Assembly: GCA_937923745.1 (NCBI GenBank)
Contig: CALDUO010000175.1
Location: forward strand, 1 to 56,477
Reading direction: 5' to 3'
Length of the DNA stretch: 56,477 bases
Source: an uncultured Granulosicoccaceae bacterium
GTDB lineage: Bacteria > Pseudomonadota > Gammaproteobacteria > Granulosicoccales > Granulosicoccaceae
Made by a program: the position numbers and the translations under genes. This document shows positions 1 to 56,477 of this stretch, piece by piece (position 1 is the first letter of the stretch; the number at the start of each line of letters is the position of its first letter). Below the pieces are notes generated by a model. That model did no database searches and was not told the DNA's origin. It saw nothing but the letters and a program-made list of their open reading frames with translations.

Positions 1-359
1 GTGGCCATTCCCTGTACTTTTGCAATCACCGGTTGTTGCATTGACGCGATGGTTTTCATCACGCTGCCGCAGCGGGCAAATAACGACCGGTAGTAGTCGA
101 GGTCTGGCGTGCTGTCTTTCGGGTCACGCATTTCCTTGAGATCGTGGCCCGCACAGAACGCCCGGCCATTGGCAGCAAGAATTACCACGTGAATAGCATC
201 GTTGTCTGCAATGTCGGTGAGTGTTTGTTGTAGCGACGATAACAATGCTTCGGACAGTGCATTAAAACTGTTCGGCCTGTTTAGTGTCACCGTTGCGAGG
301 TGGCCTGTGTTCTCGATGGTCAGTAGAGGTTCCTGCGAATCCATAGAATAGTACGCCAT
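1..359 (-). CDS. Enoyl-CoA hydratase/isomerase family protein, 3' part cut by window edge
   Basis: The gene reads leftwards out of the window, so only the N-terminal half (about 119 residues of a family that is usually near 260) is visible. The translation shows the crotonase pattern: an early strand followed by LATVTLNRPNSFNALS, then an AANGRAFCAGHDLKEM segment that carries the first oxyanion-hole loop and part of the CoA-binding site. The second oxyanion-hole region lies beyond the edge. The reaction in this family is hydration or isomerisation of an acyl-CoA double bond in the cytoplasm; the substrate cannot be told. Two in-frame ATG codons (first bases at 359 and 344) are possible starts and neither has a clear Shine-Dalgarno sequence; the longer form is given. 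It diverges from the thioesterase at 585, with about 225 bp between. Confidence 0.85.
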   Translation of the reverse strand, partial: MAYYSMDSQEPLLTIENTGHLATVTLNRPNSFNALSEALLSSLQQTLTDIADNDAIHVVILAANGRAFCAGHDLKEMRDPKDSTPDLDYYRSLFARCGSVMKTIASMQQPVIAKVQGMA

Positions 360-584
360 GTATAGAGAGGGTTGGAGCCGGTATACGATGTGTCGGCCTG
401 GAAGCATCACAATGTAGCGAGAGTCTTGTTGCAGTGCAACTGCAGTTGGCAGGCCTGCCATACCAGCGTAAATTCTGTACGATCACCAGTGCCATTCGAC
501 TGCGGTGATCTGTGGTCACAGCGGTAGGGAGCTCGGCCAGATAAAGATCATTTTCGGTGTCTGGTCGTTAGTGCGTAACCTGAC

Positions 585-1070
585 GTGTCAGTGATGATTC
601 GGTACACTAGGGTAATCCCCTCACACTTGCAGACCGTGAAAGAAAGCCTCATAACCATCGCTGAGTTTGATCGCATCGCCGCAGAAAAACTGCCCTTCGC
701 CAAAATGATGGGGCTGCAGTTGGAGTCGGTAGACCACGGTCGTGTATTGATGCGTGCCCACTACAATGATGCATTTTTACGTCCCGGCGGCACGGTATCA
801 GGACCAGTGATGATGACGTTGGCTGACGCTGCGATGTATGCGCTGGTCCTGTCGCACATTGGCCCGGTAGAGCTAGCCGTTACCACTCAGTTGTCTATCA
901 ATTTTTTGCGTAAACCTGCACCAGGGGATATTATTGCAGAGGCCTCTCTGTTAAAGCTTGGCAAACGATTGGCCGTTGGTGAGGTCAGTTTGTACTCTGA
1001 TGGCGAGCTGACAGATGATCACTGTGTTGCACATGTGACCACCACGTACTCCATTCCGCCCGAGCGTTAA
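585..1070 (+). CDS. PaaI-like hotdog-fold acyl-CoA thioesterase
   Basis: A protein of up to 161 residues with a single hotdog domain, expected to hydrolyse acyl-CoA thioesters in the cytoplasm. The hotdog helix region reads RPGGTVSGPVMMTLADAAMY, followed by AVTTQLSINFLRKPAPGDI and LLKLGKRLAVGEV, which is the typical order of strands in PaaI-like proteins. The usual HGG of PaaI is SGP here while the Asp of LADAA is kept; I believe a sub-family carries this variant, so it is probably not decay. The first about 17 residues look non-conserved. A GTG at 636 would remove them and is a reasonable alternative start; no strong ribosome-binding site decides between the two. The neighbouring enoyl-CoA hydratase fits a fatty-acid or CoA-ester role, but the two genes are divergent. 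Confidence 0.8.
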   Translation: MSVMIRYTRVIPSHLQTVKESLITIAEFDRIAAEKLPFAKMMGLQLESVDHGRVLMRAHYNDAFLRPGGTVSGPVMMTLADAAMYALVLSHIGPVELAVTTQLSINFLRKPAPGDIIAEASLLKLGKRLAVGEVSLYSDGELTDDHCVAHVTTTYSIPPER

Positions 1071-1189
1071 TCAGCTCTGCCTGATGAACGATTGTTATTC
1101 ACTGACCATATCTGTCACCGAATACGAAATGAGGCGGATGACAAGATCGTCGTTCAAGAGTAGGTTTTAATCTGCACAGGAGCCAAAGC

Positions 1190-1873
1190 ATGAGCGACTT
1201 TTCTGATTGTACGGTTTGCGTATTCGATGCGTATGGCACACTGTTCGATGTCCACTCAGCAGTCGGGCGTTATCGTGAACAATTGGCTGAAAAAGCCGAT
1301 GCGCTGTCTTTAACCTGGCGCACCAAACAACTGGAATACACATGGCTTCGCAGTCTGATGAAAGCCTACACACCCTTTGATCAGGTCACCCGTGACGCGC
1401 TTGATTATGCGTTTGATTTACATGATGTAACCCGGCCTGATCTGAAAAAATCACTCATGAACGCCTATTTGCAGCTTGATGCCTACCCGGAAGTGACTGG
1501 GGTGTTGCAGCAACTGAAGGCTGCCGGTATCCGATGTGCCATTCTGACCAACGGGTCTCCCGATATGATAGACGCTGCAGTTCACAGCGCCGGTTTGCAT
1601 GATTATATTGAATGTAGCTTGTCCGTCGATACTATCGGCGTTTTTAAGCCTGATCCAAGGGTCTATCAGCTCGCAGTCGACGCGCTCGGTGTCAAAACCC
1701 GTCAAGTGAGCTTTCAGTCATCCAATGCGTGGGATGCTGCCGGTGCAGCGCATTTCGGGTTTAATGTCGCGTGGATCAATCGGTTCGGGCAACGGCCGGA
1801 GCGTCTGCCTGCAACACCACACGCCGAGCTACTGGATTTGTCGGCATTACCGGACTTAATTGTTCGGAGCTGA
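1190..1873 (+). CDS. Haloacid dehalogenase, type II (HAD superfamily)
   Basis: 227 residues, the usual length for L-2-haloacid dehalogenases. These enzymes replace the halogen of 2-haloalkanoic acids with hydroxyl through an aspartyl ester. HAD motif I is VFDAYGTLFD with the nucleophile Asp13; motif II is AILTNGSP; the Lys of motif III is in GVFKPDPRVY; motif IV appears as SFQSSNAWDAAGAAHFGF, the SSNxWDxxGA pattern that marks type II dehalogenases rather than general HAD phosphatases. The first residue of that stretch (SFQSSN) differs a little from the usual VSSN. A strong AGGAG lies about 8 bp before ATG 1190, which fixes the start. It stands alone between the thioesterase and a 354-bp non-coding stretch. 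Dehalogenation is inferred from family motifs; a related phosphatase activity cannot be excluded. Confidence 0.88.
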   Translation: MSDFSDCTVCVFDAYGTLFDVHSAVGRYREQLAEKADALSLTWRTKQLEYTWLRSLMKAYTPFDQVTRDALDYAFDLHDVTRPDLKKSLMNAYLQLDAYPEVTGVLQQLKAAGIRCAILTNGSPDMIDAAVHSAGLHDYIECSLSVDTIGVFKPDPRVYQLAVDALGVKTRQVSFQSSNAWDAAGAAHFGFNVAWINRFGQRPERLPATPHAELLDLSALPDLIVRS

Positions 1874-2227
1874 CAACTGCGTGATAACCGCGTATTCTAA
1901 TAATGCAACTACGGCCCCTGATTTCCGTCTCGGGTTGTTTTTTTACCCGTGTATATTTTGCCCATGTAGGCGGGACCCGCGTACATGATTCCCATGCACT
2001 TATATTCCCATGCGCTTCATTCTCATGTACTGAAGTCATGGGCAGACTTGATTTTTGTAGTCCAGTGGCTTTAGTGGTTCCAATAACGTCGAAGTCGATT
2101 CCAGGACGCTGGTGACTTCAATGCAGCGTTGGTTAGGGTTGTGTGACAGATAAAGTTTGAAACAACACCAAGCGGTAACTGAGACAGATCACCTGCGATG
2201 GCTCAGCGTTATCCGAGGAAATAACTG
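1874..2227. other. Non-coding stretch between the dehalogenase and nucleoside hydrolase genes
   Basis: No convincing gene on either strand. Around 1988-2043 the motif TTCCCATGC occurs twice, with a looser third TTCTCATGT, giving a short imperfect direct repeat. No hairpin with a T-tract was found after the dehalogenase stop. The last 30 bp hold the ribosome-binding site of the next gene. Confidence 0.5.
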
Positions 2228-3199
2228 ATGACCAAAGTACTGCTAGATACTGATCCCGGGATAGACGATGCGCAGGCAATCGCTTACGCCATCGCACACC
2301 CCGACATTGAGTTGGTAGGTTTGACCACGGTATTTGGTAATGCCAGCATCGACATCACAACAGCAAATGCGCTGAAGCTGCTCGATTATTTCGGCGCCAG
2401 CGAGGTGCCGGTGTCGAAAGGTGCTGCGGTGCCTGTAGTGCAAGCACCGCGTCCGCACGCGTATTTCGTGCACGGTGATGACGGTATCGGTAATCTGGAT
2501 ATGCCGCCGTCACCGCGAGACACCTCGGTGTTTCCGGCCCCTGAATTCATCATGAATCAGGCCAGCCTGCATCGAGGTGAAATCACCCTCGTGGCCGTCG
2601 GGCCGTTAACCAATATCGCTAACGCGCTCGAGCTCGATCCGTCACTACCGAAAAAAGTCAAAGAACTGATCATCATGGGTGGAACGGTCGATGAGCCGGG
2701 TAATGTCTCTCCGCTGGCTGAAGCCAATTTTCTGGGAGATCCGCACGCGGCCGACCGCGTACTGTCGCAAAGTTGGCCGGTCACCATCATTGGGCTTGAT
2801 GTGACGCATCAGATCATGCTGACCGATACTCATCTTGCGTCCCTTCGGGACGGTGCCGGTAAAACCGGTCAACTGCTGTGGGACAGCAGCCGATTCTATG
2901 TCGATTTTTACACGCAGTCGGGTGCTGCCAAAGGGGGAGCGGAGCCCGCCTGTGCCATGCATGACGCGACCGCGTTGGTGTATGTCCATGAGCGCGACTC
3001 GTTTGGCACCACCCATGGCCCGGCAAGGGTCATCGAAGACGGTGTTGCGGTGGGACAATTGGCCATTGACCGCAAACACTACGACTATTCGCTCGACCAT
3101 TGGGAAGGACGACCGCCGACCTACGCAGCCATGACGGTCGACGCAGAGCATGTCCGCCGTGCTTTTCTCGACACAATTATCAAAGGTCATCGCGTATAG
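2228..3199 (+). CDS. Inosine-uridine preferring nucleoside hydrolase (IunH family)
   Basis: 323 residues, the normal size of bacterial nucleoside hydrolases, which cleave the N-glycosidic bond of (deoxy)ribonucleosides to base plus ribose using a bound calcium ion. The N-terminal Asp cluster LLDTDPGIDDAQAIAYA (residues 5-21) is the calcium-binding signature. Further family features are VGPLTNIANAL, the IIMGGT strand, EANFLGDPHAADRV and the AMHDATALVYV segment whose His-Asp pair contacts the leaving group and calcium. GAGGAAATAACTG before ATG 2228 gives a good ribosome-binding site. It appears monocistronic. A BMP-type ABC importer of the kind that carries purine nucleosides lies at 12935-17771, so salvage of imported nucleosides is plausible, although the genes are not linked as an operon. 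Confidence 0.9.
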   Translation: MTKVLLDTDPGIDDAQAIAYAIAHPDIELVGLTTVFGNASIDITTANALKLLDYFGASEVPVSKGAAVPVVQAPRPHAYFVHGDDGIGNLDMPPSPRDTSVFPAPEFIMNQASLHRGEITLVAVGPLTNIANALELDPSLPKKVKELIIMGGTVDEPGNVSPLAEANFLGDPHAADRVLSQSWPVTIIGLDVTHQIMLTDTHLASLRDGAGKTGQLLWDSSRFYVDFYTQSGAAKGGAEPACAMHDATALVYVHERDSFGTTHGPARVIEDGVAVGQLAIDRKHYDYSLDHWEGRPPTYAAMTVDAEHVRRAFLDTIIKGHRV

Positions 3200-3522
3200 G
3201 GTCTGTTGCGCTAACCGAGTCTGGCAATCGGGTCGGCATCCAGTCTCGTTTGCAACTCGGTATTAAACCCCGCATAACCCCGCATAAAGCCAGCGCAATC
3301 GAGCGACCTGGCGGGCGCGTCGATCGGCCCGCAGTGTTCGTGCCTGTGGGTCAGACTATTGCGCAATGGAGAAGCCCGTCTGATTTCTCCTTCCAGAATA
3401 TCTCCGGTTCGGGGGTAATCGCTTAATAATGCCAAATTCTTCACATTAATAGTCGGTAAACAACCGAAAACTATCGCTGAAGAACGCCTACTTTCAGCGT
3501 CGTTACGCGGTATCATGCGGGT
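3200..3522. other. Intergenic stretch before the large lipoprotein gene
   Basis: No supported gene on either strand. A 10-bp direct repeat AACCCCGCAT occurs twice back to back near 3265-3284. No clear terminator hairpin with a T-run was seen after the nucleoside hydrolase, and only a weak GCGGG precedes the next ATG. Confidence 0.4.
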
Positions 3523-6276
3523 ATGAGAATTCTCGTTTTGACACTAGCTGCGTCCCTGTTTGTCACTGCCTGCGACTGGGTTGATTCCACCGGTGCGCAA
3601 GCGCCAGTCACGCCAATACTGCTCGATGAAAATCTGGTGGTGGAACTGACCGAAGGGTTGGTCCGCACGCTGGACCCGGGTGTCGAGAGTGGCGTGGTTA
3701 GCCGAAGCTGGTCACCACAACCACAGCGACAGGGCAACGTAGGCGCCTGCGAAGCAGGCGAAGACTTCGACAGCAGCGTTGCTGCCGCCAGCCTGAATGA
3801 AGCCTGTGTCAAAACATCGGACTGCCGAATCGACTTCGAACCGGTCACCTTCACCGACGACACCGGTACCCGCTCCATATTTCGCCTGCAGACACCCATA
3901 TTAAAAGCGCCTGTGGGGCTCGTCTGGCCTCTGATATCCACCGACGCTGATGGCACCCAGAGCACAACCAACTACACGTTCTGCCTGATCGCCATTAACG
4001 AAGCGCCAGATGCAAACGACGACAGCTTTACCGTCGTCGAGGCAACAACGCTCGATACTGCCGTTGGCGGTATCAATTTGCTCAGCAACGATACCGACGA
4101 CATACACGTACAAAACCAGCCGCTTAGAGTACTGGTCGACAGCAGTGGCAGTCCGTCACGTGCGCAGTCGTTTCAGTTACGCGAAGACGGCACGTTCACT
4201 TACGTGCCGGATCCTGCGTTGCCGGTGCCGGTTGGTGGTGCTGTCAAAGACGAGTTTGAGTATGTGGTCACCGACGGCAATTTTGAGTCGACCGCCACAG
4301 TCACCATTTCTGTGGTTGCCGTGGATGAGCCTCCCGTTGTTGCGGCCAGCCCGCTTGTCGCAGAGGTCACAGCGGGCATAGAGTCCACCATCGATTTGGC
4401 TCGATTTGTCACTGACCCCGAGGCCGGTGAACTGCGATTTGCGGCAGAGACCGGCACGTTGCCGTCCAATAGCGATTTCGAGTTGAGTGAAACCGGGCAA
4501 CTGACCGGCACCGCCGCGCTGTCCGATGTCGGTGAGTGGTCGGTAGGATTCACTGCAACCGATACCGTCAATACAGTCAGTGGCACACTCGAATTCACTG
4601 TTGCCAACAATGAACCGCCGGGACAAACAGTGGGGTTCCCGGTGTTATTTGTGGATGAGGGCGAGAACTTTACCTTCGATGCTGCGCGGTTCTTTTCGGA
4701 TCCAGAAGATCAGGCATTGAGTTTCGCGTTAACCGGTGCCGGTTCCAGCGTCACCATTGGCAGAGTATCGGGTCAGATCAGTGGCGTGTTCACCACACCG
4801 GGTGAGCAGCGCCTGACCGTGGTCGCGACCGACAGCATCAACCCGGGCGTCACAGGTTTCCTCGATGTTGAGGTTGAGCCTGCCGTGGTCATCCCCAATC
4901 AGGCCCCGACCTATCGTGGCACCATCGCCAGCCAGACCGTTGCTGTGGGTGAGGCCATTGAGCCCGTATCCGGCCAGTTTGCCGATGCTGATAACGACAG
5001 GCTCACCTACGCGCTAATCGGGCGATTGCCGCCAGGCGTCAGTCTTAACCCGGCAACCGGAGTTATCTCCGGCGTTGCAACGCAAGCCGGCGCGTTTAAC
5101 AATATTCGTATTGTCGCCTCCGATCCCGACGACCTGTCAGTGCCATCAAACAGTTTCTCGATTGGGGTTATTGCCACCATACCGAATCGGGCGCCTGTGT
5201 ATTCAGGGTCAATACCCAACCAGACCATTCGCTTGGGTGAGGTCATAGCGCCGATCGAAGGCACCTTTGTAGACCCCGATGGTGATCAACTGACGTATGA
5301 CGTAAGCGCCGAATTGCCCGACGGTTTGTCGCTCAGCGCTGATGGTGTAATTACCGGTACACCGGAAGAGGCTGGCAGCTCGGGCAATGTACGCCTGATC
5401 GCCACCGATCCCGATGGCGCATCCACAACGTCCGACTTGTTCCGAATAGTGATATTGCCTGCATTAGCCGAACCGGAAGAAGCTAACCGGGCACCAACCT
5501 ATACCGGATCTATCGTCGATCAGACGGTCGAGTTCGGTGAGGCCATTCGTACCATCAGGCCCGACTTCGATGACCCCGACGACGACTCACTGACGTATTC
5601 GTTAAACGGCGACCTGCCAACTGGACTGGCGTTTGTGGCATCGAACGGTCGTATTCGTGGTACACCGACCGAGCGTGGCAACTTCAATAACCTGAGCATT
5701 ACCGCAACAGATCCTGACGGTGAATCGGTTATGTCCGATACGTTCAGTATTGTCGTGTCCTCCACATCAGCCAACGTCATCGAAACCGACGGTGTGGTGT
5801 CTATTGAAGCTGAAAATTTTGACGAGAATGCGGCATCGGACAGTCACAGTTGGGTGCCGTTTGTTGATGATGATGCCACCGGCACTATCGGTATGCGTAC
5901 CACACCGGATAACGGAACACGCTCGCCCGACGGCTCTAACTCACCGTCACTGGTCTACAATGTTGAATTCACGGAAGCAGGCACCTTTTACGTGTGGGTT
6001 CGTGGGCTGGGTGTTTCAAGGGGCAACACCGTCCATGTTGGTATAAACGGTCGTGTGCCGGTCACGTCACGCAACATCGACTTTGGCACTTCGTGGGAAT
6101 GGTCGAACAATGCAGGGGGCTCTCCCGCCACCATCGAAATACAGTCGGCAGGCTTGCACACCATTAGTGTGATCATGCGTGAAGACGGCGTTGCGTTCGA
6201 CAAGCTGGTGTTAAACAGGAGCGCAACGTTCGAGCCGCTCGCGGACGGACCACCACAGACTATCGTGCTGAACTAG
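3523..6276 (+). CDS. Large lipoprotein with cadherin-like and putative-Ig (He_PIG) repeats and a C-terminal carbohydrate-binding-like domain
   Basis: 917 residues. The N-terminus is a lipoprotein signal: a basic start, a hydrophobic run and VTAC with the acylated Cys at 17. Asp18 at position +2 would signal inner-membrane retention under the E. coli Lol rule. Residues about 160-265 resemble a cadherin-like repeat (ILSNDTD-like spacing, DGTFTYVPDP, VTDGNFES). Two looser Ig-like blocks follow to about 455. Residues about 459-755 are three clear tandem He_PIG units, each with an NxAPTY-type start, GEAI, a DPDxDxLTY core, LPxGLS, an xxGTP turn and a TDPDG end. Residues about 765-905 start VSIEAENF and end with VIMREDGVAFDKLVLN, resembling the C-terminal beta-sandwich of GH115-type proteins or CBM6/35-like modules. 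No catalytic domain was recognised. It probably acts in surface adhesion or glycan binding. It is not in an operon. Confidence 0.75.
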   Translation: MRILVLTLAASLFVTACDWVDSTGAQAPVTPILLDENLVVELTEGLVRTLDPGVESGVVSRSWSPQPQRQGNVGACEAGEDFDSSVAAASLNEACVKTSDCRIDFEPVTFTDDTGTRSIFRLQTPILKAPVGLVWPLISTDADGTQSTTNYTFCLIAINEAPDANDDSFTVVEATTLDTAVGGINLLSNDTDDIHVQNQPLRVLVDSSGSPSRAQSFQLREDGTFTYVPDPALPVPVGGAVKDEFEYVVTDGNFESTATVTISVVAVDEPPVVAASPLVAEVTAGIESTIDLARFVTDPEAGELRFAAETGTLPSNSDFELSETGQLTGTAALSDVGEWSVGFTATDTVNTVSGTLEFTVANNEPPGQTVGFPVLFVDEGENFTFDAARFFSDPEDQALSFALTGAGSSVTIGRVSGQISGVFTTPGEQRLTVVATDSINPGVTGFLDVEVEPAVVIPNQAPTYRGTIASQTVAVGEAIEPVSGQFADADNDRLTYALIGRLPPGVSLNPATGVISGVATQAGAFNNIRIVASDPDDLSVPSNSFSIGVIATIPNRAPVYSGSIPNQTIRLGEVIAPIEGTFVDPDGDQLTYDVSAELPDGLSLSADGVITGTPEEAGSSGNVRLIATDPDGASTTSDLFRIVILPALAEPEEANRAPTYTGSIVDQTVEFGEAIRTIRPDFDDPDDDSLTYSLNGDLPTGLAFVASNGRIRGTPTERGNFNNLSITATDPDGESVMSDTFSIVVSSTSANVIETDGVVSIEAENFDENAASDSHSWVPFVDDDATGTIGMRTTPDNGTRSPDGSNSPSLVYNVEFTEAGTFYVWVRGLGVSRGNTVHVGINGRVPVTSRNIDFGTSWEWSNNAGGSPATIEIQSAGLHTISVIMREDGVAFDKLVLNRSATFEPLADGPPQTIVLN

Positions 6277-6423
6277 CGGCAACAGTTGCAGCAACACCTG
6301 TCACCCATAAAACACACAAGGGGCCACACAGGTTGAGCAGACATTCCATGAGCGCAGTACCGCCACCCTCGTGGCAGACGCACACAACCAATGGTGCTTG
6401 CTGGCAAACCGTGCTGGCGATAT

Positions 6424-6466
6424 CGTGCAGCCAGTGCCCGTGCAGCCAGTGCCCGTGCTGCCAGGG
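6424..6466. repeat. 15-bp tandem repeat, 2 exact copies plus a degenerate third
   Basis: The unit CGTGCAGCCAGTGCC is repeated exactly at 6424-6438 and 6439-6453 and continues as CGTGCTGCCAGGG. It lies in the 255-bp gap between the lipoprotein and fosA genes, about 65 bp before the fosA start. It contains the GCCAG core found in the other intergenic arrays of this window. Confidence 0.8.
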
Positions 6467-6531
6467 ATTGTGAAGCAGACTCCGATACACAATAACCCGG
6501 TCTTTGAATCAATGGCCGCGACAAACCGATC

Positions 6532-6945
6532 GTGATCAACGGTCTCAATCATCTGACGTTGGCTGTCAGTGAACTGAAACGTTCATTTAATTTTTACGTA
6601 GACTTGCTCGGTTTGCAGCCGCATGCAGCATGGGATGATGGTGCTTACCTGAGCGCAGGGGACCTTTGGGTTTGCCTCTCCGTGGGCCGGGTGTCACCAG
6701 CACGTGACTATACCCATGTGGCGTTTAGCGTTGAGTCAGGACAGTTTCGTCACTGCTGTGAGCGTTTAACCAACGCAGGTGTGAAGCAATGGAAAGCCAA
6801 CAGTAGTGAGGGTGATTCTTTGTATTTTCTGGACCCTGACGGACATAAGCTAGAGCTACACGATGGAGACTTGGCATCAAGGCTTGTGTCAGTAGAGCAG
6901 GCCGGAGCGGGATACTCCGGCTGGACACGCTTTACGTCAGAGTAG
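6532..6945 (+). CDS. fosA: Fosfomycin-resistance glutathione transferase FosA family
   Basis: 137 residues, matching FosA length (about 135). FosA is a Mn2+/K+-dependent VOC-fold dimer that adds glutathione to the epoxide of fosfomycin. The sequence follows the family closely: MINGLNHLTLAV at the start, YTHVAF in the middle and SEGDSLYFLDPDGHKLELH near the end. The metal ligands are visible as His7, His62 and Glu108. Thr9, Lys88, the K+-loop SEGDS (residues 92-96), Tyr98 and Arg117 correspond to residues known to be needed for fosfomycin binding and catalysis. None is missing, so the enzyme should be functional. The gene stands alone and is convergent with the next gene, with a 7-bp gap. Chromosomal fosA genes are common in environmental Gram-negatives; no mobile element is visible here. 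Confidence 0.9.
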   Translation: MINGLNHLTLAVSELKRSFNFYVDLLGLQPHAAWDDGAYLSAGDLWVCLSVGRVSPARDYTHVAFSVESGQFRHCCERLTNAGVKQWKANSSEGDSLYFLDPDGHKLELHDGDLASRLVSVEQAGAGYSGWTRFTSE

Positions 6946-6952
6946 CTGCTTT

Positions 6953-7792
6953 TTAGTTCAGCGTTGCGGCCATTCCCCGAACCACGTCAGCAGACCAGGC
7001 ATCAAATTGTCCCCATCGCTGATACGCGCCGAGATCGACTGAAGTTGCGAGGTCTTCTGCAGTGACTCCCGCCTCAATGGCGCGTTTTACGCGGTTTTGC
7101 AGCTCGCGCAGGAAATAACCGTGTTGCACGGCATCGTTGCGGATGCCGATGTCGTTGTGGCCGGAGAGCAGGTACACAAACGGCAATCGTTTGATGGTTT
7201 CAATCGCATTAAACCAAGCCGGAAACTGTGCGGTTTGGAACAGTGCCGGGTCTGGTAGACGATTGACAGCCACCACATCAATGGCATAGAGCGCCTCTTC
7301 ATCCGGGAACAGCGCGACTACCGTGCCGGTACCGGTGCTGGCGCCGGGGTAAACCAGCTGAACCTGTCGGTCGTCAAGGAACAACGTGAGCTGTTGTGCA
7401 AACGCCATGTTGATGGTTAGGTCTTCGGTAGCGTCTGCAGCAGCCTGATGCACAACGGTAACAGCGCCCCGTTTGGCAAATGCGCTTAAACCCTCAGCGC
7501 GTTCAGCGCTGGTCGCAAAGACGTAACGGACAGGCTTGTCGAATTCTGCCAGTAACTGAATGTACAGTGCATCAGCTTCTTCGGCGTTGCCCGGGTTGCC
7601 CACAATGAGTGCGGTTTCGCCTTCCAAAATGACGCCTGACCCAGAGGCATGATGAAACTGATGGATGTGCCCCCGGACATGGCTGATGGTGAGGTTTTGC
7701 TCGTCGGCCCATACTTGCAATGAAAATAATGAAAGGACGTTAACCAGAATTAACAGCAGTGCCGGGACACAACGCACCTGTTTGGTTCTCAT
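6953..7792 (-). CDS. Exported metallo-beta-lactamase-fold protein lacking the HxHxDH zinc motif
   Basis: About 279 residues from ATG 7792, chosen because an AGGAG lies 8 bp upstream; a longer frame would overlap the divergent gene. The N-terminus has a signal peptide (basic MRTKQVR, a long Leu/Val run, cleavage after VWA). The body has the layout of MBL-fold hydrolases: a SGSGVILEGETALIVGNPG segment, then KPVRYVFATSAERAEGLSAFAKRGAVTVVHQ exactly where the family has KPVxYVxxTHxHxDHxGGxxxFxxxGAxVxxH. The His-rich zinc motif is replaced by ATSAERAEGL, while the later Asp (LYAIDVV) and His (LLSGHND) are kept. It may bind ligand without classical zinc catalysis. It shares a 51-bp divergent promoter region with the amidotransferase at 7844. 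Confidence 0.65.
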   Translation of the reverse strand: MRTKQVRCVPALLLILVNVLSLFSLQVWADEQNLTISHVRGHIHQFHHASGSGVILEGETALIVGNPGNAEEADALYIQLLAEFDKPVRYVFATSAERAEGLSAFAKRGAVTVVHQAAADATEDLTINMAFAQQLTLFLDDRQVQLVYPGASTGTGTVVALFPDEEALYAIDVVAVNRLPDPALFQTAQFPAWFNAIETIKRLPFVYLLSGHNDIGIRNDAVQHGYFLRELQNRVKRAIEAGVTAEDLATSVDLGAYQRWGQFDAWSADVVRGMAATLN

Positions 7793-7824
7793 GATCAGAC
7801 TCCTGGGGATTGGGGGTTTTTTCG

Positions 7825-7840
7825 TGCGATAATCATCGCA
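7825..7840. promoter_or_regulatory. 16-bp inverted repeat in a divergent promoter region
   Basis: TGCGATAATCATCGCA is a perfect 6-bp inverted repeat with a 4-bp centre. It sits in the 51 bp between the MBL-fold gene (start 7792, minus) and the amidotransferase gene (start 7844, plus). GATAAT within it could also serve as a -10 element. Its position suggests an operator for one or both genes; this is inference from symmetry and place. Confidence 0.4.
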
Positions 7841-7843
7841 TAC

Positions 7844-8542
7844 ATGACCAGACATACGCGCAAAATATTGTTAATCAAACATTCCATGGGCTGGAATGTT
7901 GACCGCGTGTGTTTGTGGATGCAGGCCAATAACAAACCTTATCAGTGGTGTTATCCTGCCGAGGGTGATGCATTCCCCGAGCCAGAATCGGTGTCGGCCG
8001 TTGTGAGTTTTGGCGGTGCTGTCAGTGCCAATGACGGTAACTCCCTCGACTGGGTCCGACAGGAGCATGTGTTTATAGAGCAAGTGCTAAAACATAACCT
8101 GCCATTTTTGGGTATCTGCCTTGGTGGGCAGATCCTTGCGCGTATTTTGGGGTCAAACGTTGCTGCGCATCCGCAAGAGGCAAACGAAGTCGGTTTCCAT
8201 CGTATTTTCCCGACAGAACACTCGGGATCATTTTTAACCAAACCACTCACAGTCATGCAATGGCACTCCGAAGGGTTTGAAGTGCCTGACGGTTGTGTGC
8301 GTATAGCACGGGGCGATCTCTTTCCCAATCAGGGGTTTCGATATGGCGATAACGTCTTTGGTTTGCAGTTTCACCCTGAGGTGAACCCGGCGGCTCTGGC
8401 CATTTGGCAACAACGCAACCGGCAGAAAAAGCCAAATCAGCTCTCTGACGATGTGCGTGTGCAGCACATGCGCGAGGCCATAGCGCACGATGCAGCTATC
8501 ACCGAATGGGTGGACCAGTTTCTGGGTCAGTGGTCACCCTGA
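7844..8542 (+). CDS. Class I glutamine amidotransferase (GMP synthase-like, GATase1)
   Basis: 232 residues made of one GATase1 domain, which releases ammonia from glutamine or hydrolyses gamma-glutamyl amides. The nucleophile elbow LPFLGICLGGQILA places the catalytic Cys at residue 92, and LQFHPEVNP gives His177 and Glu179, so the triad is complete. There is no synthase domain. Free-standing proteins of this type include gamma-glutamyl-amide hydrolases and uncharacterised GMP-synthase-like amidotransferases; I cannot choose. The start at 7844 lacks a strong ribosome-binding site but no better start is present. The FMN glutamate-synthase-like gene follows 61 bp later on the same strand, which is suggestive of a shared glutamine/glutamate theme. 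Confidence 0.85.
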   Translation: MTRHTRKILLIKHSMGWNVDRVCLWMQANNKPYQWCYPAEGDAFPEPESVSAVVSFGGAVSANDGNSLDWVRQEHVFIEQVLKHNLPFLGICLGGQILARILGSNVAAHPQEANEVGFHRIFPTEHSGSFLTKPLTVMQWHSEGFEVPDGCVRIARGDLFPNQGFRYGDNVFGLQFHPEVNPAALAIWQQRNRQKKPNQLSDDVRVQHMREAIAHDAAITEWVDQFLGQWSP

Positions 8543-8603
8543 CGTTCTATCGTTAAACTGACCCTCGCACATTGTTGATCAACGCTAAAGTGAAAACGCT
8601 TCT

Positions 8604-10247
8604 ATGAGACAGTACTTTGTAGTGACGTCAGTCATTGTCATCGTTGCCGTGTTGTTGTTGGGTCTGGCGTCTCCAGGGTTCCTGTGGCTGCTGTTGCCCA
8701 TAGCCGCGCTGGTGGGTATCGGCGTCTATGACATGTGCCAGAGCCGACACTCGCTGCGTCGTAACTTCCCGCTTGTGGGTCGGGGTCGGTGGGTGTTGGA
8801 GGGCATAAGGCCGTTTATCAGGCAATACCTGCTGGAGTCCGACACAGACGGTACGCCGGTCTCCCGAATGTTTCGCTCGGTCGTGTACCAGCGAGCAAAA
8901 GGCGAGCGTGACACGGTGCCGTTTGGTACACGGATCGATCTGTATCGTGATGGGTACGAATGGATCTCGCATTCGTTAGCTGCGGTGACGTTACCCGAGG
9001 GTCATGAAACGCCGCGGGTCATGATAGGCTGCGAGCAGTGTGGTCAGCCGTATTCGGCGAGTGTGCTTAATATCAGTGCGATGAGCTTTGGCTCGTTAAG
9101 TCAAAATGCAGTGCTTGCGTTAAACCGCGGAGCGGCGAAAGGCAAGTTTGCCCACAACACAGGCGAGGGTGGTGCAACGCCCTATCACCTTGAACCGGGT
9201 GGCGATGTCATTTGGCAAATTGGTACCGGTTATTTCGGTTGTCGTGACGACAATGGCAATTTTGATGACGAGAGCTTTGCCAAGCTGGCCAATCACCCGT
9301 CCATAAAAATGATTGAAATCAAATTGTCACAGGGGGCCAAGCCCGGTCACGGTGGCATATTGCCTGCGGCAAAAAATACCCCTGAAATTGCGGCTATTCG
9401 TGGTGTTAAACCCAACACCACCGTCGACTCCCCGGCGACACACTCGGCTTTTTCAACACCGGTTGAAATGATGCGATTCATACAGCGGGTGCGCGAGCTC
9501 TCTGGCGGAAAACCCATTGGCATTAAATTGTGTGTCGGTCGCACCAGTGAGGTGGTCGCGATGTGTAAGGCCATGATACAAACCGGTGTAACGCCTGATT
9601 TTATTACGGTTGACGGAGGTGAGGGTGGTACCGGTGCTGCACCGCTTGAATTCACCAACTCTATTGGTATGCCACTGCGTGACGGTCTGGCGTTTGTCTG
9701 TGACTGCCTTGTCGGGTTTGGTTTGAAAGGACAGGTTAAAGTCATTGCGGTGGGCAAAATATTCTCGGCCTTTCATATCATCAAAAATTTGGCCTTAGGT
9801 GCTGACCTCGTCTATAGCGCTCGCGGTATGATGATGGCGCTGGGGTGTGTGCAGTCTTTAATTTGCAACACCAACCATTGTCCTACCGGTGTCGCAACAC
9901 AGAATCCGTCATTGACCAAAGGTTTGGTCGTCACCGATAAAGCGGAGCGGGTTTATCGTTACCATCATGAGACAGTGGCGAGGCTGGCAGAGATTATTGC
10001 AGCCGCAGGATTGACGTCTGTTGAAGAGCTCAACCGCACCCATGTCTATCGCCGAACGTCGCAGTCGACAATACAGCGTTATGATGAGTTGTATCCTTAC
10101 GTGCCTGTCGGATGTCTGCTGACAGACACTTACCCGGATCGGTTCGAGCAGCCGCTGCGTGAGTCCAGCGCTTGCAGCTTTATGCCCCAAACCACCATTG
10201 CCAATTCCGATCAGGGCTATGGACCACTCGCCAGAGAGATCTGTTGA
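8604..10247 (+). CDS. FMN-binding glutamate synthase family protein, membrane-anchored
   Basis: 547 residues. Two hydrophobic segments fill residues about 5-45, followed by a cytoplasmic domain equal to the FMN/glutamate-synthesis half of ferredoxin-type GltB. Typical motifs are SFGSLSQNAVLALNRGA, GEGGATPYHLEPGGD, QGAKPGHGGILPAAKNTPEIA, TVDGGEGGTGAAPLEF (FMN phosphate region) and near the end GCVQSLICNTNHCPTGVATQ. In the last, Cys-x5-Cys-x4-Cys matches the 3Fe-4S ligand spacing of glutamate synthase. The N-terminal amidotransferase domain of real GltB is absent, so glutamine-dependent glutamate synthesis would need a partner or another amino donor. The preceding gene is a free-standing GATase1 protein. 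The physiological reaction of this sub-family is not established to my knowledge. Confidence 0.85.
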   Translation: MRQYFVVTSVIVIVAVLLLGLASPGFLWLLLPIAALVGIGVYDMCQSRHSLRRNFPLVGRGRWVLEGIRPFIRQYLLESDTDGTPVSRMFRSVVYQRAKGERDTVPFGTRIDLYRDGYEWISHSLAAVTLPEGHETPRVMIGCEQCGQPYSASVLNISAMSFGSLSQNAVLALNRGAAKGKFAHNTGEGGATPYHLEPGGDVIWQIGTGYFGCRDDNGNFDDESFAKLANHPSIKMIEIKLSQGAKPGHGGILPAAKNTPEIAAIRGVKPNTTVDSPATHSAFSTPVEMMRFIQRVRELSGGKPIGIKLCVGRTSEVVAMCKAMIQTGVTPDFITVDGGEGGTGAAPLEFTNSIGMPLRDGLAFVCDCLVGFGLKGQVKVIAVGKIFSAFHIIKNLALGADLVYSARGMMMALGCVQSLICNTNHCPTGVATQNPSLTKGLVVTDKAERVYRYHHETVARLAEIIAAAGLTSVEELNRTHVYRRTSQSTIQRYDELYPYVPVGCLLTDTYPDRFEQPLRESSACSFMPQTTIANSDQGYGPLAREIC

Positions 10248-10704
10248 TAGGCTAAAGCTCTGTGAGTACGCGGTGTCAGGTCACCCGACCGGCACTTGCG
10301 ATGACCGGGTGAGGTTAGTGGTTGCAGCTTGCCCGGTGGGCCAGCCCCTGCCAATCCATTGTGACCCGTCAGTCCTGGCCCATCGAGCTCAGGTCAGGAA
10401 AGCTCTGATCGGGTGAGCTCTGATCAGGTGCGCTCGGGCCAATTAAACTTGCGCCAGTTTATGCGCAGGCCAGTTTAGGTCCTGCCAGGTTTAGTTCGGC
10501 CAGTTTAAGTCCTGCCAGTTTAAGCTCGGCCAGTCAAACTCGGGCTGGCCAACCCGCCTTCTTTTGATAGGTGCGCTCAAGTCGTCGAGCCTACAGCTAT
10601 CCCGTCAGCAATTTCTGGTAATCGGGAAGATATGACATACTGCTGTTATGTCATTTCTCTACCAGACTTTTCCCCGCAACATTGCGATGCAGGCAGGCTG
10701 ACCG
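10248..10704. other. 457-bp intergenic region before the antiporter gene
   Basis: No supported gene. The left part has an inverted repeat TCACCCG (10281-10287) / CGGGTGA (10306-10312) with an 18-base loop and no T-tract, so it is not called a terminator. GAGCTC-type words repeat near 10385-10430. The middle holds the 15-bp tandem array annotated separately. The right end carries AGGCAGG before the GTG start of the antiporter. Confidence 0.5.
10453..10542. repeat. Degenerate 15-bp tandem array, six units
   Basis: Units start at 10453 (16 bp), 10469, 10484, 10499, 10514 (15 bp each) and 10529 (14 bp). The consensus is close to GCCAGTTTAAGTCCT, with the second half alternating between TCCT and TTCG/CTCG endings. 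The array lies 163 bp before the antiporter start. It shares GCCAG plus a following T/A-rich stretch with the 13-bp array at 26890. Confidence 0.8.
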
Positions 10705-12525
10705 GTGTCCGATTCCATCGACCTTCTGATTAATCTGTTTGTCTATTTGCTGGCTGCAGTCATTGCGGTGCCCGGGGCGCGGAAGTTGGGGGTGGGTGCC
10801 ATACCGGGTTATCTATTCGCTGGCATTGTGATTGGCCCATGGGGGCTTGCGTTTATCCGCGATGCAGGTCACATCGCGCACTTCGCTGAGTTCAGTGTTG
10901 TGATGCTGTTATTCCTGATCGGCTTTACACTCAAACCGGCGACACTCAAAAAAATGCAACGCAATATGGTGTTGCTCGGCGGTGCACAAATGCTGGCCAC
11001 CGCATTTTTGATTTATCTGATCGCATGGGCTTTTGCACATGATTGGCGTGAATCCATCGTAGTGGCCATTGCGCTCGCGCTATCCTCTACCTGTCTGACC
11101 ACGCAGCTACTTAAGGAAAAAGGCTTAACTGACACAGAGGGCGGACAGTCGGCACTGGCCATTCTGTATTGTCAGTGTCTGTTGGTGATACCGATGTTGG
11201 TGATCGTGCCGTCGTTGGGGTTGGCGCAGCCACAGTCGGGTCTGGTGGGCTGGGTCGGTATTCTGAAAGCGGCTGTTGCAGTCGGTGTGTTGCTGGTCGC
11301 AGGGCGTTATGCACTGCGCCATGCGTATCGATTCATTGTCGGTTTACGAATGACCGAAATGTTTACGGCGTTTATGTTGTTGCTGTTAATCAGTATGGCG
11401 CTGTTGATGGAGTCGGTTGGTTTGTCGTTGGCGATGGGAGCATTTGTCTGTGGGTTGCTGTTCGCTGACGCTGAGTATCGGCACGAAATAGAGCGCACCA
11501 TCACACCGTTCAAAGGTCTGTTGCCGGGGTTGTTTTTTATCTCGGTTGGCATGTCTGTTGATTTTGGTTTGATACTGCGTCGCCCCAGCGAAATTTTGGG
11601 CTTACTGCTGGTCTTGCTACTGGTGAAGGGGTTGGTGGTCTTCGCGATTGCCAGCGTTATTAATTTACCGCTGCGCCAGCGCGTGTGGAAAAGCGTGTTG
11701 TTATCCCAAAGTGGTGAGTTTGCGTTTGTGTTGCTCGGGCTTGCTACGCAATATCAGACACTCACCGATCATTTTGCCAGCACACTCACTGTGGTCGTTA
11801 CGCTGTCACTGTTCACAACACCGGTGTTACTGATAGGCCTGAACTGGTTTGAACGCGGTATGGGCGTGGCTTCCGTACCGGACCGGCCTGCGGAGGTGAC
11901 CAAGCCCGAGGTCATTATTGCCGGGTTTGGTCGTGTGGGTCAGATCGTCGCGCGAGTGTTGACAGCCAGTGATGTGCCAATTACGGTAATCGATCACGAC
12001 CCGGCCCACATCGAAGAGGTTCATCAATTCGGCTACTCGGCGCATTACGGTGATGCATTACGCTTGAGTCTACTCGAGGCTGCCGGTGCCGGTCACGCCC
12101 GTGTGCTGGTGGTGGCTATTGATGATCCCGAGCGTGCCATTGAACTGGTGGCGCGTGTGTCAGAGCGGTGGCCGCACTTGACGCTTGTGGCACGCGCCTG
12201 GGACAGGCCCCACCAGTGGCAGCTGATGGACCAAGGGGTCACACATGTGCATCGCGAAACGTTTAGTGCTGCCGTATTAATAAGCGAAGATGTACTGCTG
12301 TCACTGGGACGCGACATTGACGAAATAGAGCGTGAGTCAGAGGCCTTCAGAGACCATGACCAGCGCCTGCTGCAACAGCTTTACGAGTCTTTTACAGGCG
12401 ACAATCGGCGACAGGTGTCGTTGCGTGGTAAAGAAGAGTTTGTACAATTAATGGAAGGCGACCTGCAGCAGCAGGCTTTTGAACAACAGATTGCCGAGGA
12501 GGAAGATAATGGCTCGATCCGCTGA
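10705..12525 (+). CDS. CPA2-family monovalent cation:proton antiporter with RCK/TrkA-N domain (Kef/YbaL type)
   Basis: 606 residues from a GTG start, supported by AGGCAGG 8-10 bp upstream; the nearby ATG runs into a stop. Residues about 5-385 form an antiporter core with many hydrophobic helices, including GYLFAGIVIGPWGLAFI, FAEFSVVMLLFLIGFTLKP, LALSSTCLTTQLL and a SQSGEFAFVLLGLA segment, all characteristic of Kef-type exchangers. Residues about 395-530 are a Rossmann RCK domain: VIIAGFGRVGQIVARVL (nucleotide-binding GxGxxG), then YGDALRLSLLEAAGA, VVAIDDPE and a HVHRETF end, as in KefB/KefC. A charged tail follows. It should exchange K+ (or Na+) for H+ at the inner membrane, gated by nucleotide or thiol ligand. 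The small gene at 12509 overlaps its 3' end by 17 bp, suggesting coupled translation. Confidence 0.9.
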   Translation: MSDSIDLLINLFVYLLAAVIAVPGARKLGVGAIPGYLFAGIVIGPWGLAFIRDAGHIAHFAEFSVVMLLFLIGFTLKPATLKKMQRNMVLLGGAQMLATAFLIYLIAWAFAHDWRESIVVAIALALSSTCLTTQLLKEKGLTDTEGGQSALAILYCQCLLVIPMLVIVPSLGLAQPQSGLVGWVGILKAAVAVGVLLVAGRYALRHAYRFIVGLRMTEMFTAFMLLLLISMALLMESVGLSLAMGAFVCGLLFADAEYRHEIERTITPFKGLLPGLFFISVGMSVDFGLILRRPSEILGLLLVLLLVKGLVVFAIASVINLPLRQRVWKSVLLSQSGEFAFVLLGLATQYQTLTDHFASTLTVVVTLSLFTTPVLLIGLNWFERGMGVASVPDRPAEVTKPEVIIAGFGRVGQIVARVLTASDVPITVIDHDPAHIEEVHQFGYSAHYGDALRLSLLEAAGAGHARVLVVAIDDPERAIELVARVSERWPHLTLVARAWDRPHQWQLMDQGVTHVHRETFSAAVLISEDVLLSLGRDIDEIERESEAFRDHDQRLLQQLYESFTGDNRRQVSLRGKEEFVQLMEGDLQQQAFEQQIAEEEDNGSIR

Positions 12526-12802
12526 TACAGACTCGATCACCAATTTGCTCAAAGCCCACAATGCGCCGTTATCAGCAGTTAAAGCCAATAAGCTGCTGCT
12601 TGAAAAGGGCATATTGATGGAAATGGAACGTGAGAGCGGGAGTCGTCCCGGCGTTATGAAAAAATACAAAGTGCTGACCGAGAAGGGGCTCGACTTTGGT
12701 GAAAATCGAGAAAACCCGCAAAGTCCGGATCAGACCTCACCCTATTATTATCGTGCAGGTTTTGCTGATCTGCTCAACCTGATCACTGAGCCGGAAGAGT
12801 AG
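12509..12802 (+). CDS. Small winged-helix-like protein coupled to the antiporter gene
   Basis: 97 residues from ATG 12509, chosen because GAGGAGGAAG precedes it at good spacing. It overlaps the antiporter stop by 17 bp, so the two are translated from one mRNA. The sequence resembles small winged-helix modules seen in phage antirepressor C-termini: an N-terminal SITNLLKAHNAPLSAVKANKLLLEKG stretch, then a basic wing-like RPGVMKKYKVLTEKGLDFG. It may bind DNA or act as a cytosolic regulator of the antiporter; I do not recognise a named family. Kef antiporters in E. coli have ancillary subunits (KefF, KefG), but those are flavodoxin-like and unrelated to this protein. The C-terminal 40 residues are polar with a YYYRAGFADLLNLI patch. 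Confidence 0.7.
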   Translation: MARSADTDSITNLLKAHNAPLSAVKANKLLLEKGILMEMERESGSRPGVMKKYKVLTEKGLDFGENRENPQSPDQTSPYYYRAGFADLLNLITEPEE

Positions 12803-12868
12803 GGTAGCGCACAGGCGCGGTGCCGGAAGCACTGTTTCCGGGCGCAGAATGCCGCTTTTTGGATCGCC

Positions 12869-12908
12869 TGCCATGGCACAACGCCACTGGCAGCATGCTA
12901 CACTGCCA
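12869..12908. promoter_or_regulatory. Clustered TGCCA/TGGCA palindromes upstream of the BMP importer operon
   Basis: TGCCATGGCA is a perfect 10-bp palindrome at 12869-12878, followed by an inverted repeat TGGCAG (12888-12893) / CTGCCA (12903-12908). A possible -10 element TACACT (12899-12904) lies inside it. The cluster is 27 bp before the ATG of the substrate-binding protein gene and could be the operator of the transporter operon. No factor is assigned. Confidence 0.35.
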
Positions 12909-12934
12909 ACACGATAAAAACCGAGGAAAAATAC

Positions 12935-13969
12935 ATGAAACCTATCAGCGTGAAGGCTGCCTTACCTGCCCTGAAATCAGTGGTGACCATGGCCATGGCT
13001 GCGTCATTGGTGGTCCTGTCCAGTGCCGCGTCGGCTGCCGATATTTCACCGGCTGTCGTGTTCGACATGGGTGGTAAGTTTGATAAGTCGTTTAACCAGG
13101 GTGTATACGACGGAGTTGAGCGATTTAAGAGTGAAACCGGCGTTGAGTACCGTGAATTCGAAGTCACTAACGAAGCGCAGCGTGAACAGGCACTTCGCCG
13201 TATGGCGCAACGTGGTGCTAACCCGGTCATCGGTATTGGTTTTGCCCAGGGCCCGGCGCTGGAAAAAGTCGCCAAAGAATTCCCTGATACCAAATTCGCA
13301 ATCATTGATATGGTGGTTGATCTGCCGAATGTTCGTTCTATCGTTTTTAAAGAGCATGAAGGTTCCTTCCTCGTCGGAGTGCTGGCAGCCATGGCATCGG
13401 AATCGGGCAAGGTTGGTTTTGTCGGTGGTATGGACATCCCGCTGATTCGCCGTTTCGCGTGTGGGTATGAGCAGGGTGCAAAGTATGCAAACGCTGATGC
13501 CGAGGTAGTACAAAACATGACCGGTACCACGCCGTCAGCGTGGAACGATCCGGGTCGTGGTAGCGAGTTAACCAAAAGTCAGTTCGACCGTGGTGTTGAC
13601 GTTGTCTATGCAGCAGCTGGCGGCACAGGCGTTGGTGTTTATCAGGCTGCAAAAGATGCCGGTAAACTGGCTATCGGTGTTGACTCCAATCAAAACTACC
13701 TGCACCCGGGCACCATGCTGACATCCATGCTCAAGCGTGTAGACGTTGCGGCTTACAACGCCTTTAAAGACGCAATGGACGATAACTGGACCTCTGGCAT
13801 TCAGGTGTTGGGTCTTAGCGAAGAAGGTGTGGGTTGGGCGCTCGATGAAAACAACGAGTCACTGATCAGCGAAGACATGGCAGCAGCAGTCAATGCTGCT
13901 CGTGAAGCCATTATTGCCGGTGACATCAACGTGCATGATTACACCAGCGACAATACCTGCAACTACTAG
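12935..13969 (+). CDS. BMP-family ABC transporter substrate-binding protein (nucleoside type)
   Basis: 344 residues with a Sec signal peptide ending SSAASA-A near residue 34. The mature part is a basic-membrane-protein (PnrA/Med) fold: AVVFDMGGKFDKSFNQGVYDG at its start, then REQALRRMAQRGANPVIGIGFAQGPALEKVAKEFPDTKFAIID, FKEHEGSFLVGVLAA, GKVGFVGGMDIPLIRRFACGYEQGA and VDVVYAAAGGTGVGVYQAAK. Proteins of this group bind purine or pyrimidine nucleosides in the periplasm and deliver them to an ABC importer. GAGGAAAAATAC before ATG 12935 is a good ribosome-binding site. It is the first gene of a four-gene operon with the ATPase (13991) and two permeases (15682, 16800). The mature protein ends in a CNY tail with a late Cys. 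Confidence 0.92.
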   Translation: MKPISVKAALPALKSVVTMAMAASLVVLSSAASAADISPAVVFDMGGKFDKSFNQGVYDGVERFKSETGVEYREFEVTNEAQREQALRRMAQRGANPVIGIGFAQGPALEKVAKEFPDTKFAIIDMVVDLPNVRSIVFKEHEGSFLVGVLAAMASESGKVGFVGGMDIPLIRRFACGYEQGAKYANADAEVVQNMTGTTPSAWNDPGRGSELTKSQFDRGVDVVYAAAGGTGVGVYQAAKDAGKLAIGVDSNQNYLHPGTMLTSMLKRVDVAAYNAFKDAMDDNWTSGIQVLGLSEEGVGWALDENNESLISEDMAAAVNAAREAIIAGDINVHDYTSDNTCNY

Positions 13970-13990
13970 GCTGACACGAATCACTGATTA

Positions 13991-15685
13991 TTGAACTCAC
14001 CGTTTAGTAGTCGTTCAGTGTCCTCTTCAGGTAAAGACACCGTCAGTCAAGGACCCGGCATTAATGCCGGGTCCGCCTCCTCACCATCACAGCCACCGCT
14101 GGCCATAGAACTTCGAAATATTTCCAAAAGTTTTGGCGCGGTTCGGGCCAACAGCAACATTGATCTCGTCGTTCGTAAAGGTACCATTCACGGTATTGTG
14201 GGCGAAAATGGCGCCGGTAAATCCACGTTAATGAGCATCCTCTACGGCTTCTATCAAGCTGATGAGGGCGATGTCCTGATTAACGGAAAACGGGTGCGTA
14301 TCTCCAGTTCGCGTGATGCCATCGCCGAAGGTATTGGCATGGTGCACCAGCATTTCATGCTGGTTGAAAACTTCACGGTGCTCGAAAACGTCATGCTCGG
14401 TGCCGAGACTCACCGCTTGCTGGCACCCGGAGAAAACAATGCACGTGAAGAACTCCTGCGACTGGCAACTGACTATGGGTTGTCTGTCGACCCCGATACG
14501 CTGGTCAGTGACTTGCCGGTCGGAGAGCAGCAGCGAACCGAAATTTTAAAAGCGCTATATCGTCATGCAGAAATACTCATTCTCGATGAGCCGACCGGCG
14601 TCTTAACACCGCAGGAAGCCGATCAGCTGTTTCGCGTGTTACAAGCGCTAAAAGCACGTGGTGTTACGGTTATCCTCATAACCCACAAGCTACGTGAAAT
14701 CATGGATGTCACCGACACTGTCTCGGTACTCAGGCTTGGGCAGATGGTGGCACACCGGAACACTGCTCAAACAAGCATGGAAGAGCTGGCCGAACTGATG
14801 GTAGGGCGCAAACTCGCGACGGCATCGTTCGAGCGTGTTAACCCGACCGCATTGCCGCCGGGTATTGAAGTTCGTGACCTCTCCTACGATGATCGTTTGG
14901 GTGTCAGGCGTCTCGACAATGTCTCCTTTCATGTTGGTCGTGGCGAAATCGTAGGTATTGCAGGTGTTGCCGGTAACGGTCAAAGTGAATTGCTCGAGGT
15001 ACTGTCAGGCATTACCCCTCCCGTCTCCGGTTCCTTTGTGATAAACGGTCGCGAAACCTCGGCCGAGAACCCGACCTCACCCGGTGAAATGAGAGAACGA
15101 AAGGTTAATCATGTCCCGGAGGACCGACTCAAGCTTGGGTTGGTAAAAGCATTTACCGCGGCTGAATCCTCACTCTTGGGATATCACACAGACGCCAAAT
15201 TTTCATTGCGTGGCCTGTTACGCCTCGACTCAATCCGCAAGATGTGCGAACGGCTCATGAAAAGCTCTGACGTACGTCCGGCCAATCCGCGACTACGTTC
15301 TGCATCATTTTCAGGGGGCAATCAGCAAAAGCTTATTCTTGCGCGGGAGCTGGACAAGCAGCCGGAGGTGCTACTGATCGGACAACCGACCCGTGGCGTG
15401 GATATCGGAGCAATCGAATTGATTCATGAAAAAATCGTCGCGATGCGTGACGGTGGTTGCGCTATTTTGTTGGTCTCGGTAGAGCTCGACGAGATCATGA
15501 CACTCAGCGACCGCATACTGGTGATGTTTGAAGGGCGTATTGTCGGCAGTGTGTTGGCAAGAGATGCCGATAAAACCCAACTGGGCCTGATGATGGCCAA
15601 TGCACACGACGTTGCCGATAAGCAAAGCGGGTTGTTTAACGACAGCCAAGCCTACGGTTCTGATGTTTCAGGTGCTGATCAGTGA
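13991..15685 (+). CDS. ABC transporter ATP-binding protein with two ATPase domains (nucleoside/BMP importer)
   Basis: 564 residues. The start is uncertain: TTG 13991 is taken, but a GTG a few codons later is possible; the first about 35 residues are Ser/Pro-rich and not conserved. Domain 1 (from about residue 37) has Walker A GENGAGKST, the signature-like PVGEQQR and Walker B ILILDEPTGVL. Domain 2 (from about 300) has a non-classical A loop GVAGNGQSELLEVLSG, a clear FSGGNQQK signature and LLIGQPTRGVD, where the usual Asp-Glu is replaced by Gly-Gln. This asymmetry is normal for the sugar/nucleoside importer class (RbsA/YufO type), in which one site hydrolyses ATP. It overlaps the next permease gene by 4 bp. 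Confidence 0.9.
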   Translation: MNSPFSSRSVSSSGKDTVSQGPGINAGSASSPSQPPLAIELRNISKSFGAVRANSNIDLVVRKGTIHGIVGENGAGKSTLMSILYGFYQADEGDVLINGKRVRISSSRDAIAEGIGMVHQHFMLVENFTVLENVMLGAETHRLLAPGENNAREELLRLATDYGLSVDPDTLVSDLPVGEQQRTEILKALYRHAEILILDEPTGVLTPQEADQLFRVLQALKARGVTVILITHKLREIMDVTDTVSVLRLGQMVAHRNTAQTSMEELAELMVGRKLATASFERVNPTALPPGIEVRDLSYDDRLGVRRLDNVSFHVGRGEIVGIAGVAGNGQSELLEVLSGITPPVSGSFVINGRETSAENPTSPGEMRERKVNHVPEDRLKLGLVKAFTAAESSLLGYHTDAKFSLRGLLRLDSIRKMCERLMKSSDVRPANPRLRSASFSGGNQQKLILARELDKQPEVLLIGQPTRGVDIGAIELIHEKIVAMRDGGCAILLVSVELDEIMTLSDRILVMFEGRIVGSVLARDADKTQLGLMMANAHDVADKQSGLFNDSQAYGSDVSGADQ

Positions 15686-16803
15686 ATACGCAAAATGTAC
15701 CGCTACCGGCCTGGATTGAAGTTGGCCTGATCCCGATACTCAATATTGTGATGGCGCTGTTTTTTGCAGGTCTCATTATGTTTGCTATTGGGGTTAATCC
15801 GGTTGAAGCGGTAGAGATTATGTTGTTCGGTGCGTTTGGTTATGATGAGGCCATTGGCTATACGCTTTACTACACCACCAATTTTATCTTTACCGGTTTG
15901 GCTGTGGCTGTAGCCTTCCATGCAAGTTTGTTTAATATCGGTGGCGAAGGGCAAGCCTATATCGGCGGATTGGGTGTGGGTCTTGTTTTTTTGTTGCTGG
16001 ACGCCTATCTGCCACCGCTGTTGCTGATACCCATTGGTATTGCAGCGGCTGGTTTATTTGGCGCTGCATGGGCGTTTATACCAGCGTGGCTGCAGGCTTA
16101 CCGCGGCAGTCATATCGTCATAACCACAATCATGTTTAATTTTATCGCCGCATCGTTGATGGTTTATCTGTTGGTGAACGTGCTGATAGCACCAGGCAGT
16201 ATGTCACCGGAAACCCGTGAATTTGATGCCGCTGCGTGGTTGCCACAGATGCATGAAGTGTTTACGTGGTTTGGTCTTTCAATTGCGCGAACCCCATTGA
16301 ATCTGTCGCTGGTGTGGGCGCTGATATGCTGTTTGTTTGTGTGGATCTACATTTGGCGGACGCGCTGGGGCTATGCGTTACGGACTGCGGGTTACAGTGA
16401 ATCTGCCGCCATTTATGCCGGTATTAAACCCCGCAAGGTTATCGTCAGTGCGATGTGTCTGTCTGGCGCATTGGCCGGATTCGTTGCCGTAAACGAAATT
16501 ATGGGTGTCCATCATCGTGTGTTGCTGAATTTTACTGCCGGTTATGGATTTACCGGTATCGCCGTATCGCTGATGGGACGTAACCATCCGATCGGTATTA
16601 TTTTCGCGAGCCTCTTGTTTGGGGTGTTGTATCAGGGTGGGGCAGAGCTCGCATTTGAAATACCCAAAATATCCCGTGAAATGGTGGTAGCGATACAGGG
16701 TTTGATCATTTTGTTTTCAGGAGCGCTTGCGTTAATGCTCAGACCTTGGGTGGTTCGGTTATATCTGCTCGTGCGCCCTCTCGACAGTGAGCCTTCGACA
16801 TGA
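15682..16803 (+). CDS. ABC transporter permease, BMP/nucleoside importer (YufP-like)
   Basis: 373 residues with about nine to ten hydrophobic helices and no signal peptide. The start is a GTG that overlaps the stop of the ATPase gene (GTGA), a sign of translational coupling. Family features include FNIGGEGQAYIGGLG, ITTIMFNFIAASLMVYLL and LRTAGYSESAAIYAGI, the cytoplasmic coupling loop of this class, followed by GFTGIAVSLMGRNHPIGIIFASLLFG. It forms one half of the inner-membrane channel for the substrate delivered by the protein at 12935. Confidence 0.9.
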   Translation: MNTQNVPLPAWIEVGLIPILNIVMALFFAGLIMFAIGVNPVEAVEIMLFGAFGYDEAIGYTLYYTTNFIFTGLAVAVAFHASLFNIGGEGQAYIGGLGVGLVFLLLDAYLPPLLLIPIGIAAAGLFGAAWAFIPAWLQAYRGSHIVITTIMFNFIAASLMVYLLVNVLIAPGSMSPETREFDAAAWLPQMHEVFTWFGLSIARTPLNLSLVWALICCLFVWIYIWRTRWGYALRTAGYSESAAIYAGIKPRKVIVSAMCLSGALAGFVAVNEIMGVHHRVLLNFTAGYGFTGIAVSLMGRNHPIGIIFASLLFGVLYQGGAELAFEIPKISREMVVAIQGLIILFSGALALMLRPWVVRLYLLVRPLDSEPST

Positions 16804-17771
16804 TCGATCTTCAGACGGTATTGGCGACACTGGATGCCACACTGCGGGTCAGCACGCCATTGGTGCTGTGTGCCATGGCCGGTCTGTTTTCAGAACGCTC
16901 CGGTATTGTTGATATTAGCCTCGAGGGAAAAATGCTGTCCGGTGCCTTTGCTGCCGGTGCGGTCGCTGCTGTGACCGGGTCGCCGGTGCTTGCACTATTG
17001 GTCGCAACCCTCGTTTGTATCGGGTTGGGATTGGTCCATGGTTTTGCGTGTATCACACATCGGGGCGATCAAGTCGTCAGTGGCCTTGCGATCAACGTGT
17101 TGGCATCGGGGTTGACCGTTGTGTTGGGTATTGCGTGGTTCTCGCAGGGTGGGCAGACACCGTCACTGTCATCGGACGCCAGATTTATGCCGCTGGTGTT
17201 GCCATTCGCCGAAGCGCTACAGACCGTACCCATTATTGGTCCGGTTTATCATGATCTTATTAGTGGTCATAATCTGCTGGTGTATGTTGCGTTCGTGTTT
17301 GTGCCGTTAACGTGGTGGATTGTTTATAAGACACGGTTTGGGTTGAGACTCAGAGCGGTGGGTGAAAATCCGTTGGCGGTCGACACTGCCGGTATCTCGG
17401 TCAGTCTGATGCGGTATCAGTCAGTGATGATCTGCGGTGCGTTATGTGGTGTTGCAGGTACCTACCTCGCCATTGCACAAAACGCAGCGTTTGTTCGGGA
17501 AATGACAGCCGGGCAGGGGTATATTGCATTGGCAGCCCTGATATTCGGTAAGTGGAGACCCGTGCCTGCGATGCTGGCCTGCCTGATGTTCGGATTTCTC
17601 GATGCAGTATCCATTCGATTACAGGGTATCTCGATCCCCGGTATCGGTGAAGTGCCGGTGCAGGCGATTCAGGCACTCCCCTACGTGCTTACAGTGGTGC
17701 TGTTGGCAGGGTTTATCGGTAAGGCGATTGCACCGAAGTCCGTTGGCGTGCCGTTTACCAAAAATCGCTAG
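16800..17771 (+). CDS. ABC transporter permease, second subunit of the BMP/nucleoside importer (YufQ-like)
   Basis: 323 residues, a polytopic membrane protein whose ATG overlaps the previous stop by 4 bp (ATGA). The N-terminal segment LDATLRVSTPLVLCAMAGLFSERSGIVDISLEGKMLSGAF is diagnostic of this permease family. The coupling loop appears as TRFGLRLRAVGENPLAVDTAGISVSLMRYQSV, and the end has GRGYIALAALIFGKWRP-type sequence (here GQGYIALAALIFGKWRP). It pairs with the 15682 permease. The gene ends the operon; no hairpin terminator was seen just after its stop. Confidence 0.9.
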   Translation: MIDLQTVLATLDATLRVSTPLVLCAMAGLFSERSGIVDISLEGKMLSGAFAAGAVAAVTGSPVLALLVATLVCIGLGLVHGFACITHRGDQVVSGLAINVLASGLTVVLGIAWFSQGGQTPSLSSDARFMPLVLPFAEALQTVPIIGPVYHDLISGHNLLVYVAFVFVPLTWWIVYKTRFGLRLRAVGENPLAVDTAGISVSLMRYQSVMICGALCGVAGTYLAIAQNAAFVREMTAGQGYIALAALIFGKWRPVPAMLACLMFGFLDAVSIRLQGISIPGIGEVPVQAIQALPYVLTVVLLAGFIGKAIAPKSVGVPFTKNR

Positions 17772-18221
17772 CCAGCTCGATCCATAAGAAGTTCGCCCTT
17801 AAAGCTGCGCTGTGACACTGTGCGGTAGTACTGTGGTCCCACTGTGATTCACCCAGACTGGCCGCCACGGAGAAAGCAAAGAGCACAAGACATCGGTCGG
17901 TTGTTTTGATGTCCTGCCGCGACACTTTTTTCTGAATGCGTCCTATTTGTAGATTTTATTTAATTCAACCTTCATAATTTTTTGCGCTTTAGGTGATTTT
18001 TCTAATCGTGCGTGTATACTCATTAGAGTTACTGTAAGTCGTTCGACTATATTCTGTCGTCAATTTAGGGTGTCACTTGACTGAAAGTTTGCTGACAGAG
18101 GCAAACAAAATCGCAGCACAGACTTCTGTAACGGTTAAAGTATCTGATGTAAATCCCTAACTGAAACGATTGAACACACGTTTAGTCGAGCCCATCGTGA
18201 TCAACTGGCGGGGCACGAGAC
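17772..18221. other. 450-bp intergenic region after the importer operon
   Basis: The first part contains ACTGTG three times between 17810 and 17850. An AT-rich stretch at about 17940-18030 is a likely promoter zone. AGTCGTTCGACT at 18037-18048 is a perfect 12-bp palindrome with a two-base centre and could be an operator. A 27-codon open frame with a TTG start at 18077 and stop at 18160 has an AGGG 7 bp upstream and a protein-like composition, but is too short to assert; see findings. The rest is unassigned. Confidence 0.45.
18077..18160 (+). CDS. Possible 27-residue small protein (speculative)
   Basis: A TTG start with AGGGTG upstream opens 27 codons reading from LTESLLTEANKIAAQ to VKVSDVNP before TAA. 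The composition is hydrophilic and plausible, but length and a weak start codon leave it unproven. It would lie 61 bp before the zinc-ribbon protein gene. Confidence 0.15.
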   Translation: MTESLLTEANKIAAQTSVTVKVSDVNP

Positions 18222-18962
18222 ATGAGTAACACTTATCAATTATTGGTTGATACGACAGTAAGCGTCGAGTCCGCCAATGTAACGGCGAGAGAGATACTGG
18301 CCGGGCTTGTAGCACGCGGTATGCTAGAGGCAAATTCCTCAGGCAACTGTTTGCCCGCATTAAAGTCCGACCCTCTCACTCAACACGATGCACGTTCGTC
18401 CCCGCCTGACACCAATACCCGCTCTGATCCGCACGGCAGTTCGACAGCCGGCGACGCGAGAGGAGTTAGCGAGAAATCAGCGTCTTTAAAACTGATCTCA
18501 ACTACGGGCCCGAGATTGGGCTACCGACCGGGTCGACGCATCGCTGATCTGTATCACGACGCAGAGAACGAACCTTTCTGGAATTTGCAATTCTGTGGCG
18601 TTGAGTTTGTAGCGCAACCCCTGTTTAATCCGACAGCGTTGACAAACAGCGACGGGGAGGCGTCGTGTCCTTCGTGCCGATCAACGGTGAGTTTCGACCA
18701 GCCTGAATTCCTCGCGCAATTCAAGCGCGCTACCGTGCAGCGATTGAACCGGCAGACAGGTGATGAGGTGGTTTGTACCCAGTGTCATCACGCCAGTGTG
18801 GTGGATGCTTGGAAGGTAGTGCCGCCGCTTGCGTTTGGTAATCTGGCGATCCGATTCTGGAATTGGCCACCTTTTTATATGACACAGTGGTCTTTGTCAG
18901 TGCCGAGCGTGGTGCGCGAATACAGCGGTCACACCATCGTAGAGAGTTTCGGTCACCTCTGA
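18222..18962 (+). CDS. Uncharacterised zinc-ribbon protein
   Basis: 246 residues, not assigned to a named family. Residues 1-45 form a possible small helical domain (YQLLVDTTVSVESANVTAREILAGLVARGML). Residues 50-95 are low-complexity and polar. The conserved-looking part is 96-225: it contains CPSC (Cys149, Cys152) and CTQC (Cys185, Cys188), a four-Cys zinc-ribbon with about 32 residues between the pairs, and ends with LAFGNLAIRFWNWPPFY, an aromatic patch. No signal peptide or membrane segment is evident. The spacing from the start at 18222 to GGGGCACGAGAC-like sequence upstream gives no strong ribosome-binding site. It is convergent with the next gene and the two overlap by 10 bp. Its role is unknown. 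Confidence 0.65.
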   Translation: MSNTYQLLVDTTVSVESANVTAREILAGLVARGMLEANSSGNCLPALKSDPLTQHDARSSPPDTNTRSDPHGSSTAGDARGVSEKSASLKLISTTGPRLGYRPGRRIADLYHDAENEPFWNLQFCGVEFVAQPLFNPTALTNSDGEASCPSCRSTVSFDQPEFLAQFKRATVQRLNRQTGDEVVCTQCHHASVVDAWKVVPPLAFGNLAIRFWNWPPFYMTQWSLSVPSVVREYSGHTIVESFGHL

Positions 18963-19321
18963 TCGGACCATACGGCAAACTCATTGCCGGTGGTATCGTT
19001 AAAGTGAAAACGTTGTCCGCCCGGAAAATCAAATATGGGCTGTGTGATGACGCCACCGTTGGCGGTCACTTTGGCGAGTGTCTCGGCAAGGCTATGGCTA
19101 TAAAAAACGATCAACACGCTCCCGTTGGCTGGGTTAGCGTTTTGATCAGACTTAAAAAAACCACCATCGATGCCCGCATTGTCGATAGCAACATAGTCAC
19201 TGCCATAGTCGACAAACGTCCAGTCAAACACGGCACCAAAAAAGGCTTTCGTTTTGCCAAAATCTGAAGACTGAAATTCGATATAGTTGATTTTTTCGTG
19301 AGCTGGTTTTTCTGTGGACAT
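18953..19321 (-). CDS. VOC (glyoxalase/bleomycin-resistance) family protein
   Basis: 122 residues covering one glyoxalase-like beta-alpha-beta-beta-beta pair. The sequence INYIEFQSSDFGKTKAFFGAVFDWTFVDYGSDYVAIDNAGIDGGFF at the N-terminus and ITQPIFDFPGGQRFHFNDTTGNEFAVWSD at the C-terminus is the common pattern of small single-domain VOC proteins. The first metal position has Glu (IEF) rather than His, as is usual in this sub-group; the later HF and EFAVW supply other possible ligands. Substrate is unknown; such proteins range from lyases to antibiotic-binding proteins. The gene is convergent with, and overlaps by 10 bp, the zinc-ribbon gene. Confidence 0.85.
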   Translation of the reverse strand: MSTEKPAHEKINYIEFQSSDFGKTKAFFGAVFDWTFVDYGSDYVAIDNAGIDGGFFKSDQNANPANGSVLIVFYSHSLAETLAKVTANGGVITQPIFDFPGGQRFHFNDTTGNEFAVWSDQR

Positions 19322-19431
19322 GAAACGAAACTCCGATAAAGCATGGGTGTTGAATCAATACACATTGCCACTCAACAGGTTGTCTGTAGACACGTTGGCT
19401 CAATATACGTTCTGAGACCACCTTGGCAGGG

Positions 19432-21075
19432 TCAGGCGTTGGTCAGTTTTGGCAAATTGATTCTTTGTATTTTACCGGAAGGGCCCTTGGGTAACATCTG
19501 CAAAAAGTAGATTTTATCGGGTCGCTTAAATGATCCCAGCACAGATTCGCACAAGTATAAAAGATCAGATTCATCAACCGATGAACCATCGCGTACACAG
19601 ACTGCGGCCTCTATCCGCTGACCATAACGCTCACACGGTAATGCGAATGCTGCCGCCTCGATGACATCGGGGTGCTGATACAGCGCGTCGTCAATTTCTC
19701 GTGGTGCGATATTCTCACCGCCTTTAATAATCAGTTCTTTTAATCTGCCGGTAATGTAAATGTATCCATCGCTGTCGCATCGGCCAAGATCACCGGTCCT
19801 GAGCCAACCATCGGCGGTCAGAGCAGCGTCGGTTGCCTCCTTGTTTTTATAATACCGTTGCATGACGTTAGGCCCGCGCACCCATAATTCGCCTTCGGTG
19901 TTGGCCGGTTTTTTAACGCCATCGTCATCACAGATGATAACGTCATCCCCAAACGGGATACCTGGAGAGCCAACCCGCCGTTCACCCGGTGGCTGTGGGT
20001 TGGATAATATTTGTGCTGAGGTTTCGGTCAGTCCCATGGTCTCTATTAACGGCAAACCAAACCTCTCTTCGAATGCACGGTGTACCTCCGGTGATAGTGG
20101 TGCAGATGCCGAGCGACCGAATCTCAGGCTGTGTGTATCGGGCAGCACATCGTCACCGTGCAACAGATAAGAAATTTGTGTAGGCACCACGCTGAACCAT
20201 GTGCACTGATATTCAAGGCACCATGACCAAAAACGAGTAGAGGAAAACCTGGGCGGCAGCACCACAGATCCGCCCGAGACCAGCGGCGCCATGACCGTTA
20301 CGCACAGACCGTTAATATGGTAGAGCGGTAACACGCATAGCGCACGGTCGTGATCGGTGAGTTCATGTGCTGTGGCGGTGTTCTGCCCGCCAGCGAGTAG
20401 GTTTTGTTGGGATAACACAACGCCCTTGGGACGACCGGTGGTACCGGACGTGTACATTAGCAATGCATCGCTATCACTGTTTAATGCTGACAGGTCAGTC
20501 GTTTTTTGTGTCACTGAAGGTGGTGGTGACAGGTGACACGGTGAGCCAGTGCCCAAAGGGTCTTCACTGGTTAAGCCGTCACCGGTCAGGGTGATCACAT
20601 GAGGCGGGCTGCAGTCAGGTGAGTCTGTCGTTAAGTGATCAAATGCCGCTGCCAATAAGTCGTGGTAGTGTGGTTGTGTTAACACCAGCCTGGTATCGGA
20701 ATGTGCCAGCACGTATCCCATGATCTGTGGACCTGCTACCAGATTGACTGCTACTGCCCGATAACCACCGTACAAAATGCCCAGTAAATGGATAGCGGTG
20801 TCCGGGCTGTTATCGAATGCATACGCGACGCTATCGCCGGCGGCCAGTCCCTGTTGGTCAAGGTATTCGGCGACGACACTGACCCGTGTTAATAATTGAC
20901 GGTAAGTGATGTGTTCGGCAACCGGATCACTGAGTGGACTACCAGTCGTTTTATTGGTTTGGCCGCCAGCCGGGTTGTTGGCTTGCTCATCAATGTGGAC
21001 ACCCAGAATAAACGGGGCGTCGGGTGACTGGGCGGCCCGATAGTCAATCAGAGATCTGATCGTGTGCGCGTTCAC
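19432..21075 (-). CDS. AMP-forming acyl-CoA ligase, SauT-like (candidate sulfoacetate-CoA ligase)
   Basis: 547 residues of the ANL superfamily. The P-loop YTSGTTGRPKGVVLS lies at about 206-220; the A5 region is ETMGLTETSAQIL; the hinge appears as GYIYITGRLKELIIKGGENIAPREID and the C-terminal catalytic Lys in KGPSGKIQRINLP. It should activate a small carboxylate to its CoA thioester with ATP. Its ATG overlaps the stop of the aldehyde dehydrogenase gene (ATGA), so the two act in sequence: carboxylate to acyl-CoA to aldehyde. That pair corresponds to SauT and SauS of sulfoacetate catabolism in Cupriavidus necator, here behind a TctABC transporter instead of SauU. The substrate is inferred from context; oxalate, malonate or another short acid remain possible. 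Confidence 0.75.
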   Translation of the reverse strand: MNAHTIRSLIDYRAAQSPDAPFILGVHIDEQANNPAGGQTNKTTGSPLSDPVAEHITYRQLLTRVSVVAEYLDQQGLAAGDSVAYAFDNSPDTAIHLLGILYGGYRAVAVNLVAGPQIMGYVLAHSDTRLVLTQPHYHDLLAAAFDHLTTDSPDCSPPHVITLTGDGLTSEDPLGTGSPCHLSPPPSVTQKTTDLSALNSDSDALLMYTSGTTGRPKGVVLSQQNLLAGGQNTATAHELTDHDRALCVLPLYHINGLCVTVMAPLVSGGSVVLPPRFSSTRFWSWCLEYQCTWFSVVPTQISYLLHGDDVLPDTHSLRFGRSASAPLSPEVHRAFEERFGLPLIETMGLTETSAQILSNPQPPGERRVGSPGIPFGDDVIICDDDGVKKPANTEGELWVRGPNVMQRYYKNKEATDAALTADGWLRTGDLGRCDSDGYIYITGRLKELIIKGGENIAPREIDDALYQHPDVIEAAAFALPCERYGQRIEAAVCVRDGSSVDESDLLYLCESVLGSFKRPDKIYFLQMLPKGPSGKIQRINLPKLTNA

Positions 21076-22517
21076 TTTACGTCAGACTCAGCTGGCATGA
21101 CGCCCGTTGTTTGCCAGTACTCACCAAACACCTCATCGAGCGCGGGTTCGCGTGGCGTAATGGGGCGCACCACTTTGGTGATATTCATAAAATGTCGGTA
21201 GTTCAGGTTGTCATCTATCGAGTTGCCACCCCAACTGCCACAACCCATTGACAGCGAGAATGGCAGGCCGTTGTCAAAGGAACCGCCGGTGGCGAAACAA
21301 TGTGCCTGATTCACGATCACGCGGCAGGTCGGTAATTCGTGACCGAGTGTCAGTGCACGACTGTCATCATTGGTGTGGACTCCGACCGAGTGCCCGGCGC
21401 CCTGGAAGTCGAGTATGGCAGTCAGTAACTGTTTGGCATGTTCAAAATCGGTCGCGGTATAAAGCGCTACCGCCAAGGACAGTTTTTCTCCGGATACCGG
21501 TGTGGTGATATCTGCTTGCTCTGTCTCTATGACCACAAACTTTGCCGACTCGGGTTCATTGACGGTGACGTCGGCAGCTTTTAGAAAATCGGGAAGATCG
21601 CGTGCAATCATATGGCGGTTCAGGTTGCCGTTTTGAAATAACGCATCACGCACTTGTGCAGCTGTGTCGGTATCAAGTAATCGGCCACCAGCGTGATGCA
21701 GTTCGGCCAAAAACGCCTCTCTGACTGACTCAAGCACAATCACGCCATTTTCAGATGAACACGAGGTTGCATTATCGAAGGTCTTGGATGCAGCTATTTT
21801 ACGGGCCGCAGCGGCAAGGTCTGCAGATTCATCGACGATCACGGTGGCATTACCGGCGCCAACACCAATCGCGGGTGTGCCCGACGAGTAAGCACGTCTT
21901 ACGTTGTCCTGACTACCGGTCACAATGATCAGGTCGCACTCTTCCATGAGTCGTTGCGTTTTGATTTTGGAAGAGGGCGCGGGGACCATCTGTACCAGAT
22001 CGGGGTCGACCCCGATTTTGTTAAATTCTGTGTGTATCGCGTCGATGAGCTCGGCGCACACGGTAACGCCTTTCGGCGACGGTGAGACAACGATAGCGTT
22101 GCCACATTTGAGCGCGTTAATAATATTGTTGGTCGGTGTAGCGGCAGGGTTGGTTGACGGCACGACGGCACCTACCACCCCTATGGGTCTGGCTATCTCG
22201 GTGATACCCGTTGTGTCGTCATGGCTGAGAACACCACAGGTTTTGGCGTGCTGTATATCCCGGAGTAAACCCAGAGTTTTGCGATGGTTTTTCCGAATTT
22301 TATCGGCAACATTACCCAGCCCTGTGGTCTCGACCGCCAGCGCCGACAGACGTTGATTACGCTCCGGTTCCATCAATGCCCATGCTGCTGCAAGTGCTGC
22401 CTGATCAAACTTGGCCTGCGTACCTTGTGCGGCAAAAGTCACCTGTGCACGTCGCGCTCGCGCGATCATGTCGTCGACAAGCGTCTCCTCTAGGCCAGAA
22501 ACAGTATCGTTTTGCAA
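21072..22517 (-). CDS. CoA-acylating aldehyde dehydrogenase, SauS-like (candidate sulfoacetaldehyde dehydrogenase)
   Basis: 481 residues of the acylating aldehyde dehydrogenase group. The catalytic Cys is residue 253 in FDNATSCSSENGVIV. The NAD-binding part contains GVVGAVVPSTNPAATPTNNIINALKCGNAIVVSPSPK and VPAPSS, and the end has GLPFSLSMGCGSWGGNSIDDNLNYRHFMNITKVVRP, as in EutE/SauS-type enzymes rather than in hydrolytic dehydrogenases. It would reduce an acyl-CoA to the aldehyde, or run in the other direction. Coupled by ATGA overlap to the ligase, it probably converts sulfoacetyl-CoA to sulfoacetaldehyde. The next step enzyme, sulfoacetaldehyde acetyltransferase (Xsc), is not in this window. 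A strong hairpin separates it from tctC upstream. Confidence 0.8.
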   Translation of the reverse strand: MQNDTVSGLEETLVDDMIARARRAQVTFAAQGTQAKFDQAALAAAWALMEPERNQRLSALAVETTGLGNVADKIRKNHRKTLGLLRDIQHAKTCGVLSHDDTTGITEIARPIGVVGAVVPSTNPAATPTNNIINALKCGNAIVVSPSPKGVTVCAELIDAIHTEFNKIGVDPDLVQMVPAPSSKIKTQRLMEECDLIIVTGSQDNVRRAYSSGTPAIGVGAGNATVIVDESADLAAAARKIAASKTFDNATSCSSENGVIVLESVREAFLAELHHAGGRLLDTDTAAQVRDALFQNGNLNRHMIARDLPDFLKAADVTVNEPESAKFVVIETEQADITTPVSGEKLSLAVALYTATDFEHAKQLLTAILDFQGAGHSVGVHTNDDSRALTLGHELPTCRVIVNQAHCFATGGSFDNGLPFSLSMGCGSWGGNSIDDNLNYRHFMNITKVVRPITPREPALDEVFGEYWQTTGVMPAESDVK

Positions 22518-22567
22518 GGATCTATCCTCAGTTGGATGACGTGAAGGCGGTGCGGGAGGTTAAACAA

Positions 22568-22596
22568 CCTGCGCGGCAACTGTGCCGCCGCGCAGG
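22568..22596 (-). terminator. GC-rich intercistronic hairpin between tctC and the aldehyde dehydrogenase gene
   Basis: CCTGCGCGGC (22568-22577) and GCCGCGCAGG (22587-22596) form a perfect 10-bp GC-rich stem with a 9-base loop. Reading along the minus strand it lies 24 bp after the tctC stop. The sequence after the stem is TTGTTTAACC, a poor U-tract, so partial termination or 3'-end protection of the tct mRNA is more likely than full termination. Confidence 0.6.
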
Positions 22597-22620
22597 GTCT
22601 GTCGGACGGGGATTGCCCTG

Positions 22621-23598
22621 CTATTTAAGATCAGCGAGCAGTTCGGTCAGGTACGCCTGACGTTCTGACCACATTTGCAGTACTTCGTCTCGATTCATGA
22701 TTTTCATCGGTGAGCCGCCTGCTTTCATCTGCTTGGCAATTCTTGCGTTTTCGAACATTGCCGGTACTTTTTCGGCGAGCATGTCGATCACCTCTGGAGG
22801 TGTTCCTTTGGGTGCCATGATGCCGCGGAAATTAACCGACGAATTATCAACGTCATAACCGGCTTCCATCAGTGTGGGCACGTCTGGCAGGAATTCTTCG
22901 TTGCGCTGGATATCAGCGACCGCCAGAATTTTTACCGAACCGGCTTCACTGGCGCGAAATGCATCGGACAGGTTATTGATGCCGCCAATGACGTCACCGG
23001 CAATAACCGCCTTCATCGCAGCAGCACCACCACCTTTGGTCGGAATGTACGCAAGTTTTGATTCAATGGCTTTTTCAATTTGCAGTGCAGCAATGTGATG
23101 CCCTACCAGAAGGCCAGCACCCGAGAGCGTGAGTTTGCCGGGGTTCTCTTTGGCGAAATCGAGTAACTCATTGATGGTGTTGTACGGGCTGTCTTTACCG
23201 ACAACGACAACCGCCGGGTCTGAACCCCAATTTGCAATAGGCTCAAACTCTTCGGTGGAATACTTCACGCCGCCATTGATGGACTGGGCAATAAAGTGCG
23301 GCACGTTGTAAGCGCCAAGCGTATACCCGTCGTTCTCGGCTTCTGTTGCAAACCAGTTCCAGCCAACACGTCCACCTGCGCCCGGTTTGTTGATAATGAC
23401 GATCGGCTGACCTATCTGGTCTTCGTTGCCTGCAACCATGGTGACGATACGGGCCTGAAAATCGGTAGCACCACCCGCACCGTAAGATACCATCACAGAA
23501 ATCGGGCGCTCGGGATATCCTTCAGCCAGTACAGGACCGGTAACGGTCGCAGCAGCGATTGCTGCCGGTACCAACAGTGACTTTAGTAGTTTCTTCAT
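22621..23598 (-). CDS. tctC: Tripartite tricarboxylate transporter substrate-binding protein (TctC family)
   Basis: 325 residues from ATG 23598. This start is chosen over ATG 23604 because GGAG lies 6 bp before it and touches the earlier ATG. The protein has a Sec signal peptide (MKKLLKSLLVPAAIAAATVTGPVLA) and then YPERPISVMVSYGAGGATDFQAR, the signature start of Bug/TctC receptors. VIINKPGAGGRVGWNWFA and LTLSGAGLLVGHH are further family features; the Asp in GGATDFQAR is the usual carboxylate-ligand loop residue. It should capture an organic acid in the periplasm for TctAB. It is the third gene of tctA-tctB-tctC, an order different from the common tctC-B-A. Confidence 0.9.
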   Translation of the reverse strand: MKKLLKSLLVPAAIAAATVTGPVLAEGYPERPISVMVSYGAGGATDFQARIVTMVAGNEDQIGQPIVIINKPGAGGRVGWNWFATEAENDGYTLGAYNVPHFIAQSINGGVKYSTEEFEPIANWGSDPAVVVVGKDSPYNTINELLDFAKENPGKLTLSGAGLLVGHHIAALQIEKAIESKLAYIPTKGGGAAAMKAVIAGDVIGGINNLSDAFRASEAGSVKILAVADIQRNEEFLPDVPTLMEAGYDVDNSSVNFRGIMAPKGTPPEVIDMLAEKVPAMFENARIAKQMKAGGSPMKIMNRDEVLQMWSERQAYLTELLADLK

Positions 23599-23653
23599 TC
23601 TCATCTCCAAGTTGTACAGCGGTTTTTTAATACAGTGGTGAAACAAGGCGTAC

Positions 23654-24115
23654 TTACAAAAACATCCCGCGAGGGGTTTGTACTTTTAACAGCAACGAAA
23701 ACAGACCATAGATGACAGCCATAAATACTGCAGTGACGACGATGCGGCGCACCCAGCTCGATAACGCCTTATGTGAGTGCGCGTCGTACCACGAGTAGAG
23801 CACAAAAAATGCAGTAGTGCCTGCCACGTAAAATCCGAGTGTTTTTGCTGCGTAGAAACAATAAACCACCATCACTAACACACCGGGCGCAATGGTTTTG
23901 AACGTGGCGGCAGAGACACCGGTGCCAACTTTGGCAAGTCCAAGAATAGCCCGAAGAAAATTCCAGATAGCCAGTAACAACATGACCACTGATATCAGGC
24001 GCGGAAACAGAAACGATTCGGCAGGTTCTCGTGTGAAACTGAGCACCGCGACAGTCAACGCCAGCCCCAGCACCAACGTGGCAGGGATAATGTGTTGTTG
24101 TAAACGAGTACTCAT
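23654..24115 (-). CDS. tctB: Tripartite tricarboxylate transporter small membrane subunit (TctB family)
   Basis: 153 residues with four hydrophobic segments (about 9-28, 38-58, 72-105 in two parts, 122-142), the standard topology of TctB. The segment FPRLISVVMLLLAIWNFL near the N-terminus and the double-helix core APGVLVMVVYCFYAAKTLGFYVAGTTAFFVLY are typical; sequence conservation in this family is low, so context and topology weigh most. Its ATG overlaps the tctA stop (ATGA). It pairs with TctA in the inner membrane to form the transporter complex. Confidence 0.85.
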   Translation of the reverse strand: MSTRLQQHIIPATLVLGLALTVAVLSFTREPAESFLFPRLISVVMLLLAIWNFLRAILGLAKVGTGVSAATFKTIAPGVLVMVVYCFYAAKTLGFYVAGTTAFFVLYSWYDAHSHKALSSWVRRIVVTAVFMAVIYGLFSLLLKVQTPRGMFL

Positions 24116-25602
24116 GATGCAACCTTTGATGATCGCGATGACCAGAAACTGTAGCCGATAGACAGTATGACCAGCACAATCAGAAAGAGGTTAAGTGTAC
24201 CGGTGAGAAAGTATTGGGTGGCTCCGTCGGTTGCGTTGGCAATCATGCTGCCCTGAATAAAATTTGCCTCGGCAATAGGGCCAAGAATTAAACCCAGTAC
24301 CAGCGGCGCTGCTGAAAATCCTGACTTCTCCAAAAAATACATACCGATGCCGAGCGACACCATCACGTACACATCACCCATGGATTGCTGTACCGAGTAA
24401 GAACCAAACACGGCCAATACCAGAACGGCTGCTGCCATAATGGCCGGTGGTATCCGTGCAACCCGCGCTGCGTAACCCGCAATATACAACCCGAAAATAA
24501 CCATCAGTATTTGGCCGATCAGCATGGAATTGATAAAGGTCCACGCCACCTGTGGATGATTGGTAAAGAGGTCGGGCCCCGGAAATATGCCGTGTATTAA
24601 TAAACCACCCAGCAGCACAGCTGCAGTGGGGCTACCCGGTATTGACAGAGTCAGCAGTGGCACCAGTGACGGGCCGACCATGGCATTGTTTGCGGATTCG
24701 GCGGCAATAACTCCGGTGGGGTTGCCGGTACCGAACGTGTCGCGATCTGCGGAAAATTTCTTGGCCTGATCATAGGCCAATAAGCCAGCTATCTGGCCAC
24801 CTACGCCTGGTATCAGACCAATGATTGAACCCGTGACAGTACCAATACACAGTGCTTTCTTGCGGGCAAACAGAATCTTTAGTGAGTCGGCAAAAGACTG
24901 CTTTTGAATGGTAACCACTTGCACGTCTGCGCTTTGACGACCTTTGGAAAACATTTCAATGACCTGCGGAATTGCAAAAATGCCGATCAACGCTGCAATG
25001 ATGTGAATACCGCCGGTTAACGCGTCGTGGAATATAAATCGTTCAGCGCCCTGGATATCGTCGTAACCGATCATTGATAACCACAGGCCAATACAACCGG
25101 ACAATAGGCCTTTTACAAAGGATTTTGAGTCGAGAGAGCCAATAACGGTAACGCCCAGAATAGCCATCCAGAACAAGTGTGATGGTCCGAAAGCAAGCGC
25201 CCACTCGGCGAGCACGGGTGTCAGGAATATCAGTAATAGCACACCGATCACACCACCGATGCCAGACGCCAGAAATGATACGTGTAGCGCTTTGGCGCCT
25301 TCGCCTTTCTTGGCCATCTCAAACCCGTCAAGCGCTGTGGCGATATTCGCAGGTGCACCGGGAATTTTCAGCAAAATGGCACTGACCGCACCACCGGCCA
25401 CTGTTGATGTATAGGCCGCGCCCAGCAAAATGAGGCCATGCACCGGTGTTAACTGAAACGTAAACGGTATCAACAGCGCGACGGCCATGGTGGGTGACAG
25501 ACCGGGGGTGGCGCCAAGGATCAGCCCACCGATTGTGCCGCCCACCAATAACAGGAAAGCCATGGGTTCGAAAACCCCGCCAAAATACTGCAGGAATTCC
25601 AT
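24112..25602 (-). CDS. tctA: Tripartite tricarboxylate transporter large membrane subunit (TctA family)
   Basis: 496 residues with about twelve hydrophobic segments. The family motifs are clear: GATPGLSPTMAVALLIPFTF in the first repeat, GAAYTSTVAGGAVSAILLKIPGAPANIATALDGFEMAKKGEGAKAL, GLIPGVGGQIAGLLAYDQAKKFS in the second repeat, and ESANNAMVGPSLVPLLTLSIPGSPTAAVLLGGL. It is the ion-coupled channel subunit for a carboxylate or sulfonate captured by TctC. It is the first gene of the operon; its ATG is 89 bp from the divergent LacI-type regulator gene, and a PurR-like operator lies between them. Confidence 0.93.
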   Translation of the reverse strand: MEFLQYFGGVFEPMAFLLLVGGTIGGLILGATPGLSPTMAVALLIPFTFQLTPVHGLILLGAAYTSTVAGGAVSAILLKIPGAPANIATALDGFEMAKKGEGAKALHVSFLASGIGGVIGVLLLIFLTPVLAEWALAFGPSHLFWMAILGVTVIGSLDSKSFVKGLLSGCIGLWLSMIGYDDIQGAERFIFHDALTGGIHIIAALIGIFAIPQVIEMFSKGRQSADVQVVTIQKQSFADSLKILFARKKALCIGTVTGSIIGLIPGVGGQIAGLLAYDQAKKFSADRDTFGTGNPTGVIAAESANNAMVGPSLVPLLTLSIPGSPTAAVLLGGLLIHGIFPGPDLFTNHPQVAWTFINSMLIGQILMVIFGLYIAGYAARVARIPPAIMAAAVLVLAVFGSYSVQQSMGDVYVMVSLGIGMYFLEKSGFSAAPLVLGLILGPIAEANFIQGSMIANATDGATQYFLTGTLNLFLIVLVILSIGYSFWSSRSSKVAS

Positions 25603-25656
25603 GAATAATCAGTTCGAATGAAAACGAGAGTGTCAGAATAAAGGATGAAAATAAAA

Positions 25657-25672
25657 ATGCAAACGTTTTCAT
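25657..25672. promoter_or_regulatory. LacI/PurR-type operator between tctA and the regulator gene
   Basis: ATGCAAACGTTTTCAT has the perfect 8-bp centre AAACGTTT (25661-25668), whose central CG and flanking G/C positions match the consensus of LacI-GalR family operators such as the PurR box. It lies 19 bp before the regulator ATG. A second, partial site ATGAAAACGA (25618-25627) is about 40 bp away, near tctA. The pair could allow autoregulation and repression of tctA. Confidence 0.65.
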
Positions 25673-25691
25673 TCTGGCGTAATCTGAAGCG

Positions 25692-26804
25692 ATGCAACGC
25701 CATAGATCCAGAAAAGGGACACCCGGAATCGTTGAGGTCGCGGCGCGCGCTGGTGTGTCGCCAGCGACAGTGTCGCGTTTTTACAATGACCCCGAGATTG
25801 TGCGTGTTGAGACCCGGCAGCGCATTATGGAGGCGGCGGCGCACTTGGGGTATATTCGCGACCGTTTGGCCGGAGGTCTGCACAATCGGGCCAGTGGCAC
25901 GATGGGGCTGGTAGTCCCGACGATCAGCAACACCATTTTCTCGCAACTCATTGAGGCGTTCTCGTCACGGTTACAATTGCACGATCGCACGATGCTGATT
26001 GCCAGCAACAATTACAATGAAGCGCTTGAAGTCTCCATCATTCAGTCGTTGCTGGAACGCAGAATCGATGGTGTCGCACTCATTGGACACGAGCATGCAC
26101 CGGAAGCTCTCGACATGTTATCGGTGAGGGATGTGCCGGTGGTGACCCTGTGGAGTTATCGGGAGGCGTCGGCGTTACCCTGTGTCGGTGCTGACCATGC
26201 GGCGGCGGCAAATAAAGTCACTACCCATTTGCTGGAGCAGGGGCATCGGGACATCACCTTTATATTCCCCGACCTGACCCTGAACGATCGTGCCAGCGAC
26301 AGGCTTCGGGGTGCCCGTGCAGCCATGTCACGTTATGGCCTCAGTATTCCGGACAACCGACTGATTCGATGTCCGTATGACGTCACCCGCGCGAAAGCGG
26401 TTGCCGAATCGCTGTTTTTGTCGCCGTCGTTTTCTACCCGGGTGCCCACTGCTGTGGTTTGTGGCAATGACGTTATTGCGCACGGTGTTATGTATGCCGC
26501 GCACCGGCATAAGCTGCGTATTCCAGACGATATTTCTGTGGTGGGTATCGGTGACTTCCCGGGTTCTGCTGATATCGAGCCGGGCCTGACCACAGTGAGG
26601 CTTCCTGCACGTCGGATTGGTGAGGCTGCGGCTGATATGTTAATTGCCATGAGTCAGGCTGACACGGAGCATGTACCGGTCAGCCTGTGCCTTGAGACTG
26701 CGCTGGTGAATCGGCAATCGACTCGCGCTCACTCGATGCCGGGCGCACCCAAGTCGGCCAACACTGCTTCGGCCGAGTCCGCATTGTTAAAATCGACCAC
26801 CTAA
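25692..26804 (+). CDS. LacI-family transcriptional regulator of the tct/CoA-ligase operon
   Basis: 370 residues. The N-terminal helix-turn-helix is GIVEVAARAGVSPATVSRFYNDPEIVRVETRQRIMEAAAHLGY (about residues 12-54), including the hinge-proximal segment. The core is a periplasmic-binding-protein fold: GTMGLVVPTISNTIFSQLIEAF, VALIGHEHAPEALDMLSVRDVPVVTLWSY, GADHAAAANKVTTHLLEQGH and CGNDVIAHGVMYAAHRHKLRIPDDISVVGIGD. The extended Ser/Ala-rich tail after about 340 is unusual. It is divergent from tctA and an AAACGTTT palindrome lies just upstream, so it probably represses itself and the minus-strand operon until a pathway intermediate binds. The long-start sequence MQRHRSRKG has no clear ribosome-binding site. 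Confidence 0.9.
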   Translation: MQRHRSRKGTPGIVEVAARAGVSPATVSRFYNDPEIVRVETRQRIMEAAAHLGYIRDRLAGGLHNRASGTMGLVVPTISNTIFSQLIEAFSSRLQLHDRTMLIASNNYNEALEVSIIQSLLERRIDGVALIGHEHAPEALDMLSVRDVPVVTLWSYREASALPCVGADHAAAANKVTTHLLEQGHRDITFIFPDLTLNDRASDRLRGARAAMSRYGLSIPDNRLIRCPYDVTRAKAVAESLFLSPSFSTRVPTAVVCGNDVIAHGVMYAAHRHKLRIPDDISVVGIGDFPGSADIEPGLTTVRLPARRIGEAAADMLIAMSQADTEHVPVSLCLETALVNRQSTRAHSMPGAPKSANTASAESALLKSTT

Positions 26805-26889
26805 AAACCAAAGGTTAACGGTCAGATGAACTGCTCTGCACCCTTCTTGGTGCACTGATCGGTAAATCAGCCGGATAATAAAATGGGCA

Positions 26890-27032
26890 GATAAATTGGC
26901 CAGTTAAATTATCCAGATAAATTGTGCAGATAAAATGGCCAGATAAATTAGCCAGATAAATTGGCCAGATAAATTGGCCAGATAAATTGTGCTGATAAAT
27001 TGGCCAGATAAAATAGCCAGATAAAATAGCCA
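26890..27032. repeat. 13-bp tandem array, eleven exactly phased units
   Basis: Eleven consecutive 13-bp units fill 143 bp without slippage, starting at 26890, 26903, 26916, 26929, 26942, 26955, 26968, 26981, 26994, 27007 and 27020. The consensus is GATAAATTGGCCA; four units match it exactly, others differ at one to three positions (for example GTTAAATTATCCA, GATAAATTGTGCA, GATAAAATAGCCA). A looser partial unit precedes the array (to 26889) and GATAAA follows it. It ends 79 bp before the aldo/keto reductase start, in the 307-bp gap after the LacI-type gene. There are no spacers, so it is not a CRISPR. Confidence 0.95.
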
Positions 27033-27111
27033 GATAAACACATCGACTACCGTCAAAACATGCGTATAGTCACCTTTTTCTTTTCGCTTTTACGACCACT
27101 GGAGCGCTGTC

Positions 27112-28134
27112 ATGACCGTAGATGCAACCGACGCCAACTCTCTTCAATCCTGTGTCCCTGACGGCGGCAGGCTACCAAGGCATGCCGTCGGTCGCAGCAG
27201 TGTCAGTATTCCTGCTATTTGTTTCGGCACCAGTGGACTGGGCAGCATGCCGGATACCTACGGATACGATGTCAGTGAGCAGGTGGCCTATGACACGATA
27301 CAAGCCATCATCGAGGGTCCGTCGGGCTTTTTGGATACCAGTCGTAATTACGGATTTGGACGCAGTGAAGAACGTATCGGTCATGTCATTCGTGCTTTGG
27401 GCGGCTTACCCGATGACGTTGTCCTCTCAACCAAGCTTGACCGCGATGACAGTACCAATCGTTTTGATGCGGCCCAGGCGCGCCGCTCTATCGAGCAAAG
27501 TCTTGAGACACTCGGCGTTGACCGCGTTGATATTTTGCATTTGCACGACCCGGAACACGCACGGTCGGTTGACGAGATAACCGCGACCGGTGGTGCGCTG
27601 GATGAGCTGTTTAAAATGAAAGAAGAAGGGCTATGTCAGGCAGTCGGTTTGGCCGCAGGACGGGTGGATATCATGACACCGATACTGGCCGAGCGTGACT
27701 TTGACGTGCTCATCACCCATAACCGCTGCACAGTGGTCAACGCCAATGCCGAACCCATGCTGGCCTTGGCGGCCAAAAAAGGCATGAGTGTGATGAATGC
27801 TGCGCCCTATGCCGGTGGAGCCTTGGCAAAAGGCACCGACAGTTTTAAACGTTATGTGTATCAGGACGCAACGCCCGACATGCTCAAACCCATCCAAACT
27901 ATCGAAGCGTTATGCCAACGTCACCACGTGCCGCCGGGTGCTGTGGCGTTACAGTTTTCAATGCGGCACCCGCAGGTTACCTCTACTATTTGCGGTGTCA
28001 GTAAACCCGAACGCATCGCACAGACCCTGGCGTGGGCAACGCATGAGATACCCGCCGCTTTGTGGGAAGAGCTGAGCCAGCTTGAGCGCTCGACAGTAGA
28101 CCCCGAGTCTACGCGTCAATACTCCCTTGGTTAA
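27112..28134 (+). CDS. Aldo/keto reductase (D-threo-aldose dehydrogenase-like)
   Basis: 340 residues forming a TIM-barrel aldo/keto reductase. The catalytic tetrad is visible as Asp75 and Tyr80 (FLDTSRNYG), Lys108 (VLSTKLD) and His145 (LHLHDPEH). The last, HLHDPEH, and the FGTSGLGSMP start are typical of the group of D-threo-aldose 1-dehydrogenase, L-fucose dehydrogenase and pyridoxal dehydrogenase. It should oxidise a sugar or reduce an aldehyde with NAD(P)H in the cytoplasm. GGAG lies 9 bp before ATG 27112. It follows directly after the 13-bp tandem array, which therefore sits in its leader or promoter. No linked sugar transporter; the DMT permease follows 87 bp later. Confidence 0.88.
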   Translation: MTVDATDANSLQSCVPDGGRLPRHAVGRSSVSIPAICFGTSGLGSMPDTYGYDVSEQVAYDTIQAIIEGPSGFLDTSRNYGFGRSEERIGHVIRALGGLPDDVVLSTKLDRDDSTNRFDAAQARRSIEQSLETLGVDRVDILHLHDPEHARSVDEITATGGALDELFKMKEEGLCQAVGLAAGRVDIMTPILAERDFDVLITHNRCTVVNANAEPMLALAAKKGMSVMNAAPYAGGALAKGTDSFKRYVYQDATPDMLKPIQTIEALCQRHHVPPGAVALQFSMRHPQVTSTICGVSKPERIAQTLAWATHEIPAALWEELSQLERSTVDPESTRQYSLG

Positions 28135-28221
28135 TGCTGATCGGCCAGCGAAGTCTGCCATAGGCATGCTCGTCCAAGCGTTATATCAGCCAACAGGAAC
28201 AGACAGAGCCAAGCCTTATTT

Positions 28222-29106
28222 GTGACATTCGCACATCTTGCATTACTGATCTTCATCAACGCCTGTTGGGGCTTTAATTTTATCGCCGGAAAAATAGGCA
28301 CTGGGCTCTTCGGACCGTTGCTGTTCAGTGGCTTGCGGTTTCTGGTCGTGTTGCTGTTGTTGCTGCCGTTTATCCGACCCGTGCGTGGACAGATGACGCA
28401 GATTCTCAAAATTGGTGTCGTGATGGGTGTGTGTCATTACGCGATAATGTTTTATGCCATGTCCATTGCTGACAACATTTCGGCAATTGCGATTGCCGCA
28501 CAGCTGGCGGTACCCATATCAACCCTGATGGCGGTGGTGTTTCTTCACGAAAAAGTGGGGGTTACCCGTTCTATTGCAATTGCGCTGTCATTTGCAGGTG
28601 TTGTACTGATTGGTTTTGAACCGATCAGTGGCGATCATCTGTTGTCAGTGGCGATGGCAACTTTAGGTTCTGTCGCAATCGCTGCGGCGTCTATTTGGAT
28701 GAGACAACTTCAGTCTGTAGGTGTGTTTAATCTTCAGGCGTGGATTGCGCTAATAGCCGCGCCGTCCCTGTTGGTGTTATCGGTGGGTGTTGAGGCACCT
28801 GATCTTGCGTTGCTGGCAGGTATGCGTTGGCAGGATTACTGGTCGCCAGTCTACTCGGCCATTGGGGCTACGATCATAGGCCATGGCTCGTTTTATTATT
28901 TGCTACAGCGTTATCCGGTCAATCAGGTATCGCCGTTTATTACGTTATCAACGCTCTTTGCTATTTTATTTGGTGTGACACTAATGGATGATGTGCTGAC
29001 ACCGCGCATCATTGCAGGTGGCGTGTTAACGCTGATAGGGGTGACGATTATTGCCAAGCGAAACGCAAAAAAAGATACACCAACCAGTCAACGGGTGCCG
29101 CGTTAA
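28222..29106 (+). CDS. EamA-type DMT superfamily permease
   Basis: 294 residues with ten hydrophobic segments in two EamA repeats. The first repeat starts LALLIFINACWGFNFIAGKIGTGLFGPLLFSGLRFL and the second near GSVAIAAASIWMRQLQSV, with the typical ending ISPFITLSTLFAILFGVTLMDDVLTPRIIAGGVLTLIGVTIIA (here VSPFITL). These carriers export or import small metabolites such as amino acids; the substrate is not predictable. A GTG start at 28222 is used, because no ATG precedes the first helix. It may be co-transcribed with the aldo/keto reductase and is convergent with the aldolase gene. Confidence 0.85.
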   Translation: MTFAHLALLIFINACWGFNFIAGKIGTGLFGPLLFSGLRFLVVLLLLLPFIRPVRGQMTQILKIGVVMGVCHYAIMFYAMSIADNISAIAIAAQLAVPISTLMAVVFLHEKVGVTRSIAIALSFAGVVLIGFEPISGDHLLSVAMATLGSVAIAAASIWMRQLQSVGVFNLQAWIALIAAPSLLVLSVGVEAPDLALLAGMRWQDYWSPVYSAIGATIIGHGSFYYLLQRYPVNQVSPFITLSTLFAILFGVTLMDDVLTPRIIAGGVLTLIGVTIIAKRNAKKDTPTSQRVPR

Positions 29107-29122
29107 CGCGCCGGAGTTGTTA

Positions 29123-29137
29123 GGCGGTAATACCGCC
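29123..29137. terminator. Short hairpin between convergent genes
   Basis: GGCGGTAATACCGCC is a perfect 6-bp stem with a 3-base loop, in the 82 bp between the convergent DMT permease and aldolase genes. There is no T-tract on either side, so bidirectional termination is only possible, not shown. Confidence 0.35.
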
Positions 29138-29188
29138 GCTATCAGCGATTCTATCAACGGCTATCGATGGCTACCAACGGCGTTGGGG

Positions 29189-29998
29189 TCAGTACGCGCT
29201 GGCAACGCCACCATCATCGTCTTCACCAAGCAACTGTCGTATATCGCTGACGCTCTTGGCGGCAGCGGCAGATAACATACGTACATCGTTGAGTAACGTC
29301 ACCAGAGAAAACCCCCAGTCTACTGCGCGTTTAGCGTATTCAGGGCTACCGCAATGCATGCAGGCCCTGATGCCAGCTGAGTTCGCAGCTGCCAGAATGT
29401 CCAGAATGACCGCTTCCATCTCGGGTTCCGTCCGATCAAACCCCGGTGGCAGTCGACCATTGGTCACGCCAAGTGTCAAATCGGCAGGTCCAATATAGAG
29501 CCCGTCAAGGCCAGGTGTCGAGGCAATGCTTTCAAGGTTACTGACCGCTTCTGCTGTTTCGATCATAGCCAGAGCAATCACCTCTTTGTTGGCGTGCGAG
29601 TAGTAGTCGCTGCCATGCGAGAACACAGCTCGGGCAGGGCCAAAGCTTCGTGTGCCCTCGGGCGGATACCGCAGGTACGACACGAACGCCTCGGCTTGTT
29701 CCCGGTTATTGATCATTGGACATATTATCGCTGCAGCACCGGCATCCAGTGATTTCATAATGGCAGCCGGGTCGAGCCATGGAACTCGCACGATAGCGTC
29801 GACGTTACGCCCCTGAATCGCCTGCATCATGGCAATGCTGTCGGCGTAGTCAATCAGGCCATGTTGGGTGTCGATCGTGACACTGTCATAACCCTGGGCC
29901 GCCACAATCTCGGCACTGAATGAATTGGCGATGGACAACCAGCCATTCACGACGGGTTTGTTTTGTGCCCACAGTGTTCTGATTTGACTGGGTTTCAT
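29189..29998 (-). CDS. HpcH/HpaI family aldolase
   Basis: 269 residues of the class II pyruvate aldolase family, which cleaves 4-hydroxy-2-oxo acids into pyruvate and an aldehyde using a divalent metal. Visible features are GWLSIANSFSAEIVAAQGYDSVTIDTQHGLIDYADS (with the catalytic His of TQHGL), the RVPWLDPAAIMKSLDAGAAAIICPMINN region, the metal Glu in AMIETAEAV and the metal Asp near GLYIGPADLTLGV. AGGAA lies 7-8 bp before ATG 29998. It lies downstream of the NRPS-PKS operon on the same strand but with about 400 bp of non-coding DNA between, so membership in that cluster is not supported. The C-terminal tail GEDDDGGVASAY is acidic. Confidence 0.9.
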   Translation of the reverse strand: MKPSQIRTLWAQNKPVVNGWLSIANSFSAEIVAAQGYDSVTIDTQHGLIDYADSIAMMQAIQGRNVDAIVRVPWLDPAAIMKSLDAGAAAIICPMINNREQAEAFVSYLRYPPEGTRSFGPARAVFSHGSDYYSHANKEVIALAMIETAEAVSNLESIASTPGLDGLYIGPADLTLGVTNGRLPPGFDRTEPEMEAVILDILAAANSAGIRACMHCGSPEYAKRAVDWGFSLVTLLNDVRMLSAAAAKSVSDIRQLLGEDDDGGVASAY

Positions 29999-30396
29999 AC
30001 AAGGTTCCTGTCTATTGGTGACTCGACTTACGATGGCCGGAATGTGTCGAACGCGGCAGCCCGATTAACAGTAGAAGCTGACAAGCAATTGCCGATATCG
30101 ATACAGTATAGTGGATGCGGGGTCAGACGATAACACGCAAATACGACAACGTTTCGCTCGGTGCCGAGTCGGGCGCCCGGTTAAAATGTCAGCGTGTGGT
30201 GGCAGGCTTTTGCGCTTTCGTTAATGCCCTGTGTAAAGCCGGAACCTGTAGCTGGGCCAAAACCGGGCCGTGGTAAAGTCAAGTGATTGGGCCAGTCACC
30301 AAGCCAGATACATGGCCAGCCACCAGACCAGAAACCAGACCGGTCACCGCGTGGTTGTTGACGTCGGTGCTTTAGGGGGTGTTCACCCGTTTGCGA
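29999..30396. other. 398-bp intergenic region between the aldolase and NRPS-PKS operon
   Basis: No supported gene. It holds the tandem array at 30291-30348 (separate entry) and a small inverted repeat GGGTGTTCACCC at 30377-30388 just after the NRPS-PKS operon end, which is too short and lacks a T-run to be called a terminator. Confidence 0.5.
30291..30348. repeat. Degenerate 11-12-bp tandem array, five units
   Basis: Units begin at 30291, 30303, 30315, 30326 and 30338: GCCAGTCACCAA, GCCAGATACATG, GCCAGCCACCA, GACCAGAAACCA and GACCGGTCACC. The GCCAG/GACCAG start is shared. The array is about 290 bp upstream of the aldolase start and downstream of the NRPS-PKS operon. Confidence 0.65.
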
Positions 30397-31278
30397 TTAA
30401 GCTGATTTGAGTAAATCATCTGCATCCTGAACGGGTGCTGCGTTGTCGCCAGAGACCAAAGACTCAAAGTTGCTGTCAGCCCATTGGGCAATCAGGCGAC
30501 AGAGCTTGTTGCGATCTTTTGCTAACGTGCACAGGTGATCGGAGTCAGGCAGATACGACATATCCATATTCGCTGATTGTGACGCTTGGGGAAACATGAC
30601 CGGTAGCTGCTTGTGCGAATTGATGAATTCGCTGGCACCACCGGTGTAAATGAATTTAAGTTTCACGTCCCGTCGTACCAATTCTGTCAGTTGTTGGTCC
30701 ATGGTGTTTTGGTCCATCTGACTGCGAAACTCGACATCACTGTAGTCGTCTTCGTCTTTTCCATGTAAATGCCGTTCGATTAAATGCCGCCACTTTTGGG
30801 TACTGAAAAGACGCGGCAGGTAATGGAACAGAAAGTGTCGTGGATAAAAGCCGACCGATCTAAACCCTTTGGCATCCAGGAAGACGCAGCCAGTGACGCG
30901 TTTGTCTGCTGCGGCTATTTTAAGAGCATCATCGGCGCCTGAGCACAGACCACACACGATAAATTCACCGATACCGTACTCGCTTGTCAGATAGTCCATC
31001 GCCTCACCGATTTCCGAGACAGATCGCTCAACCAGTGAGTAGGTGGGCAGGGCAGGTTGGCTGTCGCCGACATCCCCAAGATCAAATCGCAGTGCGGTAA
31101 ATCCAAGCGTGTTGAGTTGTCGCGCTGCCTGCACGTAGAGCCTGTGTGGGCCAACATGATGCAGTAAGCCTGCGGTCAGGAACAACACGGCCGGTGCTCC
31201 GATGCGTGGTCGCTCTGGTTGACTGACAATGCCAAACAAACGTTCTTCAGGGCCAAACTGGCAGGCTATTTCATGCAT
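30397..31278 (-). CDS. Alpha/beta hydrolase with Cys nucleophile elbow, last gene of the NRPS-PKS operon
   Basis: 293 residues with an alpha/beta-hydrolase fold. The elbow is VCGLCSGADDAL: in the GxSxG frame the nucleophile position is Cys112 (G110, C112, G114), with Ser113 next to it. A later SDHLCTL supplies a His. The start PERPRIGAPAVLFLTAGLLHHVGPHRLYVQAARQLNTLGFTALRFDLGDVGDS resembles the group of hydrolases associated with exopolysaccharide/exosortase loci (hydrolase 1 type). Its ATG overlaps the end of the large C-A-PCP-hydrolase gene by 8 bp, so it belongs to the biosynthetic operon. It may release, edit or transfer the assembled product as a type II thioesterase or acyltransferase; direct proof is lacking. 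Confidence 0.75.
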   Translation of the reverse strand: MHEIACQFGPEERLFGIVSQPERPRIGAPAVLFLTAGLLHHVGPHRLYVQAARQLNTLGFTALRFDLGDVGDSQPALPTYSLVERSVSEIGEAMDYLTSEYGIGEFIVCGLCSGADDALKIAAADKRVTGCVFLDAKGFRSVGFYPRHFLFHYLPRLFSTQKWRHLIERHLHGKDEDDYSDVEFRSQMDQNTMDQQLTELVRRDVKLKFIYTGGASEFINSHKQLPVMFPQASQSANMDMSYLPDSDHLCTLAKDRNKLCRLIAQWADSNFESLVSGDNAAPVQDADDLLKSA

Positions 31279-34200
31279 TACGATAATTCACCGTCAGTAG
31301 TTCCACGACTTTCTGCTGCGTCGTATGTGGCAGAATGGCGTTGTCAATCTGCTCGGCGTTGTGCCAATGACATTCGTCACCGGTGTAGTGTTGGGTAAAC
31401 CCGGGTTCGGTGATTTTTCCGTGGTGTTTATCGTCGTTGGCAGACAAACTGTTTTTGGTCCATACACAATGCAAGTGCCGGGCATTGGCAACAATTCTTT
31501 TTTGCAGGTGAATGTCCCGCGCTTGTGATTGCCAAACATCGTTGTAGTGAAAACCCAGCATCTCCCGTGACGGTTCCTGTTTTGATCGTCGTCGGGCGCG
31601 GCGAAACCGGTCAAGGTCAGCCAGCATATCGTTGTGCATGGTAGCCAGCGTTTGCAGGTGCTCTTCGCCTGAAATTACCGGGTCCCATAAAACCAGCCGA
31701 TCAAATTCATGTGACACCTGCGATAACAACGTACCGCCAAACCGGATGCCTGCAGCAGATATCCGTGTGCAACCGCTCACCATTCGCAGGTGTGCGATGG
31801 CAGTTTTGATTTCTTTGGTCCATGCCGCAATTGTTGCGTCGCTGTCCACACCACTGGAGTCGCCGGTACCACTGTAGTCAAACCGCAGCACATAAAAACC
31901 GCGGTCGGTCAGACGGGTGGCCAGCTGACGCATGGCGCGATGGCTGCGCATGTACTCATGACCAACGGCATGACACAGCACCACGGCATGTGTTGCCTGT
32001 GGTTGCGTGGGACAATGAACATAAGTGAACAGTGATTGATCACCAACGCGAATAAACCGTGAGTCAACTCGGTTAGCCGGTGTGCTCTGAACAGATTCCT
32101 CGGCAAGCAGCACCGAAGGCCTGTCGTCAGGATTGATCGTCAGTGCAATTTGTTCCAATGATTCGCTGAGCAGCAGTCGAAGTGGCAGCGTGACACTGTA
32201 TCGTTCACGCACTGCACGTATAAAAGACACAGCCAATAGCGAGTGACCGCCGAGGTCAAAGAAATTGGTATTGCGCGCCGGTGTGTCGATGCCCATAAGC
32301 TCTGACCACAGTGTCGCGACTGCCTGTTCGGTGTCGGTCTCCGGCGGATGGGTCAGCGCGACCGTATCTTGTCGGTCAATAGCCGAGGGTGTTGCCGGTA
32401 ACGCTTTACGGTCGACTTTGCCGTTGGGCGTCTCCGGAATAGACTCGAGTCGCTCAAAGTGTTGTGGCAGCATATAGTCTGGCACGTGCAGTTTCATATG
32501 CTGTTTGAGGTCGGCAAGACCAATCGATCGTCCGTGCCGGGTGGTGTACCATGCGACCAGTCGTTTGTCGGTGGGCGTTATGGTCGAGAGCACCACCACG
32601 GCCTGGATAATATCGGGGTGGCGCGCCAACACCGTTTCAATTTCAGCGGTTTCTATACGATAACCGCGTAGTTTAATCTGGGTGTCTATACGGGTGCAGT
32701 ACTCCAGTGTGCCGTCAGCATGCAGGCGACAAAGATCACCGGTGCGGTAGAGTCGTTGGCCTTCTATTTCAACAAACCGCTCATCGGTGAGCTCTGGTTG
32801 ATGCAAATAACCCGGACTCAATCCAGACCCACCAATACACAGCTCACCGGTTGCACCTATTGCAACAGGTTGATTTTGTTTGTTCAACAGATGCACGGTG
32901 GTGTTGTCGATAGGTGTACCTATTCTGACCGGTGCTGCGCTGTCAGTGATTTGTTGGCAGGTTGACCAAATGGTGGTCTCGGTCGGGCCATACATGTTCC
33001 ATAGTTCAGCGGTGCGCGTGGTTAACGGCGCGACAAGGTCACCCGGCAGGTTTTCGCCGCCGGTCAGTGCTTTTAAATTCGATTTTCCTTGCCACCCGGA
33101 TTCCACCAACAGACGCCACACGCCAGGCGTTGCCTGCATGATGGTGATGTTTTCAGAGGTCAGTGTGTCGGCAAGTGCTGCGCCATCGAGCAGCGTATCC
33201 CGACTGCAGATGACAACCGAGGCACCCAGCGTCAGTGGTAACAGTAACTCCAGAATAGCAATATCAAACGACAGCGTGGTGACAGCAAGCAGTCGATCAT
33301 CTGCTGTGATACCGGGGCGATGCTGCATCGCATGCAGAAAATTCTGCAAATTGTGATTCGAGATTTGCACCCCTTTGGGGTTGCCGGTAGAACCAGATGT
33401 GTAGATGACGTAACAGATCTGATTGGGATCATAACGTTTAACCGGGTTACGGGTCCGTTGCGTCGCGATTTTGGCCGTTTGTTGGTCCAGAAACAGAATG
33501 CTGGTTCGTTTGTCGGGCACATCGACGTCAACATTTGACTGGGTGATAAGCAGTCGGACACCTGCATGCCCCATCATGTAATGCAAACGTTGTTGTGGCA
33601 GGCCCGGATCAAGTGGCAACCATGTGGCGCCGGCTTTTTGTACAGCGATGACCGTCGTTAACATAGCCATGCCGCGTGGCAAGCAGATGCCAACAATATC
33701 ACCCGGCGACAACCCTTTGGTCAGCAGATAGTTAGCCAGCTGATTCGCCTGCTCGTTCAGTTTTTTGTAGGTCAGTGACTTGTTACCGAACGTGACTGCT
33801 TTTTTGTCACCCTGGTCAAACGCGGTTTTTTCAAAGAGGTTTACAAACCCGTCGGAGGCAGCATGATGTCGTTTGGTGTCATTTACCTGTTGCAGTAACC
33901 GCTGGTCGAGCGGCGAGAACAACGAGACCGACTTCAACGAAAGGTCAGGCTGCTTACAGGCTTGTGCCACGACATTCAGGAACTGGGCAACCCTGTGTTT
34001 CATCGTCTCGTTGCCAAACAGATCCGAGTTAAACGAGCATTCGAGTGTTAACGAATTGTCGGTACACGCGAAATTAAAAAACCATTCGAAATTTTCAAAT
34101 TCGCGCGGTAGTGACTGATAACTGCCGTAGTAATCGCCCAGCTCAATTCGGGGTGTCTCACGGTCCATATTAAACGTATTGGAAACCAGCGGGATTCTGG

Positions 34201-35296
34201 ATCTGTCGTAGGGCAGATTTAATTCACCGATCAACTGACTGAAGGTGAACTCCTGATGTTCGTATGCGTTCATCAGTTTTTCACGGACCGATTGCATCAG
34301 AGACGACAGCGTATCGTCATCTTTGATTTGATATCGGATAGGCAGCATGTTGACACAATGTCCGACTAACCCGTGCAACCCTGCGACCGACTGACCGGAC
34401 GCCGGTATACCGGTGATGATATCCGTGCGATGCGTAAGTTTGTGCAGGAACGCGACGTAACAGGAAAACAGCCACGAAAACCGTGTGCATTTTTGAGCGG
34501 TTGCTGCCTCCTGAATGCGATCGCATAACTCGGCGGTCAGAGGAACGTCAAGCCGGCTGCCCGCAAAGGTTCGTGTTGCTCCACGTGTTCCGTCAGTGGG
34601 TAAGTCCAGTGCATCCGGCTTGTCTTCAAACTGGTTTTTCCAGAAATCCAGTGCAATTTTCGCGCGCTCTGACTGCTGGTGTTTCGTGCAGTGTAAAACG
34701 TAGTCTGCGAAGGGTCGGGACTGTGGCAGTGGCGGCTGCTCGATGCCGAGTTGTCGGCGAAAAAACCATGCAAAGTCATTCATCAATACGCCGTGCGACC
34801 AACCGTCAGCGATGATGTGATGCAGCATGATGACCACGGTTGTGCTCGCCTGTTCGTACACAATATGTGTTCGCCACAATGGCTCCATCGTCAAATCGAA
34901 AGGACGGGTGACCAAGTCATGGCAAACAGACGCCAGTGTCGCTGTTGTTTCGCCGTCTTCGCGAAGATCGGTGATCGGGGCATAAAATACCTGGTGATCC
35001 AGAATAATCATCCGTTCACCTGAGCGGCTAAACCGTGCCCGAAGTGAGTCGTGACGTTTGGACAGGCTGTTTAATGCCAGCTGGACTGTCTGTTGACTGA
35101 CAATGCCATCGATACTGATTAAAAAACCTTCATTAAAGGCGCGCGATGCGTCGGGTCCGAACTGATCAGACAGCCAGATTTCATGCTGAGCCGGTGTGGG
35201 TGGCAGCGCTTGAGTGATTGTCATCGACGCCATGTCACTGCGTTGTCGGTCAGTGGTAATGGCTTGACTGGTTGAGTGAGAGTTTGTGTTCATCAT
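31271..35296 (-). CDS. NRPS module C-A-PCP with C-terminal hydrolase-fold domain
   Basis: 1341 residues from ATG 35296, which overlaps the previous stop as TGATG; a second ATG at 35293 is possible. Order: condensation domain (about 30-440) with HHIIADG at 159-165 and the TPAQHEIWLSDQFGPDASRAFNEG start that is typical of C domains taking a polyketide donor; adenylation domain (about 480-975) with YVIYTSGSTGNPKG; carrier domain with phosphopantetheine Ser1019 in DLGGHSLLA; then an alpha/beta-hydrolase-like domain (about 1075-1341). Pocket residues read by alignment to GrsA are D-I-L-Q-L-G-M-I-W-K, a glycine-type code. The hydrolase elbow is AAGIRFGG, with Arg where Ser is expected. The protein would condense the ketide from the 35296-41712 protein with glycine. 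Confidence 0.88.
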   Translation of the reverse strand: MMNTNSHSTSQAITTDRQRSDMASMTITQALPPTPAQHEIWLSDQFGPDASRAFNEGFLISIDGIVSQQTVQLALNSLSKRHDSLRARFSRSGERMIILDHQVFYAPITDLREDGETTATLASVCHDLVTRPFDLTMEPLWRTHIVYEQASTTVVIMLHHIIADGWSHGVLMNDFAWFFRRQLGIEQPPLPQSRPFADYVLHCTKHQQSERAKIALDFWKNQFEDKPDALDLPTDGTRGATRTFAGSRLDVPLTAELCDRIQEAATAQKCTRFSWLFSCYVAFLHKLTHRTDIITGIPASGQSVAGLHGLVGHCVNMLPIRYQIKDDDTLSSLMQSVREKLMNAYEHQEFTFSQLIGELNLPYDRSRIPLVSNTFNMDRETPRIELGDYYGSYQSLPREFENFEWFFNFACTDNSLTLECSFNSDLFGNETMKHRVAQFLNVVAQACKQPDLSLKSVSLFSPLDQRLLQQVNDTKRHHAASDGFVNLFEKTAFDQGDKKAVTFGNKSLTYKKLNEQANQLANYLLTKGLSPGDIVGICLPRGMAMLTTVIAVQKAGATWLPLDPGLPQQRLHYMMGHAGVRLLITQSNVDVDVPDKRTSILFLDQQTAKIATQRTRNPVKRYDPNQICYVIYTSGSTGNPKGVQISNHNLQNFLHAMQHRPGITADDRLLAVTTLSFDIAILELLLPLTLGASVVICSRDTLLDGAALADTLTSENITIMQATPGVWRLLVESGWQGKSNLKALTGGENLPGDLVAPLTTRTAELWNMYGPTETTIWSTCQQITDSAAPVRIGTPIDNTTVHLLNKQNQPVAIGATGELCIGGSGLSPGYLHQPELTDERFVEIEGQRLYRTGDLCRLHADGTLEYCTRIDTQIKLRGYRIETAEIETVLARHPDIIQAVVVLSTITPTDKRLVAWYTTRHGRSIGLADLKQHMKLHVPDYMLPQHFERLESIPETPNGKVDRKALPATPSAIDRQDTVALTHPPETDTEQAVATLWSELMGIDTPARNTNFFDLGGHSLLAVSFIRAVRERYSVTLPLRLLLSESLEQIALTINPDDRPSVLLAEESVQSTPANRVDSRFIRVGDQSLFTYVHCPTQPQATHAVVLCHAVGHEYMRSHRAMRQLATRLTDRGFYVLRFDYSGTGDSSGVDSDATIAAWTKEIKTAIAHLRMVSGCTRISAAGIRFGGTLLSQVSHEFDRLVLWDPVISGEEHLQTLATMHNDMLADLDRFRRARRRSKQEPSREMLGFHYNDVWQSQARDIHLQKRIVANARHLHCVWTKNSLSANDDKHHGKITEPGFTQHYTGDECHWHNAEQIDNAILPHTTQQKVVELLTVNYRNA

Positions 35297-38200
35297 CAGG
35301 CGCTTTGATAGAAAATAAGTGCGTCGGAATCTTCGGGGTCTGTCATAAACCACGCGGCTTCGCCGGTGTCTGTTAATCCAAGTACAGCATGTTCTGTTGG
35401 CGGATGATCGATAGTTGAAATACCCGCAGCGCGGTACGCGGCTACAGCTTGCTCCGACGTAGGGTAGGCCGGCGTATCGCTGTTAGTTGGCGCAGAGCTC
35501 GACTGCTGCTCGCTATCGTTCGTAATCTTCGCTGAGGTGACTCGCTGGTCTTCTGATCGTGGCGTTGTAGTACCGACCGGGTTATTCATCAGCGTTTGCT
35601 GTTTGTGTAATAGCGAATGGCTAACCTCATCGTTAGCGGCGCGCAGTCCAGCGACGTTGGTCCGTAAAACGTTTGTTGAATTTGCACCGCGCAAGAGGTC
35701 CAGCTGCTCATGCATAATTTGCAACTGTGCGGTGATCAATGCTTCTATGTCACCGGCGTCAGCGTTTTCGGTCGTTACATGTTCACTAATTGGTGGTTGT
35801 CCTTGATTTTGTGTCATAACGGGCTGTTCTGTATCAGGTGTTATGTGTGTTGTGAGTGGCTCTTTGGTCGCTGGCTGTAGTGACTCAATGTGTTTGCTGA
35901 GTAACGACAGCGTGCAATACTTTTCGCTTAAATCACGAAATGAGACGTTAATGTCGAAGGTGTCTTTTATCAGATGCCCTGTGCGCGTCATAAACAGTGA
36001 GTCGAGTCCTGCATCAACGAAGTCAGTGTCTTCGGTGATATCGTCGAGATTAATGCCGGACGACTCGGTCAACAGTCGGCGCAGTTGTACCTGAATAGTC
36101 TCAGGTGGTGGTGTCTCAGCGTGTGGTGCCGGTATGGCCGTAACGGCTATGTCACGAACCGGTTGCGTGAGCACAGGGTGACGCTTCGCTGGCTCTAACC
36201 AGTATCGAGTGGGTTCGAACGCATAACCGGGCAACGGCATGGGTTGTCCGGATCCTGTGTCCATCAGCGCTTCGAGGTCCAGGTCAAGATGATTCACCCA
36301 TAAACTGCCAGCGGCGGCGAGCAATGCTATCTGCTCTTGCCGGGGTTCGCCGCTGCGTGGCAGTGATGCCACCGCAGGCCTGGTTGGCTGTGCAACACCC
36401 GTTGAATGTGTAGAGTCTTGAGTGGCTGATGACTGGCGCAGCATTTGTGTGGCCAGTGCAGTGCCTGTTTTACCAGGTCCTATTTCCAGGAAAGCTGCGT
36501 CGGTATCGTTAATCAGTGTATTGATACCGTGTGCGAATTTCACTGGCCGTCTGATATGCATGGCCCAGTAGTCAGCGCTGGTTGCCTCGTGGTCTGTGAT
36601 CCATGTGCCGGTGGCGCTGGAGACAAATGGAATCTTGGGTGCGTGAAGCTCAGCCGTGCTCACTATTTGTTTAAACGGTGATACAGCGTCGTCCATCATG
36701 GGCGAATGAAACGCGTGCGAGGTGACGAGCAGGCGACACGGCACATCGAGACGCCGATAGTGTGCCTCGAGTGCGTCAATTGTCTCTGTGGGTCCGGCAA
36801 TAACACACTGGTCAGGACCATTGATCGCAGCTACCGACGTGGTGGGTGGCAGCGCATCGCCCAGAGACTCCTCCAATGCATCCACACCTAACCTGACACT
36901 CAGCATGGAGCCTTCAGGCATTGACTGCATGAGTCTGCCGCGTTCACTGACCAGTCGTATGGCGTCATCCAATGAGAACACACCCGCCAAATGAGCAGCC
37001 AAATAGTCCCCGATGCTATGGCCCAATAATGCGCAGGGCGTGACGTTTGCACTTTTCCACAACGCCGCCAACGCATAACCCAACGAAAACAACGCCGGTT
37101 GGGTGTAACGGGTCTGATCCAGTTGACTCGCATCAGACGAGAACATAATGGCTTTTAAATCAACAGCAGTTTGTGATTCGTAGACCATGAAACACTGATC
37201 CAGTGCGTGCTTAAATTCGGGATATCGACCATAGAGATCCTGTCCCATCCCTGCGTACTGTGAGCCTTGTCCCGGCACGATGAACGCGACTGACGACGAT
37301 GGTCTGCCCTTGTGAGTTGCCGCGGATACCGCATCACCTGTACGGGTAATCAGAGCCTCGTGTCCGGGCCCGGTCGTGATCACTGAAAAGCTACGGTGGT
37401 TGAATGGCGCACGATGAGCACGCAGTGTTCTGGCCACCTGCTGCGCGTCAGGACATGATGGTTGGGTGTTACAAAACAGTGCGCGAATCTGTGTTGCATT
37501 ACGTTTGCAGGCGTCGATGGTTTTGCCGCTGTGTAGCAATAGCTGTGGCTGTCCCGCCGGTGCCGTGGCGGATACCGCTTGATCAGTCGGTGTGATAGCT
37601 GTGGTGTGGCTAATAGATGGCGCTTCTTGCACGACGACATGAGCGTTGGTGCCGCCAACACCAAAAGAGCTAACCCCGGCAACCCGTGCTTGTCCGTTTT
37701 CTGTGGTCCAGTCTTTTAACGAGGCATTCACATAAAACGGCGACGTCTCAAAATCTATCCTGTGGTTTGGTTTGGTGTAGTTGATGCTCGGTGGAAGTTG
37801 TTGATGTACAAGTGCGAGGCAGGTTTTGATGAACCCGGCAACACCTGCCGCTGCGGTGACGTGACCTATATTACTTTTTACTGATCCCACCGCGCAGTAA
37901 CCGGTGGCGTCAGTGTATTGCCGATAGGCCTGTGTCAGTGCAGCGATTTCAACCGGATCACCAACCGGCGTTGCTGTTCCGTGCGCTTCAACATACGACA
38001 CAGCAGAGGCGGGCAGCCCTGCTGATGTCAGTGCGTCTGTAATAACTTGAGCTTGCCCTTCAATGCCGGGCGACATAAAACTCATTTTGTCGCCGCCATC
38101 GTTGTTGATTGCAGCACCCCGAACAATGGCGATTATTCGGTCACCGTTGGCGGTAGCGTCACTGAGTCTTTTGAGAACCACGACGCCAGCGCCATCGCTA

Positions 38201-41200
38201 AACAAGGTGCCGGAGGCGTTGTCATCAAACGGACTGCAGTGTCCGTCACGACTCATAATGTCACCGTCTTGGTGAACATGACCGGCGTTGACGGGGCTGG
38301 TGACTGAAGCTGCACCGGCCAAGGCCATGTCACAACGACCTGCCTTGAGCGCGTGAAAGGCTTCGACAATAGCGACCAATGAGGTCGAACAGGCCGTATG
38401 CAAACTAATGGCGGGCCCTTTTAAATTTAGCTTGTGCGCAATACGCGTGGCGACATAGTCTTTTTCGTTGCCGATGGAGGTTTGCAGGACACCCAGTCGG
38501 TTAACGATTTCGGGGTGTGACAGTACATTGTGCGTGTAGTAGGTGTTGTTGTTAACACCGGCATAAACCGCAATTTTGTTGTTCTTCGGAACGACGACAC
38601 CGGCATTTTCCAAAGCATGCCAGCACAGCTGTAAAAGCACACGTTGTTGAGGGTCCATAACAGTTGCTTCGACAGGATTGACACCAAAAAATTCAGCGTC
38701 AAAAGTGTCGACCTCATCGAGAATACCGCGTACTGCTACGTAATTTGGATCATTGGTTAACGAAGATGAAAGGTTGTTATCGAGCTCGTCGGCGGTAAAG
38801 TGCGTCAGAGTCTCTTTGCCGTCGATCAGGTTCTGCCAAAAAGCTTCCACCGATGATGCGCCCGGAAAACGAGCCGCCATACCAATAACAGCAATATCCT
38901 CGTCGGCAAATTGCTGTGTTCGGCCGTCAGTGTTGTTGTGGGCGTTGGCCGACGTGTTGCTACCGCTGTGGCCGGTGGATGTGCCGATCGTCACAGTGCT
39001 GTCGCGTGTTGCCGAAGCTGCATCGGCGGCTCGGGGTGCTCCTGCGGTGCTGCCAATTGCCGCGTCTGCGTCTCTTGGGGTAATTTCCCGGGGTTGCAGT
39101 TTTCTTAAATTTTCTGCTAGCGCGGTTATAGTGGGTGCCTTAAACAGATCCACAATACCAACGTGATAACCGGACTCTGTTCGGAGTCTGCCAAGCATAC
39201 GAACAGCACTTATTGAGTTGCCACCCAGCTCGAAAAAACTGTCGTCGATACCCACGCTGTCAATCCCGAGGACATCGCACCATAACAGTGACAGCATTTT
39301 TTCCTGCTCACCGACAGCCGGTACAAACAATGTCGCAAGGCCCGGTCTGACCGGTTTAGGTTGAGGTAATGCCTGACGGGCGATTTTTCCGTTGGGTGTT
39401 ACCGGCATTGCATACACATGCTCAAAATAGCGCGGCACCATATAGGCCGGTACATGCTGCGCCACGTATTCTGATAGTGCTGACGCAGACACAGGTTCCC
39501 GGTTTACCGAGGTGTACCAGGCTACCAATTGGGGTTCCCGGTCGGCAGATGCTGACAACCCCACGATGGATTGTTGTACAGCGTTATGTTCCGACAGCAC
39601 AGACTCAATCTCACCGGTTTCAATGCGAAAACCGCGTAACTTAATCTGGTTATCGATACGACCGATATAGTCGAGCGATCCGTCCGCCAGCAGTCGGCAT
39701 AAATCACCGGTGCGGTACAGTCGCTCACCACTGAGGGAGACGAATCGCTCGTCGGTGAGATCGGGGCGATGCAAATAACCCTGGCTGACGCCCAACCCGC
39801 CAATACACAGCTCGCCGGTGAGTCCTATCGCAACCGGATTGTTGTGGGCATCGAGAATACGCACCGTCGTGTTATCAATGGGCTGCCCAATACGAATGGG
39901 TGTCTGCGCATTGGTGATTTTTTGGCAAGTTGACCAAATGGTTGTTTCGGTAGGTCCGTACAGATTCCACAGTGCATGGGTTCGCTGCAATAAGGGTGCG
40001 ACTAAATCCGGTGGCAGACTTTCGCCGCCTGCGAGTGCGTTTAGATCCTGTTTACCCGTCCAGCCTGACTCAAGTAACAATCGCCAAACCGTGGGGGTTG
40101 CCTGCATCACGGTGACACTGTGCCGGGTCAGTGCGTCAGCGAGTGCGTGGCCGTCCAGTACTGTATGGCGATCACAGACCACGACCGAAGCGCCCACCGT
40201 GAGTGGCAGCAACAATTCGAGTATTGCAATATCAAACGACAATGTCGTTACAGCCAAAAGCGTATCGTTGCGATCAATGCCAGGGGTAGATTGCATCGCC
40301 ATTAAAAAATTCTGTAAGTTTCGATGCGTGACACGCACCCCCTTGGGTTTGCCGGTGGAGCCTGAGGTGTAAATGACATAGGCCGTGGCATCTGCATCAA
40401 AGGCTCTGGCCGGTGAAGTGATTGGCTGGGTATTCAACGACGCCTCATCGTTGTCGAGTAAGACAAGGCGTGTATGAGTCTCTGCCCAGATATCAGCAAC
40501 GCTGGATGCTGTGACTAACATCGACACTCTGGCATGATCGACGGTGTAATGTAGCCGTGACTCCGGATGATCAGGATCCAGTGGTAACCAGGCGGCTCCG
40601 GTTTTTTGAATAGCCAGCATGGCTGTCACCATCTCGATACCGCGCGGCAGACAAATGCCGATAATGTCTTGCCGTTTTGCACCACAGGTGATCAAGTGAT
40701 GCGCCAGTTGATTGGATCGGATAGCGAGTTGTTCGTAGCTCAGCGAACCCGTGTTATCCGCAACAGCTGTTCGCTCTGCATGGCGCTCTACACTGATGGA
40801 AAACTGCGCCAGGAAACCCAGTGTCGGATCCAGTGGGACAGTCGTGTCATTCACACGGCTGATCAGATCCTGATCGCGCTGTGTGATCAGCGAGATTGTA
40901 TCCAACGGTGTGTCGGGTTCGTGACTGAGTTGCGTCAGAACTTTTAGGAATTGATCCAGTCGATGCACGATCGTGTCGTGGCCGTTGAGCTGCGTGTTGA
41001 ATGTGCACTCAATGCATAGCGTGTCATCGGTTGCTTGCCCGTTGATGGGCTTCAGATGAATGAGCCAGTCTGGTTGCAGCGTTGTGTCACCGGCTGTTGC
41101 GCAGTGGTAAAAAAAGCCGGTAGAGGTCGGGTGTAATTCACTTGCTACGGTGGCAGTGTCTGCTGCCCGCGCTGCGGCCGTTAGTAAAACATCCTCGGAT

Positions 41201-41712
41201 GCAGCGTTAGACCATTGCTGGTTGATCTGCGTTAGCAGTGAGGCCAGTGTTGGGCCGACAGAGGTGACTACGACCTGATGGCACGCGCTCGCTAACGAAT
41301 CAACGGCTGAGGGAAGCTTGCGAAGCTGCGCGGCGGTAAACGTTATATCCTGACTGCCAGTCAACTTGTACAAAAAAGCGGCGTAGCAGGCAGACGTCCA
41401 GACAGCCTCAGTGGTGCCTTGTTCTGCCGCGGCTCGATTGATCAGTCGCTGCAATGCTTCGGCAATCGGCATCAGCACCGTTTCAAATACTGGTGCCGCC
41501 CCCGAATTCAACGCGTAGTCCGAATCAGAGTGAGCTTGTCGGGAGTAATGCGAGCGAGGGTAGTCCGTGGGCAAATCTGCCATAACGGCAGGTGCCGTGG
41601 TTGTGCCTGACTCTGCCGTAAAACCTGCTCGCAGATCTGGCACAGACAGCACCTGCGATTGGCGGTCAGAGCAGGCCGCTGTTGGCGGTTTTTCGGGTGT
41701 TGGACGACTCAA
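35296..41712 (-). CDS. Hybrid NRPS-PKS: partial C-A-PCP-KS-AT-ACP
   Basis: 2138 residues. Residues about 86-290 match only the C-terminal lobe of a condensation domain and lack HHxxxDG. The A domain (about 300-795) has YVIYTSGSTGKPKG and a pocket code D-I-L-Q-L-G-L-I-W-K, glycine-type. The PCP Ser is 833 (ELGGNSIS). The KS (about 935-1370) has the active Cys1108 in TACSTS plus AHGTATPVGDP and NIGHVTAAAG. The AT (about 1470-1790) has GHSIGDY with Ser1566 and an HAFH motif, predicting malonyl-CoA. The ACP Ser is 1905 (GLDSL). No KR, DH, ER or MT is present, so the keto group should remain. After the ACP come a coiled-coil-like LQIMHEQLDLLRG and a C-terminal WFMTDPEDSDALIFYQ segment. The start is TTG; no ATG exists upstream before a stop. 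Confidence 0.9.
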   Translation of the reverse strand: MSRPTPEKPPTAACSDRQSQVLSVPDLRAGFTAESGTTTAPAVMADLPTDYPRSHYSRQAHSDSDYALNSGAAPVFETVLMPIAEALQRLINRAAAEQGTTEAVWTSACYAAFLYKLTGSQDITFTAAQLRKLPSAVDSLASACHQVVVTSVGPTLASLLTQINQQWSNAASEDVLLTAAARAADTATVASELHPTSTGFFYHCATAGDTTLQPDWLIHLKPINGQATDDTLCIECTFNTQLNGHDTIVHRLDQFLKVLTQLSHEPDTPLDTISLITQRDQDLISRVNDTTVPLDPTLGFLAQFSISVERHAERTAVADNTGSLSYEQLAIRSNQLAHHLITCGAKRQDIIGICLPRGIEMVTAMLAIQKTGAAWLPLDPDHPESRLHYTVDHARVSMLVTASSVADIWAETHTRLVLLDNDEASLNTQPITSPARAFDADATAYVIYTSGSTGKPKGVRVTHRNLQNFLMAMQSTPGIDRNDTLLAVTTLSFDIAILELLLPLTVGASVVVCDRHTVLDGHALADALTRHSVTVMQATPTVWRLLLESGWTGKQDLNALAGGESLPPDLVAPLLQRTHALWNLYGPTETTIWSTCQKITNAQTPIRIGQPIDNTTVRILDAHNNPVAIGLTGELCIGGLGVSQGYLHRPDLTDERFVSLSGERLYRTGDLCRLLADGSLDYIGRIDNQIKLRGFRIETGEIESVLSEHNAVQQSIVGLSASADREPQLVAWYTSVNREPVSASALSEYVAQHVPAYMVPRYFEHVYAMPVTPNGKIARQALPQPKPVRPGLATLFVPAVGEQEKMLSLLWCDVLGIDSVGIDDSFFELGGNSISAVRMLGRLRTESGYHVGIVDLFKAPTITALAENLRKLQPREITPRDADAAIGSTAGAPRAADAASATRDSTVTIGTSTGHSGSNTSANAHNNTDGRTQQFADEDIAVIGMAARFPGASSVEAFWQNLIDGKETLTHFTADELDNNLSSSLTNDPNYVAVRGILDEVDTFDAEFFGVNPVEATVMDPQQRVLLQLCWHALENAGVVVPKNNKIAVYAGVNNNTYYTHNVLSHPEIVNRLGVLQTSIGNEKDYVATRIAHKLNLKGPAISLHTACSTSLVAIVEAFHALKAGRCDMALAGAASVTSPVNAGHVHQDGDIMSRDGHCSPFDDNASGTLFSDGAGVVVLKRLSDATANGDRIIAIVRGAAINNDGGDKMSFMSPGIEGQAQVITDALTSAGLPASAVSYVEAHGTATPVGDPVEIAALTQAYRQYTDATGYCAVGSVKSNIGHVTAAAGVAGFIKTCLALVHQQLPPSINYTKPNHRIDFETSPFYVNASLKDWTTENGQARVAGVSSFGVGGTNAHVVVQEAPSISHTTAITPTDQAVSATAPAGQPQLLLHSGKTIDACKRNATQIRALFCNTQPSCPDAQQVARTLRAHRAPFNHRSFSVITTGPGHEALITRTGDAVSAATHKGRPSSSVAFIVPGQGSQYAGMGQDLYGRYPEFKHALDQCFMVYESQTAVDLKAIMFSSDASQLDQTRYTQPALFSLGYALAALWKSANVTPCALLGHSIGDYLAAHLAGVFSLDDAIRLVSERGRLMQSMPEGSMLSVRLGVDALEESLGDALPPTTSVAAINGPDQCVIAGPTETIDALEAHYRRLDVPCRLLVTSHAFHSPMMDDAVSPFKQIVSTAELHAPKIPFVSSATGTWITDHEATSADYWAMHIRRPVKFAHGINTLINDTDAAFLEIGPGKTGTALATQMLRQSSATQDSTHSTGVAQPTRPAVASLPRSGEPRQEQIALLAAAGSLWVNHLDLDLEALMDTGSGQPMPLPGYAFEPTRYWLEPAKRHPVLTQPVRDIAVTAIPAPHAETPPPETIQVQLRRLLTESSGINLDDITEDTDFVDAGLDSLFMTRTGHLIKDTFDINVSFRDLSEKYCTLSLLSKHIESLQPATKEPLTTHITPDTEQPVMTQNQGQPPISEHVTTENADAGDIEALITAQLQIMHEQLDLLRGANSTNVLRTNVAGLRAANDEVSHSLLHKQQTLMNNPVGTTTPRSEDQRVTSAKITNDSEQQSSSAPTNSDTPAYPTSEQAVAAYRAAGISTIDHPPTEHAVLGLTDTGEAAWFMTDPEDSDALIFYQSA

Positions 41713-42065
41713 CTGGATATGCTCACTGATTGCCGGGGGTGTCCCGGTCCGAAGTAACGTAAACGTTCACGGTTGTTAGCGGCCGTACTCTTATTAAGTA
41801 CAGGCGGAACCGATGATTTTCCGCTTCTTGTCGTCGTTGAGTGGCCCTGGTGTGCTCGTGCTTTAATCTCCAGGCAGTTTTTAAACGATATGGCGCAATT
41901 TCATGACATTTTTAGTCATTTCGGCGCTATTTCGGTGCTAAATCGGTATCGATCTGACGCGCTTTTATCAAGTTAGCTGAATGCGAACTGGTTCAACCCA
42001 GCTGTGGACAGCTGGCGTGGGGCGCTTTAGTCTGAGTGCATTGTCGAATAACCCGAGAATCGCCG
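41713..42065. promoter_or_regulatory. Divergent region upstream of the NRPS-PKS operon
   Basis: 353 bp between the minus-strand assembly-line gene and the plus-strand GFA gene, without another supported gene. Two inverted repeats lie close to the biosynthetic start: AACGTAAACGTT (41756-41767; 5-bp arms, AA centre) and GTACT (41785-41789) / AGTAC (41797-41801). They are candidate operators. The reading frame of the assembly-line protein stays open for 18 codons upstream of its TTG before meeting a stop. Confidence 0.45.
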
Positions 42066-42488
42066 ATGACTCGTCACACCAGCAAACCCACGTCAACACA
42101 TGTCAGCGGTTCATGCCTGTGTGGCCGGGTGCGCATGCAAGTCGCTGAATTCGATACCCAGGTGGTCGCATGCCACTGCAGTCAATGTCGAAAGCAGACT
42201 GGCAGCTATTACCATGCGGCGTCGGTTCTCGACAGCAATCTCACGATGGAAGGTCGTGAATTTGTGAAGGAGTACGCAGCGTCCGATTTTGCAAAGCGCG
42301 GGTTTTGCAGCGAATGCGGCTCTGCGTTGTACTGGAAACAAAATGACGCCGACACGACATCCGTGATGGTCGGTCATTTTGATAACCCAACCGGTCTGCG
42401 TACCATCGGACACATTTTTGTGGACGACATGGGTGATTACTACACACTCGACCCCGAGCTTCCGCAATATCCGCAATCGGATACCTAA
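42066..42488 (+). CDS. GFA/CENP-V domain zinc-binding protein
   Basis: About 140 residues from ATG 42066 (a GTG at 42036 would add ten). The glutathione-dependent formaldehyde-activating (GFA) fold is shown by GSCLCGRVRMQV, ACHCSQCRKQTGSYYHAAS and GFCSECGSALYW: a Cys-x-Cys, a Cys-His-Cys-x2-Cys and a Cys-x2-Cys set of zinc ligands in the usual order. Members bind zinc at structural and putative catalytic sites; formaldehyde-glutathione chemistry was shown for only some, and most have no known substrate. It diverges from the NRPS-PKS operon and is followed by a DMT permease 36 bp later, probably in one transcript. Confidence 0.88.
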   Translation: MTRHTSKPTSTHVSGSCLCGRVRMQVAEFDTQVVACHCSQCRKQTGSYYHAASVLDSNLTMEGREFVKEYAASDFAKRGFCSECGSALYWKQNDADTTSVMVGHFDNPTGLRTIGHIFVDDMGDYYTLDPELPQYPQSDT

Positions 42489-42524
42489 TGCACCTGAACG
42501 ATGCCGCGGGGCGGCCCAACTGAC

Positions 42525-43418
42525 ATGAAAACCCGTGACATCTTCATTGCGACTGTTGTACCCGTTAGTTGGGGCATCGGGTTGGTGGTAGCAAAACCGG
42601 TGTTGGCAGATTTCCCGCCCATCCTGCTTATCGCGCTGCGTTTTTTGGTCGCAGCCGTACTGCTATTATGTCTGGTACGGCTTCCCCGGCGCTTGTTGTG
42701 GCCCATGGCGCGTGTGGCGTTTGTGGGTGCTACCATTCAGTATGCTTTTACGTTTTATGGGTTGAAGTATCTCGACGCTGGCACCACCGCTTTAATCGTG
42801 CAGGCAGAAGCGCCGTTTTTGGTGTTAATCGCCGCGCTTTGGCTACGCGAACCCATGACTGCCCGGCAGTGGGTTGGTATGGCGATCGCGTTTGTTGGAT
42901 TGTATTTGGTATCCGGTCAGCCGCAAGTATTGGGCACTTGGTGGGCTGTGCTGTTGGTGTTGGCCGGTGCTTTCAGTTGGGCGTTGGGTCAGGTCATGGT
43001 CAGGCAGTTGGGTGATGTCGGCGGGCTCACCATCACTGCAGGGCTCACAGTCACTGCGGCGCCCCAGCTTTTTCTGGTGTCCTGGATTGTCGAGTCTGAC
43101 CCAATCATCCATATCACCAATGCAGGCTGGCAGGTTTGGGGTGCAGTGATGTACCTTGGTGTGGTGATGACGGTGATCGGGTATGGCTGTTGGTATCATG
43201 TTTTGGGTAAATACTCAGCCGGTCGTGTGGCGCCGTTTTTATTGTTAACACCTGTATCGTCTGTGTTGGGTGGGTACTGGTTGCTCAACGAACAACTAAC
43301 CCCAATCACGTTGGTCGGTGGTTTTATTATCGTGTCGGGTGTTGCGTTGCTGGCATTGGAACCCGGCAACGATAAAGTAACGAAACACAATCAAACGGCA
43401 CCGGCGAATACACGCTAA
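42525..43418 (+). CDS. EamA/RhaT-type DMT permease
   Basis: About 297 residues from ATG 42525; an in-frame ATG at 42501 is an alternative and neither has a strong ribosome-binding site. Ten hydrophobic segments form two EamA repeats: FIATVVPVSWGIGLVVAKPVLADFPPILLIALRF, then FYGLKYLDAGTTALIVQAEAPFLVLIAALWLREPM as the conserved repeat-end, and later KYSAGRVAPFLLLTPVSSVLGGYWLLNEQLTPITLVGGFIIVSGV. This resembles the amino-acid-metabolite exporter branch (YdcZ/EamA type). It could export a product, and it lies close to the NRPS-PKS operon although divergent from it; that link is only by position. Confidence 0.87.
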   Translation: MKTRDIFIATVVPVSWGIGLVVAKPVLADFPPILLIALRFLVAAVLLLCLVRLPRRLLWPMARVAFVGATIQYAFTFYGLKYLDAGTTALIVQAEAPFLVLIAALWLREPMTARQWVGMAIAFVGLYLVSGQPQVLGTWWAVLLVLAGAFSWALGQVMVRQLGDVGGLTITAGLTVTAAPQLFLVSWIVESDPIIHITNAGWQVWGAVMYLGVVMTVIGYGCWYHVLGKYSAGRVAPFLLLTPVSSVLGGYWLLNEQLTPITLVGGFIIVSGVALLALEPGNDKVTKHNQTAPANTR

Positions 43419-43466
43419 GCCCATGTACTGATGCAGGGGTTTATGCACACATGAGACAGCACATCC

Positions 43467-43838
43467 ATGACTGACGACGAGATTCAACTGCACTTGGCAT
43501 CCCGACTGGTGGGTTGGCGCTACACAGACCGGCATCTCGAAAAAACCTATGCCACCGCAACATGGAAAAGCACAATGATGGTGGTTAACGCGATTGGACA
43601 TCTGTGCGAGATCGCGTGGCATCACCCCGAACTTATCGTGACATACAATGCTGTTCGGGTAAGACTGAACAGTCACGATGTCGGCGGCGTGACGCTGCGT
43701 GATATCGAGTTGGCCGAAAAGCTTGATGCATTTTTGTTGTGGCAACCCGATGCTGCGGCCAGCGGCGCGACGGCTGGCTTAACCGGTTTGCCCGATAATC
43801 CGCAGCACCGTTATATTCTGACTGACACAATGTCCTGA
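43467..43838 (+). CDS. Pterin-4a-carbinolamine dehydratase
   Basis: 123 residues, the size of PCD/PhhB proteins. The active-site signature is complete: Glu48, His52, His53 and Pro54 in CEIAWHHPE, Tyr60, His70 in SHDVGGVTLRD and Asp79. It dehydrates 4a-hydroxytetrahydrobiopterin formed by aromatic amino acid hydroxylases, allowing regeneration of the pterin cofactor. The residue before His70 is Ser where Thr is more common. The last 30 residues (ASGATAGLTGLPDNPQHRY) extend the usual C-terminus. No phenylalanine hydroxylase gene is in the window. It lies 48 bp after the DMT gene and 25 bp before the SDR gene. Confidence 0.88.
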   Translation: MTDDEIQLHLASRLVGWRYTDRHLEKTYATATWKSTMMVVNAIGHLCEIAWHHPELIVTYNAVRVRLNSHDVGGVTLRDIELAEKLDAFLLWQPDAAASGATAGLTGLPDNPQHRYILTDTMS

Positions 43839-43863
43839 TGCCTACCGCCAATAGCCGCCCGTC

Positions 43864-44658
43864 ATGAGTCATCCATTGCAGAGCACAAACGCCGTACCGT
43901 TTTTTGCGCTTGACGGAAAAACCGCACTGGTCACCGGCGCCTCATCAGGCCTTGGGCGACACTTTGCGATGGTGCTTGCAGCAGCCGGTTGCCATGTTGT
44001 TGCACTCGCCCGCCGGGAAGAGCGGTTGCAGACTCTGGTTAACGACATCACCGAGGCCGGTGGTTCTGCACACGCACTGGTGCTCGATATCACCAATACC
44101 GAGGCACTGACTGCGGCGCTTGATGACCTGCACGCAACGCATGGGGCCATGGATATTCTGGTTAACAATGCCGGTATGGCGAAACCCGATTATTTTCTTG
44201 ATGCCAGTGATCATGACACGGATACCGTCACAGCATTAAACCAAACAGCGGTTTGGCGTGTATCGCAACGGGTGTGTCGACACATGCGTGATACTGGTGT
44301 ACCGGGTTCCGTGATCCATATTGCATCCATTGCCGGTGTCGGGGTGACAAAGGGTATTGCCAGTTACACCGTCAGCAAAGCGGCAGTGGTTCAGTTAACG
44401 CGAGTCATGGCACTGGAGCTTGCAAGGTTCGGTATTCGGGTGAATGCGATAGCGCCGGGCTATTGTTCTACAGAGCTGAACGAGTCTTTCCTGGCTTCCG
44501 CACAGGGTGAGGCGTTAATCGATCGTATTCCGTTAAAACGCGCGGCGACGCTCGATGATTTAACCGGTGTTCTGTTATTGTTGGCATCCGAACGCAGTGC
44601 CTACATGACTGGCACGGTGATACCGGTCGATGGTGGGCATGTGTTGTCTGGTTTATAG
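43864..44658 (+). CDS. Short-chain dehydrogenase/reductase (FabG-like)
   Basis: 264 residues of a classical SDR. The nucleotide-binding TGASSGLG is at 24-31, NNAG at 101-104 and the catalytic set Ser155, Tyr168 and Lys172 is present (HIASIAG, SYTVSK). The PGYCSTELN and GTVIPVDGGHVLSG end is common in 3-oxoacyl reductase-like SDRs. Arg50 after the second strand (ALARR) suggests NADP(H). It reduces or oxidises a hydroxy/keto group of a CoA or free acid. It is 87 bp upstream of an acyl-CoA dehydrogenase and near an APH-type kinase, a grouping like LvaD-LvaC-LvaA. Confidence 0.9.
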   Translation: MSHPLQSTNAVPFFALDGKTALVTGASSGLGRHFAMVLAAAGCHVVALARREERLQTLVNDITEAGGSAHALVLDITNTEALTAALDDLHATHGAMDILVNNAGMAKPDYFLDASDHDTDTVTALNQTAVWRVSQRVCRHMRDTGVPGSVIHIASIAGVGVTKGIASYTVSKAAVVQLTRVMALELARFGIRVNAIAPGYCSTELNESFLASAQGEALIDRIPLKRAATLDDLTGVLLLLASERSAYMTGTVIPVDGGHVLSGL

Positions 44659-44745
44659 TGCCCCTGTTAAAGCTTACGCTGAGTAGTTTACGTCGAATAG
44701 TTCGCGTATCTTTTTTCCTGTTACCCAATTACGGCTAATGCCATT

Positions 44746-45951
44746 ATGGACTTTACCCTGTCACCGGCCGATGAAGCGAGACGACTCAGTGTTCGCCAGT
44801 TTGTCTCGGAACATATTGAACCGCTTGAGTCAGTGCCCGATAGTTTTGATGAATTTGAAAACATAAACCTGACTGCGTTACATGAACTTCAGGGGAAAGC
44901 CAAGGCCGCTGGCTTGTGGTCACCGCAGGCACCCACCTCGCGCGGCGGGCTGGGGTTGTCCATCGTCTCACGTGTGTCTTTTTATGAAGAGGCCAACCGC
45001 TCTATCTTTGGCCCGGTGTGTTTTAACTGTGCAGCACCCGATGACGGCAATATTGCTGTGCTGGCCAAGGTGGGTACCGAAGCGCAGCAAGATCAATGGT
45101 TACAACCGTTAATCGATGGCTCGGTCCGTTCCGCGTTTGCGATGACAGAACCGCACCCCGGTGGCGGGTCAGATCCGGGTATGATCAAAACCACTGCAAC
45201 CCGGCACAAGGGCGGGTGGCGAATCAACGGACACAAATGGTTTATCACCGGTGCCGGTGTCGCGTCTCATTTTATTGTTATTGCCCGTACCTCAGACGAT
45301 GCGCGGCGAGGTCTGACCGCGTTTTTGTTTCATCGTGATCAGCCCGGCTTTCGAATCAAACGCCGCATTCCGATTATGGGTCCAGAGGAACACGGCGGGC
45401 ATTGTGAAATTGAATTCGACAACATGGATGTGCCGGATGAAAACCGGTTAATGGAAATTGGCGACGGGCTCAAGCTTACACAAATCCGCTTAGGACCGGC
45501 AAGGCTCACGCACTGTATGCGTTGGTTGGGACTGGCCAAACGTTGTATGTCGATTGCAGCCGATTACGTCAGTGAACGAGAGGGGTTTGGGATTCGTCTC
45601 GCCGATCGTGAATCGGTGCAGTTAAAAATGGGGCAGGTTGCGCACGATATTCAGATTGGGCGGTTGCTGGTCATGCACGCTGCATGGAAACTGGACCAGG
45701 GCGATTTCTCGCGGAAAGAAATTTCCAGTGCCAAACTGCACGTGGCCAACACACTGCACACTGCTGTCGATACTGCTATTCAGCTCAATGGTGCCCGTGG
45801 CTATAGCAAAGACACCATTTTGGAATGGGTCTACCGGTATGCAAGACAAGCACGTTTGGTTGACGGTGCTGACGAAGTACATCGTATGGTATTGGCCCGT
45901 TTATATCAGTCTGAGCGAGATGATTATTGGCATTGGGATACTAATGGTTAA
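44746..45951 (+). CDS. Acyl-CoA dehydrogenase family protein
   Basis: 401 residues, standard ACAD length. Features in order: MDFTLSPADEARRLSVRQFVSEHIEP (N-terminal helices), AMTEPHPGGGSDPGMIKTTA and NGHKWFITGAGVASHFIVIART (FAD-binding beta domain), the GPARLTHCMRWLGLAKRCM and FGIRLADRESVQLKMGQ region, and the C-terminal LNGARGYSKDTILEWVYRYARQARLVDGADEVHRMVLAR. The GARGYSKDT loop differs from the usual GGxGY, as in ACAD10/11-like members. FAD-dependent oxidation or, in the LvaC sub-group, isomerisation of a phosphorylated 4-hydroxyacyl-CoA is possible. A kinase of the matching type follows 157 bp later. Confidence 0.9.
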   Translation: MDFTLSPADEARRLSVRQFVSEHIEPLESVPDSFDEFENINLTALHELQGKAKAAGLWSPQAPTSRGGLGLSIVSRVSFYEEANRSIFGPVCFNCAAPDDGNIAVLAKVGTEAQQDQWLQPLIDGSVRSAFAMTEPHPGGGSDPGMIKTTATRHKGGWRINGHKWFITGAGVASHFIVIARTSDDARRGLTAFLFHRDQPGFRIKRRIPIMGPEEHGGHCEIEFDNMDVPDENRLMEIGDGLKLTQIRLGPARLTHCMRWLGLAKRCMSIAADYVSEREGFGIRLADRESVQLKMGQVAHDIQIGRLLVMHAAWKLDQGDFSRKEISSAKLHVANTLHTAVDTAIQLNGARGYSKDTILEWVYRYARQARLVDGADEVHRMVLARLYQSERDDYWHWDTNG

Positions 45952-46108
45952 TGTTTTTTCGCACAGCGCAGCCGATTCTGGTGCGATTGGCTCGTGACTG
46001 TGCTTCACTCTGGGTTTGCTGTCAGATATCGGCTTACGCAAAATTGAGCATTGAGTATCGTGATAAATTCCGGTTAACAAAACAGTCGATAATTCAACAG
46101 ATAAATCA

Positions 46109-47686
46109 GTGACCACAGGTATTCAACAGAGCGTCATACCCCAGCGATTTTCTGCGTTAGCCGACTGGATCGCCAACGTGTTTGGCTGGCGCGACGTGAC
46201 GCTCGCAGCAGTCACACCACTCAGTGGTGGCGCTATTCAGGAAAATTGGTGGGTGCAGGTGCACTCTGACGGTCAGTTACATGACTGGGTCTTGCGCACC
46301 GATGCACCGTCAGCTGTCGCCACCAGCATGACACGGCAGCAGGAATACACGGTGCTGTGTGCGGCGTTTGAACATGGGGTGCGAGTGCCCGAGCCACTAC
46401 AGTATTGTGACGATACATCAGTGATAGGCTCGCCGTTTTTTATCATGCAAAAAGCAAGTGGTGTTGCACGACCTGCGGCAATACTGCGTGACCCGGTATT
46501 ACCTGATTTTGGTGAGGCACTCGGGCAAACACTCGGCCGTCAGCTGGCAAAGATTCATACCATCAGTTACGCGTCTGACGCGCTCAACTTTTTACTCACC
46601 GATGTGCCACTGAATGGATCAGCGTCGCTCTACCGAATTCAACAGTATCGCGCTGCGTTGGATCGTTTGCCGGAGCGTTATCCCGCTATCGAATACTTGT
46701 TGACCTCACTGGCACAGTTAGCACCGGCCACCACGGACTGGGTGGTGTGTCATTGCGATTACCGCACTGGCAATTTTCTGGTACACCAGGGTGAACTGTC
46801 AGCAATACTCGATTGGGAATTCACAGCGCTCGGCGATTGGCATGAAGACCTCGGCTGGTTTCTCGCCCGGTGCTGGCGGTTCGGTCATGATCATTTGGCC
46901 GCCGGTGGTATCACCGCATCACCGGTATTTCTGAGTGCATACGAACAGGCGTCTGGCCGACAGGTAAATAACGAGACCCTCATCTGGTGGCAATGCATGG
47001 CAGAAGTGCGGTGGGCTATCATCGCGCTACAACAGGCACAAAGACACAGTAGTGGCGGTGAAGACTCACTCGAGCTTGCGTTAACTGGCAGAATGGTACC
47101 TGCCATGGTGCATAATGCGTTGGTGCAACTTGAGCGCAGGGCAGGCATAACCTGCGACACTGTGACGTCGGGCCCGAAGCCGCACGATTCAGCGACAACA
47201 ACACCGACAACAACACCGGCAACACCTACCGAACGTTTGTTACACACGGCAGTCGCAACCTACAACGGGTCATTAATGCCGGCGCTGCCAAGAGATCAGC
47301 GGTATAACGCGGCAATGGTACGTCGTGTCATGGCGATTGTTTCGCGAGAGCTCAACACAGCACACACCGACTATCGGTACAGCTGTCAGCAACAGGTGTA
47401 CGAGAGTGCCGGCTTAACCGAGGTTGGACAAACCTTATCGTCTGCACAGATACCCCTGCTGGATCAGCAACTGGCGATGCTGTTTCGGCAAGCGAATGGG
47501 GTGGATACCAATGAGAGGGCTGTAGACAGTATGGCTGCAATTCAGGCTGACCTGCGGGCTGGCAACACACCGCTGTTACATCAAGCGTTTGCTCAACAGT
47601 GTCTTGCTGAGCTGGCCATTAACGACCCATCGTTTATACCGATAACCGTGGCGGGTGAACAACACACGACGGAGACGCAGACATGA
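46109..47686 (+). CDS. APH-type phosphotransferase fused to a DUF6285-like C-terminal region
   Basis: 525 residues from GTG 46109. Residues about 10-330 are an aminoglycoside-phosphotransferase/choline-kinase fold: LSGGAIQENWWVQV, WVLRTD (ATP Lys position is Arg), the Brenner motif CHCDYRTGNFLV (HxDxxxxN) and ILDWEFTALGDWHEDLGW (Mg-binding Asp). This is the ACAD10/11 or LvaA type, which phosphorylates a hydroxyacyl-CoA. A linker with a PTTTPATPT repeat follows, then about 370-515 LLHTAVATYNGSLMPALPRDQRYNAAMVRRVMAIVSRELN, matching proteins normally encoded separately beside such kinases (DUF6285). The fusion is the odd feature. The stop overlaps the next gene by 4 bp (ATGA). Confidence 0.82.
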   Translation: MTTGIQQSVIPQRFSALADWIANVFGWRDVTLAAVTPLSGGAIQENWWVQVHSDGQLHDWVLRTDAPSAVATSMTRQQEYTVLCAAFEHGVRVPEPLQYCDDTSVIGSPFFIMQKASGVARPAAILRDPVLPDFGEALGQTLGRQLAKIHTISYASDALNFLLTDVPLNGSASLYRIQQYRAALDRLPERYPAIEYLLTSLAQLAPATTDWVVCHCDYRTGNFLVHQGELSAILDWEFTALGDWHEDLGWFLARCWRFGHDHLAAGGITASPVFLSAYEQASGRQVNNETLIWWQCMAEVRWAIIALQQAQRHSSGGEDSLELALTGRMVPAMVHNALVQLERRAGITCDTVTSGPKPHDSATTTPTTTPATPTERLLHTAVATYNGSLMPALPRDQRYNAAMVRRVMAIVSRELNTAHTDYRYSCQQQVYESAGLTEVGQTLSSAQIPLLDQQLAMLFRQANGVDTNERAVDSMAAIQADLRAGNTPLLHQAFAQQCLAELAINDPSFIPITVAGEQHTTETQT

Positions 47687-50600
47687 CGCTATTAACTGTA
47701 GAGCTGGATGATCGTTACGACCTCTCTGTCGACCGTGTGTTTATAACCGGCACCCAGGCGTTGGTCAGACTATGCCTGATGCGTTCCGCACTCGACACAC
47801 AAGCCGGGTTAAATACGGCAGGTTACGTATCCGGTTATCGTGGTTCACCGCTGGGTGGACTTGACCAACAATTCCCCCGTGCTGCATCAGTGTTGGACAG
47901 CTGCAATATTCATTTCGAACCCGCCCTGAACGAAGATCTTGCCGCCACTGCCATTTGGGGCACTCAGCAGGCAGAGTTACGCGGTGAGGGGCAGTACGAT
48001 GGCGTCTTTGGTCTATGGTATGGCAAAGGACCCGGTGTTGACCGTTCGGGTGATGCGTTGCGTCATGCAAATCTTGCCGGTACGTCGCCGCATGGTGGAG
48101 TGTTGGTGCTGACCGGTGATGACCATACCTGTGAAAGCTCCACGACGTGTCACCAAAGTGAGTACGCCCTGCAGGATGCAATGATACCTGTGTTGAACCC
48201 CGCGAGTATTCAGGAAATCATACAGTATGGTTTACACGGTTGGGCGCTGTCTCGTTATGCCGGTGTCTGGTGTGGGTTAAAAGCCGTCAAAGACAACATT
48301 GAATCAACGGCCTCTGTCGATGTCTCTCTGCACAGTTTTAACAGCGACTTACCGCCAACCTCCAGGAAAGAAGGGAGCACAGAAGATGACACAGAAAATA
48401 GCCTGAATATTCGGTTGCGGGATACACCGCAGTTACAGGAGCAGAGGCTGCATCAGCATAAACTCAAAGCGGTACAGGCTTATGTACGGCACAACCAACT
48501 GGATCGTCGTATGTTTGTCGGTGGTGGGCAGCCGCGCATCGGTATCGTCAGCACCGGTAAATCGTGGCTCGATACCGTGCAGGCACTGGAAGCGCTGGGC
48601 ATTGATGACACACGGGCGCAGGCGCTTGGTATAACCACTTATAAAGTGGCGATGTCATGGCCGCTTGAACCCAGTGGCATTGTGTCGTTTGCAACAGGAC
48701 TTGACCTGATTATTGTGGTTGAAGAGAAACGCGGACTCATCGAAGAGCAGGTGAAGTCCCTGCTGTATCACAATGCGCATAGGCCTGTTGTTATCGGTAA
48801 ACAAGACGAGCAGGGTCAGACGCTGTTCCAGTCAGAAGCCGCGTTAAATCCAGTGCAGATCGCGTTAGCGATTGGCCAGCGTATTTTAGCGGCAGGCCTT
48901 GATGAAGTGGTGCAGCAACGTGTTGCAGATCTACAGACCTTAATAAACACAGAACGTGAGTCGTTAGCGGTGCTGCGTAAGCCGTATTTTTGTGCCGGTT
49001 GCCCACACAACTCATCCACGCGTATTCCTGACGGTGCCCGAGCCTACGCCGGTATTGGCTGTCACTATATGGTGCAGTTCATGGACCGTAACACGGAAGG
49101 TTACACCCACATGGGCGCAGAAGGTGCCAACTGGATTGGCGAGTCAAAATTCTCGACCCGTCAACATGTGTTTCAGAATATGGGTGACGGCACTTACAAC
49201 CACTCGGGCATTATGGCCATTCGGGCAGCGATATCTGCCAATACGCATATGACGTTTAAGTTGCTCTTTAACGACGCTGTGGCAATGACCGGTGGACAGG
49301 CGCATGAAGGTGGTTTAACTCCCTACGATATTGCCCACGATGTCACAGCAGCCGGTGCGACCCGCGTCGCATACGTGACTGATCAGCCCGAACAGGTTGA
49401 CCGCCAAAGGTTACCGGCAACGGTAAATGTTGATCATCGGGATAACCTGATATCCGTACAGGAATCACTCGCGCAAGCGCCGGGTGTCACTGTGCTGATC
49501 TATGAGCAAACCTGCGCCGCTGAAAAACGCCGTCGGCGAAAACGCGGCATCATGCCTGATCCGCCGAAACGATTGTTTATTAACGATGCGGTTTGTGAAG
49601 GGTGTGGTGATTGTGGCGTTAAATCCAATTGTGTGGCTGTCGTACCGCTGGAGACACCGTTTGGTCGTAAGCGCGAAATTGATCAGTCGTCGTGTAATAA
49701 AGACTACTCCTGTGTGAAAGGATTTTGTCCGAGTTTTGTCTCCATTGAAGGTGGTGCATTACGTCGCCCGGTGTCATCCACAGCCAGCGCTGCCACTGCA
49801 TCATCTGCTGCAGTGATACCGCCACCTGCGCAGCAACCGTCACTGGAATCCCCGTATGCCATCGTCTTAACCGGTGTCGGTGGTACCGGTGTTGTGACCA
49901 TAGGTGCGCTGCTGGGTATGGCGGCGCATCTGCAGGGTTTGGGCTGCGGCATCATCGATATGGCTGGCCTTGCGCAAAAAGGCGGGGCGGTAGTGTCGCA
50001 TATCAAACTCTCTGCCACTCCCGAAGATATTCATGCCATTCGTATTGCCGCAGGCGGTGCCGATCTTCTGTTGGGATGCGATTTACTCGTTGCAGCCAGT
50101 GATGCGGTGGTACGCACGCTGGATCCCGAGCGGAGCCGGGTGATCACGAACACGCATGAAATGATAACCGGCGAATTCACGCATAACCGACAGTTCTCAT
50201 TGCCAACAGACGCGATGCACGCTCAGCTGGAGTCAGCTATTGCCGATACCGATCGATTGCTGCGTGTCGACGCCACACAGATGGCAAAGACACTGCTCGG
50301 CGATACCATTGCTGCCAATCTCTTTTTACTCGGCGCTGCGTGGCAACGTGGCTGGATACCTCTGCAGCTCGATGCATTACAAAAAGCCATTGAGCTCAAT
50401 GGTGTCGCTATCACGTTAAATCAACAGGCGTTTGAGTGGGGTCGGCAGTTTGTACATGACCCTGACGCTGTTATGGCGCAGGCCAATGCCCTGCGACCGG
50501 TGACAGAGACGGTGGTGACGTTACCGCAGACACTGGATGCGCTGATCTCGCAGAACAGCGAACAGTTGGCCTTGTGGAAAAATCGCGCCTGGGCGCGGCG

Positions 50601-51195
50601 TTATGTCGCATTGATCGAGCGTTGTCGCGATGCAGATACCGCGAAGTCCAAACCGTTTACCCGTGCCGTGGCAACACAGGCACACCGTTTAATGAGTTAC
50701 AAAGACGAGTACGAAGTGGCGAGGCTGTACACTGACGGGCGCTTTTTATCGAAGGTGTCGCAACAGTTCGAGGGTGACTACACGCTTAAGCTGCACCTCG
50801 CGCCACCGTTATTGAGTCGTAAAGACAAACAAACCGGTCATTTAATCAAACGTGAATTCGGCGTGTGGGTGTTAACGGTGATGTCTGTGCTCAAGCGCTT
50901 TAAGTTTTTACGTGGCAGTCTGTTTGATCCGTTTGGATACACAAACGAGCGCAAACGCGAGCGGGCTTTATTGACCGATTATCTGCGTGACCTTGAACAG
51001 TGGATCAGTCTGTTGCCCGATGCCAATAACGAGACGTATCAGAAATTGGTCGCGCTGGCGAGCGCCCCAGACGCTATTAAGGGCTTCGGCCATGTCAAAG
51101 AGGCTGCGATGAACGATTACGATAACACCCGCCAACTACTCAAAGCCGACCTTAAAAACGGTCGCCACAGTCATTCGGTCGACAGCGCGGCATGA
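47683..51195 (+). CDS. Indolepyruvate:ferredoxin oxidoreductase, single-chain alpha-gamma type
   Basis: 1170 residues, the length of the fused proteobacterial form. The N-terminal pyrimidine-binding domain starts VFITGTQALVRLCLMRSALDTQAGLNTAGYVSGYRGSPLGGLDQQ. A TPP-binding half follows, with CAGCPHNSSTRIP and the GAEGANWIGESKF region. A ferredoxin-like iron-sulfur stretch is at about residues 636-690 (CEGCGDCGVKSNC, then CNKDYSCVKGFC). The gamma domain begins IVLTGVGGTGVVTIGALLGMAAHLQG. It oxidatively decarboxylates aryl or branched 2-oxo acids to acyl-CoA, reducing a ferredoxin-like carrier. Its start overlaps the kinase stop and its end overlaps the next gene (ATGA), placing it in a catabolic operon. 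Confidence 0.92.
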   Translation: MTLLTVELDDRYDLSVDRVFITGTQALVRLCLMRSALDTQAGLNTAGYVSGYRGSPLGGLDQQFPRAASVLDSCNIHFEPALNEDLAATAIWGTQQAELRGEGQYDGVFGLWYGKGPGVDRSGDALRHANLAGTSPHGGVLVLTGDDHTCESSTTCHQSEYALQDAMIPVLNPASIQEIIQYGLHGWALSRYAGVWCGLKAVKDNIESTASVDVSLHSFNSDLPPTSRKEGSTEDDTENSLNIRLRDTPQLQEQRLHQHKLKAVQAYVRHNQLDRRMFVGGGQPRIGIVSTGKSWLDTVQALEALGIDDTRAQALGITTYKVAMSWPLEPSGIVSFATGLDLIIVVEEKRGLIEEQVKSLLYHNAHRPVVIGKQDEQGQTLFQSEAALNPVQIALAIGQRILAAGLDEVVQQRVADLQTLINTERESLAVLRKPYFCAGCPHNSSTRIPDGARAYAGIGCHYMVQFMDRNTEGYTHMGAEGANWIGESKFSTRQHVFQNMGDGTYNHSGIMAIRAAISANTHMTFKLLFNDAVAMTGGQAHEGGLTPYDIAHDVTAAGATRVAYVTDQPEQVDRQRLPATVNVDHRDNLISVQESLAQAPGVTVLIYEQTCAAEKRRRRKRGIMPDPPKRLFINDAVCEGCGDCGVKSNCVAVVPLETPFGRKREIDQSSCNKDYSCVKGFCPSFVSIEGGALRRPVSSTASAATASSAAVIPPPAQQPSLESPYAIVLTGVGGTGVVTIGALLGMAAHLQGLGCGIIDMAGLAQKGGAVVSHIKLSATPEDIHAIRIAAGGADLLLGCDLLVAASDAVVRTLDPERSRVITNTHEMITGEFTHNRQFSLPTDAMHAQLESAIADTDRLLRVDATQMAKTLLGDTIAANLFLLGAAWQRGWIPLQLDALQKAIELNGVAITLNQQAFEWGRQFVHDPDAVMAQANALRPVTETVVTLPQTLDALISQNSEQLALWKNRAWARRYVALIERCRDADTAKSKPFTRAVATQAHRLMSYKDEYEVARLYTDGRFLSKVSQQFEGDYTLKLHLAPPLLSRKDKQTGHLIKREFGVWVLTVMSVLKRFKFLRGSLFDPFGYTNERKRERALLTDYLRDLEQWISLLPDANNETYQKLVALASAPDAIKGFGHVKEAAMNDYDNTRQLLKADLKNGRHSHSVDSAA

Positions 51196-51974
51196 CCGAC
51201 ACGGCAGTCATACAAGAGCATCTGCCGTACACCCTTGACGACGTCATAGGGGCCAGAGCCAAAATTGGGTTGGTGGTGCTCGCGTCCGACTACACCATCG
51301 AACACGAATTCAGGCAGGTGTTTACGGTGCCTGGTGTTGACTACTATCAGGCACGTATCGAAAACTCCAATTCGGTGACGCCGGACACACTCGCAGATAT
51401 GCAACAGCGAATATCAGCCACTGTGCAGTTGATATTGCCAGGTCATCCGCTGGATGTTGTGGCGTATGGCTGTACGTCGGCGACGATGGTGCTTGGTGAA
51501 TCGGTAGTGGCCAACGAAATCAAAAAAGTACAACCCCATACGAAAGTTACAACACCCGCCACTGCTGCATTTGCAGCGTTCGATGCATTTTCTGCCAAAC
51601 GTATAGCCGTGTTGACCCCTTATCGACACGACGTCAATGTGCTGGTGCGAGAGTACATGATCAGAGCCGGTTATGAGGTGCCGGTGTTCGGTAGTTTTAA
51701 TCAGGAATCTGACCCGATTGTTGCGCGAATTGACGAGGCAAGTCTGATCAGCGCGATTCAGTCACTGACCGAAAAAACCGCTGTCGATATGGTCTTTGTG
51801 TCGTGCACCAGTGTGCGATTGTTAAGCAGTGCTGCTGCCATTGAACAGTCTCTTGGTATACCGGTAACGTCGTCTAATCATGCACTGGCGTGGCATTGTT
51901 TGCGACTTGCCGGTGTTGATGACACCATGAGCCATCTGGGGCGGCTTTATGAACAAACACTGCCTGTCACATAG
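51192..51974 (+). CDS. Maleate isomerase/Asp-Glu racemase superfamily enzyme
   Basis: 260 residues. The two catalytic cysteines of the Asp/Glu racemase fold are present: Cys94 in VAYGCTSATM and Cys205 in MVFVSCTSVRL. The pairing of AYGCTSAT with VSCTSVR is seen in maleate cis-trans isomerase, arylmalonate decarboxylase relatives and EutA-like proteins. Both cysteines speak for an isomerase or racemase over AMDase, which has one. IAVLTPYRHDVNVLVREYMIRAGYEV is the usual central strand-helix. It overlaps the oxidoreductase stop by 4 bp and precedes a Gfo/Idh/MocA gene by 3 bp. The substrate in this pathway is unknown. Confidence 0.82.
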   Translation: MTDTAVIQEHLPYTLDDVIGARAKIGLVVLASDYTIEHEFRQVFTVPGVDYYQARIENSNSVTPDTLADMQQRISATVQLILPGHPLDVVAYGCTSATMVLGESVVANEIKKVQPHTKVTTPATAAFAAFDAFSAKRIAVLTPYRHDVNVLVREYMIRAGYEVPVFGSFNQESDPIVARIDEASLISAIQSLTEKTAVDMVFVSCTSVRLLSSAAAIEQSLGIPVTSSNHALAWHCLRLAGVDDTMSHLGRLYEQTLPVT

Positions 51975-51977
51975 CGT

Positions 51978-53000
51978 ATGAGCATGAAGGTAGCATTGAT
52001 TGGTACCGGCATGGCAGCAAAGCCGCATGCGCTTGCGTTACATGACCTGAAATCTTCATTGAATGTCACCGGTGTTTATTCCAGAACGCCTGCGCGTGCT
52101 AGCGCTTTTTGTGAAGAACATGGCTTTTTGTATCGTTCATCGTTAGACGCGGTGCTCACGGAAGGCTCGCCGGACTTCGCTATTGTTGTGACGCCACCGG
52201 ATCAACGCGAGACCATCGTTAAAGCGTGTATCGCAGCAGGCGTTGCCGTGTTGATGGAGAAACCGGTCGAGCGTACCACCGCCGCCGCAACAGCGCTGGT
52301 GACACTGTGTGAGCAGCATCAGGTGCCGTTGGGCATTGTGTTTCAGCACCGGTATCGAGAGGCGTCCAAAACGCTGATGTCGTGGATAAAAGACAACCGG
52401 TTGGGTCAGATTCATGCCGTGCAGGTCAATGTGCCGTGGTGGCGTGATCAGTCGTATTACGATGAACCCGGGCGCGGTACTTATGCCCGCGACGGCGGTG
52501 GCGTGTTGATCAGCCAGGCTATCCATACCCTCGATCTGTTGCTTGCGCTGTGCGGACCGGTCAGTCGTGTGCACGCGTTATCGGCAACCACGGGTTTTCA
52601 TCGACTTGAAGCCGAGGACTTTGTCGCCGGTGCGCTGCAGTTTCGCGACGGTGCTATCGGATCATTGATGGCGACAACCGCCGCGTGGCCCGGTCAGGCT
52701 GAATCTATCGTGTTACACACGGAGCAGGGTACCGCAACGCTCGCGTCTGGCGAGCTGCGTTTACAGGCGATGGACGGGACAGTCAGTGTCTTTGGTGATT
52801 CGGCAACCACCGGTGGCGGCAGCGACCCGATGGCGTTTCCGTTTGCGTGGCATCGCGACCTGATTGCCGATTTCGCCGACTGCATTCAGGCGGGGCGCAG
52901 CCCCACGGTGACCGGGCGGCAGGCGCTCGCAGTACACCATCTGATCGATGCGCTGATCAGTTCATCCAACCAACAGAAAGCCTCTCAACCCGCAGAGTGA
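51978..53000 (+). CDS. Gfo/Idh/MocA family oxidoreductase (first of three)
   Basis: 340 residues. The N-terminal Rossmann domain has VALIGTGMAAKPHALAL and MEKPVER (Glu94-Lys95-Pro96, the Lys of which acts in catalysis). The C-terminal domain has DGGGVLISQAIHTLDLLLALCG with His183 and Asp186, as in inositol or sugar dehydrogenases of this family. The WWRDQSYYDEPGRGTYARDGGG stretch resembles that of the third protein of the set. It oxidises a hydroxyl with NAD(P). ATG 51978 is 3 bp after the previous stop, so it is in the operon. Confidence 0.9.
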   Translation: MSMKVALIGTGMAAKPHALALHDLKSSLNVTGVYSRTPARASAFCEEHGFLYRSSLDAVLTEGSPDFAIVVTPPDQRETIVKACIAAGVAVLMEKPVERTTAAATALVTLCEQHQVPLGIVFQHRYREASKTLMSWIKDNRLGQIHAVQVNVPWWRDQSYYDEPGRGTYARDGGGVLISQAIHTLDLLLALCGPVSRVHALSATTGFHRLEAEDFVAGALQFRDGAIGSLMATTAAWPGQAESIVLHTEQGTATLASGELRLQAMDGTVSVFGDSATTGGGSDPMAFPFAWHRDLIADFADCIQAGRSPTVTGRQALAVHHLIDALISSSNQQKASQPAE

Positions 53001-53041
53001 CGCGTTACAATAGTCGCTTTAACATTAACGTGCAGGGCGTT

Positions 53042-54112
53042 ATGGACGCGGTAACCGTTGCGGTAGTCGGCATTGATCACAGACACATCTACGGGCAGCT
53101 CAGTGGCATGCTGTCGGTGGGGTGTACCTGCGCCGGTTGGTGGACGGACGGCGAACCCGATACGGTTGCGGGTTTTAGAAAGCGGTTTCCGTCAATCCCG
53201 CGGGTCAGCGATTACCGTACCTTACTCGACGACCCGACCATCGACCTCATACTCATCGCCGATATCCCGGCCCGTAGAGCATCACTTGCCATTGAAGCGA
53301 TGCATGCCGGTAAAGACGTGATGACCGATAAACCCGGTTGCACTACGTTCGCACAACTGAGTCAATTACGCGAGACCGTCGCTACCACCGGTCGCATTTG
53401 GTCTATCGATTTTTCAGAACGTTTTGAAGTACCGGCGGTACAAAAAGCTGCTGAACTTGTCAGCGCCGGTGAGATAGGACAAGTCGTGCAGACCGTGGGT
53501 CTTGGGCCGCACCGGGCCAATCTGCACTTGCGGCCCGACTGGTTTTTTGACGAAGCGCACTATGGTGGCATTTTGTGTGATATTGCGTCGCACCAGATTG
53601 ATCAATTTTTGTTTTTTACAGGGTCAGTTAACGCAGAGGTGGTCAGCAGTAGCGTTGGCAATTTTGCCAATCCTGATTATCCCGGCCTGCAGGACTTCGG
53701 AGACATCACGCTACGTAGTCCTCAAGGTAATGGTTATATCCGGGTAGATTGGTATACCCCGGATGCCTTACCTAATTGGGGGGATGGTCGGCTCACCATT
53801 CTCGGCACGCAGGGCTATATTGAATTACGTAAGTATGTGGATGTTGCCGGTCGTGACGGAACCGATCATGTCTATCTCGTCAACAGTACCCGGTGTGAAT
53901 ACATCGATGCCTCGGCCGTGCCGTTGCAGTATTTTGCGCAATTAAACGCAGACGTCCTGCAGCGAACCGACACCGCCATGTCACAATCACATTGTTTTAT
54001 GGTTATGCAGCTGGCGTTGGAAGCGCAGCAACGGGCGACACGTACCGGGTTTTTGGCAAAGACGGATACACCCATCGATACACCATCCGATAACACAAAA
54101 CCGGTCCAATGA
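53042..54112 (+). CDS. Gfo/Idh/MocA family oxidoreductase (second of three, divergent type)
   Basis: 356 residues from ATG 53042, chosen because AGGG lies 7 bp upstream and the longer frame runs through non-homologous sequence over the previous gene. The Rossmann start is VTVAVVGIDHRHIYGQLSGML. The EKP-type position is TDKPGC (Asp96-Lys97-Pro98), and the C-terminal motif is YGGILCDIASHQIDQFLFFTG. The sequence differs clearly from its two neighbours. The end is a Thr/Pro-rich tail. It is 41 bp after the previous gene and its stop overlaps the next start (ATGA). Confidence 0.88.
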   Translation: MDAVTVAVVGIDHRHIYGQLSGMLSVGCTCAGWWTDGEPDTVAGFRKRFPSIPRVSDYRTLLDDPTIDLILIADIPARRASLAIEAMHAGKDVMTDKPGCTTFAQLSQLRETVATTGRIWSIDFSERFEVPAVQKAAELVSAGEIGQVVQTVGLGPHRANLHLRPDWFFDEAHYGGILCDIASHQIDQFLFFTGSVNAEVVSSSVGNFANPDYPGLQDFGDITLRSPQGNGYIRVDWYTPDALPNWGDGRLTILGTQGYIELRKYVDVAGRDGTDHVYLVNSTRCEYIDASAVPLQYFAQLNADVLQRTDTAMSQSHCFMVMQLALEAQQRATRTGFLAKTDTPIDTPSDNTKPVQ

Positions 54113-55308
54113 ATGCGCCGTCACCAGAGCCGTCACCAGTGTCGTCACCAGAGCCGTCACCAATGCCGCCATGGCGTGTTGCCATTGTGGGTGCAGGTAT
54201 CGGTGCACAACATCTGGATGCGTACCTCGGGTTACCCGAGCAATTTCAGTTAACTTGCGTGTGTGATCTTGACGTCGATAGGGCACAGACACTGGCAAGG
54301 CGAGTCACCGGTTGTGCAGTCACTGAGTCCATTGATCATGTTCTGCATGACCCTGCCATTGATATCGTGGATATCTGTCTGCCGTCACACCTGCACGCAA
54401 CGGTTGCGATCAGCGCGTTAAACGCAGACAAACATGTGATCTGCGAAAAACCGTTAGCCGGTACTGTGATCGAGGCCGATGCGCTGATCGACGTTGCCCG
54501 CCAGTCAAAGGGTGTACTGATGCCGGTTTTTCAGTACCGGTATGGTGTGGCCGCTGCGCAAATGCAGGCATTAAAAGACAATCACCTACTGGGTAAGGCG
54601 CAGGTTGCAACGCTGGAGACACACTGGAATCGTGGTGCCGACTATTACGCCAATGACTGGCGTGGCACCTGGGCGGGTGAATGCGGGGGCGTGCTGATAA
54701 CCCATGCCATTCACAGCCATGATCTGTTGGCGCAATGGTTCGGTAAGATTACGGCAGTGTCAGCTACGGTGGACACACGGGTCAACCCGATAGAAACCGA
54801 AGACACAGCAGCGCTGATACTGCACACCGACAGCGGTGGTATTGCCACGTCATCCGTGACGTTGGGTGCGGCTACTGACACCACGCGTATCCGGTTGGTG
54901 TATGACAACATCACCATTGAGAGTGCCCGTAACCCGTACAAACCCTGCGCAGAACCCTGGACCTTCACAGCCAGAGATGCCACACAGCAAGCAACGATTG
55001 ATCAAGTCGTTGGCGCGGCTACGGCCGGGTACGACCATGCATTGACCGGTTACGTCGGACAGTTCCATGCACTGGCGCAGCATCTGACACAGTATCTGGC
55101 AGGCCAACAGCAATCAACATCGCAGGTGGCAGACGCACAAAAGCCGACACAGTGGGTGACCGTTGCTGATGGTGTTGCGTCTATTGAATTGATCACCGCC
55201 GCCTATGAATCAGCGCGGACCGGCAGCACGGTCTCGTTACCTCTGGCGCGTCACCTGCCAATTTGCCATGACCTTGTGCCTGCTACTACGTTGACTGACG
55301 CGCTATGA
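54109..55308 (+). CDS. Gfo/Idh/MocA family oxidoreductase (third of three) with SPEP repeat N-terminus
   Basis: 399 residues. The first 20 residues are a Ser-Pro-Glu repeat (SPEPSPVSSPEPSPMPP), followed by WRVAIVGAGIGAQHLDAYL, the true Rossmann start. CEKPLAGT gives the EKP motif, and GECGGVLITHAIHSHDLLAQWFG is the C-terminal active-site motif with a His-Asp set. The region NRGADYYANDWRGTWAGE parallels the first protein. The repeat may come from the 12-bp tandem repeat at 54118-54165 and makes an extra flexible lead; translation could instead begin at the ATG of MPPWRV. It overlaps both the preceding and the following gene by 4 bp. Confidence 0.88.
   Translation: MNAPSPEPSPVSSPEPSPMPPWRVAIVGAGIGAQHLDAYLGLPEQFQLTCVCDLDVDRAQTLARRVTGCAVTESIDHVLHDPAIDIVDICLPSHLHATVAISALNADKHVICEKPLAGTVIEADALIDVARQSKGVLMPVFQYRYGVAAAQMQALKDNHLLGKAQVATLETHWNRGADYYANDWRGTWAGECGGVLITHAIHSHDLLAQWFGKITAVSATVDTRVNPIETEDTAALILHTDSGGIATSSVTLGAATDTTRIRLVYDNITIESARNPYKPCAEPWTFTARDATQQATIDQVVGAATAGYDHALTGYVGQFHALAQHLTQYLAGQQQSTSQVADAQKPTQWVTVADGVASIELITAAYESARTGSTVSLPLARHLPICHDLVPATTLTDAL
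54118..54165 (+). repeat. In-frame 12-bp tandem repeat encoding SPEP/SPVS units
   Basis: Four 12-bp units lie back to back: CCGTCACCAGAG, CCGTCACCAGTG, TCGTCACCAGAG and CCGTCACCAATG. Being a multiple of three they keep the frame and give the Ser-Pro-Glu-rich start of the oxidoreductase. Confidence 0.9.
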
Positions 55309-56477
55309 CCCTCAATAACGAGTTGCCAGTGACACATCGGTCCGAAAAAACAGTGCCGTCAGCTGCGTCGGTGTTGGCACAGTCAAAAGAACTACCGATC
55401 ACCGATGATTATACCGGTGTGCTGCTGGCAAACCGGCCACTACTTGATCTGCGAGCGCCCACAGAATTTACCCGTGGAGCCTTTCCGGCCAGCGCCAATC
55501 TGCCCCTGTTGACCAACGCTGAACGTCATGAGGTGGGTCTGTGTTACCGACAACACGGACAAGAGGCTGCGATTAAACTCGGTGCACGGTTAGTTGACGG
55601 TGATACCCGGGTGCAGCGCATTGCGGCATGGAGTGACTATGCAACACAACACCCCGATGCAGTGATTTATTGTTTCCGTGGGGGCATGCGCTCGGCTATT
55701 GTTCAGCAATGGTTGCATGAGGCCGGGTGGACCTTGCCGCGTATAAAAGGGGGTTATAAGGCGCTGCGATGGCATTTAATTACTGAGCTCAATAAAACAA
55801 TGACACCGACGCATCAGGCAGCGTTGCCTGGCATTATTGTGGGTGGCAGAACCGGTAGTGGTAAAACGGTTTTATTAAATCGGCTAAGCGGCTCTATAGA
55901 CCTCGAAGGGCTAGCAGAACACCGTGGTTCCAGTTTTGGCGCGACCGTGATTGAACAACCCTCCAATATTAACTTCGAACATCGACTGGCTATTGCTTTA
56001 CTGCACTACCGGCAGTCTGCTAACAACACCACGCAGCCTCCAGTGTATCTGGAAGATGAAGGACGCATGGTCGGGCGTGTGTGTATACCGCAAACCTTCC
56101 GGGATTTTATGCTGTCATTACCCTGTGTATTACTCGAAACTCCGTTGGATGAACGTATTGTTATCAGTCGCACTGCGTATGTCACAGAGTTGCTTGAGCA
56201 GTATCAGCAAGCCGAGACAGCGCCTGGCGAGGGGTTTAATGCGTTTGCCGATTATCATCGGTCAGCGTTGGGTCGAATCCGAAAACGGCTTGGTGGGCTG
56301 CAGTACCAACAGGCACTCAATCAGTTGGAGCAGGCGCTGCACAGTCACAGAGAACACGATGATGTCAGTGGTTATGATTCATTTATAGAGTTACTGTTAG
56401 TGGGTTACTACGATCCTATGTACGACTATCAGCTCTCCACCAAAAACCGACAGATACTCTTTCAGGGAAATGCAACA
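55305..56477 (+). CDS. selU: tRNA 2-selenouridine synthase, C-terminus cut by window edge
   Basis: 391 residues are visible and the frame is still open at the window end; by comparison with E. coli YbbB/MnmH only about 15 residues seem to be missing. The rhodanese-like domain contains DLRAPTEFTRGAFPASANLP and VIYCFRGGMRSAIVQQWL with the catalytic Cys123. A P-loop GGRTGSGKT starts at 180, and DLEGLAEHRGSSFG, the LEDEGRMVG segment and YYDPMYDYQL are diagnostic. It replaces the sulfur of 2-thiouridine at the tRNA wobble base with selenium, via a geranylated intermediate. Its ATG overlaps the oxidoreductase stop by 4 bp, an unexpected link of a tRNA-modifying gene to a catabolic operon. A selD gene is not seen here. 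Confidence 0.92.
   Translation, partial: MTLNNELPVTHRSEKTVPSAASVLAQSKELPITDDYTGVLLANRPLLDLRAPTEFTRGAFPASANLPLLTNAERHEVGLCYRQHGQEAAIKLGARLVDGDTRVQRIAAWSDYATQHPDAVIYCFRGGMRSAIVQQWLHEAGWTLPRIKGGYKALRWHLITELNKTMTPTHQAALPGIIVGGRTGSGKTVLLNRLSGSIDLEGLAEHRGSSFGATVIEQPSNINFEHRLAIALLHYRQSANNTTQPPVYLEDEGRMVGRVCIPQTFRDFMLSLPCVLLETPLDERIVISRTAYVTELLEQYQQAETAPGEGFNAFADYHRSALGRIRKRLGGLQYQQALNQLEQALHSHREHDDVSGYDSFIELLLVGYYDPMYDYQLSTKNRQILFQGNAT

Follow-up and report, generated by a model that had tools for sequence, protein, structure and literature searches.

What does a line of only three genes, with one polyketide module set between two glycine-type modules, assemble, and how does the chain leave its last carrier? 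Both questions are raised by an operon on a contig of an uncultured Granulosicoccaceae bacterium (CALDUO010000175.1), whose 56,477 nucleotides, analysed as a whole, are called the window here. The answer that we consider moderately probable combines a Gly–C2–Gly assembly order with release by Hs, a free hydrolase encoded by the last gene.

Organization of the operon

Three minus-strand ORFs of the ORF list (35296-41712, 31271-35353 and 30397-31278) coincide with the coordinates given by the original prediction. Gene 1 (35296..41712, on the minus strand like all features below) encodes, according to Pfam, a 2138 aa protein with the order half-C–A–PCP–KS–AT–ACP–linker. Its TTG start at 41712 is supported since the related protein P0002 begins at the same place (MSRPTPEK in the window versus MSRLTSEK in P0002). 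Gene 2 (31271..35296; C–A–PCP–Hf) belongs to an open frame that reaches 35353. Judging from where P0130 and P0131 begin and how long they are, it most likely begins at 35296 or 35293 rather than at the GTG at 35353, so that it would overlap or abut the stop of gene 1. Gene 3 (30397..31278), which encodes Hs, overlaps gene 2 by 8 bases. The neighbours of the operon scanned with Pfam encode transporters, an aldolase, a regulator and metabolic enzymes.

Among the matches listed, P0002 is 62% identical to gene 1 over residues 300-2138, and P0131 is 81% identical to gene 2 over residues 20-1360. Both are apparently encoded by one ENA metagenome contig, since they are listed with the same longest contig of 15,089 bases. 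They share with the window the half-C, both glycine codes, the Hf elbow GIRFG and the absence of a ketone-processing domain, indicating that the domain order of genes 1 and 2 is conserved. The order proposed originally, (partial C)-A-PCP-KS-AT-ACP, then C-A-PCP-hydrolase and a free hydrolase, is borne out by Pfam and motifs and, for genes 1 and 2, by these two relatives.

Domains and predicted chain

In gene 1, Pfam recognizes AMP-binding, PP-binding, KS (N and C), AT and a second PP-binding domain. Together with the active-site motifs, they delimit A1 (39358..40803), PCP1 (39097..39315; GGNS), a KS with a C-terminal extension (37381..38907; TACSTS, EAHGTA and SNIGH), an AT (36418..37290; GHSIG and SHAFH) and an ACP (35857..36105; GLDSLF), followed by a post-ACP linker (35299..35856) placed by alignment with relatives. 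The Pfam matches of gene 2 are Condensation, AMP-binding, PP-binding and a weak Hydrolase_4 (24.0 bits versus a cut-off of 27). This gene encodes a full C domain (33893..35209; HHIIADG), A2 (32399..33835), PCP2 (32129..32344; GGHS) and Hf (31274..32071), a fused hydrolase-like domain related to TIGR03101. Genes 1 and 2 thus form a hybrid NRPS-PKS, with A, PCP, C, KS, AT and ACP domains carrying their active-site motifs in one operon.

Code positions extracted by script gave DILQLGLIWK for A1 and DILQLGMIWK for A2, the same codes as those previously read by eye. Both are of glycine type, the A1 code being one that we take to specify glycine, and the AT carries the HAFH motif noted earlier, which is presumably malonyl-specific. 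The A2 code is given as a glycine code in a study comprising 93 glycine domains among 2,051 A domains (PMC12283262). The absence of a reducing domain also holds: Pfam finds no KR, DH, ER or aminotransferase in genes 1, 2 or 3. We rejected a KR or aminotransferase hidden in gene 1, where Pfam gives none and where the tail aligns with linkers and not with the aminotransferase core of the related locus L121. Because the line has no ketone-processing domain, the ketone would be retained, and the joining of glycine, a C2 (malonyl) unit and glycine with this ketone is a well supported prediction from sequence. Processing of the ketone in trans is possible; nine class-III aminotransferase matches are present on other contigs of the host genome.

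In the proposed route, A1 would load glycine onto PCP1, the KS would condense it with malonyl supplied by the AT to give 4-amino-3-oxobutanoyl-ACP, and the C domain of gene 2 would join this unit to glycine on PCP2. The resulting 4-amino-3-oxobutanoyl-glycine is the chain of the original prediction and, still as a prediction, is supported by domains, codes and motifs. Hf, which adjoins PCP2, would then present the carrier to Hs, and the chain would move to Cys112 of Hs before leaving, by default as a free acid. Our literature search found no paper on tandem-hydrolase release with an NRPS, nor on 4-amino-3-oxobutanoyl with a PKS. The two-hydrolase release cassette would be the new element, added to ordinary hybrid NRPS-PKS logic.

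A probable relict and the question of decay

The Condensation match of gene 1 covers profile positions 394-454 of 456 only. However, the half-C (40864..41583; Pfam and alignment, outer limit set by eye) exceeds this match, residues 81-845 of gene 1 aligning with gene 2 at 47% identity. A motif scan did not find HHxxxDG in this C-terminal half of a condensation domain. It is probably a relict, since its identity to P0002 is 0.40 versus 0.71 for A1 and 0.80 for the KS core (the values for the ACP and the PCP–KS linker being 0.72 and 0.19). No missing C half was recognized in the three minus-strand frames of the ~590 bases upstream of gene 1, all of which are stop-rich. Loss of the first half by frameshift was therefore rejected, as P0002 also begins at the same place.

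Another Granulosicoccaceae MAG (CALCKW010000024.1; L034/L121) encodes the same succession A-PCP-KS-AT-ACP, C-A(Gly)-PCP-Hf and Hs. It differs from the window by the code of its first A domain (DVSHIGFVFK) and by a class-III aminotransferase located after the ACP and before the second module. This arrangement could indicate that the operon of the window has lost an aminotransferase and is now non-functional, without a defined product. The poor conservation of the half-C would fit such decay, as would the host genome (~85% complete), in which an ACPS-family phosphopantetheinyl transferase is found only as a fragment that covers 43 positions of the profile and lies at the edge of a contig. Nevertheless, all three frames are open and overlapping or abutting, the motifs checked are intact, and P0002 and P0131 retain the order with conserved cores, which makes decay very improbable in our view.

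The probable release pair

No type I thioesterase (PF00975) was found by Pfam in gene 2 or 3 (E 0.001), gene 3 having only a weak Abhydrolase_1 match (19.4 bits versus a cut-off of 25.8). Hf is related to TIGR03101 (hydrolase 2, exosortase A; 86.0 bits) and Hs to TIGR03100 (hydrolase 1, exosortase A; 72.4 bits). Both score too low for membership, which was rejected (curated cut-offs of 202.75 and 168.45), and generic hydrolases also match TIGR03100 weakly in 8 of 14 control genomes, none above the cut-off. The elbow of Hf (GIRFG) has an arginine in place of the nucleophile, leaving none there, whereas that of Hs (GLCSG) has Cys112 at this place, with Asp135 and His248 also present.

These residues were compared in an alignment of Hs from the window and 59 of 71 dereplicated Hs, the others being left out by hand, including that of L049, which has a serine at the cysteine place. 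Cys112 is conserved in 59 of the 60 rows and His248 in all 60. Since the place of Asp135 holds Asp in 39 rows, Asn in 18 and Glu in three, the full Cys-Asp-His triad is not general in Hs. The elbow arginine is present in 53/53 rows of the Hf alignment (the window and 52 of 57 dereplicated Hf, the rest left out by hand). In a larger set, which contains some genomes twice, 95/99 Hs have the cysteine (otherwise two Ser and two Gly) and 90/91 Hf have the arginine. The structure model of Hs has an alpha/beta hydrolase fold (pLDDT 90), in which Asp135 directly follows a predicted strand (128-134).

Natural A-PCP-Hf-Hs fusions occur among the matches listed (P0121, which served as the query, to P0128; P0127 is devoid of most of A). 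In a model of an Hf–Hs fusion (pLDDT 77.8, pTM 0.79), the domains may pack together. Tree distances of Hf and Hs correlate strongly (r = 0.79, n = 89; largest of 1,000 permutations 0.15), which may reflect joint inheritance instead of contact. The chain is likely released through Hs, which would work with the fused Arg-elbow partner Hf.

Distribution of the pair

Hf followed by Hs was found in 83 loci, including the window, after removal of seven duplicates (close relatives remain). In this order, the pair stands at the end of NRPS/PKS lines from six groups of phylum rank. In 14 of these loci, no usable A domain lies upstream, and in L029 a PKS carrier is apparently the last one before Hf and Hs. 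In 50 loci, an A domain immediately precedes Hf; its code is strictly of glycine type in 29 and at least loosely so in 32, although codes of some distant A domains vary by a residue or two between alignments. When close kin are grouped at 60% identity, 21 of the 30 resulting clusters contain at least one strict glycine code. The 18 other A domains are not even loosely glycine and include DIEHVTAV[ST]K, found in a Granulosicoccaceae group with a single module; we take other non-glycine codes to be Ser-like and beta-Ala-like.

Beyond the window, 11 PKS proteins, a subset of the PKS-bearing loci and some of them cut by the fetched stretch, were scanned. A KR, KR-DH, KR-DH-ER or aminotransferase is carried by the last PKS protein in 10/10 scanned lines with Hf and Hs; no ketone-processing domain is present in L122, whose 20 kb contain no Hf/Hs.

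Possible release as a tetramate or to an acceptor

Two other outcomes differ from release as a free acid only in the release chemistry and overlap with the reading that we favour. Closure to a tetramic acid had been suggested originally. A Dieckmann reaction of the TrdC or NcmC type, carried out in trans by Hs, would cyclize the beta-ketoacyl-glycyl thioester to 3-(aminoacetyl)pyrrolidine-2,4-dione, the retained ketone adjoining the glycyl thioester in the predicted chain. The tetramate lines described in PMC10956176 bring a beta-ketoacyl chain and an amino acid together on the last PCP, followed by a free Cys alpha/beta hydrolase. Those of TrdC (tirandamycin), NcmC (nocamycin) and BpdE (bripiodionen) resemble the window by this last-PCP condensation and free Cys hydrolase. 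In contrast, the minimal chain of the window is started by a glycine NRPS module and its hydrolase is accompanied by the fused Arg-elbow partner. The same paper reports a Cys-Asp-His triad and an alpha/beta hydrolase fold for NcmC and BpdE, and that BpdE C89S did not restore production (PMC10956176). Hs has Cys112, Asp135 and His248 in the order of this triad, which they may form, and its model has an alpha/beta hydrolase fold.

However, the best-ranked solved folds for the Hs model are lipases and esterases. NcmC (6E6Y) is not among the matches listed for Hs (best 60 of 89; 50 listed), which excludes nothing. All ten scanned PKS-bearing lines with Hf and Hs carry a ketone-processing domain, so that the pair also serves chains for which this reaction is not expected and is no cyclase dedicated to tetramates; for this reason, we rejected a family assignment of Hs to the Dieckmann cyclases. 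In the line of the window, where the ketone stays, closure is possible, although we consider it a rather unlikely outcome.

Alternatively, Hf and Hs would hand the glycyl chain to an amine, an alcohol or a macromolecule instead of water, maybe likewise in exosortase-A loci. In single-module A-PCP-Hf-Hs lines, one amino acid is loaded and the pair follows, so that plain hydrolysis would be futile. Moreover, hydrolases 2 and 1 of exosortase-A loci form a tandem pair in the same order as Hf and Hs. A pair of this type was found in 6 of 12 loci around the TIGR03098 ligase, with the Hs cysteine in 6/6 and the Hf elbow arginine in 4/6. Unlike these, Hf and Hs are fused to or beside NRPS carriers, and the six exosortase-A pairs separate with support of 1.0 in both the Hf and the Hs trees, built without outgroup hydrolases. 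We know of no role for the hydrolases in exosortase-A protein-sorting loci. Against transfer, no acceptor gene for the released chain is evident beside the operon among the scanned neighbours, and we regard this outcome as unlikely.

Significance

More broadly, Hf–Hs could be one ancient release device, composed of a carrier-presenting Arg pseudo-hydrolase and a cysteine transferase, and common to exosortase-A loci and to short, often glycine-ending NRPS/PKS lines of many phyla. On this view, the exosortase-A ligase, carrier and hydrolases would amount to an NRPS-like pathway of one module, charging a small acid and transferring it. This extension is speculative and, in our judgement, improbable. 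If the Gly–C2–Gly reading is true, the product of the three-gene line, either an amino-keto dipeptide or an aminoacetyl-tetramate, could be produced and tested directly. The wider prize would be the release pair itself: it recurs at the end of lines in many uncultured bacteria, often after a glycine module, and may connect natural-product lines with the hydrolases encoded in the protein-sorting loci of exosortase A.

Organization of the operon and predicted product

The region 30397–41712 is filled by three open frames on the minus strand, in which Pfam and motifs were used to assign domains. Gene 1 (35296–41712) encodes the C-terminal half of a condensation domain (half-C), A, PCP, KS, AT and ACP domains and a 186-residue linker; gene 2 (31271–35296) encodes C, A and PCP domains and a terminal hydrolase-like domain (Hf); gene 3 (30397–31278) encodes a free hydrolase (Hs). 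This is the domain order of the original prediction. Since the likely start of gene 2 coincides with the stop of gene 1 and there is an 8-base overlap between genes 2 and 3, the three genes apparently form one operon. In 41650–42100, a simple sigma-70 scan detected no promoter-like site, a result of little weight in this bacterial group. EamA-type transporters encoded on the plus strand flank the operon on both sides (28222–29106 and 42501–43418) and may export its product. Further along, a 1170-aa protein with POR, TPP-binding and DUF6537 domains (47683–51195) belongs to a gene row that also encodes an APH-like kinase, a relative of arylmalonate decarboxylases/Asp-Glu racemases and three GFO/IDH/MocA oxidoreductases.

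The AT domain carries GHSIG and SHAFH motifs, the latter including the HAFH noted originally, which marks malonyl. As also noted originally for reducing domains, Pfam found no ketone-reducing or transaminating domain in the three genes. A reading of the ten code positions by script also agreed with two glycine-type A domains: the first has DILQLGLIWK, which we take to be a glycine code, and the second DILQLGMIWK. According to PMC12283262, four glycine modules that contain a MOX domain have the code DILQLGMIWK. The logic leading to a Gly-C2-Gly product, 4-amino-3-oxobutanoyl-glycine, is therefore sound, as a prediction.

Conservation of the line

Among the matches listed, the metagenome protein P0002 shares 62% identity with gene 1 over residues 300–2138, and P0131 shares 81% with gene 2 over residues 20–1360. 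Since the longest contig recorded for each measures 15,089 bases, they most likely lie on one contig. P0002 retains the half-C, has the A code DILQLGMIWK and has no aminotransferase among its listed domains; P0131 has the same code and the Hf elbow GIRFG. Identity to these relatives reaches 0.80 for KS, 0.71 and 0.87 for the first and second A domains, 0.72 for ACP and 0.66 for AT; the half-C has only 0.40 and the PCP–KS linker 0.19. Judged from these domain identities (0.66–0.87 versus 0.40), the catalytic parts are conserved and the half-C is probably a relict.

The host genome (4.1 Mb, 265 contigs, 84.88% complete) has PF00668 matches at the two operon places only. Its one ACPS-family phosphopantetheinyl transferase match is fragmentary, covering 43 profile positions at the edge of a contig (G000:C25:15-146). 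Among 48 genomes of the host's family (E 1e-150; 8 candidates scored per genome), the sole full-length match to gene 1 was in the host itself. The nearest domain order is that of L034/L121, from a Granulosicoccaceae MAG, which differs in its first A code, DVSHIGFVFK, and in having a class-III aminotransferase that follows the ACP. Because part of the post-ACP linker of gene 1 aligns with the linker preceding the L121 aminotransferase, this domain may have been lost from our line; L122, a second line of the L121 genome, has a similar linker without aminotransferase.

The Hf–Hs pair

Hf followed by Hs was found at 83 loci, window counted. In dereplicated alignments, Arg occupies the elbow position in 53/53 Hf and Cys in 59/60 Hs; among the same Hs, His248 is present in 60/60 and Asp135 is Asp in 39/60; a larger set, duplicates included, gave Arg in 90/91 and Cys in 95/99. 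According to record titles, pairs behind NRPS/PKS carriers occur in Pseudomonadota, Planctomycetota (L089), Gemmatimonadota (L068), Myxococcota (L065), KSB1 (L053) and Chloroflexi (L064, L083), and Caldithrix (L056) has a pair without visible carrier. When a fusion was used as query, Hf–Hs fusions made up eight of the nine matches listed (P0121–P0128, including the query itself; P0127 is without most of its A domain). Distances in the Hf and Hs trees are correlated (r = 0.79, n = 89; at most 0.15 in 1,000 permutations). A literature search of open-licence papers found no publication on this Arg/Cys pair among the matches listed.

Thirteen loci, mostly from Variovorax (L076, L079, L091, L096, L099, L101, L103, L104, L105, L106, L108, L109, L110), have C-A-PCP-C-PCP, with an A-less last module, then Hf and Hs. 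ACP, AT-ACP or KS-AT-ACP stand upstream as far as the stretch reaches, and both scanned lines of this type (L076, L096) carry an aminotransferase.

TIGR03101 and TIGR03100 correspond to hydrolases 2 and 1 of the exosortase-A system. The pair studied here lies outside these families, Hf scoring 86.0 bits against TIGR03101 (cut-off 202.75) and Hs 72.4 bits against TIGR03100 (cut-off 168.45). Since 8 of 14 well-known control genomes also gave sub-cut-off TIGR03100 matches, weak matches alone mean little. The TIGR03098 ligase was found above cut-off in 30 of the 229 genomes of the class, and six of 12 such loci examined had adjacent Hf-like and Hs-like proteins within the stretch. All six Hs-like elbows are GLCDAA or GLCDGA; the Hf-like elbow is GLRLGA in three and a variant, QRTGA, in a fourth; the motif search did not resolve the other two. 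Exosortase-A and NRPS/PKS pairs look homologous; in both trees, built without an outgroup, they separate with support 1.0.

AlphaFold2 models Hs as an alpha/beta hydrolase (pLDDT 90.0). Among the matches listed, lipases, feruloyl esterases and a PETase rank best of the solved structures; the thioesterase DcsB and GrgF stand lower. For a PCP-Hf-Hs fusion model (pLDDT 77.8, pTM 0.79), the matches listed span about one hydrolase domain; two are 3tej, annotated simply as a domain fragment from the biosynthesis of a peptide natural product.

Association with glycine

Among 50 loci with an A domain directly before Hf, window included, 29 have a strict and 32 a looser glycine code, and 18 have neither; 21 of 30 clusters (60% identity) hold the strict code. 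Exceptions include DIEHVTAV[ST]K in eight Granulosicoccaceae lines, codes that we take to be Ser-like and beta-Ala-like, and further codes. In Variovorax-type lines, the last A domain is separated from Hf by C-PCP. Glycine domains represent 93 of 2,051 A domains in a literature set (PMC12283262), a share usable as rough background only. Common descent of the module and the pair can explain part of the glycine excess.

The eight DIEHVTAV[ST]K lines (L035, L038, L041, L042, L044, L048, L049, L090) are each one-module A-PCP-Hf-Hs: one loaded amino acid and two hydrolases, with no obvious product. Stand-alone A domains with the code DLFY[LMI]ALVCK (L022:3563-5155, L024:2084-3664, L028:798-2423, L031:17769-19397) adjoin C-A(Gly)-PCP-Hf and Hs. 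Since similar codes occur in proline/pyrrole starters, pyrrolyl-glycine is our guess for their product. In L019 and L020, which end in Hf and Hs, VDW...LADK-type codes, presumably for beta-alanine, stand on both sides of the glycine module.

Proposed release mechanism

By position and sequence, Hf would be the carrier-side partner and Hs the enzyme taking the chain on Cys112. In the Hs sequence, the order Cys112, Asp135, His248 matches the triad order of NcmC-type Dieckmann cyclases, as described in PMC10956176. Since the ketone is kept and Hs has this residue order, tetramate formation, also envisaged originally, is chemically attractive. However, in 10/10 scanned Hf/Hs lines the PKS protein carries KR, KR-DH, KR-DH-ER or aminotransferase domains; hence, chains expected to have no beta-ketone are among those that the pair releases. 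For this reason, we favor a putative release by Hs, by default as the free acid, and consider ring closure to the tetramate possible but less likely. A lactam route known from MucE (PMC10161427) gives tetramates that have no 3-acyl group; applied here, such a route would end the chain before the second glycine. The assembly line follows ordinary hybrid logic with a minimal domain order; the recurrence of the Arg/Cys hydrolase pair was the less expected finding.
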